Positions 1 through 64,000 of a stretch of 64,000 nt of DNA are shown piece after piece. Position numbers and translations under genes: made by a program. The stretch lies in IMG/VR virus record IMGVR_UViG_3300027971_000043, positions 17,731-81,730 of that record. One strand, 5' to 3'. The notes beneath the pieces are model-generated. The model was not told the origin of the DNA, searched no databases, and was given only the letters and a program-made list of their open reading frames with translations. Source of the DNA: a virus. Numbering within the stretch: the first letter of the stretch is position 1; every line of letters begins with the position of its first letter.

Positions 1-60
1 CAGAACGTGTACAAGGCGGGTGCAGACGAAGCCCTCCGATTGGCCGCTGTCCAAGGATGA
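1..60 (+). CDS. C-terminal end of a truncated gene
   Basis: The first 60 bases read as an open frame with no internal stop, ending in TGA at 58-60 (last residues RLAAVQG). The body of the gene lies upstream of the window. The ATG of the next gene overlaps this stop as ATGA, the arrangement seen throughout the plus-strand operon at the right of the window, which supports real coding. Function cannot be judged. Confidence 0.55.
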   Translation, partial: QNVYKAGADEALRLAAVQG

Positions 61-218
61 CAAAGAAACCACGTAAAGGATTATGTATGCTGGGAATGGT
101 ACTACTCTGTTTCCAGCTCGTAGGCTTTATGGTTGTGACCTGGTCGGTCTACTTAATGTACGTTGGTGCATACCATAGAACTTGCGAAATGATAGAGAAG
201 AAACTACTTGGGCGCTAA
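57..218 (+). CDS. Small single-span membrane protein
   Basis: A 53-residue protein starting at the ATG that overlaps the preceding stop (ATGA). A basic N-terminus (TKKPRKG) is followed by a long hydrophobic stretch, residues 9-37 (around MLGMVLLCFQLVGFMVV), then a short charged tail, so a single membrane helix with the N-terminus inside is likely. No family is recognised. The overlap suggests translational coupling to the upstream gene. Confidence 0.6.
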   Translation: MTKKPRKGLCMLGMVLLCFQLVGFMVVTWSVYLMYVGAYHRTCEMIEKKLLGR

Positions 219-219
219 A

Positions 220-411
220 TTAAAAATGCTCGCCTAACCACGTTTCAAAGTCATCCAATTTATTCCCGAGTTCCTCGGGGGTTATGATACCAAGAGAACA
301 AGCCCGCGCAAATTGCAGAATATCGGTGACTTGTTCTGGAAGTATCGCAAACTCCGGGGACTCGGGAATATTTTTTAACACAGTTTCATCCTTCTTCCGA
401 TAAGTATACAC
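220..411 (-). CDS. Hypothetical small acidic protein
   Basis: A 63-residue frame with a GTG start (GTG TAT ACT). The C-terminal half (ITPEELGNKLDDFETWLGEHF) looks like an amphipathic helical protein of ordinary composition, and it fills the space between two plus-strand genes. It is convergent with the gene ending at 218 and divergent from the one starting at 537. No family recognised; start uncertain. Confidence 0.5.
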   Translation of the reverse strand: MYTYRKKDETVLKNIPESPEFAILPEQVTDILQFARACSLGIITPEELGNKLDDFETWLGEHF

Positions 412-471
412 AAAGTTTTAATAATTGAAAGCGTAACAAGGCACGTAAGCCAAATAATATCACGCTTTGTG
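409..471. repeat. Paired inverted repeats in divergent gap
   Basis: AAAGCGT (428-434) is matched by ACGCTTT (462-468), and CACAAAG (409-415) by CTTTGTG (465-471). The right arm ACGCTTTGTG therefore contains the complement of both left half-sites. They lie between the divergent genes at 411 and 537 and could be a regulator site or an RNA fold; the function is inferred from position only. Confidence 0.35.
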
Positions 472-502
472 TTCCTCATTTCCCCATTTTGTCCCAGCCA
501 TA

Positions 503-530
503 TTGACTTGGCAACCCCATTAGTCAGCAT
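503..530 (+). promoter_or_regulatory. Promoter-like site TTGACT-N16-CAGCAT
   Basis: TTGACT at 503-508, a 16-base spacer, then CAGCAT at 525-530. The GTG start of the next gene lies 6 bases later (537) with no Shine-Dalgarno, so a transcript from here would be leaderless. Member of the promoter family described in the findings. Confidence 0.5.
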
Positions 531-536
531 TGAATT

Positions 537-791
537 GTGCCTAAGAAGCTCGCAGAAGCAAAGTTCGGCGAACTATCCGAACAGTTCCTCCGTGTATTAC
601 TCGCCGCAGCTGCGGTCGATGGTAAATCGGAAGAGTTGGTTATTACCCGCAAGGCTTTCCATGATCTGCACGAGAAGTTAAAGGAAGGTTATAATCCAGA
701 GATTGATGTTTGGTATGAGGACAATGAGCTTCACGTAGCCTTAGCCTGGAGCGAAGTTCCTATTGTTGGGTTCAGAAAAATCCGTGGCTAA
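537..791 (+). CDS. Hypothetical 84-residue protein, GTG start
   Basis: A stop (TGA 531-533) lies just upstream in frame, so GTG at 537 is the first possible start. The protein is helix-prone at the N-terminus (LSEQFLRVLLAAAAVDG) with an acidic middle (YNPEIDVWYEDNELHVALAW) that looks like beta strands. No family recognised. A promoter-like site ends 6 bases before the start and there is no Shine-Dalgarno, which suggests leaderless translation. Confidence 0.6.
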   Translation: MPKKLAEAKFGELSEQFLRVLLAAAAVDGKSEELVITRKAFHDLHEKLKEGYNPEIDVWYEDNELHVALAWSEVPIVGFRKIRG

Positions 792-894
792 AAATAAAAA
801 GAAAAAGCTTAAGAGCTTAATCGATCACTCGCATCGACCACGCCAAGGCTTGCTCGATAAGGTTGCCAAGCTGGCGTTGTACCACAAGAACTAA
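784..894 (+). CDS. Very small lysine-rich protein
   Basis: A 36-residue frame from GTG at 784, overlapping the previous gene by 8 bases and ending 4 bases into the converging structural gene. It starts MAKNKKKKLKSLIDH and is strongly basic. The tight overlap on one side and convergence on the other support it, but it is short and could be chance. Confidence 0.4.
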   Translation: MAKNKKKKLKSLIDHSHRPRQGLLDKVAKLALYHKN

Positions 895-2225
895 CGGCTT
901 ATTTCTTCCCAATCAACGGAAGTGAATAAATCAGCATTGGGATTGTTTGCTGCGCAAACAACTGAAAACTCAAAGGCTGTTCCTAAGATACCATTTCGTT
1001 CTAACTGATTGGCGAAGAGGGCTTCTTTTAGAATATCGATACCTCCACCAGTTTGCTGGGTGGTGCTGAAATAACCAGACGCCATAATTCTTCCCGCTGT
1101 CGTGAGTGTTGTTGCTGTAAGGTTGTATTCTACCGCGCTGTCGGCGCCAGCGCTCACCCACGTTCCCCCTGAAGATATACTTGCGTTCCTAACCTGCCAG
1201 TTAAAGGTGTCTCCTGTGGTTTTTCCAAGCAAAGAGAGAGCTGTTATGATAACTACGGCATCCGTTCGGTCTACAGGAGGAGTGCTAGCGGAAGACTTCA
1301 ATCTGAGTGTGACGACTGGATAAAAGGTTCCAGCTGTGGTTAGTCTAAAGGGGCTTGTGACCGCAGTCCCGACAGCGTGTTGGGCTCCTCTCAATTCATA
1401 TCCGCCTTCGGATAAAACCGTAGAGCAAACTTGTTTGAGGGTGCTGGAGCTAGAAGTAACCCCTGTGTTTTTAATTTCGTACCGAAGTGGGAGACTTGCC
1501 GTTGTTATATAAGTTGACGTAATTAAATTGGCATGATGAAACGAATGACAAAGAATAAACTGACCGTTAATTATAAATCCTAGACGAACAGTTCCAAGAC
1601 CTAACCATTCGATGTCCATCCAGAAAATCTGGGCTTTTGTAATATCAAGAGTTATACCAGAAGGGCCAGTCCCATCAAGCTTGTCCCCATTCCAATCAGC
1701 TTGAGCTACTGGGATTTCTGTAACGATTCCAGTTACCAAAGACCGTTCAACTAGACTCAACGCGTTACCATAAAGCTCAACATATAAGCCGTTATCATCG
1801 CCATAATAGCCAACCCTCTGGCGAAGATTTGTTTTAGTTGGACTCATAACAAATGTATTCATGACCAATAAAGATTTTCCAGGTTGGTAAGAAAATACTT
1901 TTGTTGTCTCTCGAATTATCTCGTCATTATTTGCTGTACCAATTGTTAAATCCATGAGACCCTGGCTCGCGTTGAAAGTAGCTGAAGCGGTGCCAGAAGT
2001 ATAAGTCGACCACAGCCCATTGTCCCGATAGCGATGGCTGGAATCAAAAAGGGTGAAGGGTTCGGAGACCCTTAAACGACCGAAGGAATCGGTGGGGAAC
2101 GACCCAATAATACCGCCAGATCCACCACTCGAAAGGTTATCAAGGCTACTGGAGATCTTCTGGAGACTGCGAACTTCCGTGTCTGACCAGAGAGGTGTGT
2201 TATTCTCTGGAAAATATTCAGGCAT
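891..2225 (-). CDS. Virion structural protein, likely fibre or appendage
   Basis: A 444-residue protein at the downstream end of the virion block. Residues about 40-70 carry the motif SFGRLRVSEPFTLFDSSHRY, a block I recall from other environmental phage structural proteins; the rest is Ser/Thr/Gly-rich and beta-strand-like, consistent with a surface protein. It lacks signal peptide and membrane segments. It could be a head or tail fibre; the exact position in the particle cannot be told. Follows the 258-residue protein with a 14-base gap. Confidence 0.7.
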   Translation of the reverse strand: MPEYFPENNTPLWSDTEVRSLQKISSSLDNLSSGGSGGIIGSFPTDSFGRLRVSEPFTLFDSSHRYRDNGLWSTYTSGTASATFNASQGLMDLTIGTANNDEIIRETTKVFSYQPGKSLLVMNTFVMSPTKTNLRQRVGYYGDDNGLYVELYGNALSLVERSLVTGIVTEIPVAQADWNGDKLDGTGPSGITLDITKAQIFWMDIEWLGLGTVRLGFIINGQFILCHSFHHANLITSTYITTASLPLRYEIKNTGVTSSSSTLKQVCSTVLSEGGYELRGAQHAVGTAVTSPFRLTTAGTFYPVVTLRLKSSASTPPVDRTDAVVIITALSLLGKTTGDTFNWQVRNASISSGGTWVSAGADSAVEYNLTATTLTTAGRIMASGYFSTTQQTGGGIDILKEALFANQLERNGILGTAFEFSVVCAANNPNADLFTSVDWEEISR

Positions 2226-2239
2226 ATTTTCCTATCCGA

Positions 2240-3016
2240 CTATTTGATTGTGGCGTATCTTCCGAGTCCCGTTTTTTGTAGAGTGGGAGCTTCAAATTTT
2301 GATCTATCATAAGTTAAAGTTACAGATTTAGTATCTCCTCCACCAACTCTCAACTGTTCCGCCGCATTTCTATCCTCAAGTCCACTTACTTTTTGAGCTA
2401 CTTTTGTTGGGTCTAATTTACTCTGCATCCACGAAGCGGGTAACAAAGAGCCAGTCCCGTATATACCTTTAAATGCGCCAGCTTTTTCTTGACCCGCTCC
2501 TGTACCACCAGCAATTACCTGTTGAGCTGCCGAGCCAGCTTCAATTACTCCAGTTTTTGTTTTAGCCATTTCCTGAGCTTTCTGAGCTTCGGCAAAAGCT
2601 TTATCATATGTTGACTCTTGAGCTTTCATTTTACCAAGCAAAGCAGATTCTTGTTCGACTGCCTTAGTGATGCCAGATACAGCGCTTGGGTCCCAAGATT
2701 TTAATGGCCCCTGCTTACCTTGTACGTAGGCTGTTCCAGGCGAAAGGTATTGCCCAAGTATTGCCTCTCCCGCTTGAGAGCCTCGCGCTAACTCTTGTGC
2801 TGATTCATAAGCACTTTTTGGTCGCGGCTTTCCGTAGTTAGGGTTAAAATATTTATTCCAGTTATATGGGTCGAGCATTTCCGGAGTTAGTTTAAAATTT
2901 CCTTCAGGAATAGTGCCATCAGTGTTATATACGCCTCCTATTTTACCGGGCCCTCGATACCGTTCGTCGAATCGACTGTACGAACTAAGATTAGCAAATT
3001 TCCCGAGAACTGGCAT
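2240..3016 (-). CDS. Putative virion protein, 258 residues
   Basis: Soluble protein with an aromatic N-terminus (SSYSRFDERYRGPGKIGG) and an Ala/Gln/Lys-rich helical middle (residues about 115-185), ending in a basic beta-like tail. Located between known structural genes and a cluster of tiny basic proteins, so a virion role is inferred. No family recognised. Its start is 2 bases from the stop of the 45-residue gene upstream. Confidence 0.6.
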   Translation of the reverse strand: MPVLGKFANLSSYSRFDERYRGPGKIGGVYNTDGTIPEGNFKLTPEMLDPYNWNKYFNPNYGKPRPKSAYESAQELARGSQAGEAILGQYLSPGTAYVQGKQGPLKSWDPSAVSGITKAVEQESALLGKMKAQESTYDKAFAEAQKAQEMAKTKTGVIEAGSAAQQVIAGGTGAGQEKAGAFKGIYGTGSLLPASWMQSKLDPTKVAQKVSGLEDRNAAEQLRVGGGDTKSVTLTYDRSKFEAPTLQKTGLGRYATIK

Positions 3017-3017
3017 A

Positions 3018-3155
3018 TTAATACTTCCCTAAACCTCGACCTTTGTTCCGGACTTTTGGCATGACGTAAGGCTTCTTATCTACTTTAAGAGATGGCGATT
3101 TGTCGGTCGGCATCTTCGCATTCTTTTGGTTCATGTTAAGAGAGTAATTTTTCAT
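3018..3155 (-). CDS. Tiny basic protein, 45 residues
   Basis: The frame begins MKNYSLNMNQKNAKMP and ends KVRNKGRGLGKY; it is lysine-rich, without cysteines. It exactly fills the space between its neighbours (1 base to the downstream start, 1 base to the upstream stop), which argues for a real gene. It belongs to a run of small basic proteins that occupies 3.0-4.2 kb. Function unknown; DNA or RNA binding in the virion is possible. Confidence 0.55.
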   Translation of the reverse strand: MKNYSLNMNQKNAKMPTDKSPSLKVDKKPYVMPKVRNKGRGLGKY

Positions 3156-3156
3156 A

Positions 3157-3312
3157 TTATTTGTTCTTGGATTTACCGGCTGCACTTAAAGCAATCGCAA
3201 TGATTTGCGCTCTTGGGCGCGGTGTTCCACCAGCTCCGCGGGCTTTTCCTTTTTTCTTATTATCAGCGTAAAGTTCGCTGATGTTGGCTGAGACATTTTT
3301 ACCTAATGGCAT
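3157..3312 (-). CDS. Small basic phage protein, MPLGK start
   Basis: The frame is open further upstream, but the start is placed at the ATG giving MPLGKNVSANISELY (51 residues), because two neighbours also start MPLGK and this leaves a normal 10-base gap to the upstream gene. The second half contains PRPRAQIIAIALSAAGK, a motif of a recurrent family of very small phage proteins. Function unknown. Confidence 0.65.
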   Translation of the reverse strand: MPLGKNVSANISELYADNKKKGKARGAGGTPRPRAQIIAIALSAAGKSKNK

Positions 3313-3322
3313 AACTTTTAGT

Positions 3323-3520
3323 TTACTTGGACTCCTCTCTATCGTCAACACCATCCTCATTAACATCTTTGAAGGCACCGGGATCGCGGGTAAAAATTTT
3401 CTTAGCCAGCATATAGCGTTCTTCAGCAGACATTTCTGTCCACATTTCTGTCTTACCTCTTGGCTTCCAAAGGATTAGAGCAACAACAATAAAGACAAAA
3501 AATAAAACGGGCCAGAACAT
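3323..3520 (-). CDS. Membrane protein with EF-hand-like loop
   Basis: A 65-residue protein. Residues 1-19 (MFWPVLFFVFIVVALILWK) form one membrane helix. The C-terminus has DVNEDGVDDREE, which matches the calcium loop spacing D-x-N-x-D-G-x-x-D-x-x-E of EF-hand and dockerin sites. It overlaps the upstream gene by one base. A membrane-anchored calcium-binding protein is inferred; the partner is unknown. Confidence 0.6.
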   Translation of the reverse strand: MFWPVLFFVFIVVALILWKPRGKTEMWTEMSAEERYMLAKKIFTRDPGAFKDVNEDGVDDREESK

Positions 3521-3750
3521 TATTTACCTAACCCTGTTTTTTTCTTCCAGCTTATCCGTTCTGAACTCGTCTTTTTTCTGGCGGCTGAGTTACACATTGA
3601 CTTGGTGGGGCGACAAGCTGGATAACTACCACCACTGTCAGCCGACTTCCGGCCACATGGACCGCCTGTCTTACAGTTAATCCACCCTTTCCCTTTGTTC
3701 CTGGAAAACCAACCATGCAGGCCCTTCTTCTTTTCGAGCTCGAAGCCCAT
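3520..3750 (-). CDS. Small cysteine-rich basic protein
   Basis: A 76-residue protein with the pattern GWINC-x5-PCGRK, a YPACRPT turn and a further cysteine (SMCNS), then a Lys-rich tail. I recall this GW-x-x-C / PCGR / CRPT arrangement from short proteins of environmental phages and large DNA viruses; the biochemical role is unknown. The four cysteines could bind zinc. Overlaps both neighbours by one base. Confidence 0.65.
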   Translation of the reverse strand: MGFELEKKKGLHGWFSRNKGKGWINCKTGGPCGRKSADSGGSYPACRPTKSMCNSAARKKTSSERISWKKKTGLGK

Positions 3751-3899
3751 TATTTCTTCCCCTTGTTACCCCAGTTTGCTGCTCCAACTTTGCGACATCG
3801 AACAAGTGCACCACTGGCATAAGCGGATGGCCACACTTTGTAGCGAGCCTTTACCTTTTGAGTGCAAGCGTCGTTAGCTTTCTTTTTACCTAAAGGCAT
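3750..3899 (-). CDS. Small conserved basic protein, MPLGKKKAND type
   Basis: The frame extends to 4007 without a stop, but the start is placed at the ATG giving MPLGKKKANDACTQKVKARY (49 residues), which makes neighbouring genes abut. The core KVKARYKVWPSAYASGALVRC is a pattern I recall from small proteins in many environmental phages and some giant viruses. It has two cysteines and is very basic. Function unknown; nucleic-acid or virion association is inferred. Confidence 0.7.
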   Translation of the reverse strand: MPLGKKKANDACTQKVKARYKVWPSAYASGALVRCRKVGAANWGNKGKK

Positions 3900-3900
3900 A

Positions 3901-4167
3901 TTAACAACTCCAAAGAACTTTTCGGGCCCAATAATTAGCTGACAGTTTCCCATCACCCCCTTTAATCCCACCACTCCTAGCACAATAACTCTTTCGCCTT
4001 TTGGCACTATGATGCTGAGTAAAATCTTTCATTGAGCTATCTCCAAAATGAATAATTCTTTCTTGCCCGCCAGAGCAAGCTTTGACAACTTTCTTCTTGC
4101 CCGGCCTCCACGACTTGCGCGGTTTGTTGCAGGGCATGTCGGCTTTGCTGGGCTTCCCTAGAGGCAT
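3901..4167 (-). CDS. Conserved basic protein with SYCARSGGIKG motif
   Basis: An 88-residue protein starting MPLGKPSKADMPCNK. It carries KACSGGQERIIHFGDSSM, then HHSAKRRKSYCARSGGIKGG and ANYWARKVLW, a block I recall from a family of unknown function shared by phages and giant viruses. The start overlaps the stop of the glucosaminidase gene by one base. Probably a virion or DNA-associated protein, but this is inference. Confidence 0.7.
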   Translation of the reverse strand: MPLGKPSKADMPCNKPRKSWRPGKKKVVKACSGGQERIIHFGDSSMKDFTQHHSAKRRKSYCARSGGIKGGDGKLSANYWARKVLWSC

Positions 4168-4715
4168 TATCGCTCCTGTGTTTGACCAATCCTCGAATCA
4201 ATGACGTCTGAATCTAGGATCGGTACTTTCTTGAGGATCATATCCATGTCCTTTGAAATCCTTTGGAGATTGGTGGTGTAGGGCTGAAGGCCACCAGTAA
4301 AGTATCCTCCCTGCTTTAAGCCCGTTGCATATCCCGCTACGTTGGTCGCAGACAAAGCCCCGCTATATCGAGGCATCTTAAGTTTCCTAGTCCAGTCCTC
4401 AAAGAACTGGTTGGGGCTTTCATAAGTCTTGAAAGGTTCGATGGCGGGTGCGTTGTTTTCTCCTTCAGTTGTGGCCATCTTTACCTGAGCTTCTCCAGCC
4501 TTGGCTTTGACTCCGCCTAGATTACCATATTTTTTAGCCAGCTCGGACTCACCGTATCCTGACTCCAAAGCTGTCTGCGCCAAGACCCACGACGGATCGA
4601 TGCCCAAATCTGCTGCCGCCTTCATCGCCGGAGAAAACATCTTCTTAACGTACGCAATTTTCTTTTCGGCCTGCGGGCCTAGTTGCTGTCTCCAATCTTG
4701 GGTTTCGTCTGCCAT
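4167..4715 (-). CDS. Glucosaminidase-like peptidoglycan hydrolase
   Basis: A 182-residue protein matching the FlgJ/LytG glucosaminidase fold: SPAMKAAADLGIDPSWVLAQ, then ALESGYGESELAKKYGNLGG with the catalytic glutamate of the ALESGYG motif (about residue 52), an F-x-x-Y-x-S segment and a C-terminal Y-x-x-x-L-Q-R-I helix. It should cleave the glycan backbone of peptidoglycan. There is no signal peptide. It lies 13 bases after the giant protein in the virion block, away from the lysis cassette, so a virion-associated lysin acting during DNA entry is more likely than a lysis enzyme. Confidence 0.85.
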   Translation of the reverse strand: MADETQDWRQQLGPQAEKKIAYVKKMFSPAMKAAADLGIDPSWVLAQTALESGYGESELAKKYGNLGGVKAKAGEAQVKMATTEGENNAPAIEPFKTYESPNQFFEDWTRKLKMPRYSGALSATNVAGYATGLKQGGYFTGGLQPYTTNLQRISKDMDMILKKVPILDSDVIDSRIGQTQER

Positions 4716-4728
4716 GGGGTTATTCTAA

Positions 4729-7700
4729 TTACTTTCTTTCTGGAAACAAGATACCCTCTTGATTTTTTTCAAGTAGAACATTTTGTAGGATAGGATTTTT
4801 TATCGTCTTGTTGACTTGCTGCATAAAGGTGATGAATTGGGGTCTACTCATTTTCTCCAGTTGAGGAATAAATGGAGCTAGGAAGTTCTCTATTACAGGC
4901 CCAGCACGTTGCATCCATTCGTACTTTTCGTCATTTGTTAACTCTCGGCTGATTTGGAAAAAGTCATCTGGTGTTAGAGTAACTCCATTGGCAGCGGCAT
5001 CTTTAATCAAATCCATCATGGCATAATTTTTTAACGGACCTGGATCCCAATCTAATGCATATCGGTTAGCTGCAAACAATGAGATTAATTTATCATGTAT
5101 TGCCTGTTGGCTACGCTCTCCGTTGTTATAAGCCATACCGTCCACTCCGACTGTAGTGAGACGCCGTAGAAATGGTACAGTATTTGACATTTGTGTCCTT
5201 ATATTCCCCCCTAAGAAATCAAGATCTGGTCTCCCAATTTTTGACGCAAAAGGTATTGAGGACATAAATACAGAAAGAAGATTTTCCTGATAGGGTCTTG
5301 CGCTGGGTGAACCCGTTAAGCCATTATAAGCCTGTTCAATATCTCTTGCCGTTGCATAACCGGGTATAAAGCTGGCAGTTATATTTCCCGCCAACTTTAC
5401 TGTTTTATCTATTATCATTTTTGGGTCTGTTCTTTGTGGGCCAGGCGAGGTTAGAGCCATGATTGACCTCAAACCACTTAAGAATCCTACGTCCAACATC
5501 GCCAAAGTTGTGACCATCCCAGCCGCTAGCGTACCCTCCAAAGCAGCTTCTACTTTCGATCTCTTGGAATATCTAACACTTTCAACATAAGAGGCAATAA
5601 GAGTAAGAACAGCTTGTATGCCTTGAGGGAAGAATTCAAAAGAAACAAATCTAGGTTTACCGCTTTTAAATGTGCCCAGCTGAATAGACTTTAACTTTCC
5701 TCCCGCCGCAAGAAATGCTTCTCTTTGTGTTGGATCTGCCGGTCCGTTTAAGTGGATGTTATTTTCTGGGTCATCTTCTCCCGACATCGCAGGTAAAAAT
5801 CTTAATCCAATAAGAAAAATTCCCATAAGACCAGTAAACATTTTACCCAACAATAAGTCATGTTCAATTGTTCCGGGAGTAGGGGGAGGCACAAAATATT
5901 TACTATCTTTTAATTTTCCGGCTGATCCTCTAATAAAACGAATCTGAGAAATGATGGGTAAAAACTTTAGCCCCTCATTTGCCAAGGCTGATCCTGTCCT
6001 CAAAAACTTAAGTAGAACTTTAAGTGCTTTAGCTTTTTCCCCAAGATCGTTTACAGTTCCAGCTAAAAGACCAATATAACCTTCAAAATTATTTGTAAAA
6101 GAAGTTTGGGCTGCCAACGTTTGAGCTCTTTTTGTGATTTCTTTTACGGCATCTTCGTCCGGTCTATTCTGAGCTATAATCTCTTCTACCCGTAAAGTCT
6201 GCTCAGTCGGAGTAAGACTAAACTCTTTTGCCTCTGCTGCGGCTTTTGCTTCTGCCCGGGATCTAGCTTCCGGAGACATGTTCAATAATCTGGCAACCTC
6301 GGCTTCAATCTCTTCCTGTGTCGTTAGTCCCTGGTCTATGGCTACATTAGTTGCCTCTAAGACCTCGGCCATTTTTTTAGTCGATACTTTTATCAAAGCA
6401 TCTCCAGCTTGCATAGCTCTTCCAAACCAAATGTAAGGACCTAGTAGACCGTATTTTTTACTAATAGCCTTGGGGTCGAGAGGTAGTGTGTACTCTTTTC
6501 CAAATGCTTTTATTGGGAGTTCTGGCCTAATAGAACTTTGTCCCTTTCTATAGGCTTCGGCTTGGTTTACGATCGCTTCAAAAGTATTAATGCCGCCATA
6601 CTCCTGATTCAACACGTCGGAAATATCGGAATAATTACCGCTTAACATTGTATTTAAAGCTGCTGCGTATGCTTTTCCTTTTGGAGAAAAGATTGCTTGA
6701 TTAAGAGAAGGAAGAGCTGAAAGATAAGCTTTGCCTAATGCTTTTTCTTGTTCTTTGTTGAGCGCAGCTCCAATGGCATACTTTACTCCTCCAGCCGCGG
6801 TTAACAGAAAAGCGTTAAGTTCGGCGTTTAATAACGATCCGAACGCGTTGATACCAACAGTTCCAACTGAACTTAGTAGACCTGCGGTTTGATAATTAAT
6901 TAACAAATCAGACCAAACAACGGGAGCAACAAACTTAATGTATTGATACATTTCATTGATTGCTTTTTGTCTTATCATTCCTTTTGGCAATACACTCAGG
7001 GCTTCAATTTTTTTATTAAGTTCTTTGCGTTGTTCCTGAGTCATCTCGGGAAGTCCGAGTTGCGAATGCATCTGAACAAAAACGTCATCATCAGAAAGGA
7101 CTCCAAGATTTGCAGACTCAATAAGCTTGTCTAAAGCAGATCGTATCTTTCGAGTTTTGCGCTCTTTCTTCTTTTCAAAATTTTCTTTGATTCGTTTTAA
7201 GGCGTCTTTTCTCTCGCTAGCAATAAGTTCAGTCATCCCTTCGCGAAGGAAGTCGAGAACTTCTTTCTTTTGAGCTTCATCAAGATTAGTATTCTCGGTT
7301 AGCAAAGCCCCCATTTTATTTTCAAAGTCCATGATATCGCCACGGCTGGCTCGGATAAGACTACGTAGATTTGTCTTAGGTCCCCCAATAGACTCCAAAG
7401 CCCTAACGGTTTGCTTGAGGCTAGACACAGCAAAGGGTCTTCCAAACGCTTCTTCAATAAACGGTTCGAGCCCGATTAACTCTTGCTCATTGTAGTTGTT
7501 TCGAAGCGATTCCCGAACGTTGTTGATAAACTCTTTAACTTCTGGATACTGTGCAATCCGATCTTTAAGAACTTCGGCTTCGGTAGGTTTAGGTAGAGGT
7601 TCAAATACAGGTTGTAGCCCACCCATTTCTTTTGTGCGTTGGGCAATCAATCTTCGAGTCCGCATTGCAAACTCTTCAAGAGCATCCTTAACTTTTGGTT

Positions 7701-10700
7701 GTTTCTGGAGGCGAGCTGCTTGTTTTTGTAAAGCGTCTGCGGAAGCTTCGGCCAGGGCTAATTCCGGAGGAAGATTATTTGGAACTATTACAGGTGCTTC
7801 TTGAGCGGCTTTTGCTTTTGCTTGAGCAACTCTTTGGATTGCTTCTCCTCGCGTGGACGGAGGAGGAATAACTTCAGCAGCCTGACCAACTCTAGTGCCA
7901 GCTTCTCTCGCTCTCGCTTCTCTTAATGCTTTAGCTTGGAAGAATTCAAGGGCATAGGTTAGGGCAGAGTCAAAATAAAGTTCCAACTTTCTTCTTACAT
8001 TTTCTTGATTCTTTGCATCACGCACAACGGGAGCCAACATCACCAACCGTTTGATCTCATCAGCTGAAGCGGCTGTCTCCCGCGGATTTTCTGAACGTTC
8101 AATGATTCCTAGAATGACTCTACCCAAAGCTCTGGACTGATCTGGATCAAGGCGAATGTCATCTCCACCCATACCCGGCTCGGGGGCCGCCGCAATATCA
8201 GCTCCAAGCCACTCCGTCAAACCCTTACTAACTTCTTCGCTTTCAAGATAATCCGATATCACCGCTTGAATCTGCGATAATGTTCCACCCTTTTTGTTTA
8301 GATCAACTAGTTTTCCAAGTTGATCCTGAACTGCTTGCAGATTATTTCCTTTTATGGTTTTCTTAGCAGTCGTAAATTTTTCAGCAGCTCTTCGATTCGC
8401 ATCTTTTAATGCCATAGCAATTTCGTCATTTTCCTCTGCGTAACCTTGTAGTTTGCCTTTAAGCGTCTTATCTATTTGACGATACACAAAAAGTTTTGCT
8501 CTTTCGGGATTATCAAAAATTAACGAATCCAGTCCACTCCACATTTGAACTGCCCTTCCAGCTTCAGTCCCATACTTTTTAGCTGCAATCAGTGCAACAT
8601 CTATCAATTGACTTTCAGCAAATTTATCTGTTTTTGCTTTTTCTCTAAGCGTGTTCATTAGTTCAAAAGCAACTCCTGTTTGCACAGGAAGAGAAGCGTT
8701 AATATTTCCAGCTAAAAATTGTTGCAATGATTTATCAAATCCATTTTCTGCTATGTAATTTCTAGCGTCTTCTATCTGTTGTTCTTGTGATACGGATGTG
8801 TAATACCATTCATTTAAAAGCCTATCTTTATCCGCTCCTTCAGGAATTTTATCTAAAACATTTAAGGCAATATTTTTTACGGCTTGGCTTTCACGAATCT
8901 CGGGGGCTGGTACCGGTATGACTCGAGTAATTTCAGGTGGTGGAACTGGAATTGAAACTGTTTCCCCGTCTAAAGAAACTGAAGTTACAATCGGTTTTTC
9001 AGTCACAATCTCTGGGGCTGGAGTTAGCCGACGAGCATAATTGTCATATCCAGCCCTACCGATAGCCGCAATCAGAGCACCGCGATTTTTGTAAGTATAA
9101 TTCCTGCCGTCAAAAATAATTTCGTTACGATCCTCAAACATCTTGGCAACCGTATTTGCCACAGCTCCGGCCGAAGTCTTAGCTGTCGTTGGATAAGATG
9201 GGTAGAATCCAATCTTTACATTGTATCGGCTGTACTCAGAAGGTTCAACCAGATTGACTGGCTCAGTCGTGGCTATAAAAGCTACAGCTGGCAATGACTC
9301 ACCCGACTCTTCCATACCTTCCGCAATCTCAAGGGCTTTGTTAGCGATCCCGGGAAGGCTTGCACGTCCACCATCCATCACGGATTTAGTCGCGGCCCGG
9401 AATAAATTGCGCTCTTGATTGGTAATCATTCCGCGACGAGCTGCGACATCCAAGCCGTCAAGCCAGTCGTTCACGTCAACCGTCTTGAATAGATCGTCAG
9501 CTGCGGTGACTCCAAATACTCCGTCGGTTCGGCCTTCAAGATGATTCTCAATCATTCGATAGATTCGAAGATCGTAGGAGTCGAACTTGTTGGCTGGACG
9601 TGGCGATGTCGGGGAACGACCGGGTTCGGGCGCTGCAACCGGCCCTGGCGCTGAAGCGTCCACAAAATACTTAGAAGTCTTACGAAGATTAGAAATGGCA
9701 TCTTCGATTCCTTGACGCAACACCAAGCGATCCGTGGCTTGAGGAGCCAAACCCAACCCACGCTTGACCACAGTGGCCATGCTATCAAACCACACGCCGA
9801 GTCTGGCAAGAACGGACTTGGGTTCTTGACCGACAAGATCCTTAAGGCGTTGTGTCGCTCTGGCAATATCTTTTGGATCTACTGAAGTGACTTGTTCGGT
9901 AATACCACCTGTAAGATTTAGCTGCGATAATTGTCGGATACCTTCCATAGAAACCTGGTAAGAATCATTGGCCAAAGCTTTTATTTTTCCTTGAATAACA
10001 GGATCGGTAATGTCAGATCCAAGTTGAGAATTATAAAGCCTGGCAATAGCCAATCGAGTAGCTTGGCTCATACCGTCTCCAATGGCTGTTAGTTCTTCAA
10101 CTGGATCAAGTCCAAGTTCACGAAAATATCTGTACGTTTCAACGTGAATTGTCTCCTCCAACATAACTTTGGTTAAGTACGATTTAAAATCTTTTGGTGA
10201 TACCCGAGATTTACTAACTGCTAGTTTCTCGGGATTAATAATAATTGTGTCGGATTCATTATCGGCTCCAGCCTGAGCTGCTACGCTATGCTCCGCCATA
10301 GGGGATACCAAAACATTGTAAATACGAGGCTGACCTTTGGCGTCTTTGAAGGTGACCGTATTGTCTTTGTAGTTAGTTCCAAGAACGGAAGTTAGTTCCG
10401 TGTCCACAAACTTTTGTTGCTCGGCGGTCGCTTCGTTTGTTTCTCTAACCGGAGCCACAGCCTCTTCGGCTCGCAGACCTTCAAAGCCAGCACCAACAGT
10501 AGCGTCAAGCAACCGCAACTTGGCCCGCATACGACCGATAGTGTTCTGGTCAATCTCAGCCTGCGATTCGAGGAATACAATGTTGGGACGGCTGGCGCTG
10601 TCTACACGCCAGACACGATAGATAAGTTGAACCGCTTGAATCGCGCTGATCGGAGGAGATAGAATGATCATCTCTCGGGACTCGTCACCAAACTTGTCAT

Positions 10701-13700
10701 CCAGTTCGATTCCGGTTCCGCCCATTTCCTTGGTCGCAATTAGAACATCAGCCTCTCCCTCATTAAACGCAGCCATTGCTTGTTCCTTGGTCTGCTCTGA
10801 ACCAGTGTACATCCGGGCGATCTTGAGAGTCGGATCAAGCTTGGCGATTGCGGCTTCGAGTGACGCGGAAGTAGGATTAACTGTCTCGCCTTTAGAGTTT
10901 TCATCCGAAACAAATCCAACATATAGTACGGGTTTCTTGCCACGTTTGATTGCATCTACTGCTCGTTTAGCGGCTGCGTCAACTTTGTATTCTTCAAGCG
11001 CACGTTTCTGAGCTGCTGCCATTTGTCGCAAAGCCGAGATGTCCACGTTCTGTGTTCCACCATACATCGCCTTGATGTCCTCAAGCTGTTGCTTGATCTG
11101 ATTATCAAGAGGAACATCTTGGAACTCTATGTCGACCCCGTCCAGTTTGAGCGAGCGGGAACGCATGATTCCGTTCTTCGCCATTCCGTCGAGATAAGCC
11201 TCCAACCGATCCTGCATTTCGGTTTCAGTAACTCCTTCGGCCAATTGCCAATAGAATTTCTTTCCGCCCTTAAGAGCATATTTTTGGAATCCAAGACGAC
11301 TAATTAAAGCATCGGGCGATTCATTATCAAATATTCCAAGTCGGCCAAGCGACAGCAATTGATCCGGAGTTTCAAACGGAGTACCTGAGGCCATCAATGT
11401 GCGCCCTGCTTTGTTGGCAATGTCATCCATTAACACTGCCCAAGATCGTGTCTTCCCACTTTGAATAGCTTTGGATAGGTTACGGCCAGAGTGTTGCTCA
11501 TCCAAAAGAACAACAGTCTTGTCATCAATTAAAGGCAAAAGCTGTTCGAGATATCCAGAATTGTACGTGGTAACAAGCATCCGACCAGGAACAAACTCAA
11601 TTGGCAATCCCCTTCCGCTCTCGCCCTTGCCCCCACGAACCGCCAACGGAACGCCTAGAATTGTCGCATCCTTCTGAATCGATCCACCAATTTCTCCATC
11701 GTCCCAGTTCGGTGTAACCGCATCAGGAGCCGTTATATAAACAACCTTATATCCCTTGTTGAGATAGTAGGCTCCAGTCCCAAGCAACACTCGCGTCTTT
11801 CCAGTTCCCGGTCCGTTCGCCAAATAAAACGCCTTGTGCTTGGAGTTCTCGATTGTGGTAACAGCCGCGGCTACGTCCTGTGCTTGTTCTTTAGACAGAT
11901 TGGAAAGAACCTGTTGTCCCGCTGGAGCAAGAATCTTTTCGTTGAAAGATTTACCTAACTGGTTGCGGGGTTCGACGAAGGACTTGGGGATCGGGGTGCC
12001 ACGAGGGCGCTCAACTCCAGGTCTCCCGGTTGCGGCTGGCGGACGCTCAACAGTTCGTTCCACTGCTTTCCGCTCCGCTGGAACGGTTTCTTCAAGAACT
12101 CGCTTTGTGGTGGTAGCGCGCTCCGCTTCGAGCTCGGCGAGCCTTGCGCGAGCTTCCTCACGTCGATCAGCGGGCGTCTTGGCTTCAGGTCTTGGGGTTG
12201 GTAGTTGTTCTGGTTGTTCATATGTTCCTTCCTCGTTTATGGTTAATCCGCTGTCGCGCAGGATTTGGTCACTGACGCGAAGCAGGTTTGACCGGAAAGC
12301 AGCCGCAATTTTGTTCTTGGCTTCTCCCTCCGGCATGGCTTCCGAAGCCAGATAAGGCTCGGCAAGTTTGTTTAATGTGGCGACATAGGCATCGGCTTGT
12401 TTCTGTGAAATTGTTCCGTCCTCGGTAGATTGCCGAAGATTGGTATCAATGGCTTCAGTGAGTTCTGTGATGGAATCTGGGGTTAGTTTAGAAGCAGCTA
12501 CGCTTTCAATAAAGTTATCAAACGACCTTAACAGATCGCCTGATCGAGACGATTGAACTTCGCCAAGCAAAGTCTTGGCGGCAACTAACTCGGCATCATC
12601 AAAGAAATTATCGGCTTGCAACTGGCGGAACCGGTCAACATAAGGCTTGATCTGGTTGGCCGTAAGGTTACCTTCGCGTACAACTCCGGCCGGTTCCTCA
12701 ACAGCGCGAACCGGTAGTGTCCCAGCTCGTTGACTGTTTCGATAATTGTTTTCCAAGCCCTGAACAAACTTAGTTCTGACCGCGGGTTGAAGAGCGTTGA
12801 TGTTATCAATTGTTGTTCCGATCTTGGCCGCTTCCGAAGCCACGTTTTTTACATCGCCAACCACGGCATCAAATGCCAGCTTCTCGGCATCCGTGGCCAA
12901 AGAGTTTCGGAAAGGTTGCTTAAAGTTTTCGGCAAGGATGGCAAGTGCTTCTTGTCGTTGAGCCGCGGAAGGAACTTCGACTTGACCCTCCATTTGAAAA
13001 TCTGTTTCAGTCGCGTCGATCTGGTCGAGTGTCTCGTTGATTGCGCCGGCGACCGCTGGGTTAAGACCCTGTTCTTCCGCCAGTGTCTCGGCATCCACAG
13101 CCTGAGTCCGAAGCCCAGGAGTTTCCATGCTAACCGCCGCGCCAATTCCAACGCCAGCTCGCATGCGGGGAACAGCCTGACGAATGAAATCCCGAAGACG
13201 GCTATTGAAAATAGTGCTTAAGGAAAGATTGCCTTTACCTTGACGCAGTTCATACAGGAACGAATTGATTGTTCCGTTTGAAACTTCGTCTGCAATGTTA
13301 TACTTCTGGTAACCAGCCAACGACTTGCTCTGAAGGTAAGTGTTCTTACGTTTGATATAAGCCATCAAAGTCTCGGCAGGATTCATTATGTTTCGGCCGT
13401 TTTCATCAATCGCGCCAAGACTCTGGAGCAATTCAACCGTTGATGGGTTCTTTAGATTAAACACATCGCCTAGAGCATTTACATCATTCTCTCTGGGGTC
13501 GGGGGCTAGCTTCTGGAACTTCTGATAAGATGCTTGTTCGGGATTATTGATAGCCAAGACAACGTCAGGTCGGGCTTCTAGTTCGGGTGAAATCGCTCCG
13601 CTTTTGATTCCCGCATTAGTCTCTCGTTCAAACTGTCCGATCAAGCTGGCTACGCTTTGTTCTCCGCGAGCTCCGCGTTCCAACTCTCCCTGACCTTGCA

Positions 13701-15981
13701 TGGCCTGCAACTTGGCAAGCTGTTCTTCAAGGGCCGGAGTTTCTTCCAAAGGAGACTGCCTGATTTTGGTCTGCAAAGCTGTGATCTGATCGGAAATCTT
13801 TTTAGCCCTGAACTCAGCGGGTCTTTCCTCGGCAACCAACTCTTGTTGCTGGGCAAGACGAGTTTCCAACGCAGTCTGAATTTGGCTTGGTCCCAGATGC
13901 CTCGAAGCGATGGCCTCAATCTCTGGCATCGATCCAGCCGTGTCTAATAAATCGCTGATCTCATCGACCTGATCTTGTGTGATCCCTGGTTTGTTCTCGA
14001 TCTCCTGCAAGATTGCATCCTTCTCATCCTGCATAATCTCCGCAGGATCTTCCTTACCGATCCAATTACCCTCGGCATCCTTGACTCCTAGAACCTGATA
14101 TCGTGATCCGTCCTCACTAAGCTTTCCGTAAACGCGACCCTGACTTTCAAGCCAGTCAATCTTAGCTTGATTGGCGGGGGTGGAAGAAAGGTCAATCGAG
14201 GTAACTCCCTTTTGAAATACGTTGACTAACTCATTGAATGCCCCAATAACTTCCTCATCAGTTTCTGGAACTCCAGCTTCTATGGTCGGAGGAACTCCCA
14301 TTTGTTTTGGCTGTACTTGAGCCTGAGCTTCTGCCACTTTGCTTGAAAGCAAAGATTCAATCGCGCCTTGCTTAGCATTGTTAATCGCTTCATCGGCTAC
14401 CGCCGTAGTTTCGGGAGCAGTTGTTGGGTCAAGAGAAGCCCGAACATTAACAGCGTCAAAAAGAGCTTGGGCTTGAGGACTGTTCAGAGATTCTCGAAGC
14501 TCAACAATTTGTTGCATTTTCTGATCTTCTGGAATCTTGGGGTCGTTCTTAATTCCAGTGACAGTTTGACGGAGAGTATCCGCAAACTTGTCATTCGCCA
14601 TCTGATTAAGTCTTGCTCTACGACCAACAAACCCTTCGGCCAATACCATGCCAAGACCGATACCGCCGGAAGCGGCTAAACTTTGCGGAATCTGAGCAAT
14701 AGGATCTTGTCCACGGGCAATCGCGTCAATCACATCGGATGAAGTTTCTCCGAGAGTTGTTCCAATGACCTTAGCCGTTCCCTGAACAACCGGGGCAAAC
14801 GCAGGAAGTTTGGTCTCAAGAGCTTTAGCAACCATGTGATTGGTCAAGGCGCGATCGGCCACGTCTTCCAATCTATTGCCGGCTTCCTCGGAAAGGGCTA
14901 ATACGCCGGCCTCACTCACAATCGAAGCTAACCGTTGTCCCACGTTCAAATTACGCGGGTCTTGGTCGAGGGATTGGGAGGCTCCGACAACTGCATAAGT
15001 TGCGCCCTTGGACAGAGTCGTGGGAACTTTAATTGTCTGCCCCGCAATATCTGCGGCTTTGCCCAACAAGCCTGTTGCCCCAGCGCCAACTGCCATAAAT
15101 TGACCCAAAGAACCGGTGGCCAATCCAGCCAAAGTAGATGGCATGTAATTCTTTTGAATTACATCGTTGATCCCATTGGTCAAAGCGGCTCGACGGGCTA
15201 CTTGGTCAGGATCATTTTCGTCAACAATAATGTCTCCGATGGAAACAAAAGGAACGAAAGCATCACCGGATTGAACTGCAAAATTACGGAGTCCCGCGGT
15301 ACCAAGTTTCTTTGTCTTGTCACTCTGAAGGTCTTTGTAGTATTCCTGTGCTCGGGCCAGGTTCATTCCAACTTTCGGAGTATTCCACGCGCCAAGCCCG
15401 AACTCCATCGCGGGAGCTTGATCCTTAGGGGCGATAGATTTCCCAGCAGTTAATTCATCGGAATAGAGAGCACCAAGCTCAAGGGCTTTCGCAGCTTGGG
15501 TAGAGTCCTTGATTGTTCCAATGTAATTGCGGGATGCCAAACTTTCCTGCATGGCTTTGGCATCTTCATTCGTAATCCCGAGTCCGCTCTGCAAATAAGA
15601 TCCAATAACTTTACCCACACCTCCGACAGCAATTTTGGTAAGCCCTAACCAGTCATTGTTTTTTTCGGCATCAAGGGTGGCTTGGGAAGTAGATTTTATG
15701 TAATCATTAACATTCTTCTGAGCATCCTGCCACGACTGTGTATTAAAAGGAAGTTTACCTTCCTTAAAACGGGTGGCTGTTCCGAGTAAAAGATCGTTGG
15801 CTTTCGGGTTATCCCGAAGCTCCATAAGTTGGCTGGCTTGAGCCAAAGCCGAAGAAGGCTGGCTTAGTATAGAATCAAGTTCGTCCTGTTGCTGGGTCGG
15901 GGGTTGTCCAAGAATATCTCCGACAATGCTGTCAAGGCTATTAGGCAAACCAGCATCCAAAGGGGAAAGGGGATCTGCCAT
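4729..15981 (-). CDS. Giant 3750-residue virion protein with SF2 helicase core
   Basis: One uninterrupted frame of 11.25 kb. Residues about 1370-1810 hold a helicase core: Walker A GPGTGKT (1390-1396), DEQH box (1494-1497), a motif III-like MASGTPFETP, a C-terminal RecA-like lobe with ATKEMGGTGIEL (about 1745) and motif VI QLIYRVWRVDS (1785-1795). This resembles SNF2 and strawberry-notch helicases. EETIHVE (1942-1948) recalls metallopeptidase-like segments in phage polyvalent proteins but is not a clean HExxH. Long Ala/Gln/Glu coiled-coil stretches surround it, and the C-terminal quarter has hydrophobic segments (about 3030 and 3390). Size, domain mix and place among internal virion genes fit the large polyvalent proteins ejected with DNA. 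No RNA polymerase motifs were seen. Confidence 0.8.
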   Translation of the reverse strand: MADPLSPLDAGLPNSLDSIVGDILGQPPTQQQDELDSILSQPSSALAQASQLMELRDNPKANDLLLGTATRFKEGKLPFNTQSWQDAQKNVNDYIKSTSQATLDAEKNNDWLGLTKIAVGGVGKVIGSYLQSGLGITNEDAKAMQESLASRNYIGTIKDSTQAAKALELGALYSDELTAGKSIAPKDQAPAMEFGLGAWNTPKVGMNLARAQEYYKDLQSDKTKKLGTAGLRNFAVQSGDAFVPFVSIGDIIVDENDPDQVARRAALTNGINDVIQKNYMPSTLAGLATGSLGQFMAVGAGATGLLGKAADIAGQTIKVPTTLSKGATYAVVGASQSLDQDPRNLNVGQRLASIVSEAGVLALSEEAGNRLEDVADRALTNHMVAKALETKLPAFAPVVQGTAKVIGTTLGETSSDVIDAIARGQDPIAQIPQSLAASGGIGLGMVLAEGFVGRRARLNQMANDKFADTLRQTVTGIKNDPKIPEDQKMQQIVELRESLNSPQAQALFDAVNVRASLDPTTAPETTAVADEAINNAKQGAIESLLSSKVAEAQAQVQPKQMGVPPTIEAGVPETDEEVIGAFNELVNVFQKGVTSIDLSSTPANQAKIDWLESQGRVYGKLSEDGSRYQVLGVKDAEGNWIGKEDPAEIMQDEKDAILQEIENKPGITQDQVDEISDLLDTAGSMPEIEAIASRHLGPSQIQTALETRLAQQQELVAEERPAEFRAKKISDQITALQTKIRQSPLEETPALEEQLAKLQAMQGQGELERGARGEQSVASLIGQFERETNAGIKSGAISPELEARPDVVLAINNPEQASYQKFQKLAPDPRENDVNALGDVFNLKNPSTVELLQSLGAIDENGRNIMNPAETLMAYIKRKNTYLQSKSLAGYQKYNIADEVSNGTINSFLYELRQGKGNLSLSTIFNSRLRDFIRQAVPRMRAGVGIGAAVSMETPGLRTQAVDAETLAEEQGLNPAVAGAINETLDQIDATETDFQMEGQVEVPSAAQRQEALAILAENFKQPFRNSLATDAEKLAFDAVVGDVKNVASEAAKIGTTIDNINALQPAVRTKFVQGLENNYRNSQRAGTLPVRAVEEPAGVVREGNLTANQIKPYVDRFRQLQADNFFDDAELVAAKTLLGEVQSSRSGDLLRSFDNFIESVAASKLTPDSITELTEAIDTNLRQSTEDGTISQKQADAYVATLNKLAEPYLASEAMPEGEAKNKIAAAFRSNLLRVSDQILRDSGLTINEEGTYEQPEQLPTPRPEAKTPADRREEARARLAELEAERATTTKRVLEETVPAERKAVERTVERPPAATGRPGVERPRGTPIPKSFVEPRNQLGKSFNEKILAPAGQQVLSNLSKEQAQDVAAAVTTIENSKHKAFYLANGPGTGKTRVLLGTGAYYLNKGYKVVYITAPDAVTPNWDDGEIGGSIQKDATILGVPLAVRGGKGESGRGLPIEFVPGRMLVTTYNSGYLEQLLPLIDDKTVVLLDEQHSGRNLSKAIQSGKTRSWAVLMDDIANKAGRTLMASGTPFETPDQLLSLGRLGIFDNESPDALISRLGFQKYALKGGKKFYWQLAEGVTETEMQDRLEAYLDGMAKNGIMRSRSLKLDGVDIEFQDVPLDNQIKQQLEDIKAMYGGTQNVDISALRQMAAAQKRALEEYKVDAAAKRAVDAIKRGKKPVLYVGFVSDENSKGETVNPTSASLEAAIAKLDPTLKIARMYTGSEQTKEQAMAAFNEGEADVLIATKEMGGTGIELDDKFGDESREMIILSPPISAIQAVQLIYRVWRVDSASRPNIVFLESQAEIDQNTIGRMRAKLRLLDATVGAGFEGLRAEEAVAPVRETNEATAEQQKFVDTELTSVLGTNYKDNTVTFKDAKGQPRIYNVLVSPMAEHSVAAQAGADNESDTIIINPEKLAVSKSRVSPKDFKSYLTKVMLEETIHVETYRYFRELGLDPVEELTAIGDGMSQATRLAIARLYNSQLGSDITDPVIQGKIKALANDSYQVSMEGIRQLSQLNLTGGITEQVTSVDPKDIARATQRLKDLVGQEPKSVLARLGVWFDSMATVVKRGLGLAPQATDRLVLRQGIEDAISNLRKTSKYFVDASAPGPVAAPEPGRSPTSPRPANKFDSYDLRIYRMIENHLEGRTDGVFGVTAADDLFKTVDVNDWLDGLDVAARRGMITNQERNLFRAATKSVMDGGRASLPGIANKALEIAEGMEESGESLPAVAFIATTEPVNLVEPSEYSRYNVKIGFYPSYPTTAKTSAGAVANTVAKMFEDRNEIIFDGRNYTYKNRGALIAAIGRAGYDNYARRLTPAPEIVTEKPIVTSVSLDGETVSIPVPPPEITRVIPVPAPEIRESQAVKNIALNVLDKIPEGADKDRLLNEWYYTSVSQEQQIEDARNYIAENGFDKSLQQFLAGNINASLPVQTGVAFELMNTLREKAKTDKFAESQLIDVALIAAKKYGTEAGRAVQMWSGLDSLIFDNPERAKLFVYRQIDKTLKGKLQGYAEENDEIAMALKDANRRAAEKFTTAKKTIKGNNLQAVQDQLGKLVDLNKKGGTLSQIQAVISDYLESEEVSKGLTEWLGADIAAAPEPGMGGDDIRLDPDQSRALGRVILGIIERSENPRETAASADEIKRLVMLAPVVRDAKNQENVRRKLELYFDSALTYALEFFQAKALREARAREAGTRVGQAAEVIPPPSTRGEAIQRVAQAKAKAAQEAPVIVPNNLPPELALAEASADALQKQAARLQKQPKVKDALEEFAMRTRRLIAQRTKEMGGLQPVFEPLPKPTEAEVLKDRIAQYPEVKEFINNVRESLRNNYNEQELIGLEPFIEEAFGRPFAVSSLKQTVRALESIGGPKTNLRSLIRASRGDIMDFENKMGALLTENTNLDEAQKKEVLDFLREGMTELIASERKDALKRIKENFEKKKERKTRKIRSALDKLIESANLGVLSDDDVFVQMHSQLGLPEMTQEQRKELNKKIEALSVLPKGMIRQKAINEMYQYIKFVAPVVWSDLLINYQTAGLLSSVGTVGINAFGSLLNAELNAFLLTAAGGVKYAIGAALNKEQEKALGKAYLSALPSLNQAIFSPKGKAYAAALNTMLSGNYSDISDVLNQEYGGINTFEAIVNQAEAYRKGQSSIRPELPIKAFGKEYTLPLDPKAISKKYGLLGPYIWFGRAMQAGDALIKVSTKKMAEVLEATNVAIDQGLTTQEEIEAEVARLLNMSPEARSRAEAKAAAEAKEFSLTPTEQTLRVEEIIAQNRPDEDAVKEITKRAQTLAAQTSFTNNFEGYIGLLAGTVNDLGEKAKALKVLLKFLRTGSALANEGLKFLPIISQIRFIRGSAGKLKDSKYFVPPPTPGTIEHDLLLGKMFTGLMGIFLIGLRFLPAMSGEDDPENNIHLNGPADPTQREAFLAAGGKLKSIQLGTFKSGKPRFVSFEFFPQGIQAVLTLIASYVESVRYSKRSKVEAALEGTLAAGMVTTLAMLDVGFLSGLRSIMALTSPGPQRTDPKMIIDKTVKLAGNITASFIPGYATARDIEQAYNGLTGSPSARPYQENLLSVFMSSIPFASKIGRPDLDFLGGNIRTQMSNTVPFLRRLTTVGVDGMAYNNGERSQQAIHDKLISLFAANRYALDWDPGPLKNYAMMDLIKDAAANGVTLTPDDFFQISRELTNDEKYEWMQRAGPVIENFLAPFIPQLEKMSRPQFITFMQQVNKTIKNPILQNVLLEKNQEGILFPERK

Positions 15982-15991
15982 AAACCAAACT

Positions 15992-16019
15992 ATTCAAGCA
16001 GATTCCTGCCCGACGTCAA
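15992..16019 (-). promoter_or_regulatory. Weak promoter-like site before the giant gene
   Basis: On the minus strand TTGACG (16019-16014), a 16-base spacer and TTGAAT (15997-15992). The start codon of the giant gene is 10 bases further on. The -35 and spacer match the family in this window but the -10 is poor, so the call is tentative. Confidence 0.25.
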
Positions 16020-17662
16020 CGATTTTGTCCCTGGTTAACTACGTTTGACTCAGGTGTTTGGCCGAGTCCAGGGAGTTCTCCCAACTGCTGTTTAAGCTTG
16101 GCAATAACTTCCCTTACTGGTCTACCTCGATATAGGGCGTCCGGATTGGCGTTGTACATGTTAACAACTTCTGCAACCTTGGACATGGTTTCCGGGGATA
16201 ATTGAACTTTGGTTGCGCCTTGAGCAGAAGGAGCGGTGGGAATAGTGGCAGTGCCAGCCTCGGCAACCATTGGAGAATCAATTTTGAGTAGTCTGATTGG
16301 GATTTGACCGCTTTGTGCAGTCTCCTGATTGGGTTGGGCCGCGGCGGGAGTCTTGCCGGGTTGAGGGGTTGTTGGAGTCTGCCCGGGTTGAGCGGACGGG
16401 GCGGGTGAAACTGGGGGAAGCCCACGAGTTGACATTGCCTCCATCATTTGAATCATAGGATTTGCGGAGGGAAGGTCTAAAAGACCTCTCTGATTTACGT
16501 CGTCTAACCACTTCTCGTATTCTTTTCGTTTCGCTGGATTTATTTTTCCAGTAAGAGGATTGATTGCAGAATCCCAACCAACCGTAGCAGAAAGATCGGG
16601 AGGGGCAAAAGGAAATACTCGCTCTGGTTTTCCTGTTTCTTTATTTATTACTACTGGACCCACTTCAGGATGTTGAGTTAAAACGTTTGTTATAATCTCA
16701 TTTGCCCTAGTTTTCCAGCTTAATATTTCTTCATTGGCTTCCGCTTTAGTAGTTTGAAACATGAGTCTACTTTTTTCGTTGATATAATTTTCTGACAATT
16801 TATCGTCTTTTCCGGGGTATCTAGCTTGCAACTCATCCCATTGTTTTTGAGCAGACTTTGGAAGTTCTCCTACAATCGCTCGAGTTTCGAATTGTCCCAT
16901 GGCAGTACCAAGTTCAGCTTTTTGATATTCGTCCTGCTGCTTTGCTTTACCTTGAGCAATTTCAGAATACATTTTAATTAAGTTTTCATCTTTATTCCCT
17001 AAGTTATAAAACTCTTCATTTCCTTTAGACAATTCATTCTTTAAACGATCTGGACCAATTTTTGTGACGTCTAATTCATTAATCCGATTGATGACCGCAA
17101 CAGCTTGAGGACGAGTTCTTACATTAGTAAAGTCTTGTTCCAACATTCTTTTGTTCGCAACCAAAGCCAAGGCGTTTTTATAGGCATCGGTTTGTTGTTT
17201 TATATTTAGACCCGAAGCATAACCCTTGTTAGTTGCTTCAGCCACCTTAAGACCATCTCCGCTTTCAATAGCCAGCATCAATTCCGATTCAAGTCGAGCG
17301 GCTGAAACCTCTTGCTCTCTAATCGCATTTTTTTGATTCAGTTCCAGAAGAGCTTTTGTCTGTTCAAAGCCAAACTTTCGTTCATCTAAGTCTCGATCCA
17401 AAGCCTTGCTTTGCGCTTCGGATTGCGCTTTTATTAGCTGACCAGCATTTTGAGCATCGGCTGATGCAATTCGAGCTGTGTTGATCTGCGCTTCTTGTGC
17501 CTGATTTGCAGCTTGTTGATCTAATTGAGCGTAGGACAAAGCCAGTCTATTCTGCTCTTGTTGATCCTGCTGGAACAATTGTTGTTTTTTCAAGTAGTTC
17601 TCGCGCAAATCACCAAGGATTCCCCGCACCTGGCCTACATAATCTGGAGCTACTGGTGTCAT
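16016..17662 (-). CDS. Coiled-coil internal virion protein
   Basis: A 548-residue soluble protein. Residues about 20-160 are Gln/Ala/Glu-rich with heptad character (QQDQQEQNRLALSYAQLDQQ), a long coiled coil. Residues about 400-470 are a Pro/Gln/Thr linker (QPGQTPTTPQPGKTPAAAQ), followed by a short C-terminal domain. Located between the giant protein and another internal-type protein, matching the position of ejected core proteins in short-tailed phages. No enzymatic motif seen. Confidence 0.65.
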   Translation of the reverse strand: MTPVAPDYVGQVRGILGDLRENYLKKQQLFQQDQQEQNRLALSYAQLDQQAANQAQEAQINTARIASADAQNAGQLIKAQSEAQSKALDRDLDERKFGFEQTKALLELNQKNAIREQEVSAARLESELMLAIESGDGLKVAEATNKGYASGLNIKQQTDAYKNALALVANKRMLEQDFTNVRTRPQAVAVINRINELDVTKIGPDRLKNELSKGNEEFYNLGNKDENLIKMYSEIAQGKAKQQDEYQKAELGTAMGQFETRAIVGELPKSAQKQWDELQARYPGKDDKLSENYINEKSRLMFQTTKAEANEEILSWKTRANEIITNVLTQHPEVGPVVINKETGKPERVFPFAPPDLSATVGWDSAINPLTGKINPAKRKEYEKWLDDVNQRGLLDLPSANPMIQMMEAMSTRGLPPVSPAPSAQPGQTPTTPQPGKTPAAAQPNQETAQSGQIPIRLLKIDSPMVAEAGTATIPTAPSAQGATKVQLSPETMSKVAEVVNMYNANPDALYRGRPVREVIAKLKQQLGELPGLGQTPESNVVNQGQNR

Positions 17663-17665
17663 AAA

Positions 17666-19117
17666 TTACGCCAATTGTGGCACATAGGCTGACCCTGTCC
17701 AGTTCTGTGCTTGTTGTTGCGCTTGCCGTTGAGCTTGCGCTACGAGTCTTTGTCCTCCTGGCCCTTTAAAGGCGGAGATTGGAATATCTGCTCCACCAAA
17801 ATTAAGGCTGGTAACAGAACCCGCGCCAGGAAGATTAGGTCTTGTAGCCGAGTATTCACCCGGTTTGAACGACACATATTGCCCCTTCTTAATATCGAAC
17901 TGACCGGGCAATGCCTGACTCTGCCAAGCGTTAAGGGCATTGGAATTTGAAATTTGGCTATTGTATTGAGCTTGGTCGGTCAAAGCTCCAAACACCAGAC
18001 TTGGGGGAACCATTTTACTGGCTTCAAAATTTGCTCGGGCCATGGTAGATTGTTGGGCCATGTTTGCCATATTGTTATATACATCGGAGGATTTTACGTA
18101 AACCGCATTAAAGATTGCGTTTGGATCTACGTGATTGTAATTGGCAATTGTACTGAAGATAGTGGCAGGATTCGTAATCAATTGGTTTACAAATTCGGCT
18201 CCACTAACCGGCATCATTTCGCGACCAACTGTAGCGGCAAGTTTGGCTGTCTGGTCAAGTAATCCAGCTCCGGCAGTTTGAAGTTGTAGGCTGGTTAAGC
18301 CTAGGTCTCTAGCAGCTAAGTTTCGGCCAAGGCCACCTCCGTACAACCCAGTGGTAAAACCTTTAGCGGCGGAGCTTCTGAAAATTTGATCGACCACGTC
18401 CGTCGGTATTTTACCAGCAAGGTAGTTGGATGTGATCTCATTTGTCTTTGCCATGTTCGCTTTGTAACCAGGCATTGCAGCATCAAACTGATCGATATAT
18501 TTTTTATTTAAAATCTCGGCCATTTTGTTGGCCTGTGTTCCTATCTTCGTAGGATCATTTAACTGAGCAGCAGCGGCAGCAGCTTGATTTGTAACATCCG
18601 AGATCGACGGATTAATTCCGGCAATCATGCTCTTGATTTGAGCTGGACTTAAATTAAGTTTCTGGGCTGCGGATTTTGCATCTGCAACAAGTTGGTTTTG
18701 GTCAACAAAGAAATTAGGATTTACTCCGCTATTAATCTGGTTAAATGTATTTCTAAAATTACCCATCACACCAGAGAGATCAACTCCCTGCATTGTAGGA
18801 GCAGCGCCCAAGAAAAATTCAACTGGTGTTGCTTGAGCTTGGCTAGCTCCAGAAAGCCCAGCGCCAAGGCGTGATCCGGCAGAACCGCCACCCCCGCCAA
18901 AAACATTTTTGGCTGGAGTGCGAACACCGCCAGTATCCTTGTACTGGCTCGAATTCGGCATATTAGCCCACAAGCTTCCTGGTCCTGGGGCAGAAACCTG
19001 TTCAAAAGTTTTCCGACTAGCCGGAGAACTCATATACGCATTCCAGGCGGCATCGCCACTAGAATAAGAAGGAGCGGCTCCTCCACCACCCAAGAAATCA
19101 AAAACCATATTAGCCAT
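17666..19117 (-). CDS. Putative internal virion protein
   Basis: A 483-residue protein. The N-terminus is Gly/Ser-rich (FDFLGGGGAAPSYSSGDAAW), the middle helical and Ala/Asn-rich, and the C-terminus Gln-rich (RLVAQAQRQAQQQAQNW). No signal peptide or catalytic motif. It sits 3 bases from the downstream coiled-coil gene and after a probable tail gene, so a core or ejection protein is inferred. No family recognised. Confidence 0.6.
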   Translation of the reverse strand: MANMVFDFLGGGGAAPSYSSGDAAWNAYMSSPASRKTFEQVSAPGPGSLWANMPNSSQYKDTGGVRTPAKNVFGGGGGSAGSRLGAGLSGASQAQATPVEFFLGAAPTMQGVDLSGVMGNFRNTFNQINSGVNPNFFVDQNQLVADAKSAAQKLNLSPAQIKSMIAGINPSISDVTNQAAAAAAQLNDPTKIGTQANKMAEILNKKYIDQFDAAMPGYKANMAKTNEITSNYLAGKIPTDVVDQIFRSSAAKGFTTGLYGGGLGRNLAARDLGLTSLQLQTAGAGLLDQTAKLAATVGREMMPVSGAEFVNQLITNPATIFSTIANYNHVDPNAIFNAVYVKSSDVYNNMANMAQQSTMARANFEASKMVPPSLVFGALTDQAQYNSQISNSNALNAWQSQALPGQFDIKKGQYVSFKPGEYSATRPNLPGAGSVTSLNFGGADIPISAFKGPGGQRLVAQAQRQAQQQAQNWTGSAYVPQLA

Positions 19118-19120
19118 AAA

Positions 19121-20338
19121 TTACGCCATGTTGGGAATTTCACCCATTGCAAACGCTCTCATTTGGATCTGAGGTCGGCCAATGTTAGCTCCGTCCACCT
19201 CTCTTAGTTCTTCTTTCAAAAGATCCACAGCTTTTTCCTCGTAAACTTGGGCTTCAACAAGATTGTTATTTTCTTCTTTTTCAATGGCAATTGCCATCAT
19301 CTTGAGGGCGCCGAGGTTGGTGACGATAAGATCGTCATCGTCGCCTGTGACCGGAATAAACTTACGTTTGGCAAGTACCGTAACGGCAGACCCTTCCTCA
19401 TTTTCAAAGCCCGGAATTGCATAACGCCTATACTGGGGCAAAGTCTCGTCGGGCGCAAGTATGGCGATGCAGTATTCGGAACCCGTGGTCGGATCAACTG
19501 CATAGACACGGACCCAACCTTTCGTAGGGCTTTTGTTTATTGCATCGATGCTTCTGAAGGCATTAACTGTGGTGCGGGGGAGTTCTGTTAAAGTTAGTAC
19601 AGCTGGATTGTTGTAACCAACTTGCCACGGGTATGCGGAATTCAATGATGAGGAAGTCTCTACACTACTGTCGGGAGCTATAAATTGCCAGACAGACCCG
19701 TTATTTACTATAATCCACCCGTTAAGATTTCTGTAAGCGGGTTTTGAGTTTGCTGTGGTATAAAAAGCATAAACACCGTTAGCCACAACGGCTGCCCCAG
19801 CAAACCCAGAAACCAATACACTAGAATTCCCCGAACCGGCGCTCAAGTTCAAACGCTCGCCGTCGATGTAGGCTCCGTTTTCCTGCGTCTGGATTCGGTC
19901 GTTGTAAGTATCTGATCCGCGAAATAGAATGGTTGAGGTGGCGTCTTCAATAAGATCGGTGTAAACACGAATAAAACTTTGAGCCGCCAAAGACCTAAAG
20001 CAAGGAACATAGCCACGGTCGACTAACTGCCTCCAATCTCCGGGTTGAGCCATTCCCGGGCCATTGGCCATAAATTCATACCACTGGTTATAAACCTGTG
20101 CAGGAGCTCCCCCAAAGTTATATCCTAGGATTGATTCAAACTCGCGGGGAAGAGTGATGCACCCGCCGTAAACACAAACGGAATACCGTCCGTAAGTTCC
20201 CGCATAAAGTCCCTTATTGAGCAACCTTTCCTGAGCTTCGTTTACGCGAGCCAAAAGCTGGGGATTATCTGCGCACATTCCATTTTGGGTAACGCGGGCT
20301 AACTGTTGTTTTACCGATCCGTATGTTCTGCGGATCAT
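19121..20338 (-). CDS. Probable tail tube or adaptor protein
   Basis: A 405-residue protein opening MIRRTYGSVKQQLARV, with NPQLLARVNEAQERLL helices and YGGCITLPREFESILGY. The helix-rich N-terminus with a beta-rich body that reports Leu-Pro-Arg-Glu sites resembles the adaptor or tubular tail proteins of short-tailed phages, but that is by general character only. It overlaps the upstream gene by 4 bases (ATGA). Its order after tail-tip genes agrees with a tail role. Confidence 0.55.
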   Translation of the reverse strand: MIRRTYGSVKQQLARVTQNGMCADNPQLLARVNEAQERLLNKGLYAGTYGRYSVCVYGGCITLPREFESILGYNFGGAPAQVYNQWYEFMANGPGMAQPGDWRQLVDRGYVPCFRSLAAQSFIRVYTDLIEDATSTILFRGSDTYNDRIQTQENGAYIDGERLNLSAGSGNSSVLVSGFAGAAVVANGVYAFYTTANSKPAYRNLNGWIIVNNGSVWQFIAPDSSVETSSSLNSAYPWQVGYNNPAVLTLTELPRTTVNAFRSIDAINKSPTKGWVRVYAVDPTTGSEYCIAILAPDETLPQYRRYAIPGFENEEGSAVTVLAKRKFIPVTGDDDDLIVTNLGALKMMAIAIEKEENNNLVEAQVYEEKAVDLLKEELREVDGANIGRPQIQMRAFAMGEIPNMA

Positions 20339-20757
20339 GAGTAGTTCCCTACGTAGACTTTATATTTGTATCCGTTGGGGGCGGTTGGAGTGGGCGGAGT
20401 TAAAAGTTCTTGCCCCGCCACGGTATAAGTGCTAGATCCCTCTCCCCACGGGGCAATAACATTTGATGTTGAATCTACGAGCACCATGTCGCCAAAATTA
20501 AATTGAGTAAACTCAAGCCACGATCCATTGACAAAAAGATTGACAGTCGAGGGCAAACCAGTTTGAGCATTGATCTTGAACCATAATTTATTTTGGTCAG
20601 AACCCGTTGGAGTGGAGGAACTAACAACGGCATAACGAAGTTCATCGGGATATTGAACTGAAAGATAAGAAGATAAAGTTGTTAGGAAGTCTCCAAAATT
20701 TCCGGGATAAGGAGTTCCGGCTGGCACACTACCGGAAGTAATCGTTATTTCGGCCAT
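20335..20757 (-). CDS. Small tail protein, parent form of the propeller protein
   Basis: A 140-residue protein. Its N-terminal half (SSSTPTGSDQNKLWFKINAQ) and C-terminal half (WLEFTQFNFGDMVLV, then APWGEG, then PPTPTAPNGYKYKVYVG) align with the two ends of the 610-residue protein at 22785-24617, which carries extra domains between them. A beta-rich fibre or tail-tip role is inferred. A promoter-like site overlaps the end of the upstream gene, and an AAAGGA ribosome site precedes the start. Confidence 0.65.
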   Translation of the reverse strand: MAEITITSGSVPAGTPYPGNFGDFLTTLSSYLSVQYPDELRYAVVSSSTPTGSDQNKLWFKINAQTGLPSTVNLFVNGSWLEFTQFNFGDMVLVDSTSNVIAPWGEGSSTYTVAGQELLTPPTPTAPNGYKYKVYVGNYS

Positions 20758-20766
20758 AGATCCTTT

Positions 20767-20794
20767 AGATTAAAGGGTTGCATTTTTTTGTCAA
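20767..20794 (-). promoter_or_regulatory. Promoter-like site TTGACA-N16-TAATCT
   Basis: On the minus strand TTGACA (20794-20789), a 16-base spacer, TAATCT (20772-20767). The start at 20757 follows 9 bases later behind AAAGGA. It would allow separate transcription of the small tail protein and the genes after it. Confidence 0.45.
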
Positions 20795-22788
20795 GGGAGA
20801 GGTCCGTTTCGACTTCCTGACGTAACCGCACTTGTGGCAAAATTATAAGCAGAAGAAGAAGTTATCGAAACATCTGTTCTCAAATATGTTAACGACGCTA
20901 CACTTCCTCCATTTGAATAATAATATAATGCTCCGTTACTAGAGGGTTGACCGCTTGCATTTGCCCCCACCCCAAAACCAAAGAAAAAAATGGTGACGGG
21001 TAAAAATGGGGCGACATTCGGATTTACCAATGTTTCTCCAGCCTGTGTAAAAGTGCTGAGTCTGTAATTATTTCCGGAAGCATATGCTGTAAAACCATAA
21101 GAAAGCGGGGAGGCTACAAATGGAGCAAAAGGAGCTAAACCAGAAACAACACCATAATTCCCCCCGGGTTGAAGATTTACTCCAGATTTTGTAAACGTAT
21201 ACAATAAACTTCCGCTCATGTTGTAAAACTCAAATATAATGTCAGTTGGAGAAAAAAACTGACTGTATCTAGCAACTAACATGTATTGAGAAATTCCATT
21301 GTGATTATAAATACTAAAAGAAGTAAGATTGGTGAGGCCAGTTAAAAATGTTGAGGCAACTCCAGCATCAGTAATCTTCTTTATGGCAGAGTTGTCCATA
21401 AAATAAATAGAATTGTTTGTATCAAAAAGTAATGGACTTTGACCATTTTGCGCGTCATATGCTTGTTGATAATAAGCACCCCAAGAGGATCCATTCCATT
21501 TAGCAATCCTAAAAGTCGTATTATTATCAACATAAGAAGCATAAATTTTATTGTTAAAAGTTTCGATAACTCCACGGAGTTGAATTGTCCCGGGGTATGG
21601 GCCAAAAGACGAACCGAGCGTTCTTAAATATCTCGTTCCCCCTAAAAGATTCGAAACATATCTAACTTTGTTTTGGCCTTCATAATAATCGACAAAAAGA
21701 GTTCCGTATGTAGAAGATGGCGATACTTGGCCGCCCCCATTAAAAAGACCCGGATTAATTGTTAAAGTTATTGTTTTTGTGATGGTAGGACCTAACACAC
21801 TTACGGCGGATAGACCTATCGACATGATTCCGGTTTCGGGCCACCCCGAGTTAAGTGTACCGCTTATGAGCCCAGTAGAAGTATTTATCGATACTCCCGA
21901 AGGAAGATTTGTCGCGCCGTATGAAGAAGCTGCATTTGAGGTTCCACCACCCAAAGTAATCTGGTAAGAAAAAGCCCCACCATCGTCTCCAGTGGTATTT
22001 CCACTCGTTATAATTGGGGGTACATTAACAGTAACATTTAGAGTAGCAACTCCAGTAAAGTATTGATTAGAGGCCGATAATATAATATTAGTTGACTGTG
22101 CGACTGAGCCTGGTGGAGTCGCGGGAGTTCCAGAAATTATTCCTGTGCTTGTGTTAATACTTAACCCGGAAGGAATTGGGGAAGCTCCAAATAATGTTGG
22201 AGACTTGGAGGCTGTAATTGTGTAAGGAGTAATCGCAGAGCCAGCGGTAAATGCAAGCGGGGTCAAAGAACTCGTAATAACAGGACGTTGTTGAAGGGTG
22301 AAAATTAAATTTTGATTTCCAGTTCCAGCAGCATTTGTAGCACTTACGGTTGCTGTAACTGTGATAACGGCATCATTTGAAACGGATGTGGGTGTTCCAG
22401 TTATTAAACCGGTACCCGTATTAACAGATAGGCCCGTGGGTAAACTAGTTGCCCCGTAAGAGAGAATAGCGGTAGGAGAAGAAGCGGTGATTTGATACGA
22501 GAAGGCTGTAGCCATTTCATGCGTCACTGCGTCAACACTAGTAATAAAGGGCGTGGGAGGGGTATTGACAGTAAGGTCGAGAATAGCGGCGCTTGTTCCT
22601 CCAACCCCTCTGGCTAAAATGGTGATGGCAAATCGTCCGGCTTGTTGAAGTTCGCCTGAAATAACACCTTCTTGGTTTATAGACAATCCTTGAGGAAGAT
22701 TCTCAGCAGCAAAATAAATTGTATTCGACGCGGTTATAGTACGTGAATACACGCCACCAGCCGTTACTGTTTGATACACAATTGTCAT
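20791..22788 (-). CDS. Tail or fibre protein with four putative-Ig repeats
   Basis: A 665-residue protein. The first 370 residues contain four repeats of the putative-Ig type, each with a core like SLPTGLSVNTGTGLITGTP or NLPSGVSINTSTGLISGTL. The C-terminal 290 residues are Tyr/Ser/Asn-rich with strand-turn repeats that look like a beta-propeller. Putative-Ig modules are common in phage tail and surface-adhesion proteins and often bind carbohydrate. It overlaps the upstream gene by 4 bases. Receptor binding is inferred. Confidence 0.7.
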   Translation of the reverse strand: MTIVYQTVTAGGVYSRTITASNTIYFAAENLPQGLSINQEGVISGELQQAGRFAITILARGVGGTSAAILDLTVNTPPTPFITSVDAVTHEMATAFSYQITASSPTAILSYGATSLPTGLSVNTGTGLITGTPTSVSNDAVITVTATVSATNAAGTGNQNLIFTLQQRPVITSSLTPLAFTAGSAITPYTITASKSPTLFGASPIPSGLSINTSTGIISGTPATPPGSVAQSTNIILSASNQYFTGVATLNVTVNVPPIITSGNTTGDDGGAFSYQITLGGGTSNAASSYGATNLPSGVSINTSTGLISGTLNSGWPETGIMSIGLSAVSVLGPTITKTITLTINPGLFNGGGQVSPSSTYGTLFVDYYEGQNKVRYVSNLLGGTRYLRTLGSSFGPYPGTIQLRGVIETFNNKIYASYVDNNTTFRIAKWNGSSWGAYYQQAYDAQNGQSPLLFDTNNSIYFMDNSAIKKITDAGVASTFLTGLTNLTSFSIYNHNGISQYMLVARYSQFFSPTDIIFEFYNMSGSLLYTFTKSGVNLQPGGNYGVVSGLAPFAPFVASPLSYGFTAYASGNNYRLSTFTQAGETLVNPNVAPFLPVTIFFFGFGVGANASGQPSSNGALYYYSNGGSVASLTYLRTDVSITSSSAYNFATSAVTSGSRNGPLP

Positions 22789-24617
22789 GGTGTTATTACT
22801 GGAAGATCGGGTTGAAGCATTCGAGCGCCGATATAGTACTTGTATTTAAATCCTACTGGAGGAGTTGGTAAGACTGGGACTGTAAAGTTTGCCTCTCCCC
22901 AGGGAGATAAATCATAAACTTTCCCGGACTCACCCCAGGGGAATGTAACATCTTCGTCGTCAGAAGTTATAATAATATCCCCCCGGTTCAGGGTAGAAAA
23001 CTCAAACCATGCCCCTGAAGAATATCGTCTAAGCGCTGGTGTTGCAAAATTTGTTGTCGGAACTGCGTCAAAAATTTGAATGTTCATTCCTTTGGTAGAG
23101 GTTCCGGATGAATTAGTTGCGCCGAGAAGAACAGGAAATATTCCGGAAACCGTTGGCGTTCCAGAAATAAGACCCGTGGACGAATTTAAACTAAGCCCAG
23201 TCGGAAGACCAGTAGCGGAATAAGAAATTACGGGAGCTGGAGAAGCCACAATTTGATACGAAAAAGCAGCATTTATAAAACCAGAAGAATAGTCGGAACT
23301 AGTAATTTCGGGGGACTCTTGAAGCAGTAATCCCTGGCGCGTTTGATGGTTACTTATTGAAACATCAAAAGCATTATCTATTGCTCCACTAGAAGTTAGT
23401 CTATACGCCTTTGCCGGGAACGTAACACCCGACACAAAACAAGCACCAGAATTTGAAACAGCTAAACTGTAGAGGGTGGCTCCATTGGCTGCAAAAGAAG
23501 TGGAAAAGGTACTATCGACAGAACCATTTGAATTTAAGCGGACTACTTTTATTCCGGGATTATTAAATTGACCGCATATGTATATTTTTCCATTTGATGC
23601 TTCAACAATATTTTCTATCTGAGAGGTTGTATTAACCGGTGAAAAAGAAGTATCTAGAGCTCCAGTAGGCAAAAGTCTTCGTAGCAACCCGGATACTTGT
23701 TGTGATGCAAATAAAATTTTCTGATCGCCCTGAATCCATAGACACGGGTTCCCAGAGAGAAAATCATTCGAATAAGGAGTGAAGGAAGTGTCTAAAGAGG
23801 CTGTTGACGTCAGACGACAAAATCCTATTCTATTAGCGGATAGGTTTACGCCTTTATAACGATCAAACAAACCTCCGATCAAAATGGATCCGTTTGATTG
23901 AATCCCCACGGTTGAAATCACTGCTTGGTTTCCGGCTATATTACTAACTCCGGTTGTAGAAACAAAAGTTGAATCTAGTGTTCCATCAGTATTAATTCTT
24001 ACTATGCACACGGCGGCGGTTGCATTGTAGGTGGCAAAATCTCCAAAAGCTATAATCTTCCCGTCCGGTTGAACTTGAAGCCCGCGAACAAAAGGGTAGG
24101 TTCCCCCAAAAACTCCAGCAGCAAAAGTTCCGTCTTGGCTCCCGTCGGAATTAATTCTATAAATAGTGTTTGCTCCGGAACTAGTATTCATAACTGCAAT
24201 ATAATATTTTCCGGAAGGTCCTAAGGCGAGACCACGTATAGAAGGATTAGTAATACTGATCCACGAAACTGAAAAAGTGTTGTCGAGTGCTCCGGTAGTT
24301 GGATTGTAAGCTCGGAGCATAGTGGCTGGAGAATAAGAGTCCGACACGACCAGAATTCTGGTGGCGGAAGTTCCTGACGGAGGCGGTGGAACTGGAAGTG
24401 GAGGTTCAGGAGCATCACCAGGCTGAGGCGTATGAATCCAAATTTTATCGTTGTCCTCTACCGAAGGAATAGTACCACCTGTGACATAAATATCCTCAAC
24501 GTCTGTTCTCTCTACATGAGCATTCAACGCTACGTGATCTACAGTATCCTGAACGGTACGAGGATAATCATCAAATCCGGGAGGATTAAAATAGACAGAA
24601 TACTCGCTCATCCGCAT
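22785..24617 (-). CDS. Tail protein with delta-60 propeller and putative-Ig domain
   Basis: A 610-residue protein. Residues about 1-75 and 525-610 match the small 140-residue tail protein. Inserted between them are six or so delta-60 repeats with the hallmark D-G-K-I and N-x-D-G-T-L-D-S-T-F patterns (QPDGKIIAFGDF, NTDGTLDSTF, GSVDSTFSTSF), a predicted beta-propeller, followed by one putative-Ig repeat (GLPTGLSLNSSTGLISGTP). Probably a host-contact protein. Delta-60 repeats are otherwise known from large secreted bacterial proteins, so the insert may have come from a host. Confidence 0.75.
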   Translation of the reverse strand: MRMSEYSVYFNPPGFDDYPRTVQDTVDHVALNAHVERTDVEDIYVTGGTIPSVEDNDKIWIHTPQPGDAPEPPLPVPPPPSGTSATRILVVSDSYSPATMLRAYNPTTGALDNTFSVSWISITNPSIRGLALGPSGKYYIAVMNTSSGANTIYRINSDGSQDGTFAAGVFGGTYPFVRGLQVQPDGKIIAFGDFATYNATAAVCIVRINTDGTLDSTFVSTTGVSNIAGNQAVISTVGIQSNGSILIGGLFDRYKGVNLSANRIGFCRLTSTASLDTSFTPYSNDFLSGNPCLWIQGDQKILFASQQVSGLLRRLLPTGALDTSFSPVNTTSQIENIVEASNGKIYICGQFNNPGIKVVRLNSNGSVDSTFSTSFAANGATLYSLAVSNSGACFVSGVTFPAKAYRLTSSGAIDNAFDVSISNHQTRQGLLLQESPEITSSDYSSGFINAAFSYQIVASPAPVISYSATGLPTGLSLNSSTGLISGTPTVSGIFPVLLGATNSSGTSTKGMNIQIFDAVPTTNFATPALRRYSSGAWFEFSTLNRGDIIITSDDEDVTFPWGESGKVYDLSPWGEANFTVPVLPTPPVGFKYKYYIGARMLQPDLPVITP

Positions 24618-26569
24618 TCTCCCAAATCGCTGATGTCCTTGCGGGAAGCATGAAGTCTGAACAGCGCAAGCTTAGCCTGGCCCTCCCAATAAAGCTTGGC
24701 CTGGAACATATAACCAAAATTAGACAACCGATTTGTAAGGTCAAGACAAACAGATTCTGGCTTCACAGTTCGGACTGTCCTGAATCCATAAGGAAGGTCG
24801 GGTGGAGATTGTGTCGTTAGGACTGGAGTTTCCTGTTCGTTGGGTATCGTCTTCTCTTGAATTGAGTAAAATAGATTAACAAAGTCTGGACTATATTTCA
24901 AATTCCAAGTGACGTCTCCATATACATCTGTAAACCCAACGTCTGCCCGCATAAGAGTCTTGATGTCAAAGGGAGTTCCAAATGAAAAGCGTTTAGTTTC
25001 GACTGAACATTCAATAGGGGTTGTAACGACGCCAGCATTTCGGGAAGGTTTTATTTCGTCGGCATAATCTGCGAGGGTAACTTCATAGAGGCAATTTTTA
25101 CCATCTGAATCGCATGTAATTGCAAAACATCGTCTGGAATTGTCGAACGTTCCTTCCACTAGTTTGCAAATTTGAAAACCATTCCACTCTCCATCAAATA
25201 CAGGAACTGGAGCGTTAAGCACTGACCCTGCGTTAAAATCTTTGCTTACAATTTTAGAGAAAACAATGTTAAACCTTCCGGTGTAATTACCATTTGCATC
25301 AGTGATTCTTTGAATTTTTGGAGCTCCACCAAGAAGATATCGACTGTCAAACAAAGCCCCAGGAGCATAAGTTAGCCATCTTTCGGTATCAAAAGACATT
25401 ACCCTAGCCGCTTCCAAACTGTCGACAAAACTAACAACTCCGGCCGCATTTATAGTTTGGGCCAGAGATCTTATTCCTTCTAAAGATCTAAAATACACAT
25501 CTTTATCTGTAACAATAATTGATTCTTGGTTTTCTGATCCTCGACCAACAAATATCTTTCTTTGCATTCCTGGCGTAGTTTGCCAAGTTGTGCGATCGTA
25601 ATTAGTGGCTCGAATAGCGTAAATTGCGTTTTGTGTGAAAACAATAAGATCTCCTTGGCCAACAGAATTGTCTTGTCCAGGTAAGAACACAAGTCCAGTT
25701 ATATTCTCGTTAAAATAAAAACTTCCGCCACCAGTTAAATAAATTGTTTCAGTAAACTTAATTTCAGCATTCAAGCTTGAACCAACAAGATCTCCGGCAA
25801 AAAGGTTATTGTTATTAGCAACCCATAACCGACCATTGCCGTAAGCTACAAGTGAACCTACGGGTATTGAAATATTGTCGCGAACAATCCCTGGAGAATA
25901 AAAAAGAAGCGTGGTAACAATAGTTCTTGTTGCGTCTTTACTTAAAGTAATAGTAGAATTTTCAATATCAAAAGATGTTACAAAAGTTTCATCTTGTACG
26001 GCTCCGGAATTGGAGGCAACCAACATTCCAACTTCAATCCCAACCACATTGGGTACGGCAATGAGATTATTGTTTGCCCCCAAAACAGCATCGGTAATCG
26101 TCACTGCTGGACTGGCTAATTGTGTTTTCCCTTGGGACCTAAAAGAAGTAGCTCCGTCGTAAACAATAGCCGGAGAGGTTCCGTCCTGCGAAACCAGAAA
26201 AGCGTTTGCTTGCACCAAAGAAGATTTTTGAGATACAAAAGGACTTGCCTCACCAGGAGGAGAAATATCTCGAGCCTGTGTTGAGGCTTCTAACGGAGCG
26301 AGATCGTATAACTTGCCATTAATCAAAGCTACCAAATCCTGTGTATTCCGAATTCGATTTGTGAAGTAGCAAGCTCCCTGAACAACGCCAGGAGGAAGTA
26401 ACTTAATAAATTTAAAACCAGGGCGGGTCTTGGGAAAACCATCTCGGACGACAATATTTTCACCCCATGAGTATTGATTCTCTGAGATTAGGGCTGGGTC
26501 AACGGCAGAATTAGCTCCCCCCAGAAAGGACCCCATCCCCTCTGTTAACCTATTCTGGTCGGAAATCAT
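24608..26569 (-). CDS. Large tail protein, probable nozzle
   Basis: A 653-residue protein with a short N-terminal segment (NQYSWGENIVVRDGFPKTRPG) and a long run of beta-strand blade-like units, for example DLIVFTQNAIYAIRATNYDR and IIVTDKDVYFRSLEGIRSL. The layout recalls the beta-propeller nozzle or stabilisation proteins of short-tailed phages, but no signature motif proves this. It overlaps the propeller protein by 10 bases and its upstream neighbour by one. Confidence 0.6.
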   Translation of the reverse strand: MISDQNRLTEGMGSFLGGANSAVDPALISENQYSWGENIVVRDGFPKTRPGFKFIKLLPPGVVQGACYFTNRIRNTQDLVALINGKLYDLAPLEASTQARDISPPGEASPFVSQKSSLVQANAFLVSQDGTSPAIVYDGATSFRSQGKTQLASPAVTITDAVLGANNNLIAVPNVVGIEVGMLVASNSGAVQDETFVTSFDIENSTITLSKDATRTIVTTLLFYSPGIVRDNISIPVGSLVAYGNGRLWVANNNNLFAGDLVGSSLNAEIKFTETIYLTGGGSFYFNENITGLVFLPGQDNSVGQGDLIVFTQNAIYAIRATNYDRTTWQTTPGMQRKIFVGRGSENQESIIVTDKDVYFRSLEGIRSLAQTINAAGVVSFVDSLEAARVMSFDTERWLTYAPGALFDSRYLLGGAPKIQRITDANGNYTGRFNIVFSKIVSKDFNAGSVLNAPVPVFDGEWNGFQICKLVEGTFDNSRRCFAITCDSDGKNCLYEVTLADYADEIKPSRNAGVVTTPIECSVETKRFSFGTPFDIKTLMRADVGFTDVYGDVTWNLKYSPDFVNLFYSIQEKTIPNEQETPVLTTQSPPDLPYGFRTVRTVKPESVCLDLTNRLSNFGYMFQAKLYWEGQAKLALFRLHASRKDISDLGECG

Positions 26570-27474
26570 TAGACCGCCAGAATATAGGTTGAGACTATAA
26601 CGTTTAAATTAATGGATACTGAACTGTAGGCATTAGTGCTGTAGTTGTGAAAAAATACATTTACAGTATTTGTGGCAGAAACAACAGCTGAAATAGACAC
26701 GTCAGTTTCAAAGGTAGTTGCTGGATTTGTTGCGTATCCAATAGTCACAACATCACCCAAGGCTGCCCCAGTACAAGTTAGAGAAACACTTTGGACGGAA
26801 CCAATGGATCCGGCTAGGGTAACAGTAGCTGTAGGCGTAAAAAATAAAAGTTTGGTAAGCTCGGCTGCTGGAACTCCACTTCCAACACGGAGTCTAGCAC
26901 CTTTTACGTATCCAGAAGAAACTAATGTATTGCCCGTAACTTCCATGCTGCCGCCAACAGTTAAAGTTGATCCTCCGGCAGCAGGACTTACATTGATACC
27001 GACCTTATTCAAAACGGCATCGGCTTGGATTAGGGGAAGACTATTTGATCCGCTCACCCTAAAAGCTGGATTAACGGAGGTAAAAGACTGATTGATATCA
27101 ATCGAAGTTAGATTTGGGTCAATGTATCCTGCGACGGATGAGGGTGAGATTCTACGATTTGAAGAAACAGTTGAACCGGAAGCAACTAAATCTATATTGA
27201 CTAATTCTACCGTAATTGAAGTTGAAGATACAATAGCAATAACTTGATAGTACCCAGCCTGAGCAATATAAATATTTTGCCCTAAAGCGATCCAGGCAGA
27301 ATCACCAACAGAAATAGTTACATTTGATCCTACATTTGGTTGAGTAAAAGAAGCGGTAAGGGTTGTGAAAGCATTAATACCATTCGTACCGTTAGTGCCG
27401 TTGAACCCACCAAGACCCTGAGGTCCTTGAGGTCCGGCTTCTCCAATTACAAGTGTATTACAATCGCAGCTCAT
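26569..27474 (-). CDS. Fibre protein with short collagen-like stretch
   Basis: A 301-residue protein. Residues 12-33 are Gly-x-y repeats (GPQGPQGLGGFNGTNGTNG), typical of trimeric phage fibres. The C-terminal 90 residues (about VQSVSLTCTGAALGDVVTIG to VSATNTVNVFFHN) are the same module found in the proteins at 27485 and 31848. A strong AAGGAGG ribosome site precedes the ATG. A trimeric head or tail fibre is inferred. Confidence 0.7.
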   Translation of the reverse strand: MSCDCNTLVIGEAGPQGPQGLGGFNGTNGTNGINAFTTLTASFTQPNVGSNVTISVGDSAWIALGQNIYIAQAGYYQVIAIVSSTSITVELVNIDLVASGSTVSSNRRISPSSVAGYIDPNLTSIDINQSFTSVNPAFRVSGSNSLPLIQADAVLNKVGINVSPAAGGSTLTVGGSMEVTGNTLVSSGYVKGARLRVGSGVPAAELTKLLFFTPTATVTLAGSIGSVQSVSLTCTGAALGDVVTIGYATNPATTFETDVSISAVVSATNTVNVFFHNYSTNAYSSVSINLNVIVSTYILAV

Positions 27475-27484
27475 TTAGTCCTCC

Positions 27485-28402
27485 TTATGCGGTTTTGATA
27501 ATAGCTACTTTAAAGTTGTAAGCAGCCCCCGGGGCAATTATTCCGGATGTCGGATTGTGAGCCCTAACAGTTACCGTATTAGTAGCAGATACGAAAGCTT
27601 CAAAAATAAGCTTACCATTGGTAGTTCCGCGACCAGCCGTATCCAAGCAGGTGACAAAAACAACATCGGTGGTGGCTGCACCAGTAAGTGTAATTGTTAA
27701 ATCTACAAACCCTCCTGCGGTGATAGAACCGAAAGAAAGTGATGTAGAAGCACTAATCAAAGCAATCGGCAACGTTCCAGTGATATTGGGGAGAGTAACT
27801 GTTCGGGCGGCGGTGGCTGACCCATTGAGGGTGGTTCTAGTTGTAGAAACTCCAAATTCAATCGACCCAGTCCCACGGGTATTGATTGAACCACCTCCAG
27901 AGGAAGTATTGATCGACCCTCCGGGTTCAGTTCCGCTTCCATTAGTATAAATACTTCCTCCTGGCGCCGTAACTTCTTCTCCGTGCGTATCGATAACGCC
28001 GCCACCACTATCTTCCCCATAAGTATAGATATACCCACCAGCTCCTCCCGTGCCGGCAGAGGTATTGATGTTGCCGCCGCCATAACCAGAACCAGTACCC
28101 CTTGTATCTATGTACCCGCCCGCACCATCGCTTCCTGTTGTGTTGATGTACCCACCACTAGAACCGCCATCAGTTGCCGATGTGTCTATGTACCCACCTG
28201 CCTGACCTCCCTCGTCTCCGCTTGTTTTAATATACCCACCAGTTCCAGCTAGATTTCTTGTATCGATTGAACCGCCGAGTGGCAGAAGAAGAGGGTTTGG
28301 GATAAGTGCTGCGACAAGATTAGCGGGAGGAGGAGTAGTATTCGCCCCGGCTGTTCCGCAATCGCAATCTCGGGCGTAGTTGTCGGGATTAGGAAAACTC
28401 AT
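27485..28402 (-). CDS. Repeat-rich fibre protein with beta-helix-like stem
   Basis: A 305-residue protein. Residues about 43-180 hold eleven consecutive units of the form GG-x-I-x-T (GGYIDT, GGYINT, GGSIYT) spaced 9-14 residues, as expected for turns of a beta-helix. The C-terminal 95 residues are the shared module ending in VSATNTVTVRAHNPTSG. The start has no Shine-Dalgarno and lies 7 bases after a promoter-like -10, suggesting a leaderless mRNA. Confidence 0.7.
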   Translation of the reverse strand: MSFPNPDNYARDCDCGTAGANTTPPPANLVAALIPNPLLLPLGGSIDTRNLAGTGGYIKTSGDEGGQAGGYIDTSATDGGSSGGYINTTGSDGAGGYIDTRGTGSGYGGGNINTSAGTGGAGGYIYTYGEDSGGGVIDTHGEEVTAPGGSIYTNGSGTEPGGSINTSSGGGSINTRGTGSIEFGVSTTRTTLNGSATAARTVTLPNITGTLPIALISASTSLSFGSITAGGFVDLTITLTGAATTDVVFVTCLDTAGRGTTNGKLIFEAFVSATNTVTVRAHNPTSGIIAPGAAYNFKVAIIKTA

Positions 28403-28409
28403 CGCAAGT

Positions 28410-28437
28410 AGTATGGCAACTGGTTTTTGGGAGTCAA
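28410..28437 (-). promoter_or_regulatory. Promoter-like site TTGACT-N16-CATACT
   Basis: On the minus strand TTGACT (28437-28432), a 16-base spacer, CATACT (28415-28410), then 7 bases to the ATG at 28402. No ribosome site lies between, so transcription would start at or next to the start codon. Confidence 0.55.
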
Positions 28438-28444
28438 TATGAGA

Positions 28445-29044
28445 CTATATGTTTACGAGTAGACATTCAGCGTATGCGTCTCCGCGGAATGTTGTAAAAG
28501 TAAACCCGCTTGTATCAGCTGAATAAGCAACCGAAACGCCCAGCGTTAATGACTCTCCAGTAAGTAGAGTTCTTCGACCCCCAGCCGGAGTGGAGGCAAA
28601 TCCAAAATGATCTGTGATGTTATAGGCAGAAAGAGGATTCTCGACTGTTCCTGAGGTAAAAGCGAAAGAATTAGTGACAGTAGTAGTTGTTCCGTTTCTG
28701 TAGCCCCGCAGAGTTGGGGCCTTCCAGTTATACCCAAGATAAGTTCCGCTAAGGGCCAATCCCGTTAATCTTATATACAAGTTTTTAACTATCACGTTCT
28801 TTCCGGCGGGAGTACTAAACGCTCCGCCGTCTGTCCCCGTAAAAAGGACAGAATTTACTCCTCCCGCTCCGATTACTGGGCTAAGTAAATTAAAATTTGT
28901 TACCCTCAAAGTAAAGGAACTAGTGGTTGGGTCGAATGGCGGGGTTATTGGCGAAGAAGAAGAAGCAGTAACAATTGTCGGCTCAACAACAGGACTTAAA
29001 ACATTTCTGTTGCGACCCGTTGTGTCCATATCAGACAGACTCAT
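28445..29044 (-). CDS. Beta-rich virion protein, 199 residues
   Basis: A soluble Ser/Thr/Gly-rich protein: SSPITPPFDPTTSSFTLRV near the N-terminus, then alternating strands (NVIVKNLYIRLTGLALSGTY region). No signal peptide. It overlaps the upstream nuclease-like gene by 4 bases (ATGA) and precedes the fibre genes, so a head or tail decoration role is inferred. No family recognised. Confidence 0.55.
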   Translation of the reverse strand: MSLSDMDTTGRNRNVLSPVVEPTIVTASSSSPITPPFDPTTSSFTLRVTNFNLLSPVIGAGGVNSVLFTGTDGGAFSTPAGKNVIVKNLYIRLTGLALSGTYLGYNWKAPTLRGYRNGTTTTVTNSFAFTSGTVENPLSAYNITDHFGFASTPAGGRRTLLTGESLTLGVSVAYSADTSGFTFTTFRGDAYAECLLVNI

Positions 29045-29442
29045 TTATTCGAAACTCCTTTCAATGTATTCCAATTGTCGCGCCATTTACAGTTAAGTTC
29101 AAGATAAATCGACTTTGTACGTGGAAGTTTTTCCCTTGGTATAATAAACAACGCATCCAGAGTTGTGTGGTAAAATATAAAAATATCGCAGTCTACTTTA
29201 GAGTATAACCTTTTTTTCATGTGTCCAAAACCTGGACCTCTTATGGCGAAAAACTTTAATTTCCTGCGTCGACAATCTTCATTTCCAATAGTAGTTTTAA
29301 CCTGTACCCGCGCCATATTCCCCTTCCAATCCGTAACTAAATCATACCCGTCATCGTAAATGGGCATACTCACAAGAAAACCTTGTTCCATCAATTTAGT
29401 ACAAACCTTCTGTACTCCTATTGCTCCTAGTTTAATACTCAT
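29041..29442 (-). CDS. PD-(D/E)XK endonuclease-like protein
   Basis: A 133-residue protein. The start is placed at the ATG that overlaps the endolysin stop as ATGA (MSIKLGAIGVQKV) rather than 27 bases upstream. Motifs fit the PD-(D/E)XK family that includes I-Ssp6803I: GAIGVQKVCTKLMEQGF helix, YDDGYDLVTDW with the catalytic aspartate, and RVQVKTT with the Q-x-K. DCDIFIFYHT and LFIIPREKL complete the fold. It may be a free-standing homing endonuclease or a resolvase; its place inside the lysis cassette suggests the former. Confidence 0.65.
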   Translation of the reverse strand: MSIKLGAIGVQKVCTKLMEQGFLVSMPIYDDGYDLVTDWKGNMARVQVKTTIGNEDCRRRKLKFFAIRGPGFGHMKKRLYSKVDCDIFIFYHTTLDALFIIPREKLPRTKSIYLELNCKWRDNWNTLKGVSNK

Positions 29443-29981
29443 AACCAGCTCCTTGCGAGCATTGTACACAATGGCCGACGCTTGCGATAGACCCCATCCC
29501 CATCACGGCTTCCATTATCGTTTGTATTACCCTCTATTGTAACTGCCATTTTACCCTCAATTCGCTCTATAAGCCCCGTGTGAGCCACCCTACGCAAGCT
29601 TTGGAAGTATATGCCAAAAGCGTCGGCGGGTCCCGGGGTCATGCCTTTACCGCGATCCCAAGTGGGTTTAACGACAAAGGATGGACTCCAAGCGGAACGG
29701 GGGAATGGATTGGCCTCCTTGCCGAAAGCTTTGTCTCCTACATAGACAACCCAAGCCGCGCACCAAGGAGCACGACTACCTTCCAGTCCAACTGTGGCTA
29801 GGATCTCGTCCACCACGGCCCCGGAGTTTCCGGGTCCTTCTCGAAGTCCGATCGTATTTCTGGCAACTTCCATAAGGCTTTCCACTCTTGCTCCTCGCGA
29901 TAATACGACTCCCTGAGCAACTCCCTCTCCGGTACCCAGCAAAGATAGAGATGCCAAAGCCAACGCATGAACTATCCGCAT
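29439..29981 (-). CDS. Endolysin, exported CHAP-like peptidase
   Basis: A 180-residue protein. An N-terminal signal-like segment (residues 1-23, ALALASLSLLGTG) precedes an enzyme domain with the CHAP arrangement: cysteine in APWCAAWVVYV (about residue 73), histidine in RVAHTGLIE (about 132), and EGNTNDNGS. It should cut peptidoglycan peptide bonds. The signal implies Sec export or a signal-arrest-release mode, so it may not need a large-hole holin. Overlaps the holin gene by 10 bases. Confidence 0.8.
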   Translation of the reverse strand: MRIVHALALASLSLLGTGEGVAQGVVLSRGARVESLMEVARNTIGLREGPGNSGAVVDEILATVGLEGSRAPWCAAWVVYVGDKAFGKEANPFPRSAWSPSFVVKPTWDRGKGMTPGPADAFGIYFQSLRRVAHTGLIERIEGKMAVTIEGNTNDNGSRDGDGVYRKRRPLCTMLARSWL

Positions 29982-30313
29982 AACAGGGCGAAGGCTAAAA
30001 CGAGTCCTATAAACACGGTGACCAATATGGTCGCTCGCGTCTGACCGTTTAGCTCCCGCCAGTCATCCTCCAAAGCATTATTATCCATGTACTGGTCTAA
30101 AAACTTGAACTCAATATTGATTATTAGCCAAGCTAATGTCACTGCAAAGAGCAACTTAACGCCCGCAAACAGAACAACATGAAGGGCTCCAAGGTCTACA
30201 ACTCCAGCTCCGGGGTCAATAGCGTGAAGGATTGGGCCTAAGGCAAGAAACAAGGCTAAGCCGCACGACAAAGCGCCCAGTCCTTGGACGTTATCCTTTA
30301 GCCACTTTTTCAC
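29972..30313 (-). CDS. Putative holin, three membrane spans
   Basis: A 113-residue protein with three hydrophobic segments: residues about 11-31 (GALSCGLALFLALGPILHA), 42-65 (ALHVVLFAGVKLLFAVTLAW) and 93-112 (TILVTVFIGLVLAFALLCG), and a charged loop between the second and third. Size, topology and place between spanin and endolysin fit a class I holin. No sequence family recognised. Confidence 0.65.
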   Translation of the reverse strand: MKKWLKDNVQGLGALSCGLALFLALGPILHAIDPGAGVVDLGALHVVLFAGVKLLFAVTLAWLIINIEFKFLDQYMDNNALEDDWRELNGQTRATILVTVFIGLVLAFALLCG

Positions 30314-30703
30314 TTAAAAGAGTTTAAGAAAGGGAAAGAAATTACGCAAGGCCAAAAATGCGGGTAGTAAGAGCATCCCGCCGATGCCAATCAAACGCCA
30401 CTTCCACACCATCCCAACGGATTTGCTGTACTTGGCCTCAAGATATTCAAGCCTCTCGGCCATCTCCGAACGTTCTTTGAAGTTCTTATCGACCTGAGAC
30501 TGAAGCTTTAGGATCTGGTCTTTGGTATTGTCCAGCTCATCGGCAACTGGTTTGCAGGCGGGGATTGAACGGGCAATCGACTGAGCCTTTAAGACTGAAT
30601 CAGTTGTGGCCTGAAGGGTGAGTGAACCGGAGGAAGTCGTGCGTGTAGAGATGCACGAACAAAGAAAAAATGGAATAACTGCGCAGAAAGAAATTATCCT
30701 CAT
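30314..30703 (-). CDS. Predicted unimolecular spanin
   Basis: A 129-residue protein. The N-terminus is a lipoprotein signal: hydrophobic stretch ending in LCSC (box about residues 14-17, lipidated Cys 17). Residues about 45-85 form a helical coiled coil (NTKDQILKLQSQVDKNFKER). The C-terminus is a membrane helix (about 100-125, LIGIGGMLLLPAFLAL). Lipoprotein at one end and inner-membrane anchor at the other is the layout of T1 gp11-type u-spanins that fuse the membranes. This implies a host with an outer membrane. Overlaps the fibre gene by 4 bases. Confidence 0.7.
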   Translation of the reverse strand: MRIISFCAVIPFFLCSCISTRTTSSGSLTLQATTDSVLKAQSIARSIPACKPVADELDNTKDQILKLQSQVDKNFKERSEMAERLEYLEAKYSKSVGMVWKWRLIGIGGMLLLPAFLALRNFFPFLKLF

Positions 30704-31533
30704 GGCAATCCAAGCCCATCACCAAGAGTGGTTTTGTAAAGCGATCTGATGCTTTCCATATTAGTTGTAGATATTGCAGTTGATACCATTGAAAATGCGT
30801 ATGTGTTTCCAGAGTTACTAGACCCAAAGATATAGAAGTTATCTCCAAATGGATTTGTTGATGGCAAATTACCAGACCCAGAGAGTGTCGAGTTTGTCGA
30901 GGAATTTAATTTTACATACCCGGTATCTGTTGCTGGTGCGGTAAGTCCAGTCCTAGAGGAGCCAAAGAATTGAAAGCCAGAAGCATTGAAAGACAAAGAA
31001 CCGAAGTCTCTGCCGCCGCTTCCACCAGTTAAATATATTTGACTCTGAGCCAAAAAATTAAATTGCCTTGCAAATGCTATATAGTTATCTCCTGTTTGAT
31101 TGCTACCACCACCCTTTAGAACTCCAAAATTTACAGTTCCGCTTGCTGAATTTGAGCAAATAAGAACAGTTCCATATCCATTGTTTCCCCTAACTAGAGT
31201 CGCTAGTGAATTATTCAAAAGCGTTCCTGTTCCAGAAAATGAAACGCCAGTAGTACCCCAAGATGGACTAGCACTTAATGTTGCATCATAAGTCCCCAAC
31301 CCACCCAAGCTATATGCAGTCGTTCCAGTTCCAGCATTTTGAGTAGAGCGAAGAGGCCAAGAAACAATGCTATTGTAAAGCCCCAAATTCTTCAAGCCCT
31401 TCACAAACGCATTGATTTGTTCTTGGGCTGTGGCATCTGTAACGCCTGCCCGAGTGAAATACGCAACCGCGTCTGGATCAAAAGACGAACCAGAAGTTTG
31501 CAATAACGATAAACCTAAGCCGAGTTTCGGCAT
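30700..31533 (-). CDS. Fibre protein, lectin-like
   Basis: A 277-residue protein. After an N-terminal anchor, FDPDAVAYFTRAGVTDATAQ introduces a helix (INAFVKGLKNLGLYNSIVSW) and then a beta-rich body with Gly/Ser/Asn turns. This pattern of a short helical region plus a concanavalin-like jelly-roll occurs in many phage fibres. No catalytic residues seen. Receptor or capsid-surface binding is inferred. Confidence 0.6.
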   Translation of the reverse strand: MPKLGLGLSLLQTSGSSFDPDAVAYFTRAGVTDATAQEQINAFVKGLKNLGLYNSIVSWPLRSTQNAGTGTTAYSLGGLGTYDATLSASPSWGTTGVSFSGTGTLLNNSLATLVRGNNGYGTVLICSNSASGTVNFGVLKGGGSNQTGDNYIAFARQFNFLAQSQIYLTGGSGGRDFGSLSFNASGFQFFGSSRTGLTAPATDTGYVKLNSSTNSTLSGSGNLPSTNPFGDNFYIFGSSNSGNTYAFSMVSTAISTTNMESIRSLYKTTLGDGLGLP

Positions 31534-31539
31534 GGCAGT

Positions 31540-31845
31540 TTATCCTGCCTTGTAGGCTATGACCTTGCTATTTGAAGCCAAAGTAAACCCGGTAAACGGT
31601 CCGTAAATAATTGTTCCAGCTGTCAAAGCTACAGTGGTTCCAAGGGCACCGACTGTAGAGTTGAGGGCCGTCAAAGCAGTAAACGTGCTGGTTCCGGAAG
31701 CAATAATTTGAATGGAAGCATAGTTCCCAACCACGGCTGCGGTTGTATCAACATAATCAAAACCACGTTGTCCAAGCGATACAAGCGCGGCATCAGTTTC
31801 TTGGGTTACTGAAGGGGCAAGATTTTCATCAAAAAAAGTTGGCAT
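31540..31845 (-). CDS. Small decoration-type virion protein
   Basis: A 101-residue beta-rich protein (ASIQIIASGTSTFTALTAL, then VALTAGTIIYGPFTGFTLAS and VIAYKAG). Length, composition and place downstream of the capsid gene fit a capsid decoration or head-fibre base protein. No signal or membrane segment. Two bases separate it from the upstream gene. Confidence 0.55.
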   Translation of the reverse strand: MPTFFDENLAPSVTQETDAALVSLGQRGFDYVDTTAAVVGNYASIQIIASGTSTFTALTALNSTVGALGTTVALTAGTIIYGPFTGFTLASNSKVIAYKAG

Positions 31846-31847
31846 AA

Positions 31848-32261
31848 TTAAACTCCTTTAGCGACCAAAATTTTAAAAGTGTAGGAACCGGGGTTAACAG
31901 ACGCAAGAGTAGGGTTTATGGCTCTGACTGTAACTGTATTTGCGGCCGAAACAAAACTGCTAAAAATAAGAGAGCGAGAGCCGTCTCCTGAACCGCGAAT
32001 AGAAACGCAATTAACCGAAGTCCAGTCATCTAGTGCAGCTCCCGTAACAGTAACATCGGAATCTAAGAATCCACCAGACACCCCAATAGACCCGAAATTA
32101 ATGCTGGCAGTGGCGGTTAAGAATGCGTTAGCAGCGCCAATATCTGCTGGTGTTAAATTGTTTAAAATTTGAGTGCTAAAAATAGAAGTAACTTGAGCGG
32201 CTAAAACACGGTCAACAGTTGCTACAGCAGAAGCAAAAAAAGGGTTGCGAATTGAATCCAT
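31848..32261 (-). CDS. Virion protein with shared C-terminal module
   Basis: A 137-residue protein. Its N-terminal DRVLAAQVTSIFS matches DNVLAAQIRSVLA in the protein at 33043. Its C-terminal 90 residues (NFGSIGVSGGFLDSDVTVTG to VSAANTVTVRAINPT) are the module found in the fibres at 26569 and 27485. It is preceded by a GGAG ribosome site and a strong promoter-like element. Confidence 0.65.
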   Translation of the reverse strand: MDSIRNPFFASAVATVDRVLAAQVTSIFSTQILNNLTPADIGAANAFLTATASINFGSIGVSGGFLDSDVTVTGAALDDWTSVNCVSIRGSGDGSRSLIFSSFVSAANTVTVRAINPTLASVNPGSYTFKILVAKGV

Positions 32262-32272
32262 AAAGTACTCCT

Positions 32273-32300
32273 ATTGTGTGGTCTTATTTTTATTTGTCAA
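32273..32300 (-). promoter_or_regulatory. Promoter-like site TTGACA-N16-CACAAT
   Basis: On the minus strand TTGACA (32300-32295), a 16-base spacer, CACAAT (32278-32273), then GGAG and ATG at 32261. The same -10 and spacer occur at 42249-42276 on the other strand, before a replication gene. Confidence 0.55.
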
Positions 32301-32512
32301 CTATGCTTGCCAAAAATCTTTGACCAAAAGAATTCGGCAAAGGTCGAAATCATGAATGTCATTACTGCCACGACTCCATATCCCATGTGAATATGCTTCT
32401 CCACCTTACCGATTCGTTGGTCGTGCTTATCACGATCGTCAAGCAAGGAATCGAGCTTTTCGTCCATGCGGGCGGTACGCTCAAGAAGGGTGACTAGATG
32501 GTCATTTTCCAT
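32297..32512 (-). CDS. XhlA-like small membrane protein
   Basis: A 71-residue protein. Residues 5-40 form a charged coiled coil (LLERTARMDEKLDSLLDDRD), and residues about 45-65 a single membrane helix (GVVAVMTFMISTFAEFFW). This is the layout of haemolysin XhlA-type phage proteins that work with lysis genes. It lies 1.6 kb upstream of the spanin gene in the same direction. A lysis-accessory role is inferred. Confidence 0.6.
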   Translation of the reverse strand: MENDHLVTLLERTARMDEKLDSLLDDRDKHDQRIGKVEKHIHMGYGVVAVMTFMISTFAEFFWSKIFGKHS

Positions 32513-32765
32513 GACTAAATATCCTATCTAGGGTTGGGTATAACCGTGATTTCATCTTATTGGCAGTATAGCTCTCAACACCCAACAAAGGCAAGAATAG
32601 CTCGAAACAAAGTTCGAACGATTCCCGCTCATAACAGGCTTTGGGCCTGGCGGGTTTCTTGCCGGTGTCAAGATCCTGGAGATCGTTCCAGGCTTGCTTG
32701 ACAACCGCCAAGATGAGTTTATCCACGGCTTTACGCCATTTCGTTCTTCGACATTCCTTTTTCAA
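32502..32765 (-). CDS. Hypothetical helical protein
   Basis: An 87-residue basic protein (KKECRRTKWRKAVDKLILAV) with four cysteines at scattered positions and predicted helices throughout. It overlaps the XhlA-like gene by 11 bases and the upstream gene by 35, consistent with translational coupling. No family recognised. Confidence 0.55.
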   Translation of the reverse strand: MKKECRRTKWRKAVDKLILAVVKQAWNDLQDLDTGKKPARPKACYERESFELCFELFLPLLGVESYTANKMKSRLYPTLDRIFSHGK

Positions 32766-32979
32766 CGGCTTGAACCATACCCATATCTTCCTCAGGCATT
32801 TCGGTTTCAGTTTCTTCTTCGACTTCTTTGCCGGGGGAAACTGCTACACCTTCAACTGCGGAGAGATACATGGTAGGTCCTTTAAAAAAGCCGCTGGCCA
32901 TGAAGTCGAACGAATCGCCTTCAGCAACACCTTCTGGAGGTGTAAAGCCTTTGGGTACGGGAAAAGAGATATTGTCCAT
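32731..32979 (-). CDS. Small acidic virion-block protein
   Basis: An 82-residue protein: a Pro/Phe/Gly-rich N-terminal part (SFPVPKGFTPPEGVAEGDSF), then a strongly acidic segment (GKEVEEETETEMPEEDMG). It is the first gene after the terminator-like hairpin downstream of the capsid unit. No family recognised; capsid-associated by position. Confidence 0.5.
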   Translation of the reverse strand: MDNISFPVPKGFTPPEGVAEGDSFDFMASGFFKGPTMYLSAVEGVAVSPGKEVEEETETEMPEEDMGMVQAVEKGMSKNEMA

Positions 32980-33007
32980 AAGATTAGTCTTTCTTGAAAG
33001 AGTATGA

Positions 33008-33034
33008 TCCCCCGGGGGATAGAACCCCGGGGGA
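33008..33034 (-). terminator. GC-rich hairpin after capsid unit
   Basis: A perfect 10-base-pair inverted repeat, TCCCCCGGGG (33008-33017) and CCCCGGGGGA (33025-33034), with a 7-base loop. It follows the stop of the 83-residue gene in the direction of minus-strand transcription. The downstream U-run is weak, so it may be a partial terminator or an mRNA-end stabiliser for capsid transcripts. Confidence 0.6.
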
Positions 33035-33042
33035 CCAATTAA

Positions 33043-33294
33043 TTATGAGTTCTGAGCGTTGACGTTATTGATCAGGGTGATCAATTCGTTCACCTTAGCA
33101 GCAAGCGACTTGAAATTGTTGTTCAAGGTCGTTTGGCTGAAGGTTGCGCCAACGTCGCTAATTGTGTTGCTCGCGGTGCCGGTAGCGGCAGTCAGAGCCA
33201 CAGTGTTCGTCCAGTCCGCGCCATTGGCGAGGACGCTACGAATCTGAGCGGCTAGGACATTATCCTGCGTGCGAACTTGGATGGGGAAGCTCAT
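33043..33294 (-). CDS. Small virion protein next to capsid
   Basis: An 83-residue protein with an N-terminal QDNVLAAQIRSVLANG segment related to the protein at 31848, a Thr/Ala-rich centre and a C-terminal amphipathic helix (LAAKVNELITLINNV). It lies 21 bases after the capsid gene and before the hairpin at 33008, so it is probably co-expressed with it. A head protein is inferred. Confidence 0.6.
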   Translation of the reverse strand: MSFPIQVRTQDNVLAAQIRSVLANGADWTNTVALTAATGTASNTISDVGATFSQTTLNNNFKSLAAKVNELITLINNVNAQNS

Positions 33295-33315
33295 TTAGAG
33301 TTCTCCTTCCTTTAA

Positions 33316-34731
33316 TTAGCTAACGTAGTCAAGGCTGATGGCAGGCCGTGTGTGCAGAACGACATAGCCGTACTGCGGGAACACGGGCCGAGCGCCACTG
33401 GCCAGCACTCCGCGAAAATATCCGACATTGCCGTCCGGATTAAATGCGCGGTCAAGGATGTTAACCCATTTGAACTCACCACGGTAGTTCTGAGCGTTGA
33501 ATCCCATTTTGCTGTCAACCGAGATCGCGTTAGGAACCACAGAGCGCATAACATCTTGATGGAAGATGTAGCTGACTTCATAGGTAGCCGTCTCGTAAGC
33601 AGGGTTGATGTTGTACGCCGTACCCTTGGTCGTGGTCTCCCTGCGGAAGGGGAACACGCGGATAAGTGCGTCGTTAGTCGTATCAAACACGGCGAACCGG
33701 GGAGGATACGGATCGATTGAATGGTAGAAACCACCGTAGGAACGCTCAATACCGAGAGGAGTGAGCAATTCATTCGGCTTGGCATACCGGAAGTCCTGGC
33801 GAATGTCAGCATTCAACCGGATCAGGTTTTCGCTGGTTTCAGCACCGCAGATCAACATGAACACCGGAGCGCCGTTTTCACGGCCCATGGCGTTAGTTCC
33901 CGCGCCGTCGCGGATAAGTTTCATGTAGAGCCGCTTCAGAATGCCCTGAGTCAACTGACTCTGTGGGAGAGCATTGGCAGCAAACGCGCCCGAGTTACAA
34001 GTTCCGGTACCAGTGGTAACGGCATTGTAAACGCCAACCAAGTCGGTGGCGCTGATGCTGAAGGAATTCGTTCCAGTCGAGTTGACAGGAAGAATTCCGA
34101 TGGTGGAAGCGCTGGGGAGGACGAGGTTACCTTCAGCTGCAACCTGTTCGGTGTACAACTGGCGATAACGATCCTGCCAAACCAAGGAGGTCGACTCAGT
34201 GAGGACGTCCATGATGTTGGACAGCTGTTCCCGACGTTTCACTGCGAAGCGCAAGTCTTCGAGAGCGATGTCAGGGGAGTCAACTGATGCCCATTGCAAG
34301 CGGTACTGACGAAGCTTTTGACCGAACGAAGCGTTGGTCAAAGGCTGGGGCAGTGCGTTACCAGCAGTGGACGAAGGCGAGCTAGAAGACACCGGAGGAG
34401 TCGTTCCGCCAGAGATCGTCTGAGTATACGGATTAAATCCAGTATAGGTCTGATCAATAGGGTTCGAGCCAAGGGTCCGCCAGTTATAACCAGCGTCAGC
34501 TGTGATATCACCGGAGGTATAACCGTTAGCAGTGGAGGCTGCAATTGCCCGGGAGGGGTAGAAACGCTCGAAAGTAACCGAGCTGATCACATCGCCCATC
34601 TCCTCGGGGAAGGTTTCTTGCTTGGTGAGCTTGAGCCAAGCGGAAGTGTCAATCGTCCGGCGATAAATTTCCGGTCCGATACGACCTGCTTCTTTAACAA
34701 GAAGCTGCTCAATAGAGTACGTAGTAGCCAT
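33316..34731 (-). CDS. Major capsid protein
   Basis: A 471-residue protein assigned by position (directly after the scaffold and portal genes), size and fold-like features: an N-terminal arm (TYSIEQLLVKEAGRIGPEIY), RFAVKRREQLSNIMDVLTES helix, and a long A-domain-like part with PVFMLICGAETSENLIRLN and KPNELLTPLGIERSYGGFYH. This matches HK97-fold capsid proteins of N4-like and related phages in outline. It has the longest 5' leader in the virion block (about 220 bases). Confidence 0.8.
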   Translation of the reverse strand: MATTYSIEQLLVKEAGRIGPEIYRRTIDTSAWLKLTKQETFPEEMGDVISSVTFERFYPSRAIAASTANGYTSGDITADAGYNWRTLGSNPIDQTYTGFNPYTQTISGGTTPPVSSSSPSSTAGNALPQPLTNASFGQKLRQYRLQWASVDSPDIALEDLRFAVKRREQLSNIMDVLTESTSLVWQDRYRQLYTEQVAAEGNLVLPSASTIGILPVNSTGTNSFSISATDLVGVYNAVTTGTGTCNSGAFAANALPQSQLTQGILKRLYMKLIRDGAGTNAMGRENGAPVFMLICGAETSENLIRLNADIRQDFRYAKPNELLTPLGIERSYGGFYHSIDPYPPRFAVFDTTNDALIRVFPFRRETTTKGTAYNINPAYETATYEVSYIFHQDVMRSVVPNAISVDSKMGFNAQNYRGEFKWVNILDRAFNPDGNVGYFRGVLASGARPVFPQYGYVVLHTRPAISLDYVS

Positions 34732-34804
34732 ATTAGTATCAATTTCCTTTCATCCTTCCCCCAGCTCGCGCTAAGGGTCGGTTATGATTTGTAACAACAA
34801 TGCC

Positions 34805-34820
34805 AGTTCCTATCGGAACT
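34805..34820 (-). promoter_or_regulatory. Small hairpin in capsid mRNA leader
   Basis: AGTTCC (34805-34810) and GGAACT (34815-34820) form a 6-base-pair stem with a 4-base loop about 75 bases upstream of the capsid start. It could stabilise the leader. The rest of the 34732-35001 gap holds the promoter-like site and no gene. Confidence 0.3.
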
Positions 34821-34959
34821 ATCCATCGTCGCCACTGTCAAAACTTTTCCCTGGCGGCATCCCAGAGCTTTTAATGCCCGAATTCTGCTAGACCGTTTCA
34901 ATTTTTATAGGTCTTGTTCGGCAAGGGTCTCAATCTTTATACCTGCACCGAACTAGTTA

Positions 34960-34987
34960 AAAGTATCAACCGGATAGAACGTGTCAA
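34960..34987 (-). promoter_or_regulatory. Promoter-like site TTGACA-N16-TACTTT, capsid gene
   Basis: On the minus strand TTGACA (34987-34982), a 16-base spacer, TACTTT (34965-34960). A second TATAAA hexamer lies at 34941-34936. It is the only sizeable non-coding gap in the virion block and precedes the capsid gene, whose product is needed in the largest amount. Confidence 0.55.
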
Positions 34988-35001
34988 TACTTTATGCAAA
35001 T

Positions 35002-36231
35002 TTATTTTAAGCCACGTTCCAAAGCATCCAAGAAGTTAAGATCGGCTGGCATTTCAGCAGCTGAACCTTTAGATCTTCCAGAAGATGGGCTAACGGCGCT
35101 AAGCTCTTTAGCAAGGTTTTCAAGCTCTGTAATTCTTGCTTGAGACTTGCTTACATAGTCTTGGAATACATTCATAACAACTGGCATAGCCGCCGCGCTA
35201 AAGGTTAATTTGGCTTTTGAACGGGGGTCGAGTTCGGTATTTTCAATATCCATAGCCTGCTTCTGAATGCTCTGAATGGTGTTGTTCCACTGTTCATTTC
35301 CCTCAATAGGGCGTAAAAGAGCGTTTTCTTTTTGCATGTTTTCCCATTCAGTCTGGTAAGCGGCTTCTATTTCGGCTTGTGTTCTCTTTTGAAAAGCTTC
35401 ATGTTGCTGTCTTTCTTCGGATTCAATCAACTGAAGAACAGTATTAACGTCCTTTGTTAAAATGTCTCTCCGAGCAAACACTTTGTGAAGGTCTTCGGCT
35501 TTGGTTCGGACGGCAAGCGAATCGACTGGGTCAAAGTTGCTGGTGGCTTCTTTAAGCATGGCTCTTCGCTTGGCCGGGTCAGTTTCTGCCATTGCTACAT
35601 AAAGATTGCGCGGATCAACGTTTTCGTAAAGAGCGGCAATCTCAGCAACTTCTTTTTGCAAATTCGTTAACGGTTCAGTGACGGCTTGTTTATATTCTCG
35701 GGTAGACTCAAGTCTGGAAAACTTTAACTCGTTTTCGTACTCATCCCTTTCAGCCTTAAGAGTATCTAATTGACTCTGCAAATTTGCCTGTTCAACGGAA
35801 GTATTAGAAGAGTCAGTCATTTTTGTTTCCAACTCTTTCAATTTTGTTCGGGCATCTCGCAAGTCTTTTGTAAGACGCGCCCAAGCAGTTTGAGCTTCAG
35901 GTTTTAAATTGTCGGGAGTTTTAATATCTAAGTCATCAGCTGCATCAGTTTTAGCCTGAGAAACAATTTCTTCTTTACCAGTCAACCGTTTTGTCAATAC
36001 GTCCAGGGGATTAGTTGTGGTTGAAGCATCCGACTTTTGGAGCGTAACAACTTCCTTACTTTTTGATGGTTCGGGAGCTACAGCAGCAACGGGTGTAGTT
36101 TCCGCAGCCACTGGTTTATCGATGGACTCAAATCCTTTATCCAAAGCATCGGCAAAAGATACAAAATTATCTCCTGACGGCGCGGGGGTTGATGCTGGTG
36201 CTTCCGGTGTTGCGGTGGCTGTTTCACTCAT
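35002..36231 (-). CDS. Scaffolding protein
   Basis: A 409-residue acidic, helix-rich protein: Ala/Pro/Thr-rich N-terminus, long coiled coil at about residues 125-200 (LRDARTKLKELETKM, LKAERDEYENELKFSRLEST) and a charged C-terminus (DLNFLDALERGLK). Position between portal and capsid genes and this composition are typical of scaffolding proteins that guide capsid assembly and are then removed. Confidence 0.7.
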   Translation of the reverse strand: MSETATATPEAPASTPAPSGDNFVSFADALDKGFESIDKPVAAETTPVAAVAPEPSKSKEVVTLQKSDASTTTNPLDVLTKRLTGKEEIVSQAKTDAADDLDIKTPDNLKPEAQTAWARLTKDLRDARTKLKELETKMTDSSNTSVEQANLQSQLDTLKAERDEYENELKFSRLESTREYKQAVTEPLTNLQKEVAEIAALYENVDPRNLYVAMAETDPAKRRAMLKEATSNFDPVDSLAVRTKAEDLHKVFARRDILTKDVNTVLQLIESEERQQHEAFQKRTQAEIEAAYQTEWENMQKENALLRPIEGNEQWNNTIQSIQKQAMDIENTELDPRSKAKLTFSAAAMPVVMNVFQDYVSKSQARITELENLAKELSAVSPSSGRSKGSAAEMPADLNFLDALERGLK

Positions 36232-36243
36232 GGTTTGTTTTCC

Positions 36244-36534
36244 TTATTGGTTTGTGGTTTCTATTTTAGTTTCCCAGGGTTCTGGTAATTCGTCCTTCTG
36301 GACAAAATCTTCCGACAAAGAATTTAATACTCGGATAACTTCAAAATAACCTTCTCTACGCGCATTTAAAGTCGCGTTCCAATCAATAAAGTCTACTCCA
36401 ACGGGAGGCATAGTTGGGATTGGAGTCCCAAGATTTGTTAAAACTTTTGCTAACGCTTCACCGGCTTCAGAGCGACGAAAAGTTTTCCAAGCAATTTTAA
36501 AATCGTCTCGTTTGTTCCAGTCGTTTAATGTCAT
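36244..36534 (-). CDS. Small head-region protein
   Basis: A 96-residue protein (MTLNDWNKRDDFKIAWKTF at the start, ARREGYFEVIRVLNSL in the second half) that overlaps the portal stop by 4 bases (ATGA). Helical and soluble. Located between portal and scaffold, where short-tailed phages often have a small protein of unknown role. Confidence 0.6.
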   Translation of the reverse strand: MTLNDWNKRDDFKIAWKTFRRSEAGEALAKVLTNLGTPIPTMPPVGVDFIDWNATLNARREGYFEVIRVLNSLSEDFVQKDELPEPWETKIETTNQ

Positions 36535-38840
36535 GCTTTTGGTGCGGTGTTAGTTTTCAACGCAGCACTTAAACTAGCCGCGGCCTGAGCATCTTGTAAA
36601 GCTAATTTTTGTTTCATCTCGGCTTCTTGAAACTTGGCGTCCAGCATCGCTTTTTCTTGTTTCAACTGCATATCAAGCTGATGTTCTTGCATTTTCATTT
36701 GCATCTGAGGGCTTATAGGTTGAACTTGGCCCTGTTCTAGAGCCGCTTGCTGTTGTTCTTCGTTAGCCTTTCGGATATCTTCCTCAACATCACGTTGCAA
36801 ATTGACGACAGCTTCTCGCATTAAATTCATTGCCATTTTAATCTGACCGAGTTCTCCTTGCTTTGTCTGGTCTTGAGCAATCCTGATAAAATGATCATTA
36901 ACGTGCTGGAACATTAAGGAGAGATAAGCCAATGTTTGCTGTTTATCTTGTACTTGTTTATTCTGCACTGCCTCAACAATAGGACTACTCTCGCCGAGAT
37001 GCACAGATAAATGAACGGAGTGATTTTCGCTAGGCAGAACGGTCATCTGTTTGCCCTCCTGCATTGCAGCGTTTTCTAACTGAGCAATCTTGGCGTCGGC
37101 AGGAATACGATTTTTAACGTTAGGATTTGGTAGATAACGGTCGACCTGATCGTAACCGACTCGAGCAGCAATCCGGTCGCGAATTGCGTTGACTTGACCG
37201 ACCTCATCAAAACGGGGAAGCATTCCCATAAATTCATTGAAGGCCGTAATACGAGCCGCTGGAGAACCTAACCCAACGGACTTAACTGGCTCCACGCTGT
37301 ATACGGCTTTGACTGCTTGCCACGGAACTCCTCTTTCTTCCAAACGAGTACGGAACAGCATGGCTTCTTTTGCTCCGTCTTCTTCTGGAACCCAAGTATC
37401 CCGTTGCAGTCTCCTAAACTGTTCCCGAAGCAATCTGCCCCAAGGAACGTAAAACAAATTCATTGAGTTCGTTGTAAGAATACTTTCATTCGCTACTTGG
37501 GCTTCAACTTCTGTGGCAGTCCTTGGATTTCCGGAAGGACCATTCATTTGAGTCCTATAAGATCCAGTATTGCTTTGGCGAACCATCGCCATCTCATTAA
37601 TTAAAGGCTGAACATTGGCTGCTAAATTTGGGTACTGAGTTTGAACAACATTAAGTCCTGGGGGCAAAAACGATAGCGGTCCGGAATACGCCATCGACAT
37701 TCTAGAAACATCTTCTCCACTTTGGGGTTGAAGAAGAACGGAAGTCTGTAGCATAGCTCCATCTGCCATGGCGCAACGCAAACGATTGGTCATCTGAATG
37801 TGCGGGAAAATCTTATAGCCTAACCCGCGAATAGAGTGATACGTGCCGTTACCAATGCCATATGTAAAAATATGAAAAGCTTCTTCAGCGGCTTTAAACT
37901 GATTAATCTTCTTAAATAAAAAATCACCACTTCCATCTCTTCGCCCAATCGCGTGTGAATAGGATCCGTCAAACTCTCGAACGTAATAGTGTACAACGTG
38001 AATTTCTTTTGCTCGAACATGAGCAAAGTAAAGATCATTGTTCTTCATTTGCCTCTGGAGTTCTTCCCAGTTTAAGCCGTCGGCAGGAAAAGTCGTGGTA
38101 GCGTCAATAATTGCTTGTCTTGTTGCCTCAACATTCCATCCGGCCTGGGCAGCAATTTTAGGATCTTTAATGTACTCGTATAATTCGTGGGTTAGGTAAA
38201 TCCTGCGAACGCAAGCTATATCGACTTTTCCTTCGGTTGCGGAAGTTCCGCGAGGAATAAAGAAATCACCAATAGGGCAAACATTCCACTTCCAATTTCG
38301 ATCATCCTCAAAGAAGGCAATTCCTAAACCTTGCGAAACAAAATAATAAGAAAGCAGTTGTTGTTTAAAATAAAAACTGCCCCAATCTTTAGTGATAAGA
38401 CGATTAAATTCTTCGGCAATAATTGCTCCGTATTCTTCTCTTTGACTTTCGTCGCCAAACTTAGTTCTAACGTTTACCAAACGGTCAACAGAAGTTACAA
38501 GGTCATTATATGACGTAAGAGCTTTTTCAAGGTCTGCCCCAGCTTCACCGAAATTTAAATTGGCGCGGTAACTTTGACCTAGTCTGCGAAGTACGATTGG
38601 GTCGTAAGGAGAGGCTCCGTCAAACATATCCATGATCCGAGCGCGATCGCGAGCGGACTGTTCGTCAGCCAAATACAATTGTTGATACAAACCGTGCAAA
38701 CCTTTTTGATCGGTAATTCGGGTTTTAGGCGCTTTTCCCTTGTTATCCAAATTTAACAAAGAATCGTCGTTAGGAGAAGAAATAGGATATTTGGGCTCCA
38801 CAAGTTTGGCTAGTATGGGGGAAGTGAATGTTCCTGTCAA
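36531..38840 (-). CDS. Portal protein
   Basis: A 769-residue protein matching short-tailed-phage portals in size and layout: a helical N-terminal domain, a stem-region segment (MTNRLRCAMADGAMLQTSVL), the RTATEVEAQVANESILTT helix typical of portal crown bases, and a long Gln/Glu/Lys coiled C-terminus (residues about 680-769, EQQQAALEQGQVQ). It is encoded 11 bases after the large terminase, the classic order. It forms the ring through which DNA is packaged. Confidence 0.85.
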   Translation of the reverse strand: MTGTFTSPILAKLVEPKYPISSPNDDSLLNLDNKGKAPKTRITDQKGLHGLYQQLYLADEQSARDRARIMDMFDGASPYDPIVLRRLGQSYRANLNFGEAGADLEKALTSYNDLVTSVDRLVNVRTKFGDESQREEYGAIIAEEFNRLITKDWGSFYFKQQLLSYYFVSQGLGIAFFEDDRNWKWNVCPIGDFFIPRGTSATEGKVDIACVRRIYLTHELYEYIKDPKIAAQAGWNVEATRQAIIDATTTFPADGLNWEELQRQMKNNDLYFAHVRAKEIHVVHYYVREFDGSYSHAIGRRDGSGDFLFKKINQFKAAEEAFHIFTYGIGNGTYHSIRGLGYKIFPHIQMTNRLRCAMADGAMLQTSVLLQPQSGEDVSRMSMAYSGPLSFLPPGLNVVQTQYPNLAANVQPLINEMAMVRQSNTGSYRTQMNGPSGNPRTATEVEAQVANESILTTNSMNLFYVPWGRLLREQFRRLQRDTWVPEEDGAKEAMLFRTRLEERGVPWQAVKAVYSVEPVKSVGLGSPAARITAFNEFMGMLPRFDEVGQVNAIRDRIAARVGYDQVDRYLPNPNVKNRIPADAKIAQLENAAMQEGKQMTVLPSENHSVHLSVHLGESSPIVEAVQNKQVQDKQQTLAYLSLMFQHVNDHFIRIAQDQTKQGELGQIKMAMNLMREAVVNLQRDVEEDIRKANEEQQQAALEQGQVQPISPQMQMKMQEHQLDMQLKQEKAMLDAKFQEAEMKQKLALQDAQAAASLSAALKTNTAPKA

Positions 38841-38851
38841 TCAGATTTCAG

Positions 38852-40582
38852 TTAACCTAAAAACGAAGATGTGGACACGGCTTGGTCTAATTTCTTTACT
38901 TGCTTTTGCCAAGAATCTCTTATTTTACCCCCAAAAAGAGAACCTGCTTGAATGCCAAGTCTTTGCCTGGCAAGGTCAAGCCCAAGGAAAAAGGCGTCGG
39001 CTAAATCGGGTGATCGGCCAAGACGAAGTTTGTAGTCTCGCTTGGGCTCAATAGTGACCTTACCTCCCGCTGTGGTTGTATACTTTCGACCGGTCATCTC
39101 TTTGGCTAAGTCGGGGAGTATACCTTTAAGCTGGCCCGACCTCATATATTCAACTCCCGAAAACCACAGTTCGGTAACGCGGTTAGTATACTTATCTAAG
39201 CCTCGAATGGGATTAGTAATGCTAACGGGCAAAGCGGATGCTTTTTCTCCAAACTTGATTCGTACAATTCTTGGGGACCAAAGCTCAGCCAAGATGTCGC
39301 AAAACGGATCGCCTGCTCCAGTAGCGTCTATGGCTAGCCGTTCAGGAGGTACACCGGATTCATTGCATAACCGAATAACTTCTCGGGCAATCTGAAAGTT
39401 TCTGGGTTCTGGTTTGGTAACATCTTCTCTTAGGTGATGGAATTTATGCAATGCTACGGCGGGACCAGACTCCTCGCTCTGACCATATTTAATAATGGCG
39501 AGAACTGATCTATCTCCTCCATTTGTGAATGCCGGATCAAATCCAGCCAGGAACATAGGAGTATTCGACCATCTGGGTTCTTTGGCGACATCGTACTTTC
39601 TGAAATCGGCTTCCGAATAAATGCCCTCTTCAGCCCCAACAGGAGCTGGAAAACTTCTTATGAATCTCCAGAATGACAAGGAGTTTTCTCCCTCGTTCTC
39701 AATTGCGTATTTTACTTGCTTGGAGGTTAACAAAAACGGCCATTTATCATTGTGCTCGATGTTGGGTGTTTTAAGTCCGTCTAAGTGAACGCATTTCCCC
39801 GTCTTGGTATCCCACTCATCGGCGTCTACTGTGATTGAATTCCAACCGTCTTTTGGCGTGGAGAACACTCCAAATGGATCGTACTGCGAATTGAAATTAC
39901 CTAGGGCGACGCATTGAAATTGAGGGTTAGCATTAAGATTATTAATAGCCTCAAAGACAGAGTTGGTAACGTCGGTGGCCTCGTCAATAATTAGAAACAC
40001 TCTTTTATTCTTTAAACCAATTAGTTTGGCGGTTGCTTCTTTTTCCTTGTCCGGGCTGGAGGGAACCAAGGTTATGGAGGATCGATCCGAAGCTTCGCCG
40101 GACTCAGATACGTCCAGCACAATCTTACCCATCGAGTCAATTAACTTTCCGGGAAGTCCTGGAACCTGCATATACCGCTCGCGTATTGAACCCCATAAAC
40201 GCTTTCTAGCTTCGCGAACGCTGGTCGTAGTAACCAGCACAAGAGTTTCATGCGGGGCGCACAGCCAATTAACAAGACCCCACATGGCCATAGTAGAAGT
40301 TTTAGCTGAGGACTTTGGTCCGGAAATGGCTAGATAGTTATGTTCGCAAGCTCGCTCAATCATCCAGTCAGCCCAAGGGTGCCAATGAAATCCGTTTTTG
40401 CTTTTAGTTTTGTGGTATGGCCATAAAATATCTACCACATTTTTAAAGTGCTGAGCCTTGCCCAAACCTCCATCTTCCGGGCGCAAACCCCATTTGAAGG
40501 CGAGCAATTCAATGTCGAGGTCGCCAGCACCATCGGGCCAGGACTTTCCATATTTCTCTATAGGCAAGGGACTACTCTGCAT
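38852..40582 (-). CDS. terL: Terminase large subunit
   Basis: A 576-residue packaging motor. The ATPase domain has a variant Walker A, GPKSSAKT (residues 88-95), and Walker B VFLIIDEATDV (about 205). The nuclease domain has AGFDPAFTNGGDRS (first acidic residue), LAIDATGAGDPFCDI and SPDLADAFFLGLDLA, the usual RNase H-fold aspartates. The start is placed at ATG 40582; an in-frame GTG two codons earlier is also possible. A region with facing TTGACA boxes lies just upstream. It is the first gene of the virion block. Confidence 0.9.
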   Translation of the reverse strand: MQSSPLPIEKYGKSWPDGAGDLDIELLAFKWGLRPEDGGLGKAQHFKNVVDILWPYHKTKSKNGFHWHPWADWMIERACEHNYLAISGPKSSAKTSTMAMWGLVNWLCAPHETLVLVTTTSVREARKRLWGSIRERYMQVPGLPGKLIDSMGKIVLDVSESGEASDRSSITLVPSSPDKEKEATAKLIGLKNKRVFLIIDEATDVTNSVFEAINNLNANPQFQCVALGNFNSQYDPFGVFSTPKDGWNSITVDADEWDTKTGKCVHLDGLKTPNIEHNDKWPFLLTSKQVKYAIENEGENSLSFWRFIRSFPAPVGAEEGIYSEADFRKYDVAKEPRWSNTPMFLAGFDPAFTNGGDRSVLAIIKYGQSEESGPAVALHKFHHLREDVTKPEPRNFQIAREVIRLCNESGVPPERLAIDATGAGDPFCDILAELWSPRIVRIKFGEKASALPVSITNPIRGLDKYTNRVTELWFSGVEYMRSGQLKGILPDLAKEMTGRKYTTTAGGKVTIEPKRDYKLRLGRSPDLADAFFLGLDLARQRLGIQAGSLFGGKIRDSWQKQVKKLDQAVSTSSFLG

Positions 40583-40588
40583 AATCAC

Positions 40589-40616
40589 TTGACAGTTGTC
40601 AATTTGAGTTCACTCT
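40589..40616 (+). promoter_or_regulatory. Divergent promoter region with TTGACA dyad
   Basis: TTGACA (40589-40594), a 16-base spacer and CACTCT (40611-40616) face the replication block. TTGACA and TGTCAA (40597-40602) form a perfect 6-base dyad with a 2-base centre, so a -35 box exists on both strands. The terminase gene starts at 40582 on the other strand. A shared operator for both blocks is possible. Confidence 0.45.
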
Positions 40617-40645
40617 ACGTTCCACGATGAATACACACTTAAAAA

Positions 40646-41047
40646 ATGAACAGTTGTACAAAAGGCAAAGTCGGAGAACGTGAGTGGCGCGACGTCCTCA
40701 AGGCGAAAGGTTTCGAGGCAAGGCGCGGTCGCCAGTTCTCGGGGAGCCCGGAATCGCCAGATGTTGTCAGCAACCTCCCTTTTCACTTTGAAGTCAAAAG
40801 GGTTGAGGCACTCAACATTAATAAAGCAATGGAGCAGGCCAAACGAGACAGTGGCAAGAGTGTGCCAGTTGTGGCCCATAGAAAAAACAAGTGCCCGTGG
40901 CTTGTTACGATGGCTGCGGAAGATTGGCTTGAACTAGTTCGTGAAAAACACTCAGACGCTTGTTCAACTTCGCTCGTGGCAGGAGAAATCAAAAAGTATT
41001 ATACTTCAGGCAATTCAGAACCACTCGATCGCGCTGGATTGCTCTGA
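40646..41047 (+). CDS. PD-(D/E)XK nuclease, resolvase-like
   Basis: A 133-residue protein. KGKVGEREWRDVLKAKGFEA is the N-terminal helix with a conserved glutamate; SPESPDVV supplies the aspartate, FHFEVKRVE the E-x-K pair, and NINKAMEQAKRDSG the following helix. This is the small phage nuclease or Holliday-junction-resolvase-like type often found beside SNF2 helicase genes. The last third overlaps the next gene by 107 bases. The start lacks a good Shine-Dalgarno. Confidence 0.75.
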   Translation: MNSCTKGKVGEREWRDVLKAKGFEARRGRQFSGSPESPDVVSNLPFHFEVKRVEALNINKAMEQAKRDSGKSVPVVAHRKNKCPWLVTMAAEDWLELVREKHSDACSTSLVAGEIKKYYTSGNSEPLDRAGLL

Positions 41048-42245
41048 TACTGGAACTGGAAAAACAGTAACGGCTTGTTCGGTAGTCAAAGAACTTGATA
41101 TCCCGTTTGCAATTGTAGCTCCTAAAATAGTTCTTCCGGCTTGGAAAGAATGGTGTAGCACTTTTGGGCTACAACCAAAATTCGTACTTAACTACGAAAA
41201 GTTGCGTACTGGTAACACTCCTCACATTAAAAAACTAGGAAATAAGCAATGGGAGTGGACGGACAGCAATCCTAATTTTATGTACATATTCGACGAGGTG
41301 CATAAGTGTAAAAGCTATAAGTCTCAAAATGGGGCAATGCTTGAGGCTGCGAAATCTTCTAAAATCCTGATGCTATCGGCTACCGCGGCCGGCAGTCCGT
41401 TGGATATGCGTTTTACGGGGAGACTGTTGGGGTTACACAACGGAGTAAACTTTTTTAGTTGGCTTCACAAGAACGGCGTAGTTAAAGCTCCGTGGGGAGG
41501 AATGACTTTTCGTGGGGGCAAGAAAGTTCTTACGGACATCCATTCGAAGATATTCCCGGACAAGGGGGTTCGGATAAGGATTAGTGAGCTTGGAGATGCT
41601 TTCCCAAGCAATCAGGTTAACGCTCAAACGTTTGACATTTCCCCAAAGATCGGAGAACTATATCAGCAAGTAGAGCGAGAGATAGCTGAACTAAAAGATA
41701 AAGCCAAAGACGATAGGGATCCGGAAAGCCCTTTAACAAAACGCCTCCGCATGAGACAGGAAATTGAACTTTTGCGAGTTCCTGTAATTGTAGAAATGGC
41801 GGAAGAATTTCTTGCAGAGGATAAAAGCGTTGTCTGCTTTGTGAACTTCAGACAAACATTGGAAGCAATCGGAGAGCGGATGAAGAAACTAAAACCTTTG
41901 TTTATCCACGGCGGCCAATCTTCTGAGGAGCGAGAAGATAATGTAAAGGCATTCCAATCAAACGCACATCATCTATTGTTGTGTCAAATAAACGCGGGAG
42001 GAGTTGGAGTGAGTCTTCACGATTTGCACGGAAGGCCACGCGTATCGCTAATTAGTCCAACGTACTCGGCTATTGACTTGAAGCAGGCTCTTGGTCGTAT
42101 TCATCGTTCAGGAGCAAAATCGCCAGCTCTTCAATACATTTTATTTGCAGCCAATTCTGTTGAGGAAGAAGTTAGCCAGTCCGTCAAGAGAAAACTTCGT
42201 AACATTGATTTATTAAACGACGGCGATTTGTTAACTCATAATTAA
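40941..42245 (+). CDS. SNF2-type SF2 helicase
   Basis: A 434-residue helicase with GTG start. Q-motif-like LRSWQEKSKSIILQAI is followed by Walker A DTGTGKT (about residue 36), DEVH box in FDEVHKC, motif III LSATAAGSP, and motifs V-VI NAGGVGVSLHDL and QALGRIHRSGAKS. It should translocate on double-stranded DNA in replication or recombination. The overlap with the nuclease and the shared direction suggest joint action. No accessory domain beyond the helicase core. Confidence 0.85.
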   Translation: MKNTQTLVQLRSWQEKSKSIILQAIQNHSIALDCSDTGTGKTVTACSVVKELDIPFAIVAPKIVLPAWKEWCSTFGLQPKFVLNYEKLRTGNTPHIKKLGNKQWEWTDSNPNFMYIFDEVHKCKSYKSQNGAMLEAAKSSKILMLSATAAGSPLDMRFTGRLLGLHNGVNFFSWLHKNGVVKAPWGGMTFRGGKKVLTDIHSKIFPDKGVRIRISELGDAFPSNQVNAQTFDISPKIGELYQQVEREIAELKDKAKDDRDPESPLTKRLRMRQEIELLRVPVIVEMAEEFLAEDKSVVCFVNFRQTLEAIGERMKKLKPLFIHGGQSSEEREDNVKAFQSNAHHLLLCQINAGGVGVSLHDLHGRPRVSLISPTYSAIDLKQALGRIHRSGAKSPALQYILFAANSVEEEVSQSVKRKLRNIDLLNDGDLLTHN

Positions 42246-42248
42246 TCC

Positions 42249-42276
42249 TTGACGGTTGTGATTCCAGAGTCACAAT
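42249..42276 (+). promoter_or_regulatory. Promoter-like site with overlapping dyad
   Basis: TTGACG (42249-42254), a 16-base spacer, CACAAT (42271-42276). TTGTGA (42256-42261) and TCACAA (42270-42275) form a perfect inverted repeat covering the spacer and -10, the place expected for a repressor site. The gene start follows at 42290. It lies in a 44-base gap in the replication block. Confidence 0.5.
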
Positions 42277-42289
42277 CTACCCCACGCTA

Positions 42290-42526
42290 ATGGACACTCA
42301 ACACGCAAGGTATAGCCCAAGCACTCTTAAAAGCCGCGAACTCTGCCCAGGGTATGAACCCAAGAGGGACGGGGAAGTACATATTGTTACCCAGCGTGGA
42401 ACCGCTATGCATCACGCTTGTGAGATGAGCGACTTTGAAGATCTTAATGCCGACGAAACCAAACTCGTAATGAAATGTTTAGATTATATCGAACGTTTGC
42501 GAGCGGAGTTAACTACCGATGCTTGA
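42290..42526 (+). CDS. RecB/Cas4-like nuclease, N-terminal part
   Basis: A 78-residue frame containing the first part of a RecB/Cas4-type exonuclease: YSPSTLKSRELCPGYEP (S-x-x-K-x-x-x-C-P-G) and RGTAMHHACE with the conserved G-x-x-x-H. The catalytic D and D-x-K are missing and are found in the next frame. The two overlap by 8 bases (ATGCTTGA) in the +1 frame. This is either a +1 frameshifted or reinitiated single enzyme, or two subunits. Confidence 0.7.
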   Translation: MDTQHARYSPSTLKSRELCPGYEPKRDGEVHIVTQRGTAMHHACEMSDFEDLNADETKLVMKCLDYIERLRAELTTDA

Positions 42527-43391
42527 CCTCAAAGAAATTAAGCTGGAGGTTTTTGATCAATGGGGTTTTGTCGACCGATTGATGATTCGCGGCAGTAAAG
42601 CGCATTTGATTGACTATAAGTTTGGGTTTAATCCTGTCGACGACGCGGAACATAACGCTCAGATGTGGGCTTATACGTTGGGTGTATTTGATAAATATGA
42701 TTACATCGATGAGGTCACAGTTCACATTTTACAACCAAGACTAGATTTGATTTTCACCCATGCGTTTAGCCGTGAGGCTGACTACGGGAGAATCCACAAA
42801 AGAATAAAAGGAATCATAGACAAATGCAAAAATCATACGGAAGCAGATTACACCCCGGGGGATCAGTGTATTTATTGTCACAAATTACCAGACTGCCCAG
42901 CAGTCCATGGAGCCACCATGCAAATCGTTAAAGCCTATGACATGGCGCATGACGCTCAACTTCCAGAATTATTTCAGCCAAGCCAACTATCCACGCCAGA
43001 GCGTAGGGCTCAAGCCCAACGTATTGCAATGGTTATGGAAGCTTGGTGTTCAAGTGTGCGTAAACACAATTTAGAGTTTGCCAAAGAGGGTGGTGAAATC
43101 CCGGGGTATGGATTAAAAGAAATCCAAGGACGTCGGGAAATCAAAGACTCTCAGAAAGCTTGGGATTTGGTAAAGAATAAACTTACTCCCGAGGAGTTCA
43201 GCTCCGCGTGTGAGATTAAGTTCACAGATTTGGCCGATCTAGTTGCGGCCAAGGCGCCTCGCGGTCAGAAGACCGTGGCGAAAGAACAACTGGAAGATGA
43301 CCTCATCGCTGCCGAAGCAATGACGCGCGGGGAGCCATCTTATCAACTAAGAAAAAATAAAGAAGTAAAAGAGCTAAAACAAATAAAATGA
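42519..43391 (+). CDS. RecB/Cas4-like nuclease, catalytic part
   Basis: A 290-residue protein. DQWGFVDRLMIRGSKAHLID holds the conserved G-x-x-D, LIDYKFGFNP the D-x-K, and NAQMWAYTLGVF the Q-x-x-x-Y motif of PD-(D/E)XK exonucleases. CIYCHKLPDCPA is a C-terminal cysteine cluster like those that bind iron-sulfur in Cas4. It lacks the N-terminal G-x-x-x-H, which is in the frame at 42290. Phage homologues of this type sit in replication modules beside DNA polymerase and SNF2 genes. Confidence 0.75.
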   Translation: MLDLKEIKLEVFDQWGFVDRLMIRGSKAHLIDYKFGFNPVDDAEHNAQMWAYTLGVFDKYDYIDEVTVHILQPRLDLIFTHAFSREADYGRIHKRIKGIIDKCKNHTEADYTPGDQCIYCHKLPDCPAVHGATMQIVKAYDMAHDAQLPELFQPSQLSTPERRAQAQRIAMVMEAWCSSVRKHNLEFAKEGGEIPGYGLKEIQGRREIKDSQKAWDLVKNKLTPEEFSSACEIKFTDLADLVAAKAPRGQKTVAKEQLEDDLIAAEAMTRGEPSYQLRKNKEVKELKQIK

Positions 43392-44104
43392 AAACATCAT
43401 TCAGTAAGAAGGATAAAGAAGCCGTAGAGGCAAACGAAGACAAAGCATTGGCTGTTGCGGAGAACAAATCTCCGACTATTACCAATCGCAACGCCGGAGT
43501 AGACGGAGAGTTTAAAGCTTCCGACTTTTTGATCCCCAGGATCAATCTTGTCGGTAAAACTGGAAATCTCAGTAATAACTTCCAACCCGGTTCTTTTGTA
43601 TTTAACAAAGAACTTGTTGTTGGTAGTAAAGACTCAGCAATGGAAGCAATCATCACTCACATCCAGAAGAAATACATCCAGGAAATTCCTTACGGAACGG
43701 ATGTGATTCCAAAGATCTTTGCTTCGCAGGCTGAAGTCGAAGCGGCAGGTGGAACTTTGGATATCTCCGAGTCCGACGATGTGGATCGGTATATTCCATT
43801 CTTGGTTCTGACCCTGTTGGTTGCAGAGCCTAAAGATAAGAATCCGATCTTTTCTCTTGAGGGACCGGATAAAAAGAACTACGCGCTGGCGCAATACAAC
43901 CTCACAAAAAGTGCGTACCGCGGAGCTGGTCGTCAGTTGTTGACTGACAGTCAGACAGTGTTGCGGGGTGGCCTAACAAAGGGTCGCTACCAGGTGAGTA
44001 GCAAGCTCAACACCAATACGATGGGCAGTTGGTTTACCCCCACGTTCAAATTGGCTGGAACAAACAATGACGAGTTCCAGGCTTGGGCTTCTAGCTTAAT
44101 CTAA
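43388..44104 (+). CDS. Putative single-strand DNA-binding protein
   Basis: A 238-residue protein overlapping the nuclease stop by 4 bases (ATGA). The N-terminal 40 residues are charged; the core (FLIPRINLVGKTGNLSNNF, then FVFNKELVVGS, and YALAQYNLTKSAYRG) is beta-rich. In related phage modules this slot, after a RecB-like nuclease and before polymerase, holds a single-strand binding or annealing protein. Assignment rests on position and fold character, not on a signature. Confidence 0.5.
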   Translation: MKTSFSKKDKEAVEANEDKALAVAENKSPTITNRNAGVDGEFKASDFLIPRINLVGKTGNLSNNFQPGSFVFNKELVVGSKDSAMEAIITHIQKKYIQEIPYGTDVIPKIFASQAEVEAAGGTLDISESDDVDRYIPFLVLTLLVAEPKDKNPIFSLEGPDKKNYALAQYNLTKSAYRGAGRQLLTDSQTVLRGGLTKGRYQVSSKLNTNTMGSWFTPTFKLAGTNNDEFQAWASSLI

Positions 44105-44108
44105 GCAG

Positions 44109-44288
44109 ATGAAGAAGGGGAGACGTTCCGGCATGGTGCGGCGCGAGAAGCGTCGACAGGTTAAGTGTTCCTTGCCGCGTGAAACACCGGACGTCCTCCG
44201 TCGACTTGTATATCTCTTGAGGGATATATTTCATTTTCAAGTTCAAACACCGACGCAAGTGAAAGGTATATGGATCAAGACAAAATAG
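44109..44288 (+). CDS. Possible small Arg-rich protein
   Basis: A 59-residue frame starting 4 bases after the previous stop (MKKGRRSGMVRREKRRQVKC) and overlapping the next gene by 19 bases. It is very basic at the N-terminus. The same bases also form a strong nested RNA hairpin (44123-44194), so it could be an RNA element rather than a gene. No ribosome site is clear. Confidence 0.35.
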   Translation: MKKGRRSGMVRREKRRQVKCSLPRETPDVLRRLVYLLRDIFHFQVQTPTQVKGIWIKTK

Positions 44289-44569
44289 CGCCAACTGCGA
44301 TTGAGGTCGCAAATGAGGCTTTTTCTGTAATCTGTAAGATTATGGATAAAGGCTCAGACAAAAGTGTGTTTGGACAATGGTTTCATACGGACAGCCGGAG
44401 ATATAATGCCGATCGAATGATAGGGCATGTGTGTCAGGCTATGACACAAATTGACGGCAATAGACCTAATCCAGATACAAATGGGGAAGATGCTATTGCT
44501 CATTTAGAAAGGGCATTGGTACGAGCTGCGTTTCTTTTATATAAAACTAATAGAGGTAAAATACAATGA
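44270..44569 (+). CDS. Hypothetical helical protein
   Basis: A 99-residue protein with RRYNADRMIGHVCQAMTQID and EDAIAHLERALVRAAFLLYK. The H-x-x-R-A-L-x-R-A pattern recalls small phage proteins of unknown function near deoxynucleotide metabolism genes, but no catalytic motif is visible. The stop overlaps the next start. Confidence 0.6.
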   Translation: MDQDKIAPTAIEVANEAFSVICKIMDKGSDKSVFGQWFHTDSRRYNADRMIGHVCQAMTQIDGNRPNPDTNGEDAIAHLERALVRAAFLLYKTNRGKIQ

Positions 44570-44772
44570 TGGAACATTTTTGGTTATGGCTTTTTGTGTG
44601 GATCAGCAAGCGATGGTTCCCTACTGTCATCTTTTCTACTGATCCAAAAACTGAACGCACTACATCTATTTTCTTTTTTGACTGTGACGCTCACGCAAAA
44701 AAACTAATGGATATTATCCAAGAAAATAAACTAAACCACCAACTAGAAAAGGAGACAACTAATGATAATTGA
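44566..44772 (+). CDS. Small protein with hydrophobic N-terminus
   Basis: A 68-residue protein. Residues 1-20 (MMEHFWLWLFVWISKRWFPT) are Trp/Phe-rich and may associate with membrane; the rest is soluble and charged. It overlaps its neighbours at both ends, consistent with coupling. No family recognised. Confidence 0.5.
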   Translation: MMEHFWLWLFVWISKRWFPTVIFSTDPKTERTTSIFFFDCDAHAKKLMDIIQENKLNHQLEKETTNDN

Positions 44773-44887
44773 ATGGCTATGGGATCGGCGGGGATTTGCA
44801 TTCCCCAAAACTGAAACAAAAAGCACCAAAGCAAATATAAAAAAGGTAAAAGCAAATGCAAAAAGAAAAACAAAAAAACGAAAATAA
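44762..44887 (+). CDS. Tiny lysine-rich protein
   Basis: A 41-residue frame: MIIEWLWDRRGFAFPK then a Lys-rich tail ending KKRK. An AAGGAG ribosome site 7 bases before the ATG supports it. It overlaps the previous gene by 11 bases and the next by 32. Nucleic-acid binding is possible. Confidence 0.55.
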   Translation: MIIEWLWDRRGFAFPKTETKSTKANIKKVKANAKRKTKKRK

Positions 44888-44999
44888 ATTTACCTCGGAG
44901 GTATTAAAGGAGCTAGATTATCTTCTAGCAGAAGGCTTTATATGTTTAACCAACCCGAAGAATCCTACCATTGTTTTAAACCAGGAGGCCAACATATGA
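44856..44999 (+). CDS. Tiny hypothetical protein, 47 residues
   Basis: The frame begins MQKEKQKNENKFTSEVLKEL and continues DYLLAEGFICLTNPKNPTIV, resembling a short winged or helix-turn fold. Its stop overlaps the next ATG as ATGA, which supports both. A weak ribosome site (AAGG) lies upstream. Confidence 0.5.
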   Translation: MQKEKQKNENKFTSEVLKELDYLLAEGFICLTNPKNPTIVLNQEANI

Positions 45000-45298
45000 A
45001 AATTGAAGAAGTTATAGGCAAAGAAGAACTTGAAAAAGAAACCTTTGAATCTCAGAGAAATCTGAATAGGATACATCAGTTTTACCACCGGGTGGTGGAT
45101 CTGGCGGAACAAAACCATAAAACGGCTGCTGTCCTTGTGGAGGAAAACGGCCGTCTACAAATAGAGAACGAGGGGCTAAAAGAGTTTACCCAGGAACTCT
45201 TAGGCTTCATGGCAGACCTTGAGCGGGAATGTTCAGATTGCCGCAGCAGGGCTAGGTCACTCGTCCTCAACCAACCACAAATGAAAGAAGATAAATAA
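44996..45298 (+). CDS. Coiled-coil hypothetical protein
   Basis: A 100-residue protein. The frame is open 18 codons further upstream, but the ATG at 44996 follows an AGGAGG ribosome site and overlaps the previous stop. Residues about 20-75 are helical with heptad character (AAVLVEENGRLQIENEGLKE). CSDCRSR near the end could bind metal. No family recognised. Confidence 0.6.
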   Translation: MKIEEVIGKEELEKETFESQRNLNRIHQFYHRVVDLAEQNHKTAAVLVEENGRLQIENEGLKEFTQELLGFMADLERECSDCRSRARSLVLNQPQMKEDK

Positions 45299-45299
45299 T

Positions 45300-45635
45300 A
45301 TGATTGAGTTAGCAGTTCAGATTAAAAACGAAGAAGGAACAGATAAGATCAGCGTTGAGATGCTCCCTAGAGATGGGGAGGCAAACGCGGTTGAAAAAGA
45401 TGTGTTGACCGGATTGTTCCCTCTTATGGTGGAACTTCTTAACGGAGTTCTTGGTGGAGAAGGTTTTCGAAAAATGGAAAAGATGGCGGAAGTTCCAGAA
45501 CAAGAGTCACGTATTCTGGACAAGAATGGCGCTCCAACATCTATTCCCATGAATGAAGAATACCTTCTTAAAAAAGGTCTTATCGAGCCACTCGATGGGC
45601 CTCAAATCGTAGATAGAAAATCCTTAGAGGGTTAA
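45300..45635 (+). CDS. Hypothetical acidic protein
   Basis: A 111-residue acidic protein (MIELAVQIKNEEGTDKISVE) with a hydrophobic helix (LFPLMVELLNGVLGG) and an acidic C-terminal half. One base separates it from the preceding stop codon. No family recognised; it lies in the gap between single-strand binding and polymerase genes. Confidence 0.55.
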   Translation: MIELAVQIKNEEGTDKISVEMLPRDGEANAVEKDVLTGLFPLMVELLNGVLGGEGFRKMEKMAEVPEQESRILDKNGAPTSIPMNEEYLLKKGLIEPLDGPQIVDRKSLEG

Positions 45636-45636
45636 C

Positions 45637-45918
45637 TTGAAGCGAGCCAGTGAAGGGCTGGCCGAACAGTTTAACATAATACCGTATCCATTCGTGGGTA
45701 AGGATTATGATGAAATCGCGGCCGAGTTTGTATTGCTACGGGAGTCTGGAGTTCGTTCCGCAGAACTTGCTCAGATGCTTTTGGACGCAATAGAAATCCT
45801 TTTACGGGGACTGGCAAAACCAAAAATAACAAAACAAAGAGAAGAAAAACTTACCAGAGATCTGTCAGACATGCTTGGGAGACTTAGCATCCTTGAAGAC
45901 CTCAACTTTAAAAAATGA
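45637..45918 (+). CDS. Hypothetical helical protein, TTG start
   Basis: A 93-residue protein. TTG at 45637 is chosen since GAGGG lies 6 bases upstream and no ATG is near. It is helical (EIAAEFVLLRESGVRSAELA, QMLLDAIEILLRGLA). Its end overlaps the polymerase start as ATGA, so its translation may feed polymerase synthesis. Confidence 0.55.
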   Translation: MKRASEGLAEQFNIIPYPFVGKDYDEIAAEFVLLRESGVRSAELAQMLLDAIEILLRGLAKPKITKQREEKLTRDLSDMLGRLSILEDLNFKK

Positions 45919-47708
45919 AAAATACATACGCAATCGACTTTGAAACTTATTACGACAAAGAAATATCAATCACAACAATGGGGCAGTGGCATTACTTGCG
46001 AAACCCCGCATCGGACATTTATATGGTTTCAATTCACGGGCCCGATGTACAGTACGTCGGATCTCCGAAGAAAGCTCCGTGGGAAAAGATTGATGGTGGA
46101 AATTGGTTGGCACACAATTATTCATTCGACGGAGCTGTGCTGGAAAGATTGCGCGAGCTTGGAATAACTAAAGCAAATCCGTCTAGTTGGTTTTGTACAG
46201 CGAATCTGTCTGTCGCTGTCGGTGCTCCTAGAAATTTATTGGGCGCATCGCGGGAACTTCTTAATCGAAAGATTGACAAAGATCCGCGGGATAAAATGCA
46301 TAGCAAAAAGTGGAGTGACGTCGAGGGAACAGAATTTGCCAACGAAGTCATTGAGTATGCGAAGAACGATGCTCAAGCATGCTACGAAATCTACGATAAG
46401 TTCCATAATCAGATGCTTCCAACAGAACGAGAACTGTCTAAACACACCATAGAAATGGGCTGGAGAGGGGTCCAAATCGACCAAAATGCGGTCGAAATGG
46501 GGGTAAAAAAGCTCGAAAAGGTGACTTGGGAGAGCGAAAATGCCCTGCCTTGGATTGAGGAAACCAATGGGGTTGTCCTTTCAACAAAGGCTTTTAGGCG
46601 TGAATGCGCCAAGGCTGGCATCCCTTGGCCAACTTCTTTGGCTGAAAACTCGGAAGAATGTGCTCTATGGGAGGAACAATACGGGAGTCAGGTTCCGTTT
46701 GTGGGCATCATGCGGGACTGGCGCAAGGCTAATTCCTTGTTGGCAAAGTTAAAGGTAATGAGAAACCGGATACGACCAGACGGAACGATGGCTTACGGAC
46801 TTAAATATATGGGCGCACACACTGGTCGGTGGTCTGGTGACAGTAAGTGGAATTGCCAGAACCTTCCAAGGAATGAAATGTTCGGCGTGGACTTACGGGG
46901 TTGCATTGTACCCCGCCCAGGTAAGAAGTTTGTGATCTGCGATCTGGCGCAAATCGAGCCGAGAGTGTTGGCTTGGTTGTCTGGAAACGAAGGACTCCTG
47001 GACGCAATTAGAAATGGGTATGGCATCTACGAGGCAGCCGCAAAGAATATGGGGCTGTGGAATGGTGACAAGGGGACGTTGAAGAAAACTGATCCCGATC
47101 TTTACCAGCTGGTGAAGTGTATGGTTCTTGGTTTGGGCTATGGAGCCGGGTCAAAGAAATTTGCCTTGATTGCCAAGATGCAATACGGAATCGACATGAC
47201 CGAATCCAAAGCCGGAACTGTTGTGAATGATTTCCGTTCGCGCAATCAGCCGATCATGGATCTGTGGAGAAAGCTTGAGGGCGATTTCCAAAGAGCCAAG
47301 GCTGACAAGCAACTAGAAGTTGGATTGCCTGGAGGAAGAATCCTTACCTACCGCAACATCATGTCACAGTGGCCTGAGTCACAGAAGTTTGGAAAGAATG
47401 GAGTGGCTCGTAAGCCGGCATGGACTGCGTGTGTAGAGCGTGGAGGTCCACAGATTCCGTTCTACGGAGGAAAGCTTTGCGAGAATCTTGTGCAGGCTGT
47501 GGCGCGGGACGTTATGGGTGAGGCTATTCTACGTTTAGAAAAAGCTGGATGCTCAGTAGTAATGCACATCCATGACGAAGCTGTTTGCGAAGTTGACAAT
47601 TCAGTTCAGGCTGGTGAGATTGAACACCTCATGAGTGTCTGTCCTGAATGGCTTGAGGGTTGTCCGATAGGGGCAGAAGCGGCAGATGCAATGAGGTACA
47701 AAAAATGA
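45915..47708 (+). CDS. Family A DNA polymerase with proofreading domain
   Basis: A 597-residue replicative polymerase. The exonuclease part has DFET (D8, E10), HNYSFD and Y-A-K-N-D motifs I-III. The polymerase part has HTGRWSGDSKWNCQNLPR, motif A in CDLAQIEPR (D about 343), a K-x4-L-G-L-G-Y-G-A motif B helix, and motif C HIHDEAV (H553, D554, E555). The compact length and no 5'-3' exonuclease are normal for phage polymerases. It overlaps both neighbours by 4 bases, so is coupled with the primase-helicase. Confidence 0.92.
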   Translation: MKNTYAIDFETYYDKEISITTMGQWHYLRNPASDIYMVSIHGPDVQYVGSPKKAPWEKIDGGNWLAHNYSFDGAVLERLRELGITKANPSSWFCTANLSVAVGAPRNLLGASRELLNRKIDKDPRDKMHSKKWSDVEGTEFANEVIEYAKNDAQACYEIYDKFHNQMLPTERELSKHTIEMGWRGVQIDQNAVEMGVKKLEKVTWESENALPWIEETNGVVLSTKAFRRECAKAGIPWPTSLAENSEECALWEEQYGSQVPFVGIMRDWRKANSLLAKLKVMRNRIRPDGTMAYGLKYMGAHTGRWSGDSKWNCQNLPRNEMFGVDLRGCIVPRPGKKFVICDLAQIEPRVLAWLSGNEGLLDAIRNGYGIYEAAAKNMGLWNGDKGTLKKTDPDLYQLVKCMVLGLGYGAGSKKFALIAKMQYGIDMTESKAGTVVNDFRSRNQPIMDLWRKLEGDFQRAKADKQLEVGLPGGRILTYRNIMSQWPESQKFGKNGVARKPAWTACVERGGPQIPFYGGKLCENLVQAVARDVMGEAILRLEKAGCSVVMHIHDEAVCEVDNSVQAGEIEHLMSVCPEWLEGCPIGAEAADAMRYKK

Positions 47709-49840
47709 ACCTCTATCGCATACCTAATCTATCGTCGACTATCGCCGGCCCTTGCACTCCTTGGGATGGAAATGTTAATCAACCGCCGAGTCTTGATCCG
47801 GAAATTGCAAAACGTTGGGCGATTCAGAGTTCGACTGATGGAATGTTCGTCAGCGGATTTGAGGGTCGTGCTGCGGCTATGCGGGTTACGAAAGACAATC
47901 CTCCGGCCAAGATGCATGCGTTTATTGCAGACTACGATTGCGAACTTACTTCCGAGGAGTTTATCTCTGGGATTGGGGCTCGTGCAAAAGCTGGTCTCAA
48001 ACCCATGTACGCTCACCGTACTCCAAGCGGAGGCGCGAGAGTCATCTGGATGTTTGAGGCCCCCATGCAGATTCCGGTTGGTTTGTTGCCAGCGTTCTTA
48101 AAGCGAGTCGCGAAAGAACTTGGCGCGAAGCGCATCTTTGCTGGTCTCGATGATAACCATGTAAAGCCAGAGCAGTACTACGCATGGTACTTACCAATCA
48201 CAAAAGTTGGGGATATCCCTTTAAGGACAGAGACTTTATATAGTTGGTTTGCCTCGACGATTGATGCTGATCACAAGTACCGCGGGGAAGGCCCCGTAGA
48301 GATACCAATGGATCGCGTACGTAATCGCGTACATGAAATGTATCCAGACAAACTGATGGGAAGTCTTGAGGTTAACGGAAGAACGAATGCGTTTTGGACT
48401 GCGACTTCGGATAACCCGACAGCTTGCGTAGTTACTCCTACTGGTATCGTCAGCTTCTCGCAGGACAAGAGTTTCTACAGCTGGGCTGAAATCCTTGGCG
48501 CGGGCTGGGTGAAGGAGTTTGAGGAGGATCGTCTTGGTGCTCCATTGGCAAACTATTACTTCGACGGCAAGCGTTACTGGAGGCAGGACGGCAGAGGAAT
48601 CTGGCGTGATACAGACTCCGAGACTACTAGAAAAGATATTGCTGGAATATATGGATTGTCTTTAGCCCCAATGCAGCGAGGTGGGATGTGCGAAGTTGAC
48701 CAGACTGTCTTGCGTGTGCGTGAGACGCGTCGGGTAGACGATGCAGGGCCGATCCTGTTTAGTAAGGAAGAAGTTGTTTACATGGGTGGACGAACCGTCC
48801 TGAACATCTCGCGGGTTAAAGTTTTAGAACCACGCAACGAACCGTGTGAGAAGTGGGGAGACGGATTCCCATGGATAGCCAAGTTCCTTGACGGGTTCTT
48901 TGATCCGCATGATTCGCTTCAGTATTTCCTGGCATGGCTTCATCATTTCTATGTAAACGCCAAGTCGGGTAAGCAGTCTCAGGGTCAGGCGATTTTTATT
49001 GCCGGGCCAGTCGGTGTTGGTAAGACGCTCATGGGGACACAGATTGTTTCCAGACTGATGGGTGGAGGTTGCGACGCATCGGGACATATCTCAGGGGAGA
49101 GTGAGTTCAACTCTGAAATGTTCGAGGTCGGCGTACTTAACGTTGATGATACTATCGCCTCAACCAGCCACGAGAAGCATCTACTCTTTTCCAATACGGT
49201 GAAGAAGTTTGTGGCCAATCGTCGCCATCGTTACCGCGCCATGTGGAAGAATCCTGCCACCATCGAATGGAGTGGCCGGGTATTCGTCACATTGAACGAT
49301 GATCCAGACTCGATGCGAGCCGTCCCATACACAGACGCAAGCATATTAGACAAACTAATGCTGTTTAAAGCTTCGTCTAAAGGTATGGAGTTTCCTCACT
49401 CACAGGAACTACAACGTATCCTAGACGGAGAACTGCCGGCGTTTGCCAGATGGTTGACTGACTTTGAAATTCCAGAGGAACTTAAATGCTCCAATCGGTT
49501 TCAGGTTAAGTGCTACCACCATGCGGATATCTTGGAAGACACTAGGACAACACATCCTAACCACGCCTTCTCGGAGTTGCTGGATGAATTCCTTATTGGA
49601 TTCAATCAAGCCAACCCAAAGGAAAGAACGTGGAAGGGTTCAGCGACCCAGCTACTTAACCAGATGCTCAATGATAACAATCTTACCAACCTTACTCGTC
49701 ACTATGCCTCCACTCCGGAGAAGATGGGGCAGCGGCTGGCAAAGCTGATGACCACAAAGGGCATCGAGCGGGTAACAGTACAGGGCAAGGTGCTGTGGAA
49801 AATTCCGGTTGACTCAAATGAGGAGGTTGAAGTAAAATGA
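47705..49840 (+). CDS. Primase-helicase (SF3-type ATPase)
   Basis: A 711-residue protein. The start is the ATG overlapping the polymerase stop (ATGA); the frame is open 15 codons further up. The N-terminal part (FIADYDCELTSEEF, GGARVIWMFEAP) fits an archaeo-eukaryotic-type primase. The C-terminal ATPase has Walker A GPVGVGKT (434-441), Walker B VGVLNVDDTI, and a sensor-like RVFVTLNDDP, as in SF3/D5-like helicases. It should unwind DNA and prime synthesis for the polymerase. Confidence 0.85.
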   Translation: MNLYRIPNLSSTIAGPCTPWDGNVNQPPSLDPEIAKRWAIQSSTDGMFVSGFEGRAAAMRVTKDNPPAKMHAFIADYDCELTSEEFISGIGARAKAGLKPMYAHRTPSGGARVIWMFEAPMQIPVGLLPAFLKRVAKELGAKRIFAGLDDNHVKPEQYYAWYLPITKVGDIPLRTETLYSWFASTIDADHKYRGEGPVEIPMDRVRNRVHEMYPDKLMGSLEVNGRTNAFWTATSDNPTACVVTPTGIVSFSQDKSFYSWAEILGAGWVKEFEEDRLGAPLANYYFDGKRYWRQDGRGIWRDTDSETTRKDIAGIYGLSLAPMQRGGMCEVDQTVLRVRETRRVDDAGPILFSKEEVVYMGGRTVLNISRVKVLEPRNEPCEKWGDGFPWIAKFLDGFFDPHDSLQYFLAWLHHFYVNAKSGKQSQGQAIFIAGPVGVGKTLMGTQIVSRLMGGGCDASGHISGESEFNSEMFEVGVLNVDDTIASTSHEKHLLFSNTVKKFVANRRHRYRAMWKNPATIEWSGRVFVTLNDDPDSMRAVPYTDASILDKLMLFKASSKGMEFPHSQELQRILDGELPAFARWLTDFEIPEELKCSNRFQVKCYHHADILEDTRTTHPNHAFSELLDEFLIGFNQANPKERTWKGSATQLLNQMLNDNNLTNLTRHYASTPEKMGQRLAKLMTTKGIERVTVQGKVLWKIPVDSNEEVEVK

Positions 49841-50007
49841 CGCCACGCAGAAAGTATGAACATTCGTATCACAGCCATGGCTCTATCCATGCTTCTATCG
49901 TTCCCTATTGTCGCGGCCAACGTGATAATCGAACCGGAACCAAAATCCAAACCTTCGAAGAAACTCAAGGTTCGGCTTACAGCTTATTGGTGTGGTCAGG
50001 ACCCTGA
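49837..50007 (+). CDS. Possible overlapping short frame
   Basis: A 56-residue frame (MTPRRKYEHSYHSHGSIHAS) begins at the ATG overlapping the primase-helicase stop, 10 bases after a strong AGGAGG. It lies almost wholly inside the 3D-domain gene in another frame. It could be a leader that delivers ribosomes to the gene at 49856, or a real embedded gene. No family seen. Confidence 0.3.
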   Translation: MTPRRKYEHSYHSHGSIHASIVPYCRGQRDNRTGTKIQTFEETQGSAYSLLVWSGP

Positions 50008-50269
50008 TACAAGCAGATTTAGATCCTCGACGGGTTATACCCTGAAGTCAGGTCGTACGTGTGCGGTTGATCCAAAGATCATTCCGTATGGGAGTACTGT
50101 AGTTATCAATGGCAAGGAGTTTAAAGCCATCGACACGGGTACGGATGTGATCAGAAAAAAAGCTTCCCACGGAAAACTTCCGGTAGTAGACTTGTTTTAC
50201 AAAACGGAAAAGCAAGCCATGGTAGCACTGGATAATCTGCCTATGCATCCATGGGTTGAAATACGATAA
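49856..50269 (+). CDS. Exported 3D-domain protein
   Basis: A 137-residue protein. Residues 1-21 are a signal peptide (ITAMALSMLLSFPIVAA). The rest is a 3D (double-psi beta-barrel) domain: LTAYWCGQDPDTSRF, TCAVDPKIIPYGSTVVI, AIDTGTDVIRKKA and VVDLFYKTEKQAM, with the three aspartates of the family. 3D domains occur in lytic transglycosylases and wall-active proteins. A periplasmic peptidoglycan role is inferred. Confidence 0.75.
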   Translation: MNIRITAMALSMLLSFPIVAANVIIEPEPKSKPSKKLKVRLTAYWCGQDPDTSRFRSSTGYTLKSGRTCAVDPKIIPYGSTVVINGKEFKAIDTGTDVIRKKASHGKLPVVDLFYKTEKQAMVALDNLPMHPWVEIR

Positions 50270-50278
50270 GGAGCACAC

Positions 50279-50494
50279 ATGAAAAAGACACACAAAGAAG
50301 AAACGCTGGGTACAATCAAAGTCCTGGCCGAACGTCCAGTCCAATATGTTGAAATGGATTTAGACGTTGATGAAAACATATTCAACAAAATCGCCAAGGC
50401 TGGGCTGATTGAAATCAAGCACGATAAAAGAGCGCTGTTCAATTATGCCATCACCAAGGCACTGGAGGAACTAAGTGGAAGAAAGTCTAATTAA
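50279..50494 (+). CDS. Hypothetical 71-residue protein
   Basis: AAGGAG lies 5 bases before the ATG. The protein is acidic in the middle (VQYVEMDLDVDENIFNKIAK) and helical at the end (ALFNYAITKALEELSG). No membrane or signal segment. It lies between two exported-protein genes; no family recognised. Confidence 0.6.
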   Translation: MKKTHKEETLGTIKVLAERPVQYVEMDLDVDENIFNKIAKAGLIEIKHDKRALFNYAITKALEELSGRKSN

Positions 50495-50597
50495 ATGCGT
50501 GGCCTTAGCTTTCTCAGCTCTACTGGGTTTTGCAATCTGCATATTTCTAACTGCCGTCTACATGCATGTACGTTCCTGGCTGCGGCGCTGGTTTTAA
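50475..50597 (+). CDS. Overlapping single-span membrane microprotein
   Basis: A 40-residue frame with GTG start, preceded by GGAGG at a 6-base spacing. It has one membrane helix (residues 8-29, around CVALAFSALLGFAICIFL) and an Arg/Trp tail (RSWLRRWF). It overlaps the previous gene by 20 bases and the first 34 codons of the HtrA-like protease in another frame. It is a better-initiated frame than the protease itself, and may be a partner or translation leader of it. Confidence 0.55.
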   Translation: MEESLIKCVALAFSALLGFAICIFLTAVYMHVRSWLRRWF

Positions 50598-51484
50598 TCC
50601 CGCTGTCAGCTAAGGGAGCGGACTTCAGCCATCCATGTGAACTGAACATGAGGTCGGTGGTTCGTGTGTTCCAGAATGAAAAGGACACGAACAAGATCAC
50701 CTTCGGTTCTGGGGTTGTTGTTGGTAAGGATGGATTCATCCTGACCTGCGCTCACGTTGTAGATGGAACTGGAAAAGTCGACGTTATGTTTGGTGACGGG
50801 ATCACCAACAGTGTATACCAAGCCACGGTGATAAAGTCGGATGCCAGATTGGATTTGGCCCTACTCAGACTCAACAGCGCACCGGGACCTCTCCGACCAA
50901 TATCCTTGTCGAAGATGCCCACACCCCCGCGGGGAACTCCAGTGGCTGCAATCGGCGCACCCTTAAAGATCTTCCGAACCGTAACGGCAGGGATAGTGAG
51001 CTACTGTGGCCCCGACGAGGGTCAGGATATCCTGGTATTCGACGCCAAAGTGATGCCGGGAAGCTCAGGAGGGCCCGTAATCGACGAGCAAGGCGATCTT
51101 ATAGGCATTGTGACGGGAGGCTTGGGAAGGGACGAATACAGGCTTCCTAGGGCCGTTTACTTGACCGAGATCGAGAAGTTCCTAGCCGAAGGCTTGAATA
51201 GTGCTCCCCAACGGGGGTTTCTTGGGATCAACACAACCCCTGTAAGTTCTGGTATCCCAGGGCCTGGGATGTCGCAGGGTCTTAAGGTTACCAACATGTC
51301 TGCCATAGACGAGCTTCTTCCGGGTGACGTGATCATGACCTTCAACGATTACCAAGCCACTAGTCATAATGACCTAGTCAGGATGGTTCGTAGATGCATG
51401 CCTGGAGACCGAGTTGAGGTTGGGATTTTACGTAATGGTGAGTTCAAACTTATACACATGATTATCAAAGAGTTGCGAAAATGA
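50495..51484 (+). CDS. Exported HtrA-like serine protease with PDZ domain
   Basis: A 329-residue protease. After a signal-like region (residues about 25-42, LAAALVLIPLSAKG) the trypsin-like domain shows the full triad: H87 (TCAHVV), D120 (LDLALLRL), S191 (PGSSGGPVI). A PDZ domain follows (about 230-320, GFLGINTTPVSSG and ELLPGDVIMTFNDY). HtrA/Deg proteases digest misfolded periplasmic proteins. An exported, active copy in a phage is unusual. The ATG has a weak ribosome site. Overlaps the next gene by 4 bases. Confidence 0.85.
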   Translation: MRGLSFLSSTGFCNLHISNCRLHACTFLAAALVLIPLSAKGADFSHPCELNMRSVVRVFQNEKDTNKITFGSGVVVGKDGFILTCAHVVDGTGKVDVMFGDGITNSVYQATVIKSDARLDLALLRLNSAPGPLRPISLSKMPTPPRGTPVAAIGAPLKIFRTVTAGIVSYCGPDEGQDILVFDAKVMPGSSGGPVIDEQGDLIGIVTGGLGRDEYRLPRAVYLTEIEKFLAEGLNSAPQRGFLGINTTPVSSGIPGPGMSQGLKVTNMSAIDELLPGDVIMTFNDYQATSHNDLVRMVRRCMPGDRVEVGILRNGEFKLIHMIIKELRK

Positions 51485-51735
51485 CAACTCTTCTGGGTAT
51501 CTTGTTCTCTACCATAGGGTTATGCGTTTGCGTTATTGGGTTCTCGCATTGGTTTGTGCAAACCTTTAACATTGATGCATTTGTCAATAAATTCTGGGAT
51601 CATGAAGAGGCAAAAGGTATACGTTTTGTCCCCAAAGGGACACATAAAATGATCAAGGTAAGGACTGACTTTATAGTCAAGTTACATACCCCCACCCTGA
51701 AGAATTGGTCTAAAGGATTAAGATTCAAAGGTTAA
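51481..51735 (+). CDS. Small membrane protein after the protease
   Basis: An 84-residue protein starting at ATGA overlap with the protease stop. Residues 3-25 (TLLGILFSTIGLCVCVIGF) are a membrane helix; the rest is a basic soluble tail. Its coupling to the protease suggests shared function at the membrane. It is the last gene of the replication block. Confidence 0.6.
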   Translation: MTTLLGILFSTIGLCVCVIGFSHWFVQTFNIDAFVNKFWDHEEAKGIRFVPKGTHKMIKVRTDFIVKLHTPTLKNWSKGLRFKG

Positions 51736-51744
51736 TGATTCGAA

Positions 51745-51876
51745 GGGTGTAGGGTGGGGGGTGGAGGGGTGGTTTTGAACTCGTTGTTCCTACAGCTTTG
51801 CGTGTGTGCCGCGTGTGTCAAAACTTCCGGAACGAGTTGGAGTACCCCCACCCACCCCCACCACTCCCACCCTCTC
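51745..51876. repeat. G-run and C-run arms of a long inverted repeat
   Basis: A G-rich stretch (about 51745-51773) and a C-rich stretch (about 51843-51876) face each other around AACTCGTT (51778-51785) and AACGAGTT (51832-51839), and GTTTTGA (51772-51778) with TCAAAAC (51818-51824). A transcript would fold into a very long imperfect stem. It lies between converging genes ending at 51735 and 51974, so it probably ends plus-strand transcripts. G-run spacing also allows quadruplex. Confidence 0.5.
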
Positions 51877-51930
51877 TTTCTTTATATTTATATATTTAAA
51901 TAATAAACATATACTTACACAAGGACCTGA

Positions 51931-51974
51931 GGTTAAAAATTTGGGTGGGGGTACCACTTTTTGACCCCCCACCC
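51931..51974 (-). terminator. G/C hairpin with U-run for minus-strand unit
   Basis: On the minus strand GGGTGGGGGGT (51974-51964) pairs with ACCCCCACCC (51952-51943) across a 12-base loop, followed by AAATTTTTAACC. It directly overlaps the stop region of the glycosyltransferase gene. A factor-independent terminator is likely. Confidence 0.6.
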
Positions 51975-52711
51975 TAGGCGACACCCCCACCCTGGATATA
52001 GCCCTTTGAGGCTAAAACCTTAACCAACGAAGCCATCTCGTCATACTTATCGGCCATTGACTTGTTGAACCCACAGAAATGGAACAATTGTTTAGTTAGG
52101 TCGAATGGATTGTAACCGGCGAACAGTTGCACCCCTTGGGCTATGTCATGGCATTTGCCCATTTCAAAGTTCGTAGCTAGGCAGATCCCGTAGTTGTAGG
52201 ATGACTGCTCCAGGATAGCGTCATCTGGCAGTATCGTCAGGATGTGCGGCTCGAACAAGGATCTGACACTAGCCGTAAACCCTAGGTCTTTGAATCCGAA
52301 TGTGCCGGCGTTTAACCCTTTTAGCATAGAAAACTTAAGCTTATCTAAATTTGATGCTTGCCTATATTGAAACCATTCCTGGCTCATAAGGTTTTCCTTT
52401 TCGACTACAACCGTAAAGTCCTTGTCCGGGTTGATTAATTCCATCGGGTTGCCGAAGTAAAGAATGTCTGGATCTAGGAACAAATAGTAGTCGTACCATT
52501 TTGGGATAAGTTCCGAGTACTTAAGAAATCCGCCGTAGAGATAGTCCTTTGGGTCAACAATAACTTTGTGTTTGAATCCTTCCGGCCCAGGCTTGTTCGA
52601 CATAACGCAGAAGTCGACATTGTCCGGTAGAGTCATATGCTCGACCAGCAGATCAATACAGTTGTGAGAGTCTTCGTTGAAGTCTGTTGCCGTGTAGACT
52701 AGGACTTTCAC
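51974..52711 (-). CDS. Glycosyltransferase-like protein
   Basis: A 245-residue protein with GTG start. It shows a GT-A fold outline: MKVLVYTATDFNED first strand, YLFLDPDILYFGNP with a D-x-D-like metal site, LNAGTFGFKD loop, and a C-terminal Phe-rich helix (LFHFCGFNKSMA). This is closest to GT8-type or small stealth-like transferases. It may add sugar to phage DNA or host surface. A promoter-like -10 lies 7 bases before the GTG and no ribosome site is present, suggesting a leaderless mRNA. Confidence 0.6.
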   Translation of the reverse strand: MKVLVYTATDFNEDSHNCIDLLVEHMTLPDNVDFCVMSNKPGPEGFKHKVIVDPKDYLYGGFLKYSELIPKWYDYYLFLDPDILYFGNPMELINPDKDFTVVVEKENLMSQEWFQYRQASNLDKLKFSMLKGLNAGTFGFKDLGFTASVRSLFEPHILTILPDDAILEQSSYNYGICLATNFEMGKCHDIAQGVQLFAGYNPFDLTKQLFHFCGFNKSMADKYDEMASLVKVLASKGYIQGGGVA

Positions 52712-52718
52712 GCGGGCA

Positions 52719-52746
52719 ATTGTATTTCTCCCTTTACAAAAGTCAA
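52719..52746 (-). promoter_or_regulatory. Promoter-like site TTGACT-N16-TACAAT
   Basis: On the minus strand TTGACT (52746-52741), a 16-base spacer and TACAAT (52724-52719), the best -10 in the window. Seven bases later is the GTG start of the glycosyltransferase gene (52711). Confidence 0.65.
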
Positions 52747-52770
52747 AAGGATTGAGACACTATTCGGACG

Positions 52771-52953
52771 ATGAAATCAGCGGGAATCAATTTCAGATTG
52801 TTTGGCTTTATTTTTAACCTTCAGTTCAATGTGTACCGATCTGCGCACCATGCCCCCGTATTCCATTACGGCTCGACCTCTAACTTCGGTAAGTGGAAAG
52901 TTCCTCCTACTGGAATCAGCAACGAGTACAAGCCAAAGAAGAAACGCCGATAA
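52771..52953 (+). CDS. Small basic protein, start uncertain
   Basis: A 60-residue frame ending GKWKVPPTGISNEYKPKKKR. Its stop overlaps the next ATG (TAATG). The C-terminal half looks like a genuine short basic phage protein; the start could be an internal GTG (about 52831). No ribosome site is strong. Confidence 0.4.
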   Translation: MKSAGINFRLFGFIFNLQFNVYRSAHHAPVFHYGSTSNFGKWKVPPTGISNEYKPKKKRR

Positions 52954-53585
52954 TGGCTGTCTTAAACGAAGATATCCCTGGCTTCAAGGCGATGGTCAGG
53001 AAGTCGTTCTTCACCAAAGACGAGACAGATAGAAACGAGTTTTACAATGTATATGTGTTCGCCCTACAATCATACCCCGGGACCATTCTCACCTTTCACG
53101 TCATGACCGACTCAGGGATGCTTCGAAGCCGAGTCCCCATATCCGAAATCTATACCCGCGAGACCGCCAACGACATTCCCTTTAACTACAAACAGCTTTG
53201 GGACTGCTTCTCGGAGAACGTGACTGTCAGCGAGTACAGCTTCCTTGGGTATCACAGAGCCCAGATTGTTTTGAGAGATGGCTCTAAGGTGTGGGGCACC
53301 TACATGTTTACAGTTGATTGGTTCGACAACCCCTACAGCGATGAGCCCAGCGATTACAAATGCGGCCACGTATTTGCCGCGGATGATGGCTACTTGCTTT
53401 GCATGCCGAACAATCGAATCTTCTGGAGAGACTCCAACTGGGTAACCAAAAAGCTTCCAGAGAATCTCAAGCAATTTAAGGTAGACACCGAGCTACCTTC
53501 TGTGGAGAATCGGTCCGACAGATGGGTGACGGAAGACACAGACTCGTTTTACTACGACATCCATAAAAGAGAAGAAGCAACCTAA
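52953..53585 (+). CDS. Conserved phage protein of unknown function
   Basis: A 210-residue protein. The start is the ATG at 52953 (MAVLNEDIPGFKAMVRKSFF) overlapping the previous stop, although the frame opens 20 codons earlier. It is aromatic and beta-rich with WGTYMFTVDWFDNPYSDEP and VFAADDGYLLCMPNNRIFW, a block I recall from other environmental phages. No catalytic motif. It lies between two glycosyltransferase-like genes. Confidence 0.65.
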   Translation: MAVLNEDIPGFKAMVRKSFFTKDETDRNEFYNVYVFALQSYPGTILTFHVMTDSGMLRSRVPISEIYTRETANDIPFNYKQLWDCFSENVTVSEYSFLGYHRAQIVLRDGSKVWGTYMFTVDWFDNPYSDEPSDYKCGHVFAADDGYLLCMPNNRIFWRDSNWVTKKLPENLKQFKVDTELPSVENRSDRWVTEDTDSFYYDIHKREEAT

Positions 53586-53596
53586 AGGAGACACAT

Positions 53597-54337
53597 ATGA
53601 GACAACCCAAGATCGTAACCATCGGCACCCCTGCTTACGGCGGGCAAGTCCAAAGTAGTTTTGCAACCTCACTAGCCGCCTCCGTCAGTTTGTTCCAAAG
53701 CTACAACATTGAGTTGCATTGCATTCTTTTGACCGGACACTCCGTGATCCAGATGGCCCGCAACCGGGTACTGCGAGAGTTCTTAAAGACTGAAAGCGAG
53801 ATGCTCGTATGGATCGATTCCGATATCTCATGGAATCCCACGGATCTTTTGAAGCTTTGCCTGCATGAAGAAGAAGTTGTTGGAGCAACATACCGAAAGA
53901 AAGTTGCCCATACCACCGAGTTTACCGTGCAGTTGAAACGCGGAAATCTTGACCCCGATGACCGCGGCCTGCTCGAAGTTGACCGGATCGGAACGGGATT
54001 CCTCCGCGTGACCCGCAAAGCCCTGGAAGATTTGATTAAGGACACCAACCACCTCGACCTCCACAATAAGAAAAGTGAGACTCATACGGTTGGCGGTTCG
54101 GGTAAGTACCAGGACTCTCAGACTGATTACATCCACAATGTGTTTGAGGTCGGCATCTACAAAGGCGAGTTCCTTTCTGAAGACTTTATCTTTTGTGAGA
54201 AGCTAAAAGAGAAAGGTTACAAGATCATGATGGATACTAAAATTGATCTTGGGCATGAAGGACCCTACACGTACCGCGGAAGCATTTCCCACTTCTTGAA
54301 CTACATCAAAGAAGAGGAGGCCAAAGAAAAGAAATGA
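53597..54337 (+). CDS. Glycosyltransferase-like protein (GT2 or ANP1 type)
   Basis: A 246-residue protein. The N-terminus (IVTIGTPAYGGQVQSSF) and ARNRVLREFL lead to VWIDSDISWNP, with the D-x-D metal site of GT-A enzymes (about residue 75). IGTGFLRVTRKAL and FLSEDFIFCEKLKEKGYKI (acceptor-site E-D) and LGHEGPYTYRG complete the pattern. Phage enzymes of this type glycosylate DNA bases or surface polymers. An AAAGGAG site precedes the ATG. Confidence 0.7.
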   Translation: MRQPKIVTIGTPAYGGQVQSSFATSLAASVSLFQSYNIELHCILLTGHSVIQMARNRVLREFLKTESEMLVWIDSDISWNPTDLLKLCLHEEEVVGATYRKKVAHTTEFTVQLKRGNLDPDDRGLLEVDRIGTGFLRVTRKALEDLIKDTNHLDLHNKKSETHTVGGSGKYQDSQTDYIHNVFEVGIYKGEFLSEDFIFCEKLKEKGYKIMMDTKIDLGHEGPYTYRGSISHFLNYIKEEEAKEKK

Positions 54338-54423
54338 TCTACGGATTCTTGCTGGGTATTCTTGTCTATTGGATCTTTGACAAATCCCGTAAAAGGTGCG
54401 GATGGTGCAATCGACCTCTATAA
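54334..54423 (+). CDS. Possible 29-residue membrane peptide
   Basis: A short frame (MIYGFLLGILVYWIFDKSRK, then RCGWCNRPL) starting at ATGA overlap with the previous stop. One hydrophobic helix is followed by a C-x-x-C. It overlaps the deaminase start by 22 bases. It may serve coupling only. Confidence 0.35.
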   Translation: MIYGFLLGILVYWIFDKSRKRCGWCNRPL

Positions 54424-54830
54424 AGAACAAATGGATTGATCTAGCCATGCGGCTTGCTGATGCCGCGGCCAAGACGAGCCAGGATCAGTTTGTCAAAGTA
54501 GGTGCCGCCGTCCTTCGAAGCGACGGATCGGTATGCGGTGTTGGTTATAACGGATACCCTCCGGGCTTTGATTTGACCAAGCAGGAATCCCTGGACCGCG
54601 ACTACCGGCGGGACTTTATGGTTCATGCCGAGATCAACGCCCTGGCTTACTGCAAACCCGGTGAGCCCCACCTTCTGGCCGTGACTTACCCGCCATGCAA
54701 AGCCTGCCTATTGGAAGCCGCGAGATACGGCGTAAAGAATTTGATTTATCGCGAGAACAAAGACCGCGACATTTTCCCGTCTGACTATTTGGCCGCCCGC
54801 TTAGGCGTCACGCTGATTATCGAAAAGTAA
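54402..54830 (+). CDS. dCMP deaminase
   Basis: A 142-residue cytidine/deoxycytidylate deaminase. Zinc ligands are visible: VHAEINAL (H and catalytic E) and PPCKAC (two cysteines). The N-terminal QDQFVKVGAAVLRSDGSVCG is typical. It converts dCMP to dUMP to supply dTMP. The start is ATG 54402, 5 bases after AAAAGG; a GTG two codons earlier is possible. It is convergent with the next gene, ending one base apart. Confidence 0.85.
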   Translation: MVQSTSIKNKWIDLAMRLADAAAKTSQDQFVKVGAAVLRSDGSVCGVGYNGYPPGFDLTKQESLDRDYRRDFMVHAEINALAYCKPGEPHLLAVTYPPCKACLLEAARYGVKNLIYRENKDRDIFPSDYLAARLGVTLIIEK

Positions 54831-55133
54831 TTAGGCCGACCACCAACTGGTATTGGCTGGGAACGCGGAAGAATTCCCCATCATGGAAGTTCCGCTTTCT
54901 GGACTTGAAGTTTGAGGCGCTGCCGGAGCTTCTACCTGTTGAGCCACATCCGACATTTGTTGTTTCTGATTGGCCAGCTTGTCGTACTCAGTCCGGATCA
55001 CCTCATCGATAGTGGGGATTCCAGTTAGAAGATCTTCGAGTCTTGGTAGATTGCTCGCCCCACCTGTATTTTTTGGAATAAGGTTTTGCTGCGCGTAACC
55101 ATCCCCTTGAGGCATTGCGGAAAATGTTTCCAT
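54831..55133 (-). CDS. Small Gln/Ser-rich protein
   Basis: A 100-residue protein with a central helix (TIDEVIRTEYDKLANQ) and low-complexity, Ser/Pro-rich C-terminus (APAAPQTSSPESG). It resembles small virion-associated proteins but lies outside the virion block. A promoter-like -10 is 6 bases before the ATG and no proper Shine-Dalgarno is seen, suggesting a leaderless transcript. Confidence 0.5.
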   Translation of the reverse strand: METFSAMPQGDGYAQQNLIPKNTGGASNLPRLEDLLTGIPTIDEVIRTEYDKLANQKQQMSDVAQQVEAPAAPQTSSPESGTSMMGNSSAFPANTSWWSA

Positions 55134-55139
55134 TGGTCC

Positions 55140-55167
55140 AGTGTATTTTGCCCGCGCTTTAAGTCAA
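55140..55167 (-). promoter_or_regulatory. Promoter-like site TTGACT-N16-TACACT
   Basis: On the minus strand TTGACT (55167-55162), a 16-base spacer and TACACT (55145-55140), then 6 bases to the ATG of the 100-residue gene at 55133. Confidence 0.6.
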
Positions 55168-55324
55168 CCTACAAAAATAAATTAAATTTTTAAAGTACAT
55201 ATACTTATATTGTGGCTGGCGGGAAGGGGGGTGGGGGAGGGGGTGCGTATAGGGTTTGTCCCGCAAACTCACAAGCCCGATAGGGCAGGGGGGAGGGGGA
55301 AACAAAACAAAGGAATCAAATCAA
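55168..55324. other. AT-rich then G-rich intergenic region
   Basis: An AT-rich stretch (about 55168-55210, including ACATATACTTA at 55197-55207) is followed by G-runs (55218-55242) and a second G-rich stretch (55287-55300), with a GCCC-gata-GGGC hairpin (55276-55287). The same order, including ACATATACTTA, occurs at 51.9 kb. No gene is seen. A ribosome site AAAGGA precedes the next start. A replication or transcription control site is possible. Confidence 0.35.
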
Positions 55325-55810
55325 ATGAATAACCCAATGGAACTAGCAAAAAAGCACTTCACCAATAATGAAACCCTCGCACTTGGTAGGGCGGTCGAAA
55401 CCGATCATCCCCTTGTGACGATCAAACCCAACCGCACTGCCAAATCTGGCAAGGCACTGAAGGCAGTGTTCGGGCGGTGGGATGGCGAGGCACTTGTGAC
55501 GGATGGCGGAAGGCTGGCATCCCGCAAGGATTTTGGAACCATCCAAGACATCAAGGGTGCTCAACTCACAACCGAATATGCCAAGGCTCAAGCGTCCTTC
55601 AACACACTAGGCGAAGCCACGCTCGCCAAGGAACAGAGCGAAGTCGCATCGGGACGGCGGGAGATGAAACGCATCTTCACCAACCCGAAGAACGGCAGAA
55701 CGATCCTCGAAACCGCACCCGCTGACAAGGCGGTGAAGGTAGTCGAAGCCCTCAAGGGATTGCCCCAAGAGGTTCAGGACAAGGTACTCGCCGCCTTGAA
55801 GATGGCCTAA
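55325..55810 (+). CDS. Hypothetical protein, 161 residues
   Basis: The start is the ATG at 55325 (MNNPMELAKKHFTNNETLAL), after AAAGGA; the frame opens 23 codons earlier in G-rich sequence. The protein has a positively charged centre (TIKPNRTAKSGKALKAVFG) and helical C-terminus (ADKAVKVVEALKGLPQEVQD). It is followed by a strong terminator, so it is a one-gene unit. No family recognised. Confidence 0.6.
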   Translation: MNNPMELAKKHFTNNETLALGRAVETDHPLVTIKPNRTAKSGKALKAVFGRWDGEALVTDGGRLASRKDFGTIQDIKGAQLTTEYAKAQASFNTLGEATLAKEQSEVASGRREMKRIFTNPKNGRTILETAPADKAVKVVEALKGLPQEVQDKVLAALKMA

Positions 55811-55822
55811 CCCAATCGGGAC

Positions 55823-55853
55823 GGGGGGAGGGAAACCTCCCCCCTCCCTTTTT
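55823..55853 (+). terminator. Strong factor-independent terminator
   Basis: GGGGGGAGG (55823-55831) and CCTCCCCCC (55836-55844) form a 9-base-pair stem with a GAAA tetraloop, followed by TCCC and a T-run (55849-55853). It ends the 161-residue gene. Confidence 0.8.
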
Positions 55854-55931
55854 ATATCAAAGAATCCTAGAATCTTAGAATCTATGATACCAAGCTTAAC
55901 TGATAAGTCGCACAATACATCTTGTATCAAA

Positions 55932-56387
55932 TTACACGTCGATGGTCGGCTTCACTGCATCGTCGGTTCGAAGAATCGCCAAGTTAACCACAGTTTTCCC
56001 ATTTTGTCCACCGTTTTGTGTTGCGAGTCCCAAAGCTGGTCGAGCTATTCTGTCCACCTTCTCGAGAACTTCGATATGATCTTTCAATTCCTTCCTGCTT
56101 CCAGGCATCTCGGCTTCGAGGACGTCCAAGCTGTGGTCGACTTGATTAGCAATCCTCGACAGATATCTGGCCTGTTTATCGGTAGCAGTCTGCACAATCT
56201 CCCGATCCACCTTCTGCTTCAGTTGCACAATGTTTGCATCCTTCCGTGCAACCCACTTGCATCGCCTAGCTTTACTAGCCAAAGTGTTAAGGCTCAGACA
56301 ATACTGCGAAGCAATGAAGCTACGACTCTTGCCTCCAACGAAGTCACGTTCAACCGCTTTCCAATCTATAGCCAAGGCTTTAGGCAT
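55932..56387 (-). CDS. Terminase small subunit-like protein
   Basis: A 151-residue protein. Residues 9-47 (ERDFVGGKSRSFIASQYCLS, then LNTLASKARRCKW) form a helix-turn-helix of the kind seen in small terminases that bind the packaging site. A coiled-coil region follows (about 55-115). It lies 15 kb from the large terminase on the same strand, unusual but not unknown. Start at ATG 56387 follows a promoter-like -10 by 6 bases. A sequence-specific repressor is the alternative. Confidence 0.55.
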   Translation of the reverse strand: MPKALAIDWKAVERDFVGGKSRSFIASQYCLSLNTLASKARRCKWVARKDANIVQLKQKVDREIVQTATDKQARYLSRIANQVDHSLDVLEAEMPGSRKELKDHIEVLEKVDRIARPALGLATQNGGQNGKTVVNLAILRTDDAVKPTIDV

Positions 56388-56393
56388 AAGCCT

Positions 56394-56422
56394 AGCTTAT
56401 CGGGCATTGTGCATAAGGTCAA
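56394..56422 (-). promoter_or_regulatory. Promoter-like site TTGACC-N17-TAAGCT
   Basis: On the minus strand TTGACC (56422-56417), a 17-base spacer and TAAGCT (56399-56394), 6 bases before the ATG at 56387. It is the only member of the set with a 17-base spacer. Confidence 0.4.
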
Positions 56423-56471
56423 TGCATCTTTGAATCATCGATTCCTTGATTCAATGCACGGGTTGCACAAT
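56406..56471. repeat. Nested inverted repeats in divergent control region
   Basis: TTGAATCA (56430-56437) pairs with TGATTCAA (56447-56454), and outside it ATTGTGCA (56406-56413) pairs with TGCACAAT (56464-56471). Short TGCA arms continue the inner pair. The two dyads are nearly concentric and overlap the spacer of the promoter-like site for the helix-turn-helix protein, a possible operator for it. Confidence 0.5.
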
Positions 56472-56487
56472 GAACTTTCACCTTCAT

Positions 56488-56526
56488 CCCCCCTGCCTTT
56501 CGGGTCGTTCCCGAAGGGGGAGGGGG
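56488..56526. other. Strong hairpin before the early operon
   Basis: TTCGGG (56499-56504) and CCCGAA (56510-56515) form a stem with a 5-base loop, extended by C-runs (56488-56493) and G-runs (56516-56520, 56522-56526). There is no T-run on either side, so it may be an attenuator or an mRNA 5' stabiliser for the operon starting at 56579. Confidence 0.45.
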
Positions 56527-56578
56527 AACCGCAGCGTATAAGGAGTATGACAACCAACCCTAACCAAAGGAGTAACAA

Positions 56579-57055
56579 ATGAGCGACACATACCTTCAAG
56601 ACTTTGGCTTGCTACGCAAGCAGGCCAATGCACGGCAGGTTAATGACCCTATGTCCAGTGCTGGTCGTTGGGATGACCTACAACTTGACCTACGCAAACC
56701 CCATATCCCGAAGCCTCGTCGGGACAATGTCCCCGCTAACCGCAGCTTGACTGTGGGCGGTGTAACGATTGGCCTCAAGGCTAACGTGAGTGGCGAGGTG
56801 ACTACGGCCTTGGGCTTTGTATCCCGCGGGGCTTACAAGCACAAGTTGGTTACCCCCAAGGCTCATACCTACCGCAGGGCTATGACCGAGGCTGGCAAGC
56901 CAGACCAGAGGCTTTGGGTTGAGCCGCGAGAGCCCAAGTATATGTCCATCCGAGATGGTATCAGATTCCATATCAGGAAGGTTCGGTTCGGTAGGTCTCC
57001 CGCCCGCAGTTTGGAAGCTGTGCGGTTGCTGTGGCCTTTGAGGAACTCCCGATGA
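56579..57055 (+). CDS. Hypothetical basic protein, first of early operon
   Basis: A 158-residue protein with AAAGGAG 6 bases before the ATG. It is rich in Arg and Lys (KPHIPKPRRDNVPANRSL, RDGIRFHIRKVRFGRS). An 11-codon frame at 56547-56582 ends at ATGA overlapping its start and may be a leader. No family recognised. It may bind nucleic acid. Confidence 0.6.
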   Translation: MSDTYLQDFGLLRKQANARQVNDPMSSAGRWDDLQLDLRKPHIPKPRRDNVPANRSLTVGGVTIGLKANVSGEVTTALGFVSRGAYKHKLVTPKAHTYRRAMTEAGKPDQRLWVEPREPKYMSIRDGIRFHIRKVRFGRSPARSLEAVRLLWPLRNSR

Positions 57056-57303
57056 AGTGTGTCATCTGTGACGACCTTATCGAGGCCGAGCGTATCAACC
57101 TAGGCTTCTCCAAGTGCAAGGGCTGTGCGTTCCTGCACCCTGAAGAGAAGGTCAAGGGTGCGATGGTTTACTTGGATAAGACTGGTGGGGCAATCAATGT
57201 GATGAGTCCCGAAAGCTTTGATAACTACAAACGAATTTCGCGCAGGGTCGGTCAGCGTTCTGCACTACGGAATGTGCTGGACAATGGCGGTCGCTCGCAA
57301 TAA
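57052..57303 (+). CDS. Small zinc-ribbon protein
   Basis: An 83-residue protein starting at an ATGA overlap. MKCVICDD and FSKCKGCAF give two C-x-x-C pairs, 20 or so residues apart, as in a zinc ribbon. The remainder is mixed. Its role could be transcription control or protein binding. The start at 57052 is chosen over one seven codons earlier because of the overlap. Confidence 0.6.
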   Translation: MKCVICDDLIEAERINLGFSKCKGCAFLHPEEKVKGAMVYLDKTGGAINVMSPESFDNYKRISRRVGQRSALRNVLDNGGRSQ

Positions 57304-57323
57304 CCAAAAGGAAAACAAAACAA

Positions 57324-57542
57324 ATGAGTATCACGAATACGATAATGGCCGTGGACACGGCCAAAGACAGGGTCAGCGTCCTTAACTGGGAAGCTTCCGA
57401 GAACACGCCCATCGGCGAGTTCTTGCGGGAGTTGACCCGTGGCGGGACACGGCGGTTCACCTGTGGTGACCACTGGATTAACGTCCAGCACCTGCACGGC
57501 AACTCCACCTTTACCTTCGAGTTCGGGGAGGAAACCGTATGA
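57324..57542 (+). CDS. Hypothetical 72-residue protein
   Basis: An AAAAGG ribosome site precedes the ATG by about 12 bases. Mixed alpha-beta composition (MSITNTIMAVDTAKDRVSVL, then WINVQHLHGNSTFTFEF). The stop overlaps the next ATG. No family recognised. Confidence 0.6.
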   Translation: MSITNTIMAVDTAKDRVSVLNWEASENTPIGEFLRELTRGGTRRFTCGDHWINVQHLHGNSTFTFEFGEETV

Positions 57543-57742
57543 GTCACGAAATCAACGGACAAACCCGCTGGAGCCCCGAGCAGTTCGGAGCTTTCGCCGC
57601 GGGCACAGCGGAAGGTGCAGACCCTACCAAGACTGCCTGCCCTGTTTGCAAGGGCACGGGCTTGGATTGGAACAATGTATGGCCAACTGGCATGGCCTCG
57701 CATTGCGAGGAATGCGATGGCTACGGCGAGGTGAACAAATGA
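57539..57742 (+). CDS. Small DnaJ-type zinc-finger protein
   Basis: A 67-residue protein. C-x-x-C-x-G-x-G (CPVCKGTGL) and CEECDGYGEV, separated by a Trp-containing loop, match the cysteine-rich zinc modules of DnaJ. It lacks a J domain, so it is a stand-alone finger, seen in several phages. It overlaps both neighbours (ATGA). Confidence 0.65.
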   Translation: MSHEINGQTRWSPEQFGAFAAGTAEGADPTKTACPVCKGTGLDWNNVWPTGMASHCEECDGYGEVNK

Positions 57743-58089
57743 GCGACGCTTACATTCAACTCAACGGAGTCGAGTACTACGGCAAGCTGGTGAAAGGAGG
57801 AGTCCGAAACCACCACCCTATGTCGGAGTATGTCGGCAAGCGGGCGATTGATGTCTCCAAGCTACCCTCGGACGATAGCTGGACTCACTGGTATCTCTTC
57901 GAATCCGAGATGCCATTGCCCAACTTCTATGACTCTACATTCGTTCACTCGCTGGACTATGCGAGCTGGATAGATGTAGACAGGGATGACTGCGAAGCAC
58001 CTGGACAGATGTTCAGACGCAGAGCTTACATCTCAAAGATGGGTCAGTGGAAGATGGTCATCACTCAAAGTGGAGGACGTGACATATGA
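57739..58089 (+). CDS. Hypothetical 116-residue protein
   Basis: Starts at the ATG overlapping the preceding stop (MSDAYIQLNGVEYYGKLV), though the frame is open 100 codons further up. It is acidic and aromatic in the middle (WTHWYLFESEMPLPNFYDST). The stop overlaps the next start. No family recognised. Confidence 0.6.
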   Translation: MSDAYIQLNGVEYYGKLVKGGVRNHHPMSEYVGKRAIDVSKLPSDDSWTHWYLFESEMPLPNFYDSTFVHSLDYASWIDVDRDDCEAPGQMFRRRAYISKMGQWKMVITQSGGRDI

Positions 58090-58370
58090 GAGGTAGACCT
58101 ATCGATCTCAAACACGTCGTGACCAATGCCAGCCAAGCTTACTATGGTCGCAGACTGAATAAGAAAGACTGGCAAAAGAACGTCAAGATGGCGAACCGCC
58201 AGAGCCGAGCCACTATCGCGCTCAAGCGGAAAGAAGGCTTGGAATATCAGTATGCGTTGACTGACATCCATCGGGCGATCGTCAAGAAAGCTATGATGAC
58301 CCCCGACCAAGCTTATCAACGAAACAAGGTAACCAAGAAGCTAGGGCTTGCTTGGGTTATGTGCGGATGA
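58086..58370 (+). CDS. Hypothetical basic protein, 94 residues
   Basis: A Lys/Arg-rich helical protein (YYGRRLNKKDWQKNVKMANR, ATIALKRKEGLEYQYAL). GGAGG lies 9 bases before the ATG. It overlaps the previous gene by 4 bases and is followed by a 175-base structured gap. Possibly nucleic-acid binding. Confidence 0.6.
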   Translation: MRGRPIDLKHVVTNASQAYYGRRLNKKDWQKNVKMANRQSRATIALKRKEGLEYQYALTDIHRAIVKKAMMTPDQAYQRNKVTKKLGLAWVMCG

Positions 58371-58447
58371 GTGCCGAGAGAATTAAGTTGTGGATTTGGT
58401 TGGCTTACCAAACCCCATCACCAAAGCTTCGGCACGGAAACAACTAG
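58367..58447 (+). CDS. Possible 26-residue peptide
   Basis: A frame (MSAERIKLWIWLAYQTPSPK) starts at ATGA overlap with the previous stop and ends at 58447 within the structured leader. It may be a leader peptide. It has no ribosome site of its own. Confidence 0.25.
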   Translation: MSAERIKLWIWLAYQTPSPKLRHGNN

Positions 58448-58505
58448 GCGGATAGACCAACTGACCTGCTGCTCGCGGGCAGGTCAGAAGTCTAGCCGAT
58501 AGGCT
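58371..58505 (+). ncRNA. Candidate structured leader RNA
   Basis: GTGCCGA (58371-58377) with TCGGCAC (58429-58435) encloses TTTGG (58395-58399) with CCAAA (58408-58412); then TGACCTGC (58462-58469) with GCAGGTCA (58479-58486) and AGCC (58494-58497) with GGCT (58502-58505). Four perfect stems in the only sizeable gap of the early operon. It could be a leader element, attenuator or small RNA; no known riboswitch motif is recognised. Confidence 0.4.
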
Positions 58506-58545
58506 GGAAACAAGAGTAACACTAACCAAGAAAGAATCAGTAAAT

Positions 58546-58779
58546 ATGAAACTGAATAACGAAGGTAAGATAGTCATTGAAGTGAAACACGGCGTGTCAT
58601 CGGACGGTAGTCTGAACGGCCGTTACTATATGGCCAGCATGGAAGGCTGGACTGGTGAGGGCTTGACCGAAGCGGACGCGGTGCGCGATGTGCATCAGTC
58701 CCGTGCGGAAGCTTTGACCAAGCTTCACCACAACAACCGCGTGTTTGGAACACGCCTAAACTTCGAGGTGGTCCCGTGA
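58546..58779 (+). CDS. Small protein, HicB-like fold possible
   Basis: A 77-residue protein (KIVIEVKHGVSSDGSLNGRY, MASMEGWTGEGLTEADAVRD). The strand, E-G-W-x-G-x-G turn and A-D-A-V helix resemble the HicB antitoxin core, but there is no HicA partner beside it, so this is weak. The stop overlaps the next GTG (GTGA). Confidence 0.5.
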   Translation: MKLNNEGKIVIEVKHGVSSDGSLNGRYYMASMEGWTGEGLTEADAVRDVHQSRAEALTKLHHNNRVFGTRLNFEVVP

Positions 58780-58916
58780 GTTGGGCGGAGTTCTTTGAGG
58801 TGATGACGATCATCATCCAACTCGTGTGTGCGTTTCTGGTAATCCCTGCCTGCATTGTGGCTGGCGTGATTCTGATCAACCGCCTTCTCAAGATGGCCGC
58901 GGAGGAATTGAATTGA
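58776..58916 (+). CDS. Small membrane protein, 46 residues
   Basis: A GTG-start frame overlapping the preceding stop (GTGA). Residues about 10-36 form one hydrophobic helix (TIIIQLVCAFLVIPACIVAG). Short polar ends. The next gene starts within its last codons. An early membrane peptide, function unknown. Confidence 0.55.
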   Translation: MSWAEFFEVMTIIIQLVCAFLVIPACIVAGVILINRLLKMAAEELN

Positions 58917-59266
58917 AAGCTGGGGACAAGCTATGGGTCGATGCCCAAATGATTGAGATCCTGAAGGGTCACAATCTTGGGCGGAAGTTCCGCTTGAACA
59001 CTGGTGTGGTCGAGGTGGCTGGCGACATCTACACCGATGACACGATGGTGCCGAAGGAACTGAATGTGAAGATCGGTGATGCCCGTTGGGTCAGCCTGCC
59101 TTTGGGTGAGCTGGAACGTCCGTGGCGTTATCCAACCTTCCGCCGTTTGCTTGCGGTTATCCGCTCGTGGACTGGTGACTGGTTGTTCCGTGCTCGCAAG
59201 AAAGAGCAGGGAATCGACATCGAAGAAACAATTAACAATGAGGAGAACGAAAATGATCAAAGTTAA
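58913..59266 (+). CDS. Hypothetical 117-residue protein, TTG start
   Basis: TTG at 58913 is chosen because GGAGG lies 7 bases upstream and it overlaps the previous stop as TTGA. The protein has a beta-rich N-terminal half (FRLNTGVVEVAGDIYTDDTM) and an acidic tail (GIDIEETINNEENENDQS). No family recognised. Confidence 0.55.
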   Translation: MKAGDKLWVDAQMIEILKGHNLGRKFRLNTGVVEVAGDIYTDDTMVPKELNVKIGDARWVSLPLGELERPWRYPTFRRLLAVIRSWTGDWLFRARKKEQGIDIEETINNEENENDQS

Positions 59267-59438
59267 GCTTGGTTGGGGGTGGATGCGTTTCCACTTCTTC
59301 AAAAACAAAATGAACAGGTTGTTGGTGGCTAATGTGGAGTTTAGCAAACTTGGGTGTGAACTCTACGGCGGGTCGACATCGGTAATCATTTACTTGGAGC
59401 TTGTCATCGGCACGTTGATGATCAAGTTGAGCAAATGA
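59253..59438 (+). CDS. Hypothetical 61-residue protein
   Basis: AGGAG lies 7 bases before the ATG. It overlaps the previous gene by 14 bases. N-terminal Trp/Phe-rich part (MIKVKLGWGWMRFHFFKNKM) and hydrophobic C-terminus (VIIYLELVIGTLMIKL). A peripheral membrane association is possible. Confidence 0.5.
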   Translation: MIKVKLGWGWMRFHFFKNKMNRLLVANVEFSKLGCELYGGSTSVIIYLELVIGTLMIKLSK

Positions 59439-59602
59439 AGGCTGACAAATACTTAGATACTTGCACGGAAGCAGAGTGCGAGTTTGTATATGAGAGGTTT
59501 TACGGCCAATCGACGCATGAATTGGTTGAAGATCTCCTAAGTTACATTGACCACGAACCTATCAAACAATTAGTCGAAAACTATAGAAAGGAAACCAAAT
59601 GA
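59435..59602 (+). CDS. Hypothetical acidic protein, 55 residues
   Basis: A helical acidic protein (LDTCTEAECEFVYERFYG, then HELVEDLLSYIDHEP). ATGA overlap with the previous and next genes supports it. No family recognised. Confidence 0.55.
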   Translation: MKADKYLDTCTEAECEFVYERFYGQSTHELVEDLLSYIDHEPIKQLVENYRKETK

Positions 59603-59985
59603 GTTACCCAATCGAAGTAGTAGCCGAGAAGGGAACGCTCCAGCGCAGGCTTGGGCTGACCCCCATCGACCGAACCTCAACAGCAGACTTCCCGAAAGGG
59701 AAGGTGACCATCAGAACAAACAGAGTTCCTACCTTGTCAGAGGGCGGAGCTTATGCGTTCTATTACTCTAACCCCAAAGGTTACAGAGCAGTGTGCCACG
59801 TCGGCCCTGTATTTGAATACACAAGCCAAGGAAGAGTTGCCAGTGATGAAATGTATTATCACTTCAATTCTGGGGTCTTGAAGAAATCTGAACTCGACGC
59901 GTTTGTCGGGACCATCAAGGCCATCGAAGCCAAAGTCGATGCCTTGATGAGAAAGGAATCCAATGGCTACCAAGAAGAAATCTAA
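59599..59985 (+). CDS. Hypothetical 128-residue protein
   Basis: AAAGG lies about 7 bases before the ATG. Mixed composition: SYPIEVVAEKGTLQRRLG, aromatic YAFYYSNPKGYRAVCHVG, and a C-terminal helix (FVGTIKAIEAKVDALM). It overlaps the next gene by 23 bases. No family recognised. Confidence 0.6.
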   Translation: MSYPIEVVAEKGTLQRRLGLTPIDRTSTADFPKGKVTIRTNRVPTLSEGGAYAFYYSNPKGYRAVCHVGPVFEYTSQGRVASDEMYYHFNSGVLKKSELDAFVGTIKAIEAKVDALMRKESNGYQEEI

Positions 59986-60349
59986 TAAGAGGAAGCTGAC
60001 CAAAGGCGAGTTCAAGCGTATTCTCAATACGCATCGTCAGGGGAAGCCGAGCAAAGCCCAGTTCGATAGGCTCAAGATACTTGAGTTCATCGACATCTAC
60101 GCTGATGAAGACCACAAGGAAAACATCATCCTACTCGATGGCTTGGACAAAGCTTTCCTTGGGCTTTCCTATCGAGATGGACAACACGGAACACAAGTGG
60201 CGGTGTATGGAATCTTTTCCTGCATCCACACACTTCAACTCGACAACAAGTGGAGTTGGGATGAAGCTGAAGAATACTTCCACTTCAATACCCGCTATGC
60301 TTATGTTGGCGAGTACACTCCGATGTTCATCGAGGAGATGGTGCGATGA
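59963..60349 (+). CDS. Hypothetical 128-residue protein, basic N-terminus
   Basis: MATKKKSNKRKLTKGEFKRI is very basic; the body is acidic and aromatic (DIYADEDHKENIILLDGLDK, EYFHFNTRYAYVG). It overlaps both neighbours. An N-terminal nucleic-acid-binding tail is inferred. Confidence 0.6.
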   Translation: MATKKKSNKRKLTKGEFKRILNTHRQGKPSKAQFDRLKILEFIDIYADEDHKENIILLDGLDKAFLGLSYRDGQHGTQVAVYGIFSCIHTLQLDNKWSWDEAEEYFHFNTRYAYVGEYTPMFIEEMVR

Positions 60350-60594
60350 CTGCCAAGCTGACACCTCAAGAGATTAGGCAGGGCGACACCGTATGGTGGC
60401 GCGGAAGCTTTGGTAGCGATAGCTGGGCGAAGGCGAAGGTTCATCGGATTGAACTGATGCGTCCAGGCCAAAAGGAGAATGGTCTCCTCGTGCCTTGGAT
60501 TCCAACGACCATCATCGAGAACTGCGTTTTCGATCTGGACAATGGGCATTGGGCATATGGATATCAAATCAAACCAGTGGAGGAAGCTATATGA
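60346..60594 (+). CDS. Hypothetical 82-residue protein
   Basis: Beta-rich with a tryptophan-containing core (EIRQGDTVWWRGSFGSDSW, LVPWIPTTIIENCVFDLD), like a small SH3-type barrel. ATGA overlaps on both sides. No family recognised. Confidence 0.6.
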   Translation: MTAKLTPQEIRQGDTVWWRGSFGSDSWAKAKVHRIELMRPGQKENGLLVPWIPTTIIENCVFDLDNGHWAYGYQIKPVEEAI

Positions 60595-60968
60595 TCATAC
60601 CAGACTTTGACAACAAGAGTGATCGCTTCGAGATCACTGAACAGGAGAGGTCGGAAAGTTGGACTCATTGGCTAGCAGTAGACAAAGAGAACAGGGTAAT
60701 CCAGCAAGCGATGGACAAGGCCGAAGGATTAATAGTCCTTCAGAGAACCCATACGCTTGATGGAAGACGTGTTCACAAAGTTGTGGACACTGGTTCCCTC
60801 GAGATTGACGGTGTTGATGGCAGAGACGCTCCAGACTTCTCCGACGCCTACTTCAGTGCTGGTCAGTTTAAAGACGGCACTGATATGACGGACGAAGAAC
60901 TCAACGAGCTAGCCGCCGAGCATCCCGATCTTTTATACGAGAAGATCTACCACTACGCGTCGGACTAA
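60591..60968 (+). CDS. Hypothetical acidic protein, 125 residues
   Basis: The start at 60591 (MIIPDFDNKSDRFEITEQER) overlaps the previous stop and has GGAGG 7 bases upstream; the frame is open 32 codons earlier. Strongly acidic with Asp clusters. An acidic DNA-mimic role is possible but not shown. Confidence 0.6.
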   Translation: MIIPDFDNKSDRFEITEQERSESWTHWLAVDKENRVIQQAMDKAEGLIVLQRTHTLDGRRVHKVVDTGSLEIDGVDGRDAPDFSDAYFSAGQFKDGTDMTDEELNELAAEHPDLLYEKIYHYASD

Positions 60969-60978
60969 AGGAGGATAT

Positions 60979-61203
60979 ATGAAGAAACCATTACTTATTA
61001 CATTACTTATTACAGTCGAGCAAGGACTCGTACATGGGTACAGACTTCCCAGGGGAGTCGATGTTCTTGTTGTTGACTTAGATACTGCAAAGCACGAAGG
61101 GCAAGAAACAAAAGCTAGGCGTTGGCTCAGGAGAGTATCAGACGGTTCTTCCCCAGAAACAACATCCGAAGAGATTGGTTGGGGAGAGTGGGAAAGATTA
61201 TGA
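60979..61203 (+). CDS. Hypothetical 74-residue protein
   Basis: AGGAGG lies 5 bases before the ATG. The start MKKPLLITLLITVEQGLV is hydrophobic but short for a signal peptide; VLVVDLDTAKHEGQE follows. The stop overlaps the next start. Confidence 0.55.
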   Translation: MKKPLLITLLITVEQGLVHGYRLPRGVDVLVVDLDTAKHEGQETKARRWLRRVSDGSSPETTSEEIGWGEWERL

Positions 61204-61412
61204 GATTCTTCTACCACTTCAACAAACCTTTGACGCAACGACGCAAAGATATCTGGTGGACAATCCATTACCAGAACCAATGCGTCCCCATCAAAGGCTT
61301 TGACTGTCGTGTGGCTACACACGATCGAAAACGCAAGAAGCAACCACTCGCAGTTGTATGGGGCGATGCCAGTAGCATCGTCATTCAGAACAACCGCGCA
61401 ATCATTACATAA
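61200..61412 (+). CDS. Hypothetical 70-residue basic protein
   Basis: The start at 61200 (MRFFYHFNKPLTQRRKDIWW) is fixed by the ATGA overlap; the frame opens 26 codons earlier. It is basic (ATHDRKRKKQPLAVVWG). No family recognised. Confidence 0.55.
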   Translation: MRFFYHFNKPLTQRRKDIWWTIHYQNQCVPIKGFDCRVATHDRKRKKQPLAVVWGDASSIVIQNNRAIIT

Positions 61413-61422
61413 GGAGTAACCA

Positions 61423-61725
61423 ATGAAAAAGAAAAAAGCAAAGGTAACAGAGAAAGTTATGACGATCGATCGGACAGACGGAAACCTCAACGGAGTTCCA
61501 TTTATTCAGTTCCTTGTAGCGATGCAAGGTCTGGAAGCTTTGAATCGTGGAATGATGTTGACTCGAACAGCAACCTCGGGTCGTTGTATGGAGATCATAT
61601 CTCAGATCACTGGTCAGAAATACAAACGCACCGACAGGCTCAAAGCGTTGTATGATGCGGAAGTAATCATGCATGCGATTCGTGAAGAGAAGAGACAGCT
61701 TGCCGAGGACGCGGCACTCGCATGA
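61423..61725 (+). CDS. Hypothetical helical protein, 100 residues
   Basis: AAGGAG lies 6 bases before the ATG. Lys-rich start (MKKKKAKVTEKVMT) then helical body (FLVAMQGLEALNRGMMLTRT, LYDAEVIMHAIREEKRQLAE). It resembles small phage proteins with a helix-turn-helix, but no certain motif. ATGA overlap with the next gene. Confidence 0.6.
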   Translation: MKKKKAKVTEKVMTIDRTDGNLNGVPFIQFLVAMQGLEALNRGMMLTRTATSGRCMEIISQITGQKYKRTDRLKALYDAEVIMHAIREEKRQLAEDAALA

Positions 61726-62048
61726 GAATCGAAGTCGAGAAGGATGATGTTAAGTTCGAATACGACGGCAAGAAGTATTCGGTAACTGGCACAGCCATCC
61801 ACAATACCGAGAAGGAAGACATCGGTATTGGTTCTTATGAGTTCTGGGGTTCGCGTGGTTATGACAGCCAGATTGTCAACCAAAGCGAGTTCTCGGAATG
61901 TGAGTTCGATAGCTTGGCAATCTATCCAGACGAGGGGATGGAAGAAGTTCCAGAACCTTCTAAAGAACTTGTCGAGGCTGCGCAGGAAGCTTTGTATCAA
62001 GCGACCTACGAAACCGCGGAAGAGCGGGCTGTCGAGTTAAGCGACTAA
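61722..62048 (+). CDS. Hypothetical acidic protein, 108 residues
   Basis: Acidic throughout (MRIEVEKDDVKFEYDGKKY, ECEFDSLAIYPDEGMEEVPE) with a C-terminal helix. It overlaps the previous gene by 4 bases. No family recognised; a DNA-mimic or anti-host role is only a possibility. Confidence 0.6.
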   Translation: MRIEVEKDDVKFEYDGKKYSVTGTAIHNTEKEDIGIGSYEFWGSRGYDSQIVNQSEFSECEFDSLAIYPDEGMEEVPEPSKELVEAAQEALYQATYETAEERAVELSD

Positions 62049-62062
62049 GAAAGGAGGTTTGT

Positions 62063-62239
62063 ATGGCAAAGTTCAAAGTTGAAATCAATACGGACAACGC
62101 GGCTTTCGGGGACAACCCCGAGATTGAGTTGTCTCGTATCCTTGAGTTGCTTGCTGAAGAAGTTGCAGATGGTGCTTGCGAAACTTATTCGATTCGTGAT
62201 GTAAATGGCAACACAGTAGGCAAAGCTATTTGGTCTTGA
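62063..62239 (+). CDS. Small conserved phage protein
   Basis: A 58-residue protein with a full AAGGAGG site before the ATG. KFKVEINTDNAAFGDNPEIE, then ILELLAEEVADG and VNGNTVGKA form a pattern I recall from many phages of different hosts (a single beta-alpha-beta unit). Function unknown. The stop is followed by a structured 86-base gap. Confidence 0.7.
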   Translation: MAKFKVEINTDNAAFGDNPEIELSRILELLAEEVADGACETYSIRDVNGNTVGKAIWS

Positions 62240-62243
62240 CGGT

Positions 62244-62290
62244 CAGACCCCGCGCGCCTGATGAGGGCGTGTCGGTCTGCCCGTGTGGGC
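62244..62290 (+). ncRNA. Two adjacent hairpins in mRNA leader
   Basis: CAGACC (62244-62249) with GGTCTG (62274-62279), enclosing GCGCGCC (62252-62258) with GGCGTGT (62266-62272, two G-U pairs) around a 7-base loop; then GCCC-gtgt-GGGC (62279-62290). They stand in the gap between genes at 62239 and 62326. No T-run follows, so a leader or processing signal is more likely than a terminator. Confidence 0.4.
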
Positions 62291-62325
62291 GGAAACAAAC
62301 GAAAACCAAAATGAAAGGACACAAT

Positions 62326-62643
62326 ATGGAACTAACAATACCATCAGAAGTGGTAGATGAGTTCGGTCGGGCGACCGAGTGGCTCAAACTATCCAATGAG
62401 AAACGCAGAGAGTATCGGAGTCTATTCCTAGAATCCGCGAAGCAAGGAATCAAGAGCTGGGTAGGCCAGCACTTCACGGTTCAGATGGATGAGCACGATA
62501 AGGCAAGACTTGCCAAACCTTTGCTCAAATCCAACCTGCTCAAGTATCTGACGCCAGAGCAAGTTAACCACATCATCGATGCTTCAACAGTATCGAGCGA
62601 AGAGTGGCACTTCACCGCTCGGAGGATTCCGACAGGTGAGTGA
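62326..62643 (+). CDS. Hypothetical 105-residue protein
   Basis: Start at 62326 (MELTIPSEVVDEFGRATEWL) chosen for AAAGGA 6 bases upstream; the open frame runs back through the hairpins. Helical, charged (SNEKRREYRSLFLESAKQGI). It overlaps the next gene by 8 bases. No family recognised. Confidence 0.6.
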   Translation: MELTIPSEVVDEFGRATEWLKLSNEKRREYRSLFLESAKQGIKSWVGQHFTVQMDEHDKARLAKPLLKSNLLKYLTPEQVNHIIDASTVSSEEWHFTARRIPTGE

Positions 62644-62854
62644 GGCTGTAAAGATTGCAGACGAGATAACAAAGTGGGATGGTTACGCTTTGTTTGACAA
62701 AGACAATGTATTACTCAACGACCAGTTATTCACACACTACGAACGGGCGCAGAAAATTGCTTCCTGTTACGAGAATGGTGAAGCCATCATCTGGAAAGTT
62801 GAACTGAACAGAAAGGAAAAAGTCAATGAATCTAGAGAAACCAATAACAATTAA
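62636..62854 (+). CDS. Hypothetical 72-residue protein, GTG start
   Basis: GTG at 62636 has GGAGG 10 bases upstream and overlaps the previous stop. The protein is mixed alpha-beta (IADEITKWDGYALFDKDNVL, YERAQKIASCYENGEAIIWK). The end overlaps the next gene by 29 bases. No family recognised. Confidence 0.5.
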   Translation: MSEAVKIADEITKWDGYALFDKDNVLLNDQLFTHYERAQKIASCYENGEAIIWKVELNRKEKVNESRETNNN

Positions 62855-63017
62855 ACTAGAAGCGTCGTGGATTTTTTCAGAACTGCCAGATGACTTTGAA
62901 GGAACACGCGAAGACGCGATCGACTACTTCAAAAGTGATCTTGTAGATAATTTTGGAGAGTTCTTTGACACTCGTTATGTATCTCAACATTTAACTGTAG
63001 AAGGAGAAAATAAATGA
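62826..63017 (+). CDS. Hypothetical acidic protein, 63 residues
   Basis: AAAGGAAAAAG lies before the ATG. Acidic protein (FSELPDDFEGTREDAIDYFK, DLVDNFGEFFDT). ATGA overlap with the rIIA-like gene. No family recognised. Confidence 0.55.
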   Translation: MNLEKPITIKLEASWIFSELPDDFEGTREDAIDYFKSDLVDNFGEFFDTRYVSQHLTVEGENK

Positions 63018-64000
63018 TAATTACGTCATCTAGAAACACGCCAGTATCAAGCGGGGTTACCGACACGATCGACTACAAGATCGATGTGTCCAACCTCGGT
63101 CACATCGCCAGTATCCTACGCAAAGCTTACTCTGACCCGATCAGAGCGGTTGTGCGTGAGTATGGCACCAATGCCTGCGAGGGTCACATCCTCAATGGTA
63201 AAACCAACAAGCCCATCCAAGTCTCGCTTCCGACTGGTATGAAGCCAGTCTTTACGATTCGTGACTTCGGACCTGGACTTGGCAAGGAGAAATTCCAAGA
63301 GTTGTTCTGCTCGTATGGCGGTAGCGACAAGCGGACAAGCAATGCCTTCACTGGCTGTCTTGGTATCGGTTGCAAATCGTATGGTGCCTATACGGATGCC
63401 ATCACGGTAACCGATTACAACGGAGTTACCCCCCACAAAGACGGAATCAAGCGTATCTGGAATTGTCACATCGACGAGAGTGAGGTGGGCAAGGCATCGC
63501 TGTTAAGCGAAACCAAGACCAACGAACCCTCTGGGGTGGAGATCTCGATTCCAGTTCGGCCACAAGACATTAGTAGATTCCGCGAAACTGCGATGCAAGT
63601 CTATCGTGTCTTTGATGTCCGTCCCGACATCGTTAACCTATCGCCAGAAGAGAAGAAAACATATGCCACTCAGACATACAAGGATGGCATTATCAAAGGA
63701 ACCAACTGGTCTTTCAATGGCGAAGGTAACAGCTGGCTCCAAATGGGTCTTGTGCTTTATCCGCTCAAGTCCGACTTCTCTGGCTCACCAGTAATCAAGC
63801 AGTTGATTGACGCTGGAGTCTACGTGAGGGTCGATCTTGGCGATGTCCAAGTCGCTCCGTCTCGTGAGGACTTGCAGTATTCGCAGAAGACAATCCAAGG
63901 CTTGGTCAAGCATCTCAATCCAGTCATTGACTCGATGGGGTCGACCTTGCTTGCCGACATTCAATCGGCTCCAGATTACTTCCAAGCTCACTTGATCTTG
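63014..64000 (+). CDS. rIIA-like GHKL ATPase, C-terminus beyond window
   Basis: Open from ATG 63014 to the end of the window (329 codons, no stop). It has GHKL ATPase boxes in order: N box VREYGTNACEGH, G1 box TIRDFGPGLG, and G2-like GCLGIGCKSYGAYTD. The lay-out matches the rIIA-like proteins of T4-type and many cyanophages. T4 rIIA protects infected cells from exclusion systems. Start overlaps the previous stop (ATGA). Missing C-terminus lies outside the window. Confidence 0.85.
   Translation, partial: MIITSSRNTPVSSGVTDTIDYKIDVSNLGHIASILRKAYSDPIRAVVREYGTNACEGHILNGKTNKPIQVSLPTGMKPVFTIRDFGPGLGKEKFQELFCSYGGSDKRTSNAFTGCLGIGCKSYGAYTDAITVTDYNGVTPHKDGIKRIWNCHIDESEVGKASLLSETKTNEPSGVEISIPVRPQDISRFRETAMQVYRVFDVRPDIVNLSPEEKKTYATQTYKDGIIKGTNWSFNGEGNSWLQMGLVLYPLKSDFSGSPVIKQLIDAGVYVRVDLGDVQVAPSREDLQYSQKTIQGLVKHLNPVIDSMGSTLLADIQSAPDYFQAHLIL

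Follow-up and report, generated by a model that had tools for sequence, protein, structure and literature searches.

A giant late phage protein with a predicted SNF2-like motor and an almost certain overprinted gene in its linker

Introduction

The locus described here raises the question of why a phage should place a helicase-like motor in the middle of a 3750-residue protein encoded among its late genes. Such a protein is costly, taking up ~16% of a genome of ~69 kb, and the role that giant virion motor proteins play on arrival in the cell is mostly untested outside P1. SNF2-type ATPases, one of the two helicase families found in polyvalent proteins, travel along double-stranded DNA without unwinding it (PMC5512222). 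The window, i.e., the whole stretch of DNA analysed, is 64,000 bases long and spans positions 17731-81730 of a virus record of 81,730 bases (IMG/VR record IMGVR_UViG_3300027971_000043). A preliminary description of the window had proposed a helicase delivered with the phage DNA, possibly to pull DNA in or to fight host defence. We examine how far sequence comparison and structure prediction carry this proposal, and report a second coding frame within the giant gene.

Results

The record and its late gene block

The 81.7-kb record appears chimeric between strains, in that the assembly overruns one genome length and continues through a related strain: parts of its first 12.6 kb are collinear with window positions 50.5-64 kb at 77-97% identity. 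The repeat unit is ~69.1 kb and the longest related contigs are 67.6-70.5 kb, consistent with a true genome length near 69 kb. The giant gene is located in single-copy sequence and has full-length relatives from independent contigs, so the findings reported for it are independent of the chimera. Positions 1692-12605 of L002 (record bases 1-17800) are a diverged collinear copy of the right end of the window, 51737-64000. A trypsin-like serine protease with a PDZ domain (Trypsin_2, 7e-30) is encoded at window positions 50495-51484 (+) and at L002 positions 29-979 (+); the two versions occupy corresponding places and are 31% identical over 270 residues, between flanks that are 77-97% identical.

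The late block begins with the large terminase (38852..40588, minus strand; PHROG terminase, 2.3e-10), and the giant gene (4729..15981) shares its strand with the terminase, the tail and virion structural genes and the endolysin. It stands apart from the replication block, as had been noted, on the strand and in the position of late genes. The replication block contains a family A DNA polymerase and its own SF2 helicase (40944-42245, +), with matches to Helicase_C (1.4e-12) and ResIII (3.9e-8); the preliminary description was right to place a helicase there, but its SNF2 label finds only a marginal match (0.019). A DUF2800/PD-(D/E)XK nuclease (3.3e-27; 42519-43391, +) follows directly after this helicase; in phage DSL-LC04, a HepA helicase is likewise followed by a PD-(D/E)XK nuclease.

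Gaps of only 13-34 nt separate the giant gene from its neighbours. The adjoining glucosaminidase proposed earlier is indeed found 13 nt downstream, as a 182-residue glucosaminidase/endolysin (4167..4715, minus strand; Pfam Glucosaminidase, 1.1e-20; PHROG endolysin). Directly upstream lies a gene for a 548-residue protein (16016..17662, minus strand), in an order that is conserved in the relatives, where proteins of ~405, ~330-540 and ~505-530 residues precede the giant. The setting among "internal virion proteins" holds as far as the late, virion-gene strand is concerned, but the upstream proteins of 548, 483 and 405 residues have no significant family match, so this designation describes their position. 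Further along the same strand, window positions 894-2225 encode a 444-residue virion structural protein with 65-67% identity to marine Synechococcus myovirus proteins (phrog_1645, 463 bits). As the phage otherwise has no cultured relatives, this suggests a receptor or decoration protein gained by horizontal transfer. The tail block at 20335-22788 (minus strand) is mosaic, with proteins of 140 and 665 residues that are 88-91% identical to those of contig L007 (the 665-residue protein over 419 residues), and 65% and 39% identical, respectively, to those of L003 (the latter over 241 residues).

Because this gene order matches that of Bcep22-type podoviruses, whose giant protein is present in virions, delivery with the phage DNA is the best reading of the layout, and the giant is probably packaged. 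A position in the late block would suit an intracellular late protein serving replication, packaging or assembly equally well; yet the replication block has a separate SF2 helicase beside the PD-(D/E)XK nuclease and together with the DNA polymerase, and the layout is that of phages whose giant is a virion protein, so we consider an unpackaged giant unlikely.

An SNF2-like motor in a 3750-residue protein

The giant is encoded by one uninterrupted ORF with an ATG start and zero internal stops, on the minus strand; the preliminary description, with whose single 3750-residue gene this agrees, named no strand. Homologues, full-length or partial, are found in seven IMG/VR contigs (L003; L005; L007; L008; L009 with L004; L010; L012), several of which are 57-71 kb long. 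Cultured phages yielded no relative of the giant (GenBank phage collection, DNA search and tblastn, the last tblastn giving chance-level matches only), nor did bacterial genome contigs, and the new contigs returned by motif-pattern searches for distant relatives are chance matches only.

Motifs, Pfam, alignment and Foldseek searches of the PDB place an SNF2-like SF2 ATPase module at residues 1340-1840 (10462..11964, minus strand). Motif I, GPGTGKT (residues 1390-1396; 11794..11814, minus strand), and motif II, DEQH (1494-1497; 11491..11502, minus strand), are invariant in the relatives, and motif VI, QLIYRVWR (1785-1792; 10606..10629, minus strand), is conserved with I/V variation only; all three lie at the residues originally reported. 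The core motifs are intact in six of six relatives that possess the full helicase, with L010 ending within it, and the region is under strong purifying selection (dN/dS of 0.036, window versus L003, residues 1340-1840). With the motifs invariant and selection this strong, their occurrence cannot be put down to chance.

Profile searches are divided on this point, with ResIII above its curated Pfam cut-off in the relative L005 (9.5e-6) but all matches of the window copy below threshold (AAA_34, 3e-4; Helicase_C, 1.2e-3; Strawberry-notch Helicase_C_4, 0.011). AAA_34 together with Helicase_C_4 would make the Strawberry-notch subtype a candidate. An AlphaFold model of residues 1335-2300 has a mean pLDDT of 52, with parts of two RecA-like lobes reasonable, and its top Foldseek matches in the PDB are the SWI2/SNF2 remodellers DDM1, Chd1, ISWI, ALC1 and SMARCAD1 (E from 6e-10 to 2e-9, probability 1.0), with low TM-scores because lobe placement in the model is unreliable. 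The preliminary description had let its helicase claim stand or fall with structure prediction, and these SNF2 matches (E of 6e-10) sustain it. The SF2 core is, we conclude, genuine and SNF2-like, the model placing it with the double-stranded DNA translocases of that class.

Conserved blocks, cassette hot spots and the C-terminal region

Only ~500 of the 3750 residues fall in a recognisable domain, and the unexplained part is therefore nearer 3250 residues than the ~2000 first estimated. Conservation in the giant is highest not in the helicase but in a block at residues 850-1010 (12952..13434, minus strand), which reaches 94% mean pairwise identity at 901-950, has no match in Pfam, PDB or fold searches and is predicted to be helical; this prediction covers residues 780-1260 at low confidence, the AlphaFold model of that region being too weak to use. 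Where long coiled coils flanking the core had been proposed, the analysis yields this helical prediction and a charged stretch at residues 1254-1341, the linker that holds the overlapping gene. By eye this most conserved block looks sigma-like (STIFNSRLRDFIR, SMETP), and RapA and HepA are SNF2-type motors (PMC5512222), from which one could picture a delivered jump-start factor that contacts host RNA polymerase through residues 850-1110 and recycles the polymerase with its motor, as RapA/HepA do. All formal tests of sigma similarity are negative, however, and we hold this reading to be very improbable; a sigma-70-like identity for residues 850-1110 was rejected in Pfam, in PDB profile searches, in hhalign comparisons with E. 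coli sigma factors and in the fold search.

Alignment also delineates a conserved domain with an invariant EETIHxE at residues 1842-2130 (9592..10458, minus strand), which has no family match in Pfam or the PDB. A zincin metallopeptidase was considered for this domain and rejected, as the motif is EETIH, there is no HExxH, and matches in Pfam and the PDB are absent.

Insertions in the relatives define two cassette hot spots, which, like the overlapping gene described below, are absent from the preliminary description. At the first, after residue 1841 (10459..10461, minus strand), L003 and L009 carry ~124 extra residues of no recognised type and L008 carries 91 with a match to the DNA-binding FtsK-gamma winged helix that lies below cut-off (5.4e-5). 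The second, at residues ~2328-2353 (8923..9000, minus strand), holds ~220 residues in L005, which include a YHGT motif and match PARP/ADP-ribosyltransferase (ART) weakly (0.05), and 92 extra residues in L012. These two weak matches hint at a second effector-type domain in relatives, the window copy having the motor only. Judged on the giant gene, the window is closest to L003. Over its N-terminal two thirds the window giant shares 57-92% identity with L003 and L005, and its C-terminal 700 residues are only ~57% identical to either, which points to mosaicism.

The hydrophobic C-terminal end noted in the preliminary description resolves, in a hydropathy scan, into two segments (residues 3375-3402, 5776..5859; residues 3483-3504, 5470..5535; both minus strand), which are present as claimed but short and modest. 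Together with the adjoining cell-wall hydrolase, the late-block position and the translocase class, they would suit a motor in genome entry, i.e., a virion-borne double-stranded DNA translocase that is released through the tail, anchored at its C-terminus and pulls the remaining genome in. We judge this unlikely, given that no ejection system known to us is documented to use an SNF2-type motor, that the would-be anchors are so slight, and that the nearest giants described are linked to antirestriction (PMC5512222, PMC9144972).

A second coding frame in the linker before the motor

A routine dN/dS scan of the giant gene brought up a sharp synonymous dip at residues 1260-1340, where dS is 0.13 relative to L003 and 0.31-0.34 relative to the other relatives, and is high or saturated elsewhere. 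Amino-acid divergence is not reduced in this region. We attribute the synonymous collapse to a second reading frame. Recent recombination as a source of low dS is ruled out, since the giant frame changes its amino acids no less there than elsewhere. Among seven late genes nearby, likewise compared with L003, none has a comparable dip, the lowest windows being 0.45-0.57. A second low-synonymous window within the giant gene, at residues 2341-2381, was not reproduced in an independent pair and was discarded.

The frame in question is an 88-codon ORF plus stop in the +1 frame (11955..12221, minus strand), contained within giant residues 1254-1342, a charged linker just before the helicase. Its ATG spans the giant codons TAT GAA of residues 1254-1255, and all eight sequences share this ATG, a length of 88 sense codons and a TAG stop at residue 1342. 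In all eight, a Shine-Dalgarno-like region ends 5 nt before the ATG, reading GAGGAAGG or, in two of them, GAGAAAGG; in the window it is GAGGAAGG (12227..12234, minus strand). Across the giant gene, this is the longest alternative-frame stretch that is open in all compared relatives, although the chance of such an open frame (P ~0.01 per sequence) is unremarkable by itself.

The pattern of substitution is what identifies it as coding. In two independent pairs from separate branches of the group, codons for the same amino acid differ far less often inside the overlap than elsewhere (window-L003, 9 of 67 versus 0.49, p=2.7e-9; L005-L007, 8 of 61 versus 0.57, p=2.1e-12). Differences at codon positions 1/2/3 between the window and L003 number 702/405/1849 outside the overlap and 16/7/9 inside it; changes in the overlap shift to position 1 of the giant frame, which is the third position of the +1 frame. 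The overlap dN/dS is 0.20-0.58 in the +1 frame and 0.70-1.28 in the giant frame. An RNA structure behind the constraint was considered and rejected (folding z of -0.25 versus shuffles, unfavourable covariation, empty Rfam search). This +1-frame pattern, with folding, covariation and Rfam giving no sign of an RNA structure, argues that the region encodes a small protein under selection. From these comparisons the ORF is almost certainly a real overprinted gene, and we infer that it is translated; in the giant frame, those bases serve as a charged linker under almost no constraint.

We also weighed whether the +1-frame element might be a tail reached by programmed +1 frameshifting, giving a motor-less form of residues 1-1342, or else an element acting as RNA or DNA. 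From residue 1248 on, the compared relatives keep the +1 frame open, and an SD-like sequence can stimulate frameshifting, but no slippery sequence is seen by eye, and an invariant ATG followed by AA(A/C) behind a well-placed Shine-Dalgarno fits initiation. Pairing of the SD region with the ORF end into a helix is possible, and would be what an RNA element requires; against it stand the folding z-score and unfavourable covariation term given above, and against either kind of nucleic-acid element the codon-position signature, which is that of a coding frame. We regard these alternatives as quite improbable and proceed with an overprinted gene. The SD region (12225-12236) can pair with an invariant segment near the end of the gene (11973-11983, minus strand), and such pairing, which shows no covariation, might control translation of the gene.

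In the window, the 88-residue product is MNNQNNYQPQDLKPRRPLIDVRKLAQGSPSSKRSALPPQSEFLKKPFQRSGKQWNELLSVRQPQPGDLELSALVAPRSPSPSSNPATS; it contains 13 basic residues, 6 acidic ones and 26 Pro/Ser. Conservation is best at LPPQSEFLKKPF, together with SGKxW and GDLEL, and the product has no homologues in Pfam, PHROGs or phage genomes.

Discussion

The reading that we favour, with somewhat more confidence than doubt, is that of a packaged polyvalent giant that enters the cell together with the DNA, turns an SNF2-like motor against host defence, and carries in its linker an overprinted gene for an 88-residue protein. By analogy with known virion giants, the protein would be expressed late, packaged in the particle and brought into the cell alongside the DNA, where the SF2 motor would track along the incoming double-stranded DNA, driven by ATP. 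We infer packaging, ejection and action on DNA in this way, with antirestriction as the outcome: movement of the motor would most likely clear, block or shield against restriction complexes and other DNA-bound defences, and the swappable side domains at the two hot spots would adapt the giant to its hosts. A recognisable methylase is absent, so protection would rest on the motor or on domains without a recognised family.

The basic, Pro/Ser-rich 88-residue protein would be translated from an ATG and Shine-Dalgarno of its own, probably during the late phase as well; our best guess is a small partner produced alongside the giant in late expression. That it is the giant's dedicated partner, as an assembly or capsid-targeting factor, a co-injected effector or a brake on the motor, is a tentative suggestion that we would sooner doubt than adopt; were it so, motor and regulator would be encoded by the same piece of DNA. 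As a phage coding frame the overlapping gene has firm support, and standard gene callers are likely to miss it; its presence suggests looking for hidden genes in the linkers of other giant phage proteins. A methylase-free giant with natural cassette variants also makes the role of the motor separable from DNA methylation.

Rz1 inside Rz is an embedded +1-frame phage gene, and Rz1 is annotated in phage DC1. Like Rz1, the gene described here is a small same-strand +1-frame gene with its own start and stop inside a late gene; unlike Rz1, it is set into the linker of a giant motor and its product has no homologue. The product contains no cysteine and hence no lipobox, and is therefore not a spanin. 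To our knowledge, no such gene-within-gene arrangement of motor and regulator has been described in a polyvalent giant.

Giant virion helicase proteins, on the other hand, are an already described kind. JC1 gp69 (4515 residues, DarB-like) was detected in purified virions by mass spectrometry with 51 unique peptides, and the giant of JC1 is preceded by a 510-residue virion protein, gp68 being found in virions (PMC9144972). P1 DarB is packaged via its N-terminus and is believed to enter the cell (PMC9024508). In DC1, a gene for 528 residues is followed by a 4650-residue transglycosylase/helicase/methylase giant (gp67) and then by lysis genes. Like the Bcep22-type giants and P1 DarB, the protein described here is a large late protein with an SF2 motor, and like the former it is encoded by the gene that closes the virion module, behind one for a protein of 510-550 residues and ahead of lysis genes. 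The 548-residue upstream neighbour is the positional counterpart of the 510-residue virion protein of the Bcep22 type, with no sequence match to DC1 gp66. Unlike the Bcep22-type giants and DarB, our giant has no methyltransferase and no transglycosylase match, and it has cassette sites and an overlapping gene. The methyltransferase motif [NDS]PP[YFW] is absent from the giant, its relatives and the ORFs of at least 150 codons in the record; polyvalent SF2 motors are usually accompanied by a methyltransferase. BLASTP and region HMMs find no homology to P1 DarB, DdrB or DarA or to DC1 gp67. Lacking both a methyltransferase and homology, the giant falls outside the DarB family, and what it appears to share with DarB-type giants is its way of working.

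Polyvalent proteins (Iyer et al.) offer a further frame of comparison. Whereas the window giant has no Pfam family above cut-off, no HExxH peptidase and no methyltransferase, it is, like them, a multidomain giant near late genes with an SNF2-type motor and exchangeable domains (the ART-like piece in relatives), and by context and modularity it fits, as judged from its sequence, the polyvalent-protein concept.

Follow-up and report, generated by a model that had tools for sequence, protein, structure and literature searches.

A delta-60 beta-propeller module within a loop of one of two duplicated, putative tail proteins in a phage family

In a family of 14 related phage records, a small protein occurs in two copies, and in three of these phages the upstream copy has been opened at one point by a propeller-plus-Ig module, which differs between two close relatives as a result of recombination. 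The window, a stretch of 64,000 nucleotides from IMG/VR record IMGVR_UViG_3300027971_000043 of an uncultured phage, encodes both copies on the minus strand, the small P0001 and the large P0002 (Table 1), and both open reading frames are present where the earlier note had placed them. How can a small tail protein acquire such a module? According to the account that we favour, and that we hold to be rather probable as a whole, a tandem duplication of the protein took place in the family's ancestor, and in one lineage, that of the window phage and its relatives A and B, the module then entered a beta-hairpin loop of the upstream copy. Both halves of the original protein, here called the shell, would still fold together and anchor the protein on the tail, while the propeller would be displayed off the tail to bind a host surface structure, probably a glycan or a surface protein. 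With a conserved shell and a module confined to one loop, phages can swap the module by recombination anchored in the N-terminal part of the shell and in the next gene, and such a swap has left a delta-60 propeller in the window phage and an NHL-like one in A. The duplication, the insertion point, the copy that is filled and the exchange are shown by the data, while tail attachment, binding of a receptor and any influence on host range are inferred.

Table 1. Features of the locus, with positions in the window
Feature	Position	Strand	Evidence or remark
P0002, large tail protein, 610 aa	22785..24617	-	N-shell, Pro-rich linker, propeller, Ig and C-shell in this order
P0002 N-shell, residues 1-63	24429..24617	-	Motif YP..., P..D.DKIW; its last residues belong to the strand preceding the insertion loop
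Pro-rich linker, start of insert, residues 64-82	24372..24428	-	Sequence; pLDDT 28-46, lowest in the model
Delta-60/DUF5122 beta-propeller, inserted, residues about 83-437	23307..24371	-	PF17164, TIGR02608, VIA-align
He_PIG putative Ig domain, inserted, residues about 438-518	23064..23306	-	PF05345 (Pfam match 444-509)
P0002 C-shell, residues 519-610	22788..23063	-	G.W.EF, GD, PWGE, PP.GFKYKYYIG; profile and BLASTP matches
P0001, small uninserted paralogue, 140 aa, downstream copy	20335..20757	-	
P0001 loop, residues 63-68, equivalent of insertion point	20554..20571	-	AlphaFold2 model and alignment
Stretch exchanged between window phage and A	22868..24431	-	DNA 88% identical ahead of the stretch, 41% within it and 90% behind it
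P0003, 665 aa, four He_PIG domains and C-terminal repeat domain	20791..22788	-	
Next gene upstream: conserved virion structural protein, 653 aa	24608..26569	-	Putative tail nozzle, by position
Conserved 405-aa protein, immediately downstream	19121..20338	-	Putative head-tail adaptor, by position

The shell of P0001 and its split form in P0002

The earlier note had pointed to an order of motifs common to P0001 and to the two ends of P0002, and these motifs are indeed present, with one-residue register differences. A shell profile, built from 25 uninserted small proteins and including no large protein, splits in two on P0002: residues 15-66 match profile 13-64 (E 1.7e-4), and residues 527-598 match profile 70-140 (E about 7e-18). 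Homology to the uninserted shells is thus seen for the N part and the C part alike, in the right succession, and the alignment of the terminal parts on which the note's proposal depended is significant. The C part is the stronger one, with 36% identity over 69 amino acids between P0001 and P0002 (BLASTP E 3e-13, for this single pair) and E 1.5e-15 in profile-profile comparison. The N-terminal similarity is weaker, yet above chance; the profile-profile comparison gave E 1.8e-4 at an hhalign probability of just 48%, and among 2000 shuffles the observed score was reached by 4 (local) and 2 (global) within the window phage, by none in either mode within relative A, and by 14 (local) and 4 (global) within relative B. 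Across genomes, local comparison with the large protein of B was not significant, neither for the small protein of the window phage (331 of 2000 shuffles) nor for that of A (332 of 2000), and the N piece of the shell profile is also weak alone on this large protein (E 3.1).

When the proteins were aligned at full length by MAFFT, with nothing joined, each of the three large proteins had its insert in a single gap. Thus, insertion at one point, as the earlier note had supposed, stands, while its size of 430 residues has to be raised slightly, to about 461 (about residues 64-524). In the AlphaFold2 model of P0001, the insertion point is the loop joining predicted strands 58-62 and 69-76, and the strands and helix of the shell come in the same order in the models of P0001 and P0002, the latter being of moderate quality (pLDDT 64.8, pTM 0.50). 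The two shell folds, expected by the earlier note to coincide, agree in this order, which is supportive rather than independent evidence because the input alignments share sequences and the models were compared without superposition. It is to be added that the counterpart of P0002 in relative B has its start codon at the position of Met3, so that the true start of P0002 may be 24611.

What kind of protein is the shell? Against PDB structures, Foldseek gave nothing clear (best E 1.9, none under 0.001), an absence which does not by itself mean a new fold, and a re-check of these rows by VIA-align reached a Z of 3.8 at most, over 38 residues. By sequence, P0001 had no match in Pfam, the best match of the shell in PDB sequences had E 0.51, and 25 shell members queried against PHROGs gave single-member matches alone (E 0.03 or worse). 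Among 50,697 phage records, P0001 matched two Curtobacterium records alone (E 0.6), and no match was obtained for an upstream shell copy or for the 653-aa protein. A scan of bacterial genomes for the shell gave 86 pattern matches and no relatives among them.

The inserted module and its exchange between close relatives

As the earlier note had read it, the insert is made of delta-60 repeats and a putative Ig domain, and the corresponding families all score above their cut-offs: PF17164 (E 4.3e-36, five stretches, 123.3 bits against 27), TIGR02608 (107.7 bits against 76.5) and PF05345, or He_PIG (E 9.6e-11, 42.4 bits against 24). The predicted model of P0002 matches propeller folds in VIA-align with Z 22-24 and rmsd mostly 2.5-5 over about 265-315 residues, the majority of these rows lying within residues about 83-437, where pLDDT is mostly 50-83; Foldseek placed 1l0q at E 1.6e-13, and an S-layer propeller and glycan-binding lectins are among its best PDB matches. 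Judging from this span, the ends of the propeller should lie close together, as insertion into a loop requires. In 15 records, DUF5122 was found in two and He_PIG in three, every carrier being insert-bearing. There are also one three-copy repeat family within the propeller of P0002 and one inverted pair.

The insert of the window phage shows a clear self-repeat at lag 50, and that of B a clear one as well, none of 40 shuffles reaching the observed score in either case, while for the insert of A it was reached by 20 of 40 and no self-repeat is clear. The latter insert matches the SOQ1 NHL domain in sequence (E 7.9e-7). Since it matches solved NHL domains but misses the Pfam NHL cut-off (17.4 bits against 20, E 0.0044), we call it NHL-like only, and since its self-repeat test is not clear, its assignment as a propeller rests on these sequence matches to NHL domains.

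The identity of the window phage to A is 91% in the N-shell, 59% in the C-shell and 90% in the next gene, while the propellers, delta-60 in the one and NHL-like in the other, have no significant match (best E 0.61). The break in DNA identity falls at the junction of shell and insert, at the codon right after WIH; the limits of the exchanged stretch were set by a two-changepoint fit and a base-by-base view. A nearly identical N-shell, unrelated propellers and a DNA break at the junction together mean that the module has been exchanged by recombination. A variable module has thus been swapped on a conserved part, in one exchange event, that between the window phage and A, and the exchanged stretch also takes in the C-shell. 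Direct repeats were not found at the insert junctions, and predicted promoters (15 at the locus against 15.2 expected) and terminators (11 against 8.0) gave no usable signal. The minus strand, the difference in modules between close relatives and the inclusion of the C-shell in the exchanged stretch had not been mentioned in the earlier note.

Two shell copies and the direction of change

Relatives were located with the conserved 405-aa protein as an anchor, which gave 13 loci; a larger alignment led to the same 13, and another scan gave 16, that is, the 13 known relatives and three distant loci. A shell-like protein is present in one of these three (L041), where shell profile 6-83 is matched at E 4.3e-5 and 96-114 is not significant. 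Exactly two shell copies exist in each of the 14 related records. In all 11 relatives outside the insert-bearing clade both copies are small, adjacent and uninserted, and in the window phage, A and B the propeller-Ig insert is found in the upstream copy only. That it is the upstream copy is seen from profiles, since the upstream-copy profile scores better than the downstream-copy profile by 20-28 bits on the three large proteins (94.3 against 67.3, 82.9 against 54.9 and 65.8 against 46.2 bits); moreover, the spacing from PWG to YKxYxG is 32 in all three large proteins and in 7 of 11 upstream copies, and 29 in 11 of 14 downstream copies. Duplication followed by insertion, as proposed in the earlier note, is borne out by these copies and by the presence of the insert in three phages and its absence from 11, and the data support an old, tandem duplication in the ancestor of the window phage's family.

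Was the module then gained by three phages or lost by the others? In a tree of the neighbouring protein rooted on the long-branched L041, the clade with inserts (96/78) and all other members (79/73) come out as sister groups, so that the tree does not decide between gain and loss. Such a polarity, open to either direction, would allow a propeller ancestral to the upstream copy and lost later in the 11 other phages, but we consider this improbable, because the loop is short in all 14 downstream paralogues and in the L041 homologue, and because the uninserted upstream copies have an intact, variably short loop with no propeller remnant in the alignment. Gain is preferred on account of the 14 uninserted downstream copies and the distant L041 relative. 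L041, which has the N half of the shell without the C half, might also recall a fusion of independent N-shell and C-shell domains around a propeller-Ig protein. This is still harder to believe, since both halves make one continuous protein of 140-154 amino acids in 25 uninserted proteins, which disfavours a fusion of two unrelated domains, the large proteins break at a single point inside the shell, and among the two shell copies of each record one has been replaced one-for-one. As for a similarity arising by chance or by convergent composition of motifs rich in Pro, Gly and Trp, for some pairs, such as the small protein of the window phage and the large one of B, the N part gives little signal by itself, but this explanation is hardly conceivable in view of the C part, with its BLASTP and profile E-values, and of N and C pieces that are correctly ordered and almost abutting in profile coordinates; the split of the profile on P0002 rules it out. 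Thus, tandem duplication and later insertion into the loop of the upstream copy is the reading that we carry on with.

Host recognition, known systems and possible sources of the module

The gene of P0002 is flanked by two conserved genes, one of which matches virion structural families: of the 14 aligned members of the 653-aa protein, 12 match phrog_3287, a virion structural protein (best E 1.5e-7), while the window member matches no family, and the window member of the 405-aa protein has no family match either. P0003 sits between the two shell genes in the insert-bearing clade only, and no tRNAs were found in the window. This gene position suggests that P0002 is attached to the tail and binds the host, and that it may affect host range, the propeller module being a plausible determinant of receptor specificity. 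The propeller could also be real but act in adhesion at large, whether to cells, to particles or to matrix, or decorate the virion, specificity being set by neighbouring fibre genes. Both fibre genes, at 27485-28402 and 26569-27474, are retained in the propeller clade, and in the 14 phages their N-termini have mean identities of 86% and 88%, respectively, over 25 residues while their lengths range over 127-652 and 301-968 amino acids; in the gene at 27485-28402 the C-terminal tip is more than 60% identical in 12 of 91 pairs and less than 30% in 43 of 91, a signature of exchanged tips. As candidates for the main receptor-binding fibres, these two upstream genes with their swapped tips equal or surpass P0002. 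Nevertheless, we find a mere adhesive or decorative role rather unlikely, because the propeller itself has been swapped between close relatives, and this points to selection on the partner that it binds.

Domain exchange is well known in phage tail proteins, and the loop-inserted propeller is a variation on this modularity. To our knowledge, states before and after such an insertion are rarely observed side by side; here one family holds an empty duplicated copy in 11 phages, a filled copy in three, two different fillings and a base-level break at the junction, so that the order of duplication, insertion and exchange becomes testable. The loop of P0002 offers a defined natural site for propeller display on a tail protein, and shell paralogues of unequal length may serve as a search handle for host-recognition genes in uncultured phages. 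It is tempting, though we lean slightly against it, to regard the hairpin loop as an evolutionary socket, with one paralogue kept as a fixed subunit and the other taking and swapping whole propellers, delta-60 or NHL-like. If so, host-binding modules would be displayed by grafting into a loop and not by replacement of a C-terminal tip.

How does this arrangement compare with known systems? No description of a propeller in a split shell was found in the literature searched, mainly open-access papers. The propeller itself is of the delta-60/DUF5122 type, passing both curated cut-offs (TIGR02608, PF17164), and phage proteins of this type exist, such as BFVD A0A6J5M436, named 'Delta-60 repeat', and a hypothetical protein of Stenotrophomonas phage RAS14 that matches the propeller part of P0002; what sets P0002 apart is that an unrelated small tail protein houses the propeller in one of its loops, with a paralogue lacking the insert encoded close by. 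Mosaicism of receptor-binding proteins, as presented in PMC10684548, likewise shuffles fragments of tail proteins and joins a conserved attachment part to a variable part. In the scheme quoted there, however, the conserved part is N-terminal and the variable part C-terminal, while in P0002 one split domain flanks the exchanged module on both sides; the main text of PMC10684548 nowhere uses the word 'propeller'. Ig-like domains and a beta-propeller also occur in virion proteins of phAss-1 (PMC10607447) and Crassvirales (PMC10136315), where the order of Ig repeats followed by a repeat domain resembles P0003; each of these is one large protein, a putative capsid protein or a muzzle protein, without insertion into the loop of a paralogue. 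Tentaclins (PMC10743442) have a lectin-type head on Ig domains and are proposed to bind receptors, and one bacterial relative bears an extra propeller, but the C-type lectin head is N-terminal and the Ig anchor C-terminal, without a split shell.

From where did the module come? It is supported that the delta-60 propeller is of a kind occurring in bacterial secreted proteins, and in this respect the 'host-type surface module' of the earlier note was apt; its origin in the phage's own host was not borne out, no close donor having appeared in the scans. These gave 51 pattern matches in a genome contig collection and 19 in a viral contig collection, with no relatives in either, and as they need near-exact 8-residue words, they exclude close donors only. 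In a plasmid collection, the delta-60 module matched 13 records, with 26-33% identity among the 10 matches listed. Plasmid-borne homologues among these listed matches are found in Hymenobacter, Deinococcus, Azotobacter and Methylobacterium, and several of them are annotated with carbohydrate-binding or sorting domains.

The split shell and its insert

Two genes pointed out in the earlier note, those of a small tail protein (P0001) and a large one (P0002), were both confirmed on the minus strand of the 81,730-base virus record. In the reading direction, a conserved 653-aa virion structural protein lies upstream of them and a conserved 405-aa protein lies downstream.

Genes of the window discussed in this part
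Gene	Position	Strand	Description
P0001	20335-20757	minus	140 aa
P0002	22785-24617	minus	610 aa
P0003	20791-22788	minus	665 aa; between P0001 and P0002
3750-aa gene	4729-15981	minus	helicase-like stretch by eye
Fibre gene	26569-27474	minus	putative
Fibre gene	27485-28402	minus	putative
142-aa protein	29041-29469	minus	match to phrog_5018 (unknown function), E 1.4e-15
Further gene	31848-32261	minus	C-terminus like that of 27485-28402 by eye

The earlier note had seen the same order of motifs in the small protein and at the ends of the large one, and the shared domain, called here the shell, is real. At the C-terminal end, 69 residues align with 36% identity (E 3e-13). Similarity of the N-terminal parts is weaker: same-phage shuffles reached the local score in 4/2000 cases for the window phage and in 0/2000 and 14/2000 for its close insert-bearing relatives A and B, and two of nine N-terminal pairs, both involving the large protein of B, were not significant. 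The question is closed by a profile of uninserted shells (25 shells, no large protein included), which finds P0002 in two pieces: profile positions 13-64 correspond to residues 15-66 (E 1.7e-4) and positions 70-140 to residues 527-598 (E about 7e-18). The large protein of A is split identically (E 9.7e-5 for the N piece, 8.3e-15 for the C piece), and that of B is split too (C piece E 2.8e-15), its N piece being weak (E 3.1). MAFFT on the full-length proteins opens one long gap at the identical position. The proposed insertion at a single point is borne out.

In the insert of about 461 residues, a Pro-rich linker is followed by a delta-60/DUF5122 propeller and then by a He_PIG Ig domain; the delta-60 repeats and a putative-Ig domain had been noticed earlier. 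AlphaFold2 gives P0002 a model of moderate quality (mean pLDDT 64.8, pTM 0.50). The stretch at residues about 83-437 nevertheless matches solved propellers at Z 22-24, and Foldseek ranks an archaeal S-layer propeller first among its PDB rows (E 1.6e-13), with bacterial lectins and NHL domains among those further down. The model of P0001 is better (pLDDT 85.3, pTM 0.47, 25 sequences) and shows the insertion point as loop 63-68; the strands on either side, 58-62 and 69-76, would, judging by their order, pair as a hairpin. Because the ends of the propeller lie close together, such a loop could, judging from the fold, bear it and leave the shell unbroken.

Empty and filled copies among related phages

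Scans with P0001, the 653-aa protein and the C-terminal half of the split shell (C-shell) led to A (IMGVR 3300032219_002612) and B (3300032282_005958), and a scan anchored on the 405-aa protein gave 13 loci, A and B among them. The comparison suggested earlier found an insert in the window phage, A and B; all 11 other loci carry two adjacent small shell genes, both empty (upstream copy 145-154 aa as called, downstream copy 141-149 aa; in L021 an upstream ATG start giving 148 aa was preferred to the caller's TTG two codons before, 150 aa). Over whole records, possibly fragmentary and ranging in size from 19 to 82 kb, the profile finds exactly two copies in 14/14; a large protein was counted once even if its two pieces score separately. 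Of 15 records, 2 contain DUF5122 (window phage and B) and 3 contain He_PIG (window phage, A and B).

The insert sits in the upstream copy. Against a profile of the 11 upstream copies, the three large proteins reach 94.3, 82.9 and 65.8 bits; against one of the 14 downstream copies, they reach 67.3, 54.9 and 46.2 bits. Each large protein has a PWG-to-YKxYxG spacing of 32, as do 7/11 upstream copies (others 33, 34, 37 and 37); in 11/14 downstream copies the spacing is 29 (others 30, 37 and 37). Mean identity is less decisive (30.2% to upstream, 28.1% to downstream copies), and in the shell tree the large shells cluster together with good support, on a long branch. Upstream copies differ in length exactly at the insertion loop, which suggests a tolerant site.

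Was the insert gained or lost? Trees of the two neighbouring genes, those of the 653-aa protein (96/78) and the 405-aa protein (88/92), group the three phages but do not decide the root. In the distant locus L041, a protein directly following the homologue of the 653-aa protein matches profile positions 6-83, the N half of the shell (E 4.3e-5). Since its loop and those of all 14 downstream copies are short, the insert was probably gained.

Gene order differs as well: P0003 or its counterpart lies between the shell copies of the three insert-bearing phages, and the 11 others have an extra gene of 102-239 aa upstream of both copies. This gene (8382-9086 in L010; counterparts in L011-L012 and L014-L021) has conserved ends and a variable middle; the loci of the window phage, A and B show nothing that matches it. 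Two relatives encode very Cys-rich proteins between the counterpart of the 653-aa protein and the shells (L017 7154-8647, 497 aa; L021 7684-8355, 223 aa). L042 has a terminase-like ORF of 963 aa (6080-8971, minus strand) with an intein-like stretch by eye and, at 7402-8268, an alternative-frame ORF with the look of an endonuclease.

Exchange of the module

The window phage and A are 79% identical in the 653-aa protein, 90% in P0003 and 91% in both the small shell and the 405-aa protein. Within the large gene, the N-terminal half-shells are 91% identical, the Ig domains 40% and the C-shells 59%, and similarity between the propellers is undetectable (best E 0.61), that of A being NHL-like. At 24431, just past the codons for WIH, DNA identity falls from 88% to 41%; it is back at 90% after 22868 (98% in the bin starting at 22789). 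The delta-60 part is common to the window phage and B (37% over 165 residues, E 6e-21). C-shell identity is much the same whichever two of the three phages are compared (55-59%). All this is most simply explained if the window phage or A acquired propeller, Ig domain and C-shell as a unit from a third phage, through recombination that would have been anchored in the N-terminal half-shell and in P0003.

P0003 itself carries four He_PIG domains, with repeats (lag 41, 0/40 shuffles) forming its C-terminal domain. In B (L006 8336-10477) that part contains delta-60 repeats instead, so this neighbour exchanges its module too.

Mosaic tail proteins are well documented (PMC10684548), and virion proteins combining Ig and propeller exist (PMC10607447, PMC10136315); BFVD already names a delta-60 protein in an uncultured phage. 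Two points are unusual here: the module lies inside a split domain and not at the protein end, and empty copy, filled copy and changed filling are recorded side by side.

Possible function and neighbouring fibre genes

With duplication, point insertion, the copy affected and exchange of the module between relatives all four demonstrated, what might the module do? As both copies lie between conserved structural genes, the shell would be a tail part, from which the propeller may point outward and bind the host surface. A simple story of new specificity through the propeller is, however, weakened by a neighbouring pair of putative fibre genes at 27485-28402 and 26569-27474, which have counterparts in L009-L021. 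Their N-termini are near-fixed (86-88% mean identity over 25 residues), their lengths vary widely (127-652 and 301-968 aa, respectively), and C-terminal tips of 27485-28402 are common to otherwise distant phages, for example 92% over 90 residues between the window phage and L014 and L015. With such near-fixed starts and exchanged tips, these genes look like the main fibres.

The likeness between the C-termini of 31848-32261 and 27485-28402 (FGSI...G...VTGAA...TVTVRA.NP) suggests a tip domain common to both within one phage. No NCBIfam model reaches its cut-off on the 3750-aa gene. Look-alikes of the 142-aa protein lie just ahead of the fibre genes in many relatives.
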